Part shown: positions 1 through 20,436 of the stretch, one piece after another
How positions within the stretch are numbered: position 1 is the first letter of the stretch
How the letters are laid out: the number at the start of each line of letters is the position of its first letter
Source: a virus
Virus record (IMG/VR): IMGVR_UViG_3300021139_001628
Span: 1 to 20,436 of that record
Length of the DNA: 20,436 bases
Direction: 5' to 3' (one strand)
The notes under the pieces: model-generated
Databases searched by the model: none
Told to the model about the DNA's origin: nothing
Seen by the model: the letters and a program-made list of their open reading frames with translations, nothing else
Translations under genes and position numbers: made by a program

Positions 1-2
1 TT

Positions 3-95
3 TTAGAAACACACGATATCATGGCGGAGAGTAAAGGCAAAAACTTAGCTAGTTTTGCTCTATACGAGCAGGCTAAGTCTCTTACTCTGCTTTAG
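3..95 (+). CDS. Possible C-terminal fragment of an upstream gene (partial)
   Basis: A reading frame is already open at the left edge and runs 30 codons to a TAG stop at 93-95. The peptide contains 'HDIMAESKGKN' and 'LYEQAKSLTLL', a normal-looking soluble mix of charged and hydrophobic residues, so it could be the tail of a real protein. It would overlap the end of the minus-strand basic gene by 14 bases, tail to tail, as the gene pair at 938-960 does. I do not recognise the family. A second plus-strand frame ends at 32-34 and is too short to judge. The inverted repeat at 43-78 lies inside this frame. This is a weak call, because 30 open codons can arise by chance. Confidence 0.35.
   Translation, partial: LETHDIMAESKGKNLASFALYEQAKSLTLL
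39..78 (-). terminator. Candidate intrinsic terminator of the basic-protein gene
   Basis: Read on the minus strand, four bases after the basic-protein stop, ACTTAGC (78-72) pairs perfectly with GCTAAGT (49-43). A second stem, TGCTC/GAGCA with loop GTATA (70-56), lies between the arms. The outer stem runs straight into a T run (43-39). This is a weak but correctly placed rho-independent terminator. The outer stem is only 7 bp and the T run is short, so it could also be a processing hairpin. Confidence 0.45.
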
Positions 96-357
96 GCTTA
101 CGAGGAGCACGTGGCTTTTTAGCTGGTGCAGGAATAGATTCTACCATAGCTTTAGTAGCTTTCTCTGTTTTTGGCTTACGTGGATTACGTGGCTTTTTAG
201 CTGGTGCTGTCTCTGCAACTGGCGCTATATCAACTAGACCTACACCTTCGACTACGATAGTAGCTGGTGGCTCGCCTACAGCCACAGGTGTCTCTACTTT
301 ATAAGGAGCAACTGCTTCTTCTTTTTTCTTAAAAAAACTTTTGATAAATTTAATCAT
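82..357 (-). CDS. Small basic protein with duplicated Lys/Arg/Pro repeat
   Basis: This 91-aa protein has a short amphipathic, Lys-rich start (MIKFIKSFFKKKEE), an acidic and hydrophobic Pro/Val/Ala-rich middle (about residues 15-50), and a basic C-terminal half. The basic half holds two near-identical 14-residue copies, PAKKPRNPRKPKTE (52-65) and PAKKPRAPRKPKAE (78-91). The PRxPRKPK core resembles AT-hooks and the Lys/Pro tails of histone H1-like proteins. That suggests nucleic-acid binding through a disordered tail, but this is inference from composition only. The ATG at 357-355 has a strong ribosome site, GGAGGA (372-367), nine bases upstream. The gene stands alone on the minus strand, facing away from the superoxide dismutase-like gene across a 42-base gap. 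Similar short Lys-rich proteins occur in marine T4-like phages to my recollection; no function is known to me. Confidence 0.75.
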   Translation of the reverse strand: MIKFIKSFFKKKEEAVAPYKVETPVAVGEPPATIVVEGVGLVDIAPVAETAPAKKPRNPRKPKTEKATKAMVESIPAPAKKPRAPRKPKAE

Positions 358-376
358 AGTGTTTTATCCTCCATCG

Positions 377-384
377 TATTTATT
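377..384 (-). promoter_or_regulatory. Late-promoter-like box for the basic-protein gene
   Basis: On the minus strand the sequence is AATAAATA, one base from the T4 late-promoter consensus TATAAATA. It ends 19 bases before the ATG at 357-355. A start of transcription about six bases downstream would fall at the edge of the GGAGGA ribosome site, which is tight. The box is therefore plausible but not certain. Confidence 0.4.
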
Positions 385-386
385 CC

Positions 387-394
387 GATAAATA
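387..394 (+). promoter_or_regulatory. Late-promoter-like box for the SOD-like gene
   Basis: GATAAATA followed by T lies five bases before the ATG at 400. It matches TATAAATA in seven of eight positions, and the identical 9-mer GATAAATAT recurs at 1260-1268 ahead of the Fe-S carrier gene. If it works as a late promoter, the transcript would begin at or almost at the start codon, giving a leaderless or nearly leaderless message. That would agree with the absence of a visible ribosome site. Confidence 0.45.
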
Positions 395-399
395 TTATT

Positions 400-960
400 A
401 TGTACAACTTTATTAAACATATTACGCTAAATGAAGGGCATATCCCAAAGACACTAGAACAGTTTCCGTTGCCCTATAAGCATGATGACTTAGAGCCAAG
501 TATTAGCGAAAATACTATAGATTATCATTACGGAAAGTTGTACAAGACGTATGTAGAACGTTATAACAAAGGTGAGGGCGACCCCGACTTCAATGAAGCA
601 GGAGCATTTTTACATGATATATTATTCAGACAGTATCAAAAACCTTCAGGATCTAACGAACCCGAACACATTTCGTTGAACTTTATTAACAAGCATTTTA
701 AGAGTTTTGATAGATTCAAAGATGAATTTGAAAAAACGGCGATGAAAGTACAAGGATCCGGATGGGTATATCTAGCTCGTAACGGTGAAATAAAAACTAT
801 TAAAAATCACGAAATCAAGATGGATATTGTTCTGTTAGTTGATTGGTGGGAACATGCCTGGGCATTAGATTATCAAGCAGATAAGAAAAAATATCTAGCA
901 AATCAATGGAAAATCATAAACTGGAATTTAATCAGTTCTAGAATTGGTCGAGTGTCTTGA
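400..960 (+). CDS. Fe/Mn-type superoxide dismutase-like protein
   Basis: This 186-aa protein probably disproportionates superoxide in the infected cell. All four metal ligands of the Fe/Mn-SOD family are in place: His43 (in YHYGK), His72 (in FLHDILF), and Asp148 and His152 (in VDWWEHAW). The FPLPY start of the fold (22-26), the GSGW motif (119-122) and the gateway Tyr51 (TYV) are also present. Several features are unusual. The spacing between the first two ligands is 29 residues against 47 in E. coli SodB, so the helical hairpin is shortened. Leu47 replaces the usual second-shell His30. Gly68 sits at the Mn-SOD-like position, and His137 (KNHE) is where the catalytic Gln of Mn-SOD is expected, as in some archaeal and cambialistic enzymes. 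About 20 extra residues precede the fold. No ribosome site is seen before ATG 400, the only good start. The 3' end overlaps the zinc-ribbon gene by 23 bases. The fold is well supported; metal and activity are inferred. Confidence 0.85.
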   Translation: MYNFIKHITLNEGHIPKTLEQFPLPYKHDDLEPSISENTIDYHYGKLYKTYVERYNKGEGDPDFNEAGAFLHDILFRQYQKPSGSNEPEHISLNFINKHFKSFDRFKDEFEKTAMKVQGSGWVYLARNGEIKTIKNHEIKMDIVLLVDWWEHAWALDYQADKKKYLANQWKIINWNLISSRIGRVS

Positions 961-1225
961 GACTACTCACAGGCATATCCCAAACTCGTCTTGCTTCTAC
1001 ACCCTTACTCTGAGCAAACTTCTTAGCATCGCAGTCTCCGCATACATGATAAAAATTATTGTTTAATCGTTTAGAATCCATATTTCCTTTATCGCGCTTA
1101 AAAATACCCTGACAACTATCACATCTAAATATTAATACACACCTTTTGCGACTATAAGTGTGATGTGTACCGTACTTACTAGTGCGTACATGCTGAGTTT
1201 GTTGATATTCTTGCCCTATATACAT
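938..1225 (-). CDS. Small zinc-ribbon protein
   Basis: This 95-aa protein has a four-cysteine zinc site, CDSC (35-38) and CGDC (62-65), in a CX2C-X23-CX2C arrangement. A basic N-terminal stretch, KYGTHHTYSRKR (17-28), precedes it, and a C-terminal tail follows with the pattern RRVWDMPVSSL (79-89). The layout suggests a small nucleic-acid-binding or HNH-like zinc protein. No complete HNH catalytic motif is visible, so I do not call it a nuclease. Related short proteins with the same Cys layout and a WDMP tail occur in T4-like cyanophages to my recollection. The TAG stop (940-938) lies inside the end of the SOD-like gene, a convergent 23-base overlap. No clear Shine-Dalgarno precedes the ATG at 1225-1223, but a late-promoter-like TGTAAATA lies just upstream. 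Confidence 0.8.
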   Translation of the reverse strand: MYIGQEYQQTQHVRTSKYGTHHTYSRKRCVLIFRCDSCQGIFKRDKGNMDSKRLNNNFYHVCGDCDAKKFAQSKGVEARRVWDMPVSSLKTLDQF

Positions 1226-1230
1226 ACTAG

Positions 1231-1238
1231 TATTTACA
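1231..1238 (-). promoter_or_regulatory. Late-promoter-like box for the zinc-ribbon gene
   Basis: The minus strand reads TGTAAATA followed by C, ending five bases before the ATG at 1225-1223. This is the same spacing as the box ahead of the SOD-like gene. It matches TATAAATA in seven of eight positions. As at the SOD-like gene, no ribosome site follows, so a near-leaderless transcript would result. Confidence 0.35.
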
Positions 1239-1259
1239 TTAAGGTTATAAAAAGCCTTT

Positions 1260-1267
1260 GATAAATA
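1260..1267 (+). promoter_or_regulatory. Late-promoter-like box driving the Fe-S carrier and fibre genes
   Basis: GATAAATA followed by T is identical over nine bases to the element at 387-395. A transcript starting about six bases downstream (near 1273-1274) would just include the GAGGG ribosome site (1275-1279) and the GTG start at 1288. It is the best-placed of the boxes in this window, and the only promoter candidate seen ahead of the abutting Fe-S carrier and giant fibre genes. Confidence 0.5.
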
Positions 1268-1274
1268 TCATATC

Positions 1275-1279
1275 GAGGG
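1275..1279 (+). promoter_or_regulatory. Ribosome binding site that fixes the GTG start at 1288
   Basis: GAGGG lies eight bases before GTG 1288-1290, a normal distance. The in-frame TTG at 1258 has no such site and overlaps the promoter-like box, so the GTG is preferred as the start of the Fe-S carrier gene. Confidence 0.6.
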
Positions 1280-1287
1280 CCCTTAAA

Positions 1288-1611
1288 GTGATTACAATTA
1301 CAGAATCAGCAAAAGAAAAAATCAAAGATATCCTTTATCAAGAAGGAAACCCTAATCTAGCACTAAGAACATTTGTCCAAGGAGGAGGCTGTAGCGGTTT
1401 TAGCTATGGTTTTACAATGGACGAGGTGCAAAATGAAGACGATTTCGAATTACCCTTAGACGAATTCCGAGTACTTGTAGACAGCATGAGTATGACTTAT
1501 CTCACAGGTGCTACTATAGATTATAAAGAAGATTTAATGGGCAGTAGTTTTACTATAAAGAATCCAAATGCAACAACCACATGCGGCTGCGGTAGCAGTT
1601 TCGGAGTTTAA
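1288..1611 (+). CDS. erpA: ErpA/HesB A-type iron-sulfur cluster carrier
   Basis: This 107-aa protein is a clear member of the IscA/ErpA/HesB family, which receives Fe-S clusters and hands them to target enzymes. The three cluster-binding cysteines are Cys35 in [11 protein letters not shown] and Cys99 and Cys101 in TTCGCGSSF, the standard C-X63-C-X-C pattern. The ErpA-like stretches GNPNLALR (20-27), VDSMSMTYL (64-72) and [14 protein letters not shown] (92-105) make ErpA the closest subtype. The length is usual for the family. GTG 1288 is chosen because GAGGG sits eight bases upstream and the protein then begins MITITESA, as family members do. The in-frame TTG at 1258 would add ten untypical residues. 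hesB-like genes are known in T4-like cyanophages. The stop (1609-1611) is three bases from the giant fibre gene, whose ribosome site GGAG (1603-1606) lies inside this coding region, so translation of the two is probably coupled. A role in host Fe-S metabolism or virion metal loading is inference. Confidence 0.93.
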
Positions 1612-1614
1612 TAA

Positions 1615-4600
1615 ATGACACAACAAATAATTGATATTGGTATACAAGGTAACGACGGCACCGGTGATAGTATTCGCGAATCGTTCAATAAAGTTAATGC
1701 TAACTTTACAGAAATTTATGCTATTTTTGGTGCTGGCGGTAGTATTAAATTTGGAAACCTTGCAGATGCTCCAGGTAATAGTACATTCAGTGTAGTAAGT
1801 GCAACTGGCAATGGATCTATTGCAACTATCAACTTTACCAATCCTAACCCAGGGCTAGGGCTTCCATTTAGTATTGGACAAAATATTATTGTTACTGGCA
1901 ATATTCCTACTTCGTATAATGGAAATTATATTGTAACTAATGCAACTACAACTAGTGTTACATTCACTAGTTCGGGTAGTGGTGCGCTAACACAAACAGG
2001 TAAAATTGCTGGCAGTAGTTATAGTGCTAATCAGATTATTATGGCCAGCACCACTGGCAGTAGTTTAACAGCTAGAAATGTTGTAGGCGGTAATGGCATA
2101 ACTATTGATGCATCAAATAATCAACAATTGGTAATTAACTCAAATAGCGGAGGGTTAATTACTGATCCGCAACCAACTCTAGGCACTCATATGAATGCCG
2201 ACGCATTTATTATAGGTAATCTAGCAGATCCAGATCCAAGTTTAGTCAGTCAATTTAATGCAGTTTTTGCCAGTAAGGGATATACAACCACACTAGGGCA
2301 AATGGCTGTTACTGTAAATTACGCTAACAACCATTATCTGCAAGTCACTAATGGACAAATTGTTGGACCGTTACGTGTTAGAGCAATGCCGAGTGTGGCT
2401 CAAACAACCGATCCAGACTATAATGCAAGTTTGACAGGAAACTATGTAGCTACTGAAGCTATACAACGTCAACACGCAGTATTGCGAGATGGCGATACTA
2501 TGACAGGATTGTTAGAATTAAGTGATCATCCTGGCAGTATGGCAGGGTATGGTATTAGAAATGGTAATGACGATCTGCAAGCGGCTACCAAATTTTATGT
2601 AGATAATAATACACATTACAGTAATGTAAATTTATATGTTAGCACAGGTGGCGATGATACACAACGTAACACTCCTCCTGGACGAGAAGGCCGTGCGCCG
2701 CAGTATGCCTACAAATCAGTTGGTGCTGCCTTACTACAAGCACAAAATTTAATCAATTTAGCGTTTTCTGAACCCGGACCATATCGTCAGACTATTGCTT
2801 ATACCATTGGACCAACTCTATATACAAGTAGTATTACCGGTGTTACCTTTAGCGGTGGCAATAGTGCAGTACAAGGTTATTTGGATGCCGCTAGTTTACT
2901 AGAAGCTAACAAATCTTTCATCCAAGCAGAAACTATAGCTTACTTAAACAACAAATATGTAAATGCATTTACATTTGATAAAACTCGTTATGCCAATATT
3001 ATGTCTAATATTGTTAATGGCATAGCATATGACTTAGCATTAGGTACAACATTTAATTCTACTACTCAAGCCAGTATATTATTCGATGGCTATAATGCAG
3101 ATGTGAGCGGTAACTTAACAACAATACTTGCGGCTATTAAAAATGCATCTCAACAGATAACAAATTATTCTTATAGTTCAACAAATTTACAAAATTACCT
3201 TACTAGTGTAATAAATGCTGTGTGTTATGATTTAGAATTCAATTCTAATTATCAAAGTATTCAGGTTGCATTAGGATTTAATTATGCAAATACTGGAATA
3301 GAAACAACACCATCTATTATCAATACACCTGCAACAGCAACTAGTGGCACGGCAACTGGATCTAGTTGTACTATATCTGGAACTACTATGATTGTGGGCG
3401 GAACTGTGGTAGGTTATTTTGCAGTAGGCATGACATTAAGCGGTGCAGGTATTCTTAACGGAACTACTATTATTGCATTAGGTACTGGAACCGGCGGTGC
3501 TGGATCATATACTATTAGTTCTAGTTATGGTACTGCTTTAAGTGATATTAAAGTAACTGGAGTTAATAATACAGTTACCGTTGGAAGCACACAAGGTATG
3601 GTGGTGAATGCCGCTATTGTCTTTACTGGAACTAGTTTTGGCAATATTGTACCAGGAAACACTTATTATATTACTAGTATTGTAGATAGCACTCATATTA
3701 CTATTAGTTCTAGTTACGGTGGTTCTAATTATTCCCTAACTACAGCAACTGGTTCTTTGGAAGCCAATACAACTGCTCCAAGTGAAATAGTTGGTATCCT
3801 TACAAATTTAGGAACACAAATTTCAGCACTATCGGCTGTGGCTACCAGTAGCACTATTTCCAGTTCGATTGAGACTATTCTTGCCAACATAGGCAATATC
3901 ATTGTAACTGGTAGTGTACCAAACCCAACCTTTCCTCCTGTTGTTTCAAATACTGGATTAACCAGCGCAGTAAATTTATTATTGAATAACATTTCATTTA
4001 TTCAAGCAGAAGTAATTGCCTACTTGTTGGCAAACTATCCAACAGTTACATATAATAAAACCACGTGCCAACGAGATGTAAAATATATTGTATGGGCATT
4101 GTGTTATGATTTAACATATGGCGGTAACAGTCAGAGTATACATGCTGGATTGCAATATTGGATTAATGCTGTACTACAAATTGCTAGTTACGAACAAGCG
4201 GCCACAGTTTCAGCTATTGGTTATATTGGTGTTATTGCACAAAATATCGTACAGAATCAAACACCAGTTAAACTATATCAAACTGGTGTTATTCAGTATG
4301 AAAATTCAACTTTAAGCGGAGGTAGTGTAGCAACATCTTCAATAGCCGCAAACATTACTACTATTCAATCGATTGTTGGAAGTAGTAGTCAGCTAAGTCC
4401 TACTGTAGTTGCTCCAACAACATCATCAGTATCGACTACACTAGCTACAGCAGTTTCGGCTATTAAAGCAAATACAACCACTTTAGAATCAAACGCTATT
4501 AGTTTTGTAAACAATAACTTCCCTATAATTAACAATACACTTCAACAAACTACTATTAATACATTATTTGGAATAATAACTTCAATATTATCTAATGGTA

Positions 4601-7600
4601 TTAATAGTCGAACAACTCCTACATACTCAACAACAGGGCTGGGAGCCAGTATTGTACAAGCACAAGCGGCTATTTTAGCTAATATACCTTTCATCACAGC
4701 AGAAACTAATGCTTGGATAAATGTTCAATATCCAGCTGTTAGCTACAGTGCAACAAGTAGTACAAGAGATTTAACATACGTTTTAGAAGCAGTTGTTTAT
4801 GATATCACTTATGGCGGTAATGCGGCTACTACACAAGCGGCTAATCTATATTATGCAAATGGCACGAACCAATTAACTACAGGTCTACCTGCTGTTTGTT
4901 CGGCTGCTCTGAATCACGCATTAAATGTAACACAAACTGTAATAGCAAATAGTGTTGTAACTCCAAGTGTAGGTAATTATATTACTACAACAGGTGTAAG
5001 TGTAACTGGCGGTTATGCTACTGTTACATTTGCTAATCAAGGCAGTGTGCCATATACTATAAATCAAGTAATAACCATACAAGGTATGACGCCTGGTAAT
5101 TATAACGGTTATTGGACTGTAACTGGTTGTACTGCAACTAGCGTAACATTCGCCATAAGTAGCAATTATGGATCACAAACTGTTGCCGGTAAAATTACTA
5201 CCCAAGTTCAAAATGCTAGTTGGACACTCAGTTCTGGACAAAGTTCAACTGTCAACACATTGTTTAATATTGTAACCGGTGTTATTAATTCTGGCACATT
5301 GGTTACACCTACTTATCCAAGTATTTCTAGCGCCAGCTCATCATTGCAAACAACATTTGGTATCATTCAAAATAATGCATATACCATTTCACAAAATGTA
5401 GTAAGTTATTTGAGTACAACCTTTGCTGGCGGATTTAGTTATAACCAAGCTACCTGTTATAGAGATATTGGATATATTATTGATGCACAAGCTATCGATT
5501 TATTAACAGATGGTACATATCAAAGTATCACTGCCGGTAAAAGTTATTACAAGAATGTAAGTGCCAAATCTATTGCTATTGGAACACAATTAACCGAGAC
5601 AATAGATGGTATACAGTTTGCTCAACAACTAGCAGTCCAGGTGTTGAATCAAACCACACAGTCTCGTTATCAATCATTAGTAACACAACAAGTCAATTCA
5701 ACAATCGTAATTGGAACTAATACTATTACTGGCACAGCTGGTACTACAGTAACACTAGGTACTCAAATAAGTTTGGCGGAAGGCCAGGCTATTATAACAG
5801 GATCCAGTATTAGTACCAGTGGTGGACTTGGACAAAGCACAACATATTATGTGGCAGCGGCTGTAACAAATTCATTTACTGTAACTTTAGCATCTAGTTA
5901 TGCAAATGCTATTGCTGGAATTCCTTTAACTTTTAGTACTCTTGCATATAGCACAAATAATGTAATCAGTATCACTGCTGTATATAATGCTACAGTAGGT
6001 ACAAACGTAGCTACTGGATCATATGTAAGCAATACTACAACACAATTGACTTTGACCAGTGTAAGTGGAACAATAGTACCCGGCATGGTTATTACTGGAG
6101 CTGGTTGGACCAACAGCACTCCTGTTACTGTAGTTAGTATAGTCAGCCCAAGTATAGTAATTATTAGCGCGGCTCCTGCTGGCACACCTAGCGGAACTGT
6201 AACATTAACTGCAACTCCAGTTACAACACTTAACGCCAACATGAATACTATTATTAGTATTATCAATGGCGGAGTCGGTGCGGCACCAACACCAAGTTTT
6301 GGTAGTGGTTACTATACTGTTACATTTAGTAACGGAGGTAATGGATATGTTGACCAAGGCCAAAGTGGTGACAATCACATTATTCCTGGTAAAATAATAG
6401 TTGGCGATAATAGTAGCACCTATGGCCAAATCATTAGTTACACTCCTGGAGTTAGTTCAGCTAATGATACTGTTACATTAAATCTAACTCGTCCGGGATT
6501 CTTTACATATATTCCAACTACAGCTTCTGGCTCAAGTGGAAGCTCAAATATAACAGTAGCGTCTACAACTTATACCAGTCAGTTCAATAGTACCTCAACT
6601 ATTGTTGTTGGTTTAGGTGTAACAGGAACAAATATACCGTTAGGAGCAACAGTAACGGCTATAAATGGAAATGTCATAACACTGAGTTCTCCATTATCTG
6701 CAAACATTACTTCGGGCTCTGTAATATTTGGAGAATTGTTAGACTTTGGAGAAACAGTAGCGGATCAGAATATTACTGTGTTTGTTGAAAGTGGTATCTA
6801 TTATGAAGACTATCCATTAAAACTTTCAGCTAACGTAACTATTCGTGGCGATGACTTCCGTCGTACAATTATTCGTCCATTGAATCGTATTAGTCAATCA
6901 CCATGGCGCAATACTTTCTTCTACAGAGATAGTATTATTGACGGTATGCAAATTGGTTTAATTAATTTTTCTGGAACTGATTATGCGGCGGCCACAAATT
7001 CAACTGCTTCCGTTAGCGGTACTACCGGTAATATACAAATTACACTAGGCACTGGACAAGCAAGTCCAACTTGGATCGGATATGTAATCTGTGATGCAAC
7101 TAGCGAAACTGGTACTGCCGGCAAAGCAGTTATTAACACCGTTAGCGGTAATGTCATGAATTGTACTGTAGTCTATCCATTTGCCGCGGTTAAAACTTAT
7201 GCTGCCGGAACATGGCACATGTACAATACATTGAACTATGGACGTCACTATTTGTCTAATCCATTGGATATTAACAGTACTCCATTGAATAATAAAAATA
7301 TTGACGTATTTTTAGTTAACGATGCTACTCGTATCAAATTAATCACTTGTCAAGGACACGGCGGATTTATGATGGTACTTGACCCAGAAGGTCAGATCAA
7401 GACTAAGTCACCATATGGTCAAGAATCAGCCAGCTTCTCAGGCAGTATTAATCGTCAACGTTTTGCTGGTGGTCAATTGATTGATGGATTTGCTGGACGC
7501 TTATTTGGTACTATCACCGGAGTATCAAACAATGGGTATTCTATAACTGTTACTGGAAGTTTGAATAGCGGTCTAGATGTACGTGCTCCGCAGACTCCTT

Positions 7601-10600
7601 GCGCATTTTATATACAAGGTAATCGTTATCAGATCAATAATGTTTTAAGCTATAATAGTTCAACCTATACTGTGGTATTAGGACTAGACACTAGCACACC
7701 GTTCTATCCTAGTGCTGTTTATAGCAATAGCACACTAACAAGTAATATTGCAAGTGCAGTAGATGCGGCTGCTTATGACATGGCATTTGGTAGTAACTAT
7801 CAAAGTATTAAAACTGGTATTACTTTCCTACAACCGGCAAACTCTGTAGTAGGTTTATCATCATCGATTGTTACACAAAGTTTCAGTTATATTAATCAGC
7901 AAATAGCGGCACTTGGCAATGTTGATAGTGCAGGTCAAACTGCTATCTCTAACAATTTGACAATTATTAATAACATTATTATTAATGGTGTTTATGGAAG
8001 TACAAGTGGTATTCCGACTGTTGTATTGCCTAATCCCGCCAATGTAACTACCAATGTGGCTAATGCTAAATTGTTATTACAGGCAAACAAAGCATTTATA
8101 CAAGCTGAAGTAGTTGCTCGCGTATCAGCCAACTACAACGTTGCAAGTTATTCTGGATACAGTGCCTTAACACTATCTAATAATATGGGGTTTGTTATTG
8201 ATGCAATAACATATGATTTATTATATGGTGGTAATAGTAGTGTATACGATGTAGTGCAGTGGTTATACAATTCAACACTTAATACATTGTATACTGCCGC
8301 AGTTGGATATGTTAATACCGTGGCCGGACAAGTAATACAAAAAACAACTGTAACACGCAGTAACGGCAATACACAACAACAAGTAACCACAGGATACACA
8401 GCGGCTACTAGTACAGAGGCAAGCACAATCACTACACTTGTTGCAGTATTGACAGATTATTTCAGTCACTCTGGTTCATTTAATAGTTCGACTAGAACAT
8501 TGCCAACTGTTTCAAGTACAACAACTACTAGTTCATTGTCTACCGATTGGACTAATATTGAAGCGGCAAAAACAAGTATCCAAAGCAATACAATAACCTA
8601 TGCTAATAATGGTGCAGGCATTGCTATTAACATTGAAATGGGCGGTAACAAGTCAATGTTGGCCAATGACTTTACACAAATCAACGATTTGGGTTATGGT
8701 ATTTTGTGTACTAATGCTGGTTTAACTGAACAAGTTTCAACATTTACTTACTATTGCTATACTGCTTACTGGGCGTTGAACGGCGGACAGATTCGTTCTG
8801 TTGCTGGTTCAAACTCAAACGGTGTTTATGGATTACGTGGTACAGGTTCAGACGTTACTGAATTACCGAACGCTGTTAATTTATCAAATAACATGCCGCA
8901 AAGTGCTCGTGTTTATAAGCAAGGTACATACGCCACTGCTATGACTCCTACAACAACAACGCAGGCACTTAATGTTTATATCACCAACTGGGAATATGTC
9001 CCATACGGTACAAGTGAATTAGAAATTGATCATACACTTGCTGGTGGCGGTATTACTCGTTATGAAGTTAGCACAGTAAGTCATACAGCAGTTAATGTTA
9101 ACGGACAAAACGTTCTTAGCTTGACATTAAGTACTAGTGGCGATAATCAAACTAGTACAAACGGTCTAGCATACGCATTGTATGACGGACAAATTGTAAC
9201 TATAAGAAACTTAACCAATATTAAATTTTATAATATTAGTAACGTAAAACCAGTACGTCCAAGTACTGCTTTACAATATACTAACAATCTTGCTAGTATC
9301 TATCGTATTATTAGTTATGGTTTAACAGAAGCCACCGGTGAATCGTTACCGGCTCACCAATCAGTGTTAACCATGGATAGTTCATTTGCATATTATAAGT
9401 TTGTTGTTGATACTTCAAACATGTTTAATGCCGATCCAACTGTTTATGTAACATCAGGTACTGTTGCATTAAGCCCAGCAAGTTCAATCAGCACAACACT
9501 TTATGTTGTAACTAGTTCATTGACTGGTGGTGCTCCAAGCATTGGACAATATGTCGGCGGTTATGGATTTATAAACACAACTGTAACTAATGTTACTACT
9601 AGCGGTGCCAATACTGTTATCACACTCAGTGTTGCACCAACTATTGCTCCTATTGGAACTGTTTGGTTCTCTACTTCTACCATGGGCGGATTAGTTGGCG
9701 ATAATAAAATTGCTGTTCTAACTATCAGCGATAGCGCAACAATAAGTCAATTAAATTTAGGTAGTTATATTTTCAGTTGGAATGGACGTACACATCGTAT
9801 TATCAAATATGTAACTCCGTCTTCTATTGCCAGCGGAACATATAGTCCAACAAGTGGTCCAATATTTAATATAACATCAGGCACTAGTATTAGTTCTGCC
9901 GCTAGTTATACAGGAGTTGCTCAAACATCAACATCTGGTTCAGGCACTGGCGCAGTATTCACAATAACTAAAACAGGAAATGGAACTAGCTATTCTGGTG
10001 CAACTACTATAACTGCAACCACATTAGGTTCAGGGTACGCAATAGGCGATACTATTACAATAGCAGGTGCTAATCTAGGAGGTTCGACTCCTGCTAACAA
10101 TCTTGTATTCACTATCACCGGATACACATTAGTAGTTACAGGACTAGCAGGAACTATCACAGCTAACGAGCCAGTTACTGGTACTGGTTTTAACGGCACT
10201 CAATTAATTTCTGGAACTCCTGTTCTTACTACCTCTCCTGGTTCAAGTAGCATCACAGCTACAGTATCATTGAGCATATATCCAGTAAGTCAGCCTAGTG
10301 GAACTATAACATTTGGTGGTGCGGCAGTTAACGGTTATTTACAGATAGATCCAAATCCAGTAATGAACATAAGTTCAGTAGGTGTAGGTACAAATGCCAT
10401 GACTTATCAAAGCAATGTTTTGGTAACTGGCAGCAATACACAAAAGGTTATTACATTTAATATACCTTATAATACTTTATATTCATACCCTCCAGTTGAT
10501 AGTACATTATCTGTAAGCGGAAATAGCAACAGCAAATATAACGGCAATTTCCAAGTAGCTAGTGTGGTTAATACTAGCCAATTAACTGTTGCTTCAACAG

Positions 10601-13600
10601 CATTACTACAAGTTGGCATGATTATTAGTACTAGCACAACAGGTTCGTTTGTTGAAACAACTAGTACTAATCCAACTGGTACGACGATTATTCAAAGTAT
10701 TGATAGTACGACACAATTTACAGTATCACCTGCTGTTTGGGCTCCTGCTGGGACTAGTATTTCAGCTATCTTAGTAGCGGTGGTATCTAGTATTACTATC
10801 ACAAATGCTGGTAGCAATTATACTTCTGCTCCTATACTTACATTCAGTGGTGGCGGTGCAACTAGTCAAGCATTGGCTACCTGTACTATTTCTAATGGTA
10901 GTATTAGTACTGTTACACTTGTAAGTCCAGGTTATGGTTATACTAGCACTCCGACTATCACTATTAGTGGTAATAGCGGAAGTGCATATAATACTACTAC
11001 TGGTACTAACATTATTACATTAAATTCTAGTGCTAATCTACAGGTTAATCAAATTATCATATTTGGTGGATCAGTATTTGGTAATATTCAAGCTGGTGTA
11101 CAATATTATATTGCAACTATTAATGGTAATCAAATTACAATCAGTGCAAGTTCAGGTGGCGTTGGTCTAATATCTTTGACCACTGCTAGCGGTCCTAGCA
11201 TGACTTGGTATACACCTGGAAATGCTATATTAACTCCAGTGCTAACCAATAGTCCAACAGTAGTTACTACAGTTGTTTCGGGCGTCGACAATCTACAATT
11301 AGGTTTAGTATATCCAACCGATCCTGGAACAAGCGGTAGTGTTACTACAACTACTAATGCTACTGCATCAATTACATCTAGCACAATTAGTAGTGGCGGT
11401 GTATTAACTGTTGGTACTGTCGGTAGCGGTACTGTTGCAGTTGGTATGATATTAACTGGTGGACCTTCGAGTGGATCTGGTATTGCTCAGATTAGTTCTT
11501 ATGCTACAACAGCAACTAGTGGTAACGGAACTACTGCAACTATTACATTTGCGGCGCAGTCCTTTGTGCCTTATGCAGTAGGTCAGACAATTTTTGTATC
11601 AGGTGTAACTCCAACAGGCTATAATGGAACTTATGTAGTCACTGCGGCAACAACAAGTTCTGTAAGTTATTCTAACACAACAACTGGCAGTCAAACTATT
11701 GCTGGTACGGTTGCAAGTACTGTTTACACTTATATTACTTCTAATATTAGTGGTAGCGGCAACGGCTCTACCTGGCAAACTGCAACAAGCCAAGGTAATA
11801 ATTTTGCTGTTACTTCTTCTTCGATAACAGGTACTAATAATTTATTAGCACTAAGTACTGTTTCAAATATATCTGTTGGTAATACAATTACATTTGCTGG
11901 CACTACATTTGGTGGAGTTAGTGTAACCACTGTGACTGCTGGTAGTTTTGTTGTAGGTCAAACATATACTATAACAAGCGTAGGTACTGCTTCAAGTACT
12001 ACAACTGTTACAAACTTTACATCAATTGGTGCTGCCAACAACAACGTTGGTACAGTATTTACAGCAACAGGTGCTGGTAGCGGAAGCGGTCAAGCACTAG
12101 TGACATATTATATTACTGAAGTAGTCGGTAGTTCTGTAGCTATTGCTCCGGCTAAAGGTAGTGCTAATACAACATTAACAACAGCATCTGGTGCTACCTT
12201 AACATTCTATACTCCAAGTTATGGTTTTGGTACTAGCTATACAGCAACTACATTTAGTAGTGTAAGCGGTACTGGACCATACCTAGTAACCTTGAATATT
12301 CCTACTACTACTGCTCCGTCGACTAGTGTTTACTACTATGTCAGCGGTAATAGTAATGCTTTATACAATGGTTATTGGCAAGCTACTACTAGTTCGACAA
12401 CCAGTATTACATTAAGTTATCCATATAACCCAGGTACTTATGGAGTTGGTTCTATAACAACAATAACTAGAGAATCAACAAGTAGCACAAGTTCAAGCCT
12501 AGGTATTAGTAAACCATTTAACCCTAGCACAAGCACAACATTACGTATAGGATATCCTGCCACTGGCGGTGCTCAGATTACTGTTCGTATTAGTACTTGC
12601 CGTGCTACAGGACATGACTTCTTAGATATCGGTACTGGTGGATTTATTACTAGTAACTATCCAAATCAAATTTATGGTAATGCGGCTATAGCTTCTAATG
12701 ACGCTAATGATGTTGTTGAAGAAACTACAGGTCGTGTGTTCCATGTGTCTACAGACCAAAACGGTATCTTCCGTGTAGGTCGTTTCTTCAAAGTTGACCA
12801 AGGTACTGGTACTGTTACATTCTCAGCGTCTATTGCGTTAAGTAACCTAGACGGTCTAGGATTTAAGCGTGGTGTTGTTGTAAGTGAATTCTCAACAGAT
12901 CCTTACATGACAGGCAATGCGGCAGATAGTGTTCCAGTTCAATCTGCTGTTAGAAGCTTTATTGATTATCGTTTAGGATTAGACTACGGTGGTAATCCAG
13001 TTGCTACAAGTAGTTTAATTGGTCCAGGATACTTGGCACTAAATGGTGTCTTAGGTATGAAAGGCAACTTGAATATGGCAAGTTATCAAATTGGTAACTT
13101 GACTATGCCTAATAGTGCTATTACACCTTATGATGCGGCTAATAGAGGTTATGTAGATGTAAACGCAAGTGCGCTGAATAATTTATTCAAACTAAATGAC
13201 CAAGCTATTGGTGCAGTTGCAACATTTGTAAGTTTCAGTAGTACAGGTAATACTGTTACATTGTCGGGTGTTTTTGGTACTATACTAGTTGGTATGGTTA
13301 TCAATGGCACTGGATTTACAGGTGGACAGATTGTAACTAGTGTTAATATTACAGCAGGTGCTACACAGTCGGTGGGCGGTAGCGGTACTGTTACTCTAAA
13401 CAACACCTATAATACAAGCCCAAGTGGCACAATGACATTTAATAACCTAAATAATGGTAATTTACATGTATACGATGGTGTTTATGGACAATGGACTAAT
13501 GTTCCTTTACCAACTACAACTGCTAATGGCAATCAAATTGGTATCACATATACACATGGCACTCCTGGATATTTTACAGCAACTATTTTATCTGGAGTTG

Positions 13601-15414
13601 TAGTTAACTCTGCCGTAAGTGCCAGTGCAGGTATTGCACAAAGTAAATTAGCATTACAAGCGGCAACTGCCCAACCGTCAGGTCAAAGCTCGTATCAACA
13701 AAGTACACTTGGTTTGAGTAGTTTCAATAATCAAGTGTTTACTTCGACTAATGGTTGGATTAACCTAGCTCAATCCGCTAGTGTGCAAACAGGGTATGTA
13801 TCTGGAGGAACTTCAGGAACAAGTACAACAATGGTTGTTGTTAGTACAAATAACATTGTGCCTGGAATGGTAGTATCTGGTATTGGATTTACCAGTAGTA
13901 CTCAAGTTGTTCTAAGTGTAACTAACTCAACCACTCTTGTTTTAAGTGCAGTAGCTGACGGAATTCCAAGCGGTACATTAACATTCGCCAATAGCGGTAT
14001 AGGTCTTCCATACTTGCAACAAATTGGCACTGGTTATGTATTAGGTAATTTGAGCGGATCTAGTTCAAGCCCAACAACGATTACTCCAGGAGCTGTAGTA
14101 AGTGCTGGAGATGGTTTGAAGAATGCCTTGTTTAGTGTTACAAATTCAGTAACAAGCAATGTCAATTCTGCGGCAATGTTGGTGTTGTATGACGGTATTA
14201 CTACAGCCGATAATACGTATGGCGTTATCGGTATAACAACAAGTGGGTCGGCTAATAAATTAGTTAAAACTGGTTCAGACGGATCTTTAAGTGCGGCATT
14301 ATTAAACATTGGTGGCTATAAGGCTATTAGCTCGGCTGGTAGTACAATTAGTTACTTTACTCCTGGTCAATTTACATTTATGACCAGTCAGGACGTTAGC
14401 GGTAGTGCAACAACTACTATCAGCGGTGTGTTAAATGCGTCTGGGACTTTAATATCAACTACACTTGAAACAGGTGCTAGTGTAAGCACTCCGGGTACTA
14501 TGACTGGACAATGGAGTTTAGGTGCGTTAAGTTCATTTAACTTTAGTGCTGGTACTTTACAAAGTAATAATTTAACTGCTGGTAGTTCCAGCACAGCTGG
14601 TACATTTACTGGTGCATGGACATTCAGTCAGGCGTTGACTACAAATGGTATAACCAATACTGGAAATATTACTAGCAACGGAACAAATAGTGCTACTTTC
14701 TACGGTAGTGGAAGTGTTGGGGGAAGTAGCGGAGTAGGGCCATATGTTTACACTCCTAGCGGTTCTGGTACTGGTGCTATTATGGCATTCCATAGAGCAG
14801 GATCTTATGCAATCAACATGGGTCTTGATTCAGATAATGTATTACGCATAGGTGGCTGGAGTGATGGTGCTAATACTTATCGATTGCAATTAGATGCATC
14901 GGGCAACTTGACTACTCGAGGAACCCACTACACTGGTGGGGTACAAACTACAGTTATTACTACTGGTGATCCTTATACAGCTGGTACTATAACTGGTGCT
15001 TGGACATTAACCGCAAATAGCACACTAAATGCTACATGGGCTGACTTGGCAGAGTACTATGAAGGCGATCAAGACTACGAACCAGGAACTGTATTGGTGT
15101 TTGGTGGAGATAAAGAAGTTACTACAACTACCGTTATCAATGATACTCGCAGTGCCGGTGTAGTAACAACTAATCCAGCGTATGTAATGAACGCAGAACA
15201 AACTGGTATTAAAGTTTGTATTGCACTGGCGGGACGAGTTCCAGTTAAGGTAGTGGGTCGGGTTAAGAAGGGAGACATGTTAACAACAAGTGCAACTCCT
15301 GGATATGCTGTTAAAGCATTGACACCAACACTTGGTGCTGTAATTGGTAAAGCATTAGAAGATAAAGACTACGGCGAAGCCGGAGTTATCCAAGTAGCCG
15401 TAGGGAGAGTATAA
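1615..15414 (+). CDS. Giant modular virion fibre/appendage protein, 4,599 aa
   Basis: One uninterrupted frame encodes a Thr/Ser/Gly/Asn/Val-rich, probably extended virion surface protein. By position:
- Residues 5-38: adaptor motif (IxIGxxGNDGTGDxxRxxFxKVNANFTEIY), shared with the next two genes.
- 65-133: first 'YNG' beta module.
- 292-331: DGDTMTG...AATKFYVD, common in phage tail fibres.
- 425-1315 and 2146-2222: helical 'FIQAE...YDL.YGGN.QSI' repeats.
- 1710-1788, 1869-1969, 2339-2437: better-conserved beta-helix-like segments.
- 2755-3690: dense beta modules.
- 3707-3796: FHVSTDQNGIFRVGRFF region.
- 4389-4436: FHRAGSYA...GLDSDN...RIGGWSDG, like coliphage long tail-fibre tips.
- 4475-4599: WADLAEYYEGD terminal domain.
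No signal peptide or membrane segment was seen. The start has GGAG eight bases upstream. By length its mass is roughly 450-500 kDa, far longer than T4 fibre subunits. Fibre function is well supported; receptor and exact virion position are unknown. Confidence 0.93.
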   Translation: MTQQIIDIGIQGNDGTGDSIRESFNKVNANFTEIYAIFGAGGSIKFGNLADAPGNSTFSVVSATGNGSIATINFTNPNPGLGLPFSIGQNIIVTGNIPTSYNGNYIVTNATTTSVTFTSSGSGALTQTGKIAGSSYSANQIIMASTTGSSLTARNVVGGNGITIDASNNQQLVINSNSGGLITDPQPTLGTHMNADAFIIGNLADPDPSLVSQFNAVFASKGYTTTLGQMAVTVNYANNHYLQVTNGQIVGPLRVRAMPSVAQTTDPDYNASLTGNYVATEAIQRQHAVLRDGDTMTGLLELSDHPGSMAGYGIRNGNDDLQAATKFYVDNNTHYSNVNLYVSTGGDDTQRNTPPGREGRAPQYAYKSVGAALLQAQNLINLAFSEPGPYRQTIAYTIGPTLYTSSITGVTFSGGNSAVQGYLDAASLLEANKSFIQAETIAYLNNKYVNAFTFDKTRYANIMSNIVNGIAYDLALGTTFNSTTQASILFDGYNADVSGNLTTILAAIKNASQQITNYSYSSTNLQNYLTSVINAVCYDLEFNSNYQSIQVALGFNYANTGIETTPSIINTPATATSGTATGSSCTISGTTMIVGGTVVGYFAVGMTLSGAGILNGTTIIALGTGTGGAGSYTISSSYGTALSDIKVTGVNNTVTVGSTQGMVVNAAIVFTGTSFGNIVPGNTYYITSIVDSTHITISSSYGGSNYSLTTATGSLEANTTAPSEIVGILTNLGTQISALSAVATSSTISSSIETILANIGNIIVTGSVPNPTFPPVVSNTGLTSAVNLLLNNISFIQAEVIAYLLANYPTVTYNKTTCQRDVKYIVWALCYDLTYGGNSQSIHAGLQYWINAVLQIASYEQAATVSAIGYIGVIAQNIVQNQTPVKLYQTGVIQYENSTLSGGSVATSSIAANITTIQSIVGSSSQLSPTVVAPTTSSVSTTLATAVSAIKANTTTLESNAISFVNNNFPIINNTLQQTTINTLFGIITSILSNGINSRTTPTYSTTGLGASIVQAQAAILANIPFITAETNAWINVQYPAVSYSATSSTRDLTYVLEAVVYDITYGGNAATTQAANLYYANGTNQLTTGLPAVCSAALNHALNVTQTVIANSVVTPSVGNYITTTGVSVTGGYATVTFANQGSVPYTINQVITIQGMTPGNYNGYWTVTGCTATSVTFAISSNYGSQTVAGKITTQVQNASWTLSSGQSSTVNTLFNIVTGVINSGTLVTPTYPSISSASSSLQTTFGIIQNNAYTISQNVVSYLSTTFAGGFSYNQATCYRDIGYIIDAQAIDLLTDGTYQSITAGKSYYKNVSAKSIAIGTQLTETIDGIQFAQQLAVQVLNQTTQSRYQSLVTQQVNSTIVIGTNTITGTAGTTVTLGTQISLAEGQAIITGSSISTSGGLGQSTTYYVAAAVTNSFTVTLASSYANAIAGIPLTFSTLAYSTNNVISITAVYNATVGTNVATGSYVSNTTTQLTLTSVSGTIVPGMVITGAGWTNSTPVTVVSIVSPSIVIISAAPAGTPSGTVTLTATPVTTLNANMNTIISIINGGVGAAPTPSFGSGYYTVTFSNGGNGYVDQGQSGDNHIIPGKIIVGDNSSTYGQIISYTPGVSSANDTVTLNLTRPGFFTYIPTTASGSSGSSNITVASTTYTSQFNSTSTIVVGLGVTGTNIPLGATVTAINGNVITLSSPLSANITSGSVIFGELLDFGETVADQNITVFVESGIYYEDYPLKLSANVTIRGDDFRRTIIRPLNRISQSPWRNTFFYRDSIIDGMQIGLINFSGTDYAAATNSTASVSGTTGNIQITLGTGQASPTWIGYVICDATSETGTAGKAVINTVSGNVMNCTVVYPFAAVKTYAAGTWHMYNTLNYGRHYLSNPLDINSTPLNNKNIDVFLVNDATRIKLITCQGHGGFMMVLDPEGQIKTKSPYGQESASFSGSINRQRFAGGQLIDGFAGRLFGTITGVSNNGYSITVTGSLNSGLDVRAPQTPCAFYIQGNRYQINNVLSYNSSTYTVVLGLDTSTPFYPSAVYSNSTLTSNIASAVDAAAYDMAFGSNYQSIKTGITFLQPANSVVGLSSSIVTQSFSYINQQIAALGNVDSAGQTAISNNLTIINNIIINGVYGSTSGIPTVVLPNPANVTTNVANAKLLLQANKAFIQAEVVARVSANYNVASYSGYSALTLSNNMGFVIDAITYDLLYGGNSSVYDVVQWLYNSTLNTLYTAAVGYVNTVAGQVIQKTTVTRSNGNTQQQVTTGYTAATSTEASTITTLVAVLTDYFSHSGSFNSSTRTLPTVSSTTTTSSLSTDWTNIEAAKTSIQSNTITYANNGAGIAINIEMGGNKSMLANDFTQINDLGYGILCTNAGLTEQVSTFTYYCYTAYWALNGGQIRSVAGSNSNGVYGLRGTGSDVTELPNAVNLSNNMPQSARVYKQGTYATAMTPTTTTQALNVYITNWEYVPYGTSELEIDHTLAGGGITRYEVSTVSHTAVNVNGQNVLSLTLSTSGDNQTSTNGLAYALYDGQIVTIRNLTNIKFYNISNVKPVRPSTALQYTNNLASIYRIISYGLTEATGESLPAHQSVLTMDSSFAYYKFVVDTSNMFNADPTVYVTSGTVALSPASSISTTLYVVTSSLTGGAPSIGQYVGGYGFINTTVTNVTTSGANTVITLSVAPTIAPIGTVWFSTSTMGGLVGDNKIAVLTISDSATISQLNLGSYIFSWNGRTHRIIKYVTPSSIASGTYSPTSGPIFNITSGTSISSAASYTGVAQTSTSGSGTGAVFTITKTGNGTSYSGATTITATTLGSGYAIGDTITIAGANLGGSTPANNLVFTITGYTLVVTGLAGTITANEPVTGTGFNGTQLISGTPVLTTSPGSSSITATVSLSIYPVSQPSGTITFGGAAVNGYLQIDPNPVMNISSVGVGTNAMTYQSNVLVTGSNTQKVITFNIPYNTLYSYPPVDSTLSVSGNSNSKYNGNFQVASVVNTSQLTVASTALLQVGMIISTSTTGSFVETTSTNPTGTTIIQSIDSTTQFTVSPAVWAPAGTSISAILVAVVSSITITNAGSNYTSAPILTFSGGGATSQALATCTISNGSISTVTLVSPGYGYTSTPTITISGNSGSAYNTTTGTNIITLNSSANLQVNQIIIFGGSVFGNIQAGVQYYIATINGNQITISASSGGVGLISLTTASGPSMTWYTPGNAILTPVLTNSPTVVTTVVSGVDNLQLGLVYPTDPGTSGSVTTTTNATASITSSTISSGGVLTVGTVGSGTVAVGMILTGGPSSGSGIAQISSYATTATSGNGTTATITFAAQSFVPYAVGQTIFVSGVTPTGYNGTYVVTAATTSSVSYSNTTTGSQTIAGTVASTVYTYITSNISGSGNGSTWQTATSQGNNFAVTSSSITGTNNLLALSTVSNISVGNTITFAGTTFGGVSVTTVTAGSFVVGQTYTITSVGTASSTTTVTNFTSIGAANNNVGTVFTATGAGSGSGQALVTYYITEVVGSSVAIAPAKGSANTTLTTASGATLTFYTPSYGFGTSYTATTFSSVSGTGPYLVTLNIPTTTAPSTSVYYYVSGNSNALYNGYWQATTSSTTSITLSYPYNPGTYGVGSITTITRESTSSTSSSLGISKPFNPSTSTTLRIGYPATGGAQITVRISTCRATGHDFLDIGTGGFITSNYPNQIYGNAAIASNDANDVVEETTGRVFHVSTDQNGIFRVGRFFKVDQGTGTVTFSASIALSNLDGLGFKRGVVVSEFSTDPYMTGNAADSVPVQSAVRSFIDYRLGLDYGGNPVATSSLIGPGYLALNGVLGMKGNLNMASYQIGNLTMPNSAITPYDAANRGYVDVNASALNNLFKLNDQAIGAVATFVSFSSTGNTVTLSGVFGTILVGMVINGTGFTGGQIVTSVNITAGATQSVGGSGTVTLNNTYNTSPSGTMTFNNLNNGNLHVYDGVYGQWTNVPLPTTTANGNQIGITYTHGTPGYFTATILSGVVVNSAVSASAGIAQSKLALQAATAQPSGQSSYQQSTLGLSSFNNQVFTSTNGWINLAQSASVQTGYVSGGTSGTSTTMVVVSTNNIVPGMVVSGIGFTSSTQVVLSVTNSTTLVLSAVADGIPSGTLTFANSGIGLPYLQQIGTGYVLGNLSGSSSSPTTITPGAVVSAGDGLKNALFSVTNSVTSNVNSAAMLVLYDGITTADNTYGVIGITTSGSANKLVKTGSDGSLSAALLNIGGYKAISSAGSTISYFTPGQFTFMTSQDVSGSATTTISGVLNASGTLISTTLETGASVSTPGTMTGQWSLGALSSFNFSAGTLQSNNLTAGSSSTAGTFTGAWTFSQALTTNGITNTGNITSNGTNSATFYGSGSVGGSSGVGPYVYTPSGSGTGAIMAFHRAGSYAINMGLDSDNVLRIGGWSDGANTYRLQLDASGNLTTRGTHYTGGVQTTVITTGDPYTAGTITGAWTLTANSTLNATWADLAEYYEGDQDYEPGTVLVFGGDKEVTTTTVINDTRSAGVVTTNPAYVMNAEQTGIKVCIALAGRVPVKVVGRVKKGDMLTTSATPGYAVKALTPTLGAVIGKALEDKDYGEAGVIQVAVGRV
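1807..2013 (+). repeat. 'YNG' beta module, copy 1 (giant protein)
   Basis: Pattern: ATINF...PF-x-GQNIIVTG...YNGNYIVTNATTTSVTF...G-KIAG. It recurs at 5008-5202 and 11521-11712 with the same order of motifs, and in weaker form at about 10438-10605 and 12262-12440. It is probably a small all-beta domain. Confidence 0.7.
2887..3285 (+). repeat. Helical fibre repeat 1, with an extra half-repeat
   Basis: LEANKSFIQAETIAYL...RYANIMSNIVNGIAYDLALG (2887-3084) is followed by a half copy, VINAVCYDLEFNSNYQSIQ (about 3172-3285). The unit pattern across copies is FIQAExIAYL-x-Y-x-(Y/F)-x6-RDxxYIxxAxxYDLxYGGNxQSI. The regular hydrophobic spacing suggests alpha-helices, in contrast to the surrounding beta modules. 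Confidence 0.7.
3559..3762 (+). repeat. 'FGN-YYIT' beta module, copy 1
   Basis: Pattern: NTVTVGS...V-x-I-x-FTGTSFGNIVPGNTYYIT...ITISSSYGG...LTTATGSL. The same order of motifs recurs at 10999-11226 and, split by an insertion, at 11830-12222. Confidence 0.65.
3958..4173 (+). repeat. Helical fibre repeat 2
   Basis: This copy reads LLLNNISFIQAEVIAYLLANYP, then TCQRDVKYIVWALCYDL and TYGGNSQSIHAGLQYW. It is the most complete match to the repeat consensus, which is known to me from fibre proteins of marine T4-like phages. Confidence 0.75.
4639..4860 (+). repeat. Helical fibre repeat 3
   Basis: ILANIPFITAETNAWI, RDLTYVLEAVVYDITYGGN and ANLYYAN appear in the same order and spacing as in repeat 2. 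Confidence 0.72.
5008..5202 (+). repeat. 'YNG' beta module, copy 2
   Basis: ATVTFANQ...PYTINQVITIQGMTPGNYNGYWTVTGCTATSVTF...QTVAGKIT matches copy 1 (1807-2013) and copy 3 (11521-11712) along its length. It lies between helical repeats 3 and 4. Confidence 0.7.
5326..5559 (+). repeat. Helical fibre repeat 4
   Basis: This copy reads IIQNNAYTISQNVVSYL, CYRDIGYIIDAQAIDLL and DGTYQSITAGKSYYKNV. It is the most diverged of the five, with TDGTYQSI in place of YGGNSQSI. Confidence 0.68.
6043..6213 (+). repeat. 'GMxxxGxGF' beta module, clear copy
   Basis: LTSVSGTIVPGMVITGAGW...SGTVTLTA. The pattern, with a PGM turn, a G-x-G-(F/W) loop and a closing PSGT-x-T strand, recurs at 10126-10326, 13246-13440 and 13801-13992. 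Weaker forms lie at about 3349-3540, 6523-6720, 9478-9678, 10573-10770 and 11377-11490. Confidence 0.65.
6742..6978 (+). other. Beta-helix-like (pectate-lyase-type) segment of the giant protein
   Basis: Residues 1710-1788 contain ITVFVESGIYYEDYPLKL, VTIRGDDFRRTIIRPLN and SPWRNTFFYRDSIIDGM. The 'V-x-V-x-x-G-x-Y' followed by 'L-x-x-N-V-T-I-x-G' pattern is typical of the first turns of right-handed parallel beta-helices in phage spikes. Arg, Asp and aromatic residues are much more frequent here than in the flanking Thr/Ser-rich modules. No catalytic residues can be assigned. Confidence 0.55.
7219..7521 (+). other. Conserved-looking fibre segment 'DVFLVNDATRIKLITCQGHGGFMM'-type
   Basis: Residues 1869-1969 continue the beta-helix-like region, with repeated strand motifs (IDVFLVNDATRI, LITCQGHGGFMMVLDPEG, IKTKSPYGQESASFSG) and a Gly/Phe-rich end (FAGGQLIDGFAGRLFG). 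The composition is non-repetitive and rich in charged residues, unlike the module array. I associate this stretch with structural proteins of marine T4-like phages. Confidence 0.5.
7735..7836 (+). repeat. Helical half-repeat
   Basis: IASAVDAAAYDMAFGSNYQSIKTG is the C-terminal half of the helical unit and lacks the FIQAE half. It resembles the half copy at 3172-3285 (AVCYDLEFNSNYQSI). Confidence 0.6.
8050..8280 (+). repeat. Helical fibre repeat 5
   Basis: LLLQANKAFIQAEVVARV and MGFVIDAITYDLLYGGNSSVYDVVQWLY follow the unit pattern. This copy stands about 2.5 kb from repeat 4, beyond the beta-helix-like segments. Confidence 0.7.
8629..8925 (+). other. Conserved-looking beta-helix-like segment, third part
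   Basis: Residues 2339-2437 read NIEMGGNKSMLANDFTQI, LGYGILCTNAGL, YYCYTAYWALNGGQIRSV and SNGVYGLRGTGSDV. The periodic Gly/Asn turns and strands suggest a further beta-helix section. It is rich in Cys and Tyr compared with the rest of the protein. Confidence 0.5.
9877..10122 (+). repeat. 'GYAIGDT' module, copy in the giant protein
   Basis: SGTSISSAASYTGV, GAVFTITKTG and GSGYAIGDTITIAGANLGG are followed by TPANNLVFTITG. It is directly followed by a 'GxGF' module (10126-10326). The same module, again followed by a related segment, occurs twice in the last gene (18256-18522 and 18721-18873). Confidence 0.72.
10126..10326 (+). repeat. 'GxGF' beta module following the 'GYAIGDT' module
   Basis: LVVTGLAGTITANEPVTGTGF, then SSSITATVSLSI and PSGTITFGG. 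It forms a two-module unit with 9877-10122. Confidence 0.62.
10999..11226 (+). repeat. 'FGN-YYIT' beta module, copy 2
   Basis: NIITLNSSANLQVNQIIIFGG, VFGNIQAGVQYYIATI and LTTASGPSMTWYTPG. It is uninterrupted and is the best reference for the split copy at 11830-12222. Confidence 0.68.
11521..11712 (+). repeat. 'YNG' beta module, copy 3
   Basis: GNGTTATITFAAQSF, PYAVGQTIFVSGVTPTGYNG, TYVVTAATTSSVSY and GSQTIAGTV. It is closely similar in motif order to copies 1 and 2. Confidence 0.7.
11830..12222 (+). repeat. 'FGN-YYIT' module, copy 3, split by an inserted module
   Basis: The front half (ITFAGTTFGGVSV) and the back half (TYYITEVV...LTTASGATLTFYTPS) match copy 2 at 10999-11226, but 59 codons (11926-12102) lie between them. 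Confidence 0.68.
11926..12102 (+). repeat. Module inserted inside another module ('GSFVVGQTYTITSVG' type)
   Basis: The 59 codons read AGSFVVGQTYTITSVG, then NFTSIGAANNNVGTVFTATG and AGSGSGQA. This unit is a familiar stand-alone repeat in phage tail proteins. Removing it restores a normal 'FGN-YYIT' module around it. Confidence 0.65.
12733..13002 (+). other. Conserved-looking C-proximal fibre segment
   Basis: Residues 3707-3796 (RVFHVSTDQNGIFRVGRFF, LSNLDGLGFKRGVVVSEFS, SVPVQSAVRSFIDYRLG) leave the low-complexity style and look like a defined domain. It is followed by LGMKGNLNMASYQIGNL...AANRGYVD, a linker seen in many tail fibres. Confidence 0.5.
13246..13440 (+). repeat. 'GxGF' beta module, C-proximal copy
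   Basis: TVTLSGVFGTILVGMVINGTG, TVTLNN and SPSGTMTF. It interrupts the region between the AANRGYVD linker and HVYDGVYGQW. Confidence 0.65.
13801..13992 (+). repeat. 'GxGF' beta module, last copy in the giant protein
   Basis: TTMVVVSTNNIVPGMVVSGIG, TTLVLSAVADGIPSG and TLTFAN. This is the cleanest example of the PGM...GxGF...PSGT-x-TF pattern. Confidence 0.68.
14779..14922 (+). other. Long-tail-fibre-like tip segment (receptor-binding candidate)
   Basis: Residues 4389-4436 contain MAFHRAGSYAINMGLDSDN and LRIGGWSDGANTYRLQLD. The order FHR-x-G-x-YA...GLD-x-DN...GGWS-x-G is well known from distal (gp37-like) long tail-fibre proteins of coliphages. It suggests a distal, possibly receptor-facing position. 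The assignment is by motif only. Confidence 0.55.
15037..15411 (+). other. C-terminal 'DLAEYYEGD' domain of the giant protein
   Basis: Residues 4475-4599 start WADLAEYYEGDQDYEPGTVL and continue through RSAGVVTTNPAYVMN, LAGRVPVKVVGRVKKGD and GVIQVAVGRV. This ending is common in large structural proteins of marine T4-like phages. The AD-x-AE-x-(Y/F)E start recalls the self-cleaving C-terminal domains of phage appendages (the Peptidase_G2 family), which help trimers form. Whether this copy cleaves itself is unknown; no active-site residue is assigned. Confidence 0.55.
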
Positions 15415-15614
15415 TGACTCAACAAACTATCAACGTAGGTGCAACTGCAAACGATGCGACTGGGGATCCTATTCGCACCGCATTTACAAAAGTAAATGCA
15501 AACTTTACAGAATTGTACGCCAATCCAGATTATATCAGTAAAGCTAGTCTACAAGCCATTGTTGCGGCAAGTTCTAGCTTTTCGGACTTCCAATCAAGGA
15601 TAGCCGCGCTATAA
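15414..15614 (+). CDS. 66-aa adaptor-only fibre paralogue
   Basis: The ATG overlaps the TAA stop of the giant gene (TAATG, sharing base 15414). AGGGAGAG (15402-15409) lies just upstream, so translation is probably coupled. Residues 5-36 are the same adaptor motif (INVGATANDATGDPIR, then [13 protein letters not shown]) that opens the giant protein and the next gene. Only about 30 residues follow, including ISKASLQAIVAASSSFSDFQ, which could form an amphipathic helix. The protein therefore has the presumed attachment motif but no fibre shaft. It may be a small virion component, a relic of a fibre gene that lost its shaft, or a spare adaptor. The good ribosome site and intact frame favour a real gene. 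Confidence 0.8.
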   Translation: MTQQTINVGATANDATGDPIRTAFTKVNANFTELYANPDYISKASLQAIVAASSSFSDFQSRIAAL

Positions 15615-15615
15615 C

Positions 15616-16124
<509 letters not shown>

Positions 16125-16140
16125 GGTAGGAGAATATTAA

Positions 16141-19100
16141 ATGGCATTACAATTAAGAAGAGGATTGGCGGCAAGTAGAACTTCAATCATTCCTGCACAA
16201 GGTGAACTATTATATACTACTGATACCAAGCTAGTGTATGTGGGCGATGGAGTAGTAGCTGGTGGTAATCCCATTTCAGTAATAACATCCGTTAACGGTC
16301 AGACTGGGGCTGTTGCCTTAACCACAGACAATATTTCAGAAGGTGTAACTGCCGGCAAACAATATTTCACGGCTACAAGAGCTGCCGATGCCGCTGGAGC
16401 AATGCTGGCCGCAGGCACATTAAGCGGGCTAACTGTCAGCTATAATAGCACTACACATATTATTACCATTACTAACTCAAATGTAATCCAATCAGGTACT
16501 ACAAACAGTTTAGCTTATTGGGCCAGTAACGGAACAACACTAAGTCCAAGTTCAAGTATGACTTGGAATGAATCTAGCAACATATTACAAAACATTAACG
16601 GTACAATACAAGTTATTGCTAACAATTCCGGACGTGCTTTGGTTACATTGGATAGCTACAATAATATAGGAACTTCGCCAAACCTTTTAGCATTTAGAAA
16701 AGCTAGAGGAACAAACGTAGCTCCAACAGCACTAGTTCAAGGCGATACCATTCACTCATTAGTATGGTCAGGTTATGATGGCACTAATTACATACAATCA
16801 GGCGCTATCACAGTGTCAGTTTCCGAGACAGTTGCTAGCAATAGTGTTGCTGGCAGTATGATATTTTATGTTACCGACGCCAACAATAACACAAATCCTA
16901 TTGCACGTTTTCAAGATATTGGACAAGTAACGTTTGGTCCAGTTTATACTACTGATACTGGAACAGCTCGTTTAGTGGTTCGCCAAACTGGTGTTACGAC
17001 TTATAATAATCCTGTGGGAAGATTTGACAACTTCTACAGTGATGCTAACGGACCAACAATCAGTTTCAACAAAGCCAGAGGCTCTTATGCCAGCCCTGTA
17101 GCTGTACAATCACAAGACGAACTAATGACCTTAGTTGCTCGCGGATATTACAACACTACTACAGCATCACCAGCAGGTGCCATTGACATTTATGTAGATG
17201 GAGCACCTGGCAGCAACTATGTACCAGGCGCTGTTAGAATTAAAACTACAAACAGTAAAGGTGTATTAACTTCCGCTTTAGTAATCGATAGTACACAAAC
17301 TGCAACATACAGCGGCAACGTTGTGGTAAATGGCACATTAGTAGTTAATGGTCCTACTGTTACTACAAATGCCAGCACTATAAATGTAGAAGATAAACTA
17401 ATGAAGTTGGGCTATCTAACTGGTTCAACTGTAAGTCCTACTGGCTATATTTCTTCTGTTACTAGCGGTACAGCTGGAATGACATTTATATCTAGCGGAA
17501 CTAGTGTTAGTGCGGCATCTACTTACACCAATGTAAGTCCTATAGCTACAAGTGGAACTGGTATTGGAGCAGTATTTACAGTTGCTAAAACAGGCAGTGC
17601 CACATATTACAATGTTTCAAATGTCACAATAGCTTCAGGTATTGTTGGCAACATTAAAGGTGCTTTACTATCTCCTACATTAACTGCATCGGCAAATGCC
17701 GCTTCAGTAGGTGGAACTCAGACAATAGCCTATGCCTCAGGCGAGACTCTAACAGTGTCTAGCGGTAGTCCATCTGGTACTTCAACATTTAGCCCAGTAT
17801 TAACAACTTATGGTTCTTTCAATGCAAGTGCAATTTCATCCAGTGGTCTTATAACCCTAAATAGTGGAACAATTACAGCTATTAAAGGCACTAGCATTAC
17901 ATTTGCCGCAGGGTTGACTGGAGTAACTGGAATAACCCCTGGCGGAACTTATTATGTATTGAATAGTGTAACATCAAGTACAAGTGTACAGATTACCAAT
18001 TCCTATGCCAATGCTGTTTCAGGTACAAGCATGAGCGGTATAACTGGTACACCTGGAGGCGTGACTAGTCTCACTGTTGGTACAACCTACGCATCGGTTG
18101 CCAGTGTAACACTAGTTACTGGAGGAACATATACTGGCACTTATAGTACATCTGCACAAGTTCCTTCAACAAGTGTATCTAGTGGATCTGGATTGTTATT
18201 AACGCTAACTTATACTACAACACCAAGTGGTGGTACAACTTATAGCGTATCTGCAGGTGTAAGTATTGCTAGCGCAGGTACATATACAGGTGTGACTCAA
18301 AGCACAACAACTGGAACAGGTACAGGTGCGGCATTTACTGTGGTTAAAACTGGAACAAGTACTAGTTATTATAGTAATGTTACTATAACTGTAACAAGTT
18401 TTGGTACTGGTTATGCCATAGGAGATACTATTGTATTGCCTGGTAGTTTGCTAGGCGGTGTAAACATAGCTAACGATTTATCAATCATAGTACAAAGTGC
18501 GCTAGGGAGCCCATGGACTGGAACCTTAAGCTCAATGCCAAACACTACAGGTTTAATTGCTGGAGCAACAGTTACAGCAACCAATGGAGGATCTGGCGGA
18601 ACACTAGGAAGTGGTACTACAGTTATCAATACTGTTGCAAGTTCTACCAGCATAACATTTACCAGCACAGGAGGAACAACTCCAGTCAATGGTAATATTA
18701 TTAATCTAACACAAAGCGGAATTATCAATACTACTATAACAGTTACCACATCGGGATCAGGTTATAGTTTAGGAGATACTGTTACATTGCCAGGAGCAAG
18801 TTTAGGCGGAACAACTCCTGCTAACAACTTAGTTCTAACTTTATTCAATAATTCTACAAGTCCATGGACAGCTACCGTGATAGCTATGAGCGATACAGTA
18901 GATTTAATTCCTGGAAGTGTTATCACAGCGACCACTCCAGCAACAAGCACAGGAGTTATAACTGCAACAGCAACTACTCACTCTACTGCTAATAATACTA
19001 GTGCTACATTCCAAGGAACAACATTGACTCTTAGTGGAACAACTACTGGAACTTTTGTGCCTGGTATGTATTTAACTGGTGGTGTTGGTGTTCTAGCTGG

Positions 19101-20436
19101 CACATATATCGTGAGCGGTGGTGGAAATACTTGGATAGTCAGTCAATCAGGTAATACTTTAAGTAGTGGTACTGTATATGGTACCTTAAATGCTATAACA
19201 GTTTCTAGCACTAGCAACTTGATCGTAGGAACGGTTATCAATCCTCAAACATCGATTGGTGGATTAAATGGTGGTGGATTCTACTATGTAGATAATATTA
19301 TAAGTGGCACACAGTTTTCAGTAACCTACACACAGTTTGGAACAGGTGATCAAGCACTAACAACCACAACCAACCAAACTGTACTATTAAACTTCCTAAA
19401 TGGTAACCTAGGAGCAGGAGGCACTTACACAGTTGCAAGTATTCTAAGTGCAACCAGTATGACTGTTTACTCTACTGGTGGTACCGTTCCATTGATTGGT
19501 CCTATAACAAACATTGCCACAAACGGTTCTACAGATGCAACTGCTAATGGTGGCGGTATACAAGTATATGGTGGTACAAATAAAACTTTTACTTGGTCTA
19601 ATATAACAGCGGCATGGACATCTAGTGAAAATATCAGTTTGGCTAACACAAAAGCATACGAAATAAATGGTGTTAGTGTACTTAATTCAACTTCGCTAGG
19701 AGCCACAGTAGTAAATTCTAGTTTGACCAGTGTTGGCACATTGACTAGTTTAAGTGTAACTGGTACTATAACTAACGGTGGTACGCTATCAACCGCCGCA
19801 ACTACTGCTACTTTGTACAATACAGCGGCATTAACAGTAAATGCATTTGGTGCGGCAACTACTGTTAATCTAGCATCGGGTTCGGCTTCGGCTACTACAT
19901 TGTATTTGGGTGCAAATACAAACAATAACCTTTTAAGTATTTTAGGAAATGGTACAAGTGGTACAGCAACCATAACATCAAATGTAACTACCGGCACTGC
20001 TAACTTGTTTGCAGGTGTAACTGGTTCTATAAACTTTGGAGGAATTACCTGGGCAGGTGCTAATAATAGTGCATTAATAGTTAATAATGGCGGACTACAA
20101 TTTAGTAGTGCAAGTGCAGTAGCGGCTGCTGGTACAAATCAAGGTACTGCTACACAATTATATGCTGACAACAACTTTATAACCAGTGGTACTGGTGGTG
20201 TTATATTGCCTGCGGCTACTACAGGTCGTGAAGTTTCAGTTACTAACAATACTGGCGCATCAATTAATGTATATCCACAAGGCACACATACTATTGAAAG
20301 TGGATCAGCTGGTGTACCTACCGTGTTGCCTAACTTGGCTACAATTAGTTTAATGGCTAAATCAGGTAACAACTGGTGGACTATTCAACCAGTTTATAAT
20401 GGTGGAACTGGTGTTTCTATTACTCAAAGTGCTAAC
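16141..20436 (+). CDS. Large modular tail-fibre protein, N-terminal 1,432 aa (runs off the window)
   Basis: AGGAG (16128-16132) lies eight bases before the ATG, and the frame has no stop through the last base, so the gene is 3'-truncated by the window edge. By position:
- Residues 1-45: MALQLRRGLAASRTSIIPAQ, GELLYTTDTKLVYVGDG, a type of N-terminus seen in phage fibres and tropism determinants.
- 50-85: VNGQTGAVALTTDNISEG, a fibre linker.
- 166-268 and 275-392: two copies of a 'KARG...AP.A.VQ..D' fibre domain.
- 394-423: NGPTVTTNASTINVEDKLMKLG.
- About 430-1127: a long block of beta modules.
- 1128-1215: TANGGGIQVYG, FTWSNITAAWTSSENI.
- 1340 onward: VILPAATTGREVSVTNNTGAS, then LPNLATISLMAKSGNNWW.
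It probably belongs to the same virion appendage system as the giant protein. Receptor and C-terminal domain are not visible. Confidence 0.92.
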   Translation, partial: MALQLRRGLAASRTSIIPAQGELLYTTDTKLVYVGDGVVAGGNPISVITSVNGQTGAVALTTDNISEGVTAGKQYFTATRAADAAGAMLAAGTLSGLTVSYNSTTHIITITNSNVIQSGTTNSLAYWASNGTTLSPSSSMTWNESSNILQNINGTIQVIANNSGRALVTLDSYNNIGTSPNLLAFRKARGTNVAPTALVQGDTIHSLVWSGYDGTNYIQSGAITVSVSETVASNSVAGSMIFYVTDANNNTNPIARFQDIGQVTFGPVYTTDTGTARLVVRQTGVTTYNNPVGRFDNFYSDANGPTISFNKARGSYASPVAVQSQDELMTLVARGYYNTTTASPAGAIDIYVDGAPGSNYVPGAVRIKTTNSKGVLTSALVIDSTQTATYSGNVVVNGTLVVNGPTVTTNASTINVEDKLMKLGYLTGSTVSPTGYISSVTSGTAGMTFISSGTSVSAASTYTNVSPIATSGTGIGAVFTVAKTGSATYYNVSNVTIASGIVGNIKGALLSPTLTASANAASVGGTQTIAYASGETLTVSSGSPSGTSTFSPVLTTYGSFNASAISSSGLITLNSGTITAIKGTSITFAAGLTGVTGITPGGTYYVLNSVTSSTSVQITNSYANAVSGTSMSGITGTPGGVTSLTVGTTYASVASVTLVTGGTYTGTYSTSAQVPSTSVSSGSGLLLTLTYTTTPSGGTTYSVSAGVSIASAGTYTGVTQSTTTGTGTGAAFTVVKTGTSTSYYSNVTITVTSFGTGYAIGDTIVLPGSLLGGVNIANDLSIIVQSALGSPWTGTLSSMPNTTGLIAGATVTATNGGSGGTLGSGTTVINTVASSTSITFTSTGGTTPVNGNIINLTQSGIINTTITVTTSGSGYSLGDTVTLPGASLGGTTPANNLVLTLFNNSTSPWTATVIAMSDTVDLIPGSVITATTPATSTGVITATATTHSTANNTSATFQGTTLTLSGTTTGTFVPGMYLTGGVGVLAGTYIVSGGGNTWIVSQSGNTLSSGTVYGTLNAITVSSTSNLIVGTVINPQTSIGGLNGGGFYYVDNIISGTQFSVTYTQFGTGDQALTTTTNQTVLLNFLNGNLGAGGTYTVASILSATSMTVYSTGGTVPLIGPITNIATNGSTDATANGGGIQVYGGTNKTFTWSNITAAWTSSENISLANTKAYEINGVSVLNSTSLGATVVNSSLTSVGTLTSLSVTGTITNGGTLSTAATTATLYNTAALTVNAFGAATTVNLASGSASATTLYLGANTNNNLLSILGNGTSGTATITSNVTTGTANLFAGVTGSINFGGITWAGANNSALIVNNGGLQFSSASAVAAAGTNQGTATQLYADNNFITSGTGGVILPAATTGREVSVTNNTGASINVYPQGTHTIESGSAGVPTVLPNLATISLMAKSGNNWWTIQPVYNGGTGVSITQSAN
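16636..16944 (+). repeat. Tandem fibre domain, copy 1
   Basis: LLAFRKARGTNVAPTALVQGD, then SLVWSGYDG, GAITVSVSE and GSMIFYVTD. The 'A/K-ARGT-x-x-AP-x-x-V-x-x-GD' pattern is frequent in phage tail fibres. It is repeated immediately downstream. Confidence 0.65.
16963..17316 (+). repeat. Tandem fibre domain, copy 2
   Basis: ISFNKARGSYASPVAVQSQD, then TLVARGYYN, GAIDIYVDG and PGAVRIKTT match copy 1 in order. This copy is about 15 residues longer before the KARG motif. Confidence 0.65.
18256..18522 (+). repeat. 'GYAIGDT' module, copy 1 in the last gene
   Basis: GVSIASAGTYTGV, GAAFTVVKTG, GTGYAIGDTIVLPGSLLGG and ANDLSI match 9877-10122 in the giant protein in order and length. It continues into SPWTG and a beta segment ending GGTTPVNG. 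Confidence 0.7.
18721..18873 (+). repeat. 'GYAIGDT' module, copy 2 in the last gene (N-terminal part missing)
   Basis: ITVTTSGSGYSLGDTVTLPG, ASLGGTTPANNLVLTL and SPWTA. It lacks the GTYTG...FTVVKTG half, so it starts in mid-module directly after the preceding unit. Confidence 0.7.

Follow-up and report, generated by a model that had tools for sequence, protein, structure and literature searches.

A giant modular phage protein, probably a baseplate-anchored adsorption fibre, with small modules inserted within its conserved core

The DNA analysed here, a whole IMG/VR contig of 20,436 bases (the window), carries a gene of 13.8 kb whose 4,599-residue product is probably an adsorption fibre anchored in the baseplate of a freshwater T4-like jumbo myovirus. 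The gene itself is real, complete and evolutionarily maintained. The fibre reading draws on a PF07880 anchor, on matches of the core to tail fibres, on a Peptidase_G2-like end, on the gp43 of a jumbo-phage relative and on selection along the whole gene, and also on the correlation between length and module number, on indels of whole modules, on a nested module and on the beta-helix slot described below. The gp9/gp10-type N-terminal domain would plug the protein into the baseplate, probably as a homotrimer, while the interrupted beta-helix and the conserved patches would form the shaft and the host-touching tip. The Peptidase_G2-like C-terminal domain may guide folding of the trimer before, probably, being cut off. 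The gene and its neighbours are as follows.

400 to 960, + strand: Fe/Mn superoxide dismutase (SOD; E=2.4e-23), syntenic
938 to 1225, - strand: 95-aa CxxC...CxxC protein between SOD and HesB, with a weak zinc-ribbon match (E=0.064)
1258 to 1611, + strand: HesB/IscA-type Fe-S carrier (E=1.7e-20), 3 nt before the fibre ATG, syntenic
1603 to 1606, + strand: GGAG ribosome-binding site, 8 nt 5' of the fibre ATG, within the 3'-terminal codons of the HesB/IscA-type gene
1615 to 15414, + strand: giant fibre gene, ATG start, single unbroken ORF of 4,599 aa
15414 to 15614, + strand: 66-aa gp9/10-N-type protein, its ATG overlapping the fibre stop
15642 to 16124, + strand: 160-aa gp9/10-N-type protein (Pfam, PHROG)
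16141 to 20436, + strand: second long fibre-like protein of at least 1,432 aa, with an Mtd N-terminal domain and C, D and F modules, running off the contig end

The initial annotation had described one unbroken frame with a good ribosome site, several times longer than T4 long-fibre subunits and not an assembly artefact, and each of these points is borne out, the length being 4,599 aa against 1,289 aa for T4 gp34 (PMC5537660). At the GC content of 36-42%, about 6-7% of random codons are stops, so that ~4,600 codons in a row without a stop are impossible by chance. The ATG of the next ORF overlaps the fibre stop codon (TAATG at 15412-15416). Tandem Repeats Finder detects no DNA repeat array in the window, and collapse or expansion of repeats during assembly is thus no concern; no tRNA genes were found in the window either. 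A first scan of viral contigs returned 64 loci, of which 29 are strong relatives of the giant gene (in this set L074 is identical to L073, and L076 nearly so to L075). Homologous frames in other contigs are all unbroken, at 4382, 4655, 4383, 4570, 4405, 4512, 4808, 4604, 3928 and 2443 aa, and these 10 distinct full-length relatives are collinear with the window gene and open throughout. The comparison of homologous loci for length variation that had been proposed thus gives relatives of 2,443-4,808 aa that differ by whole modules. The giant gene is under purifying selection along its full length: codon comparison with four relatives gives dN/dS ratios of 0.145, 0.129, 0.208 and 0.206, which are only approximate because dS exceeds 1, and pN/pS is at most about 0.55 in each 500-aa block. 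One partial relative, L015, is interrupted by an in-frame TAA (5975-5977, ~aa 1037 of the giant homologue), as might be expected if the long frame were an artefact or a fusion of adjacent genes; this stop may be a mutation or a sequencing error. Set against the same collinear open frame in 10 distinct relatives from other contigs, the lack of DNA repeats in the window and the selection on every block, such an origin has a negligible probability, and misassembly in particular is excluded by the independent homologues and by selection. For annotators, this means that structural genes of 10-17 kb in freshwater jumbo phages are real.

The order SOD, HesB, giant gene, gp9/10-N protein recurs in most relatives. 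We considered an iron-loaded fibre in view of the SOD and HesB neighbours, but there is no firm link, since both genes are missing directly upstream of a 5.8-kilo-residue relative on contig G017. The 95-aa CxxC...CxxC protein is conserved in G002 and G005. The two small downstream genes share the gp9/gp10 N-terminal domain of the giant protein. The 66-aa gene has little beyond this anchor; relatives have versions of 87-252 aa at its place, and these small genes are possibly adaptors or fibre remnants. F modules of the second long gene have ~70-75% DNA identity to the F module of the giant gene.

Along the protein, the anchor, the conserved core and the C-terminal domain are arranged as follows.

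1624 to 1788, + strand: T4 gp9/gp10-type baseplate anchor, aa 4-58 (PF07880 T4_gp9_10_N; PDB gp9, gp10)
2635 to 2766, + strand: first strand(s) of the beta-helix core, aa 341-384, LYVSTGGDD..., from pattern comparison with Mosig_63
2767 to 6762, + strand: large insertion of ~1,330 aa, aa 385-1716, in which B, C and D modules accompany five alpha-helical A modules
6763 to 7614, + strand: conserved beta-helix core, aa 1717-2000, with columns averaging 76% identity across 9 homologues and continuity with Mosig
8587 to 9474, + strand: conserved core patch 2, aa 2325-2620, of which aa 2325-2431 are common to Kyanoviridae fibres
12532 to 13104, + strand: conserved tip-like core patch 3, aa 3640-3830, CRATGHDFLDIGTGGF..., with 490 IMG/VR relatives
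14983 to 15411, + strand: Peptidase_G2-like C-terminal domain, aa 4457-4599 (profile match in 9 of 11 homologues)

What had been taken for a typical structural-protein N-terminus proves to be an anchor of the T4 gp9/gp10 type: PF07880 matches aa 1-62 with E=4.8e-8 and 33.7 bits, above the Pfam cut-off of 25, and PDB searches match T4 gp9 (E=5.6e-4) and gp10 (E=1.5e-3). No gp9/gp10 body follows this domain, as the PDB match ends at about residue 54 and Pfam adds nothing; the giant protein has the N-terminal domain in common with T4 gp9 (288 aa) and gp10 (602 aa) but does not align with them outside it. Since the N-terminus is a gp9/gp10-type baseplate plug, a long-fibre joint as in T4 appears less likely than direct attachment to the baseplate, and Pfam and PHROG give no match of the gp34/gp37 type for the giant protein.

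Two core patches (aa 2325-2431 and 3654-3786) match Kyanoviridae tail fibres at 36-45% identity, with E down to 1.7e-25, and the annotated tail fibres matched are those of P-SSM2, S-CAM1, S-SSM7, Sf-FS3 and Mosig. Searches with core profiles returned no convincing solved structure, and the beta-helix core was not found in the bacterial and archaeal genomes searched, so that it gives no hint of the host. The start of the beta-helix in Mosig_63 (YVANSGSD...) lies ~95 aa from the strand that follows it (VYVKNGVYRETLPLRVPPGVTVQGESLRGTEIRP), whereas the equivalents of the two in the window protein, LYVSTGGDD... and VFVESGIYYEDYPLKLSANVTIRGDDFRRTIIRP, are separated by ~1,330 aa filled with modules, as judged by eye at the level of motifs. 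The largest expansion, as read from these motifs, is thus an insertion between two strands of the beta-helix and not a plain end-to-end lengthening of a shaft. Modules enter the conserved core, as the two slot lengths indicate, and length is no guide to reach; nor is module number simply shaft length, since the modules are mostly inserted within that core. The initial annotation had pictured well-defined segments alternating with module arrays, and a shaft extended by gaining modules, suggestive of unusual reach or several binding faces. The core, the tip-like region and the terminal domain are indeed found, and length does grow with modules, but most modules sit inside the conserved core, and length lends no support to unusual reach.

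Around 25 small modules are carried on the conserved core. Iterated profile models count seven A, five B, five to six C and four D modules and one each of E, F and G, with two of the four D hits being halves of one split D module. Whole-protein self-BLAST gives no off-diagonal hits, and the repeats emerged with iterative profile models. Located modules and module-sized differences are the following.

2908 to 3078, + strand: A module 1 (profile E=2.9e-18)
3112 to 3282, + strand: A module 2 (profile E=1.1e-14)
3988 to 4161, + strand: A module 3, RDVxYIVxAxxYDLxYGGNS (profile E=1.9e-30)
4681 to 4854, + strand: A module 4 (profile E=2.6e-22)
5374 to 5550, + strand: A module 5 (profile E=5.6e-22)
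5767 to 5985, + strand: 73-aa stretch, aa 1385-1457, in the window protein but not in L070, L071, L075 and L077
7621 to 7830, + strand: A module 6 (profile)
8086 to 8268, + strand: A module 7 (profile)
9844 to 10116, + strand: F module, ~aa 2744-2834, missing at the same site in the related giants compared
11509 to 11706, + strand: B module, aa 3299-3364, present in the window protein, L070 and L071, absent from L072, L073, L075, L077 and L078
11839 to 12189, + strand: D module interrupted by a G module (11929-12096) nested within it

An AF2 monomer model of aa 770-1320 (pLDDT 58, moderate) predicts the A units as all-helical bundles and B as a beta domain between helices; that of aa 3601-4599 (pLDDT 41) was unusable and is left uninterpreted. 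A phycobiliprotein-like fold for the A array was dropped, the best hit of the PDB fold search (E 4.9e-3) not being significant.

Close relatives differ by insertion or deletion of whole modules. Besides the differences listed, a block of 309 aa in L071, which holds two A units and has a counterpart in L073 and L081, is absent from the window protein, and the nesting of G inside D occurs in the window protein and several relatives. Module copies within the protein share roughly 20-48% identity, against 54-91% for the orthologous copies in L071, so most modules are older than the split of the close relatives. Protein length rises closely with module number across 32 full-length sequences (r=0.92, Spearman 0.96; r=0.87 for the 19 outside the model training set), with about 100 aa per module and an intercept of 2,174 aa, a correlation that is descriptive because the proteins are phylogenetically related and the points non-independent. 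The A count is nearly constant across the family, mostly 7 or 9, whereas the small beta modules (B, C, D) vary. Family length thus changes by gain and loss of whole modules within a fixed core, and the resulting rule is ~2,200 residues of core plus ~100 residues per module.

Whether this turnover benefits the phage, through modules that may serve for surface binding, as spacers or as a shield for the fibre, can be argued both ways. The modules could be a selfish or recombination-driven form of neutral inflation that brings no gain in reach or binding: close relatives carry differing module sets, and the core stays constant while the beta modules vary. However, modules at orthologous sites are under purifying selection and many module positions are conserved family-wide, and we consider neutral inflation unlikely. 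It is less likely again that the giant protein is a component or arm of the baseplate wedge and not a receptor-binding fibre. Such an arm would be modelled on the giant structural proteins that adjoin gp6/gp25 in Atu_ph07, Phosso, PA5oct and S-ShM2, and would fit the gp9/gp10-type N-terminus and the match of A modules to proteins annotated as gp7 in cyanophages P-HM2 and P-HM1. Yet the window gene does not adjoin gp6/gp25, and its product aligns with the Atu_ph07 and Phosso giants in E-type modules only. The core of this product can be aligned with annotated tail fibres, and the protein ends in what looks like a fibre chaperone, although sequence by itself does not separate a fibre from a baseplate arm.

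This end also bears on whether a single 4,599-residue chain is present in the virion at all. Peptidase_G2 is an intramolecular chaperone and autocleavage domain. A typical C-terminal domain had been claimed for the protein, and a Peptidase_G2-like one (PF11962) is indeed matched in 9 of 11 homologues, but with scores under the Pfam cut-off (best E 2.7e-4; 17.7 bits against a cut-off of 25 for the window member). The C-terminal ~140 aa match nearby genes of Atu_ph07, Phosso and PA5oct, and the ~5.8-kilo-residue G017 relative has Peptidase_S74, another fibre chaperone, in place of this end. The Peptidase_G2-like domain points to one or more cuts around aa 4457, and perhaps the protein is cut after translation into several mature pieces. 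But such a cut would take off the C-terminal domain alone, and Pfam and PHROG find no further protease or cleavage-type domain, which makes extensive cutting quite improbable.

An adsorption fibre fits this evidence best overall. A bolder and more doubtful scenario goes further: the protein may represent an undescribed kind of gp9/gp10-plugged mega-fibre in which the beta-helix is broken near its start by a ~1,300-residue helix-rich array that could form side arms or a hinged branch. Turnover of cassettes, modules within modules included, would tune how long the fibre is and which binding faces it presents, across a whole clade of freshwater jumbo phages, each of which might carry three such fibres; we regard this fuller picture as possible but somewhat less than even in its chances. 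We found no prior description of a gp9/10-anchored, module-inserted fibre architecture in the literature covered, most subscription journals lying outside it. The whole-module differences between close relatives would in any case offer a natural experiment on how host-contact appendages are rebuilt.

The gp43 of a 104-kb sister contig is nearest to that of Phosso, Atu_ph07 and 121Q-like jumbo phages, and family relatives occur on contigs of 223-356 kb. Core patch 3 has 490 relatives in IMG/VR; the complete ones among the matches listed are of 3.3-4.4 kilo-residues, and the freshwater family as a whole spans 3.3-5.8. A fibre frame of ~5,807 aa with a Peptidase_S74 end is found at L187/L188 on G017 (a 259-kb contig). 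G017 also encodes a PmoC/AmoC-family protein (E=6e-112), a gene family likewise present in the large freshwater pmoC-phages already published (PMC7674155), and some phages of the family may matter ecologically. Contigs of 223, 345 and 356 kb each encode three paralogous giant fibres. Paralogues in L189, L191 and L193 have a Kyanoviridae-type MAxFKLGRIKF N-terminus; those in L191 (3,292 aa) and L193 (4,042 aa) share core and module types with the window protein but differ from it in this N-terminus, and the L191 protein also in six CBM_5_12 chitin-type binding domains.

Size alone does not make the window protein exceptional, since cultured T4-like phages encode virion proteins of 3.9-6.2 kilo-residues. 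The S-ShM2 protein SShM2_093 (NC_015281, 61318-79914) is a virion structural protein of 6,198 aa next to gp6/gp25, AUZ94962 of Atu_ph07 has 4,449 aa, XYS97451 of Phosso 4,555 aa, and gp355 of PA5oct, detected by ESI-MS/MS, 3,857 aa. RaK2 gp098 was dropped as a giant fibre, its C-terminus being aa 368-595 and the protein being treated as a baseplate protein (PMC10253068). The S-ShM2, Atu_ph07, Phosso and PA5oct giants are T4-like virion proteins of similar size to the window protein, but they adjoin gp6/gp25, whereas the neighbours of the window gene are SOD and HesB, and the gp9/10 anchor was found in none of them. The three that were aligned (Atu_ph07, Phosso, PA5oct) have no core homology with the window protein, and E modules and weak F modules are the most that they have in common with it. 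A modules recur in WJZ47903 of Synechococcus phage DSL-LC03 (3,161 aa; 50% identity over 118 aa), and A-type helical domains in tail proteins of cyanophages S-WAM2 and S-PM2 (BFVD structural matches); beyond the A domains, alignment of these proteins with the window protein is limited to short segments. The Kyanoviridae tail fibres PSSM2_301 (1,326 aa, P-SSM2), SXBG_00229 (1,090 aa, S-CAM1), SSSM7_113 (1,477 aa, S-SSM7) and Mosig_63 (1,245 aa) differ from it in carrying a MAxFKLGRIKF-type N-terminus instead of gp9/10, in lacking A modules and a matching C-terminal domain, and in being about one third as long. They resemble it in the two core patches, and the fibre of Pelagibacter phage Mosig also shares the beginning of the beta-helix, where inserted modules occupy the same slot.
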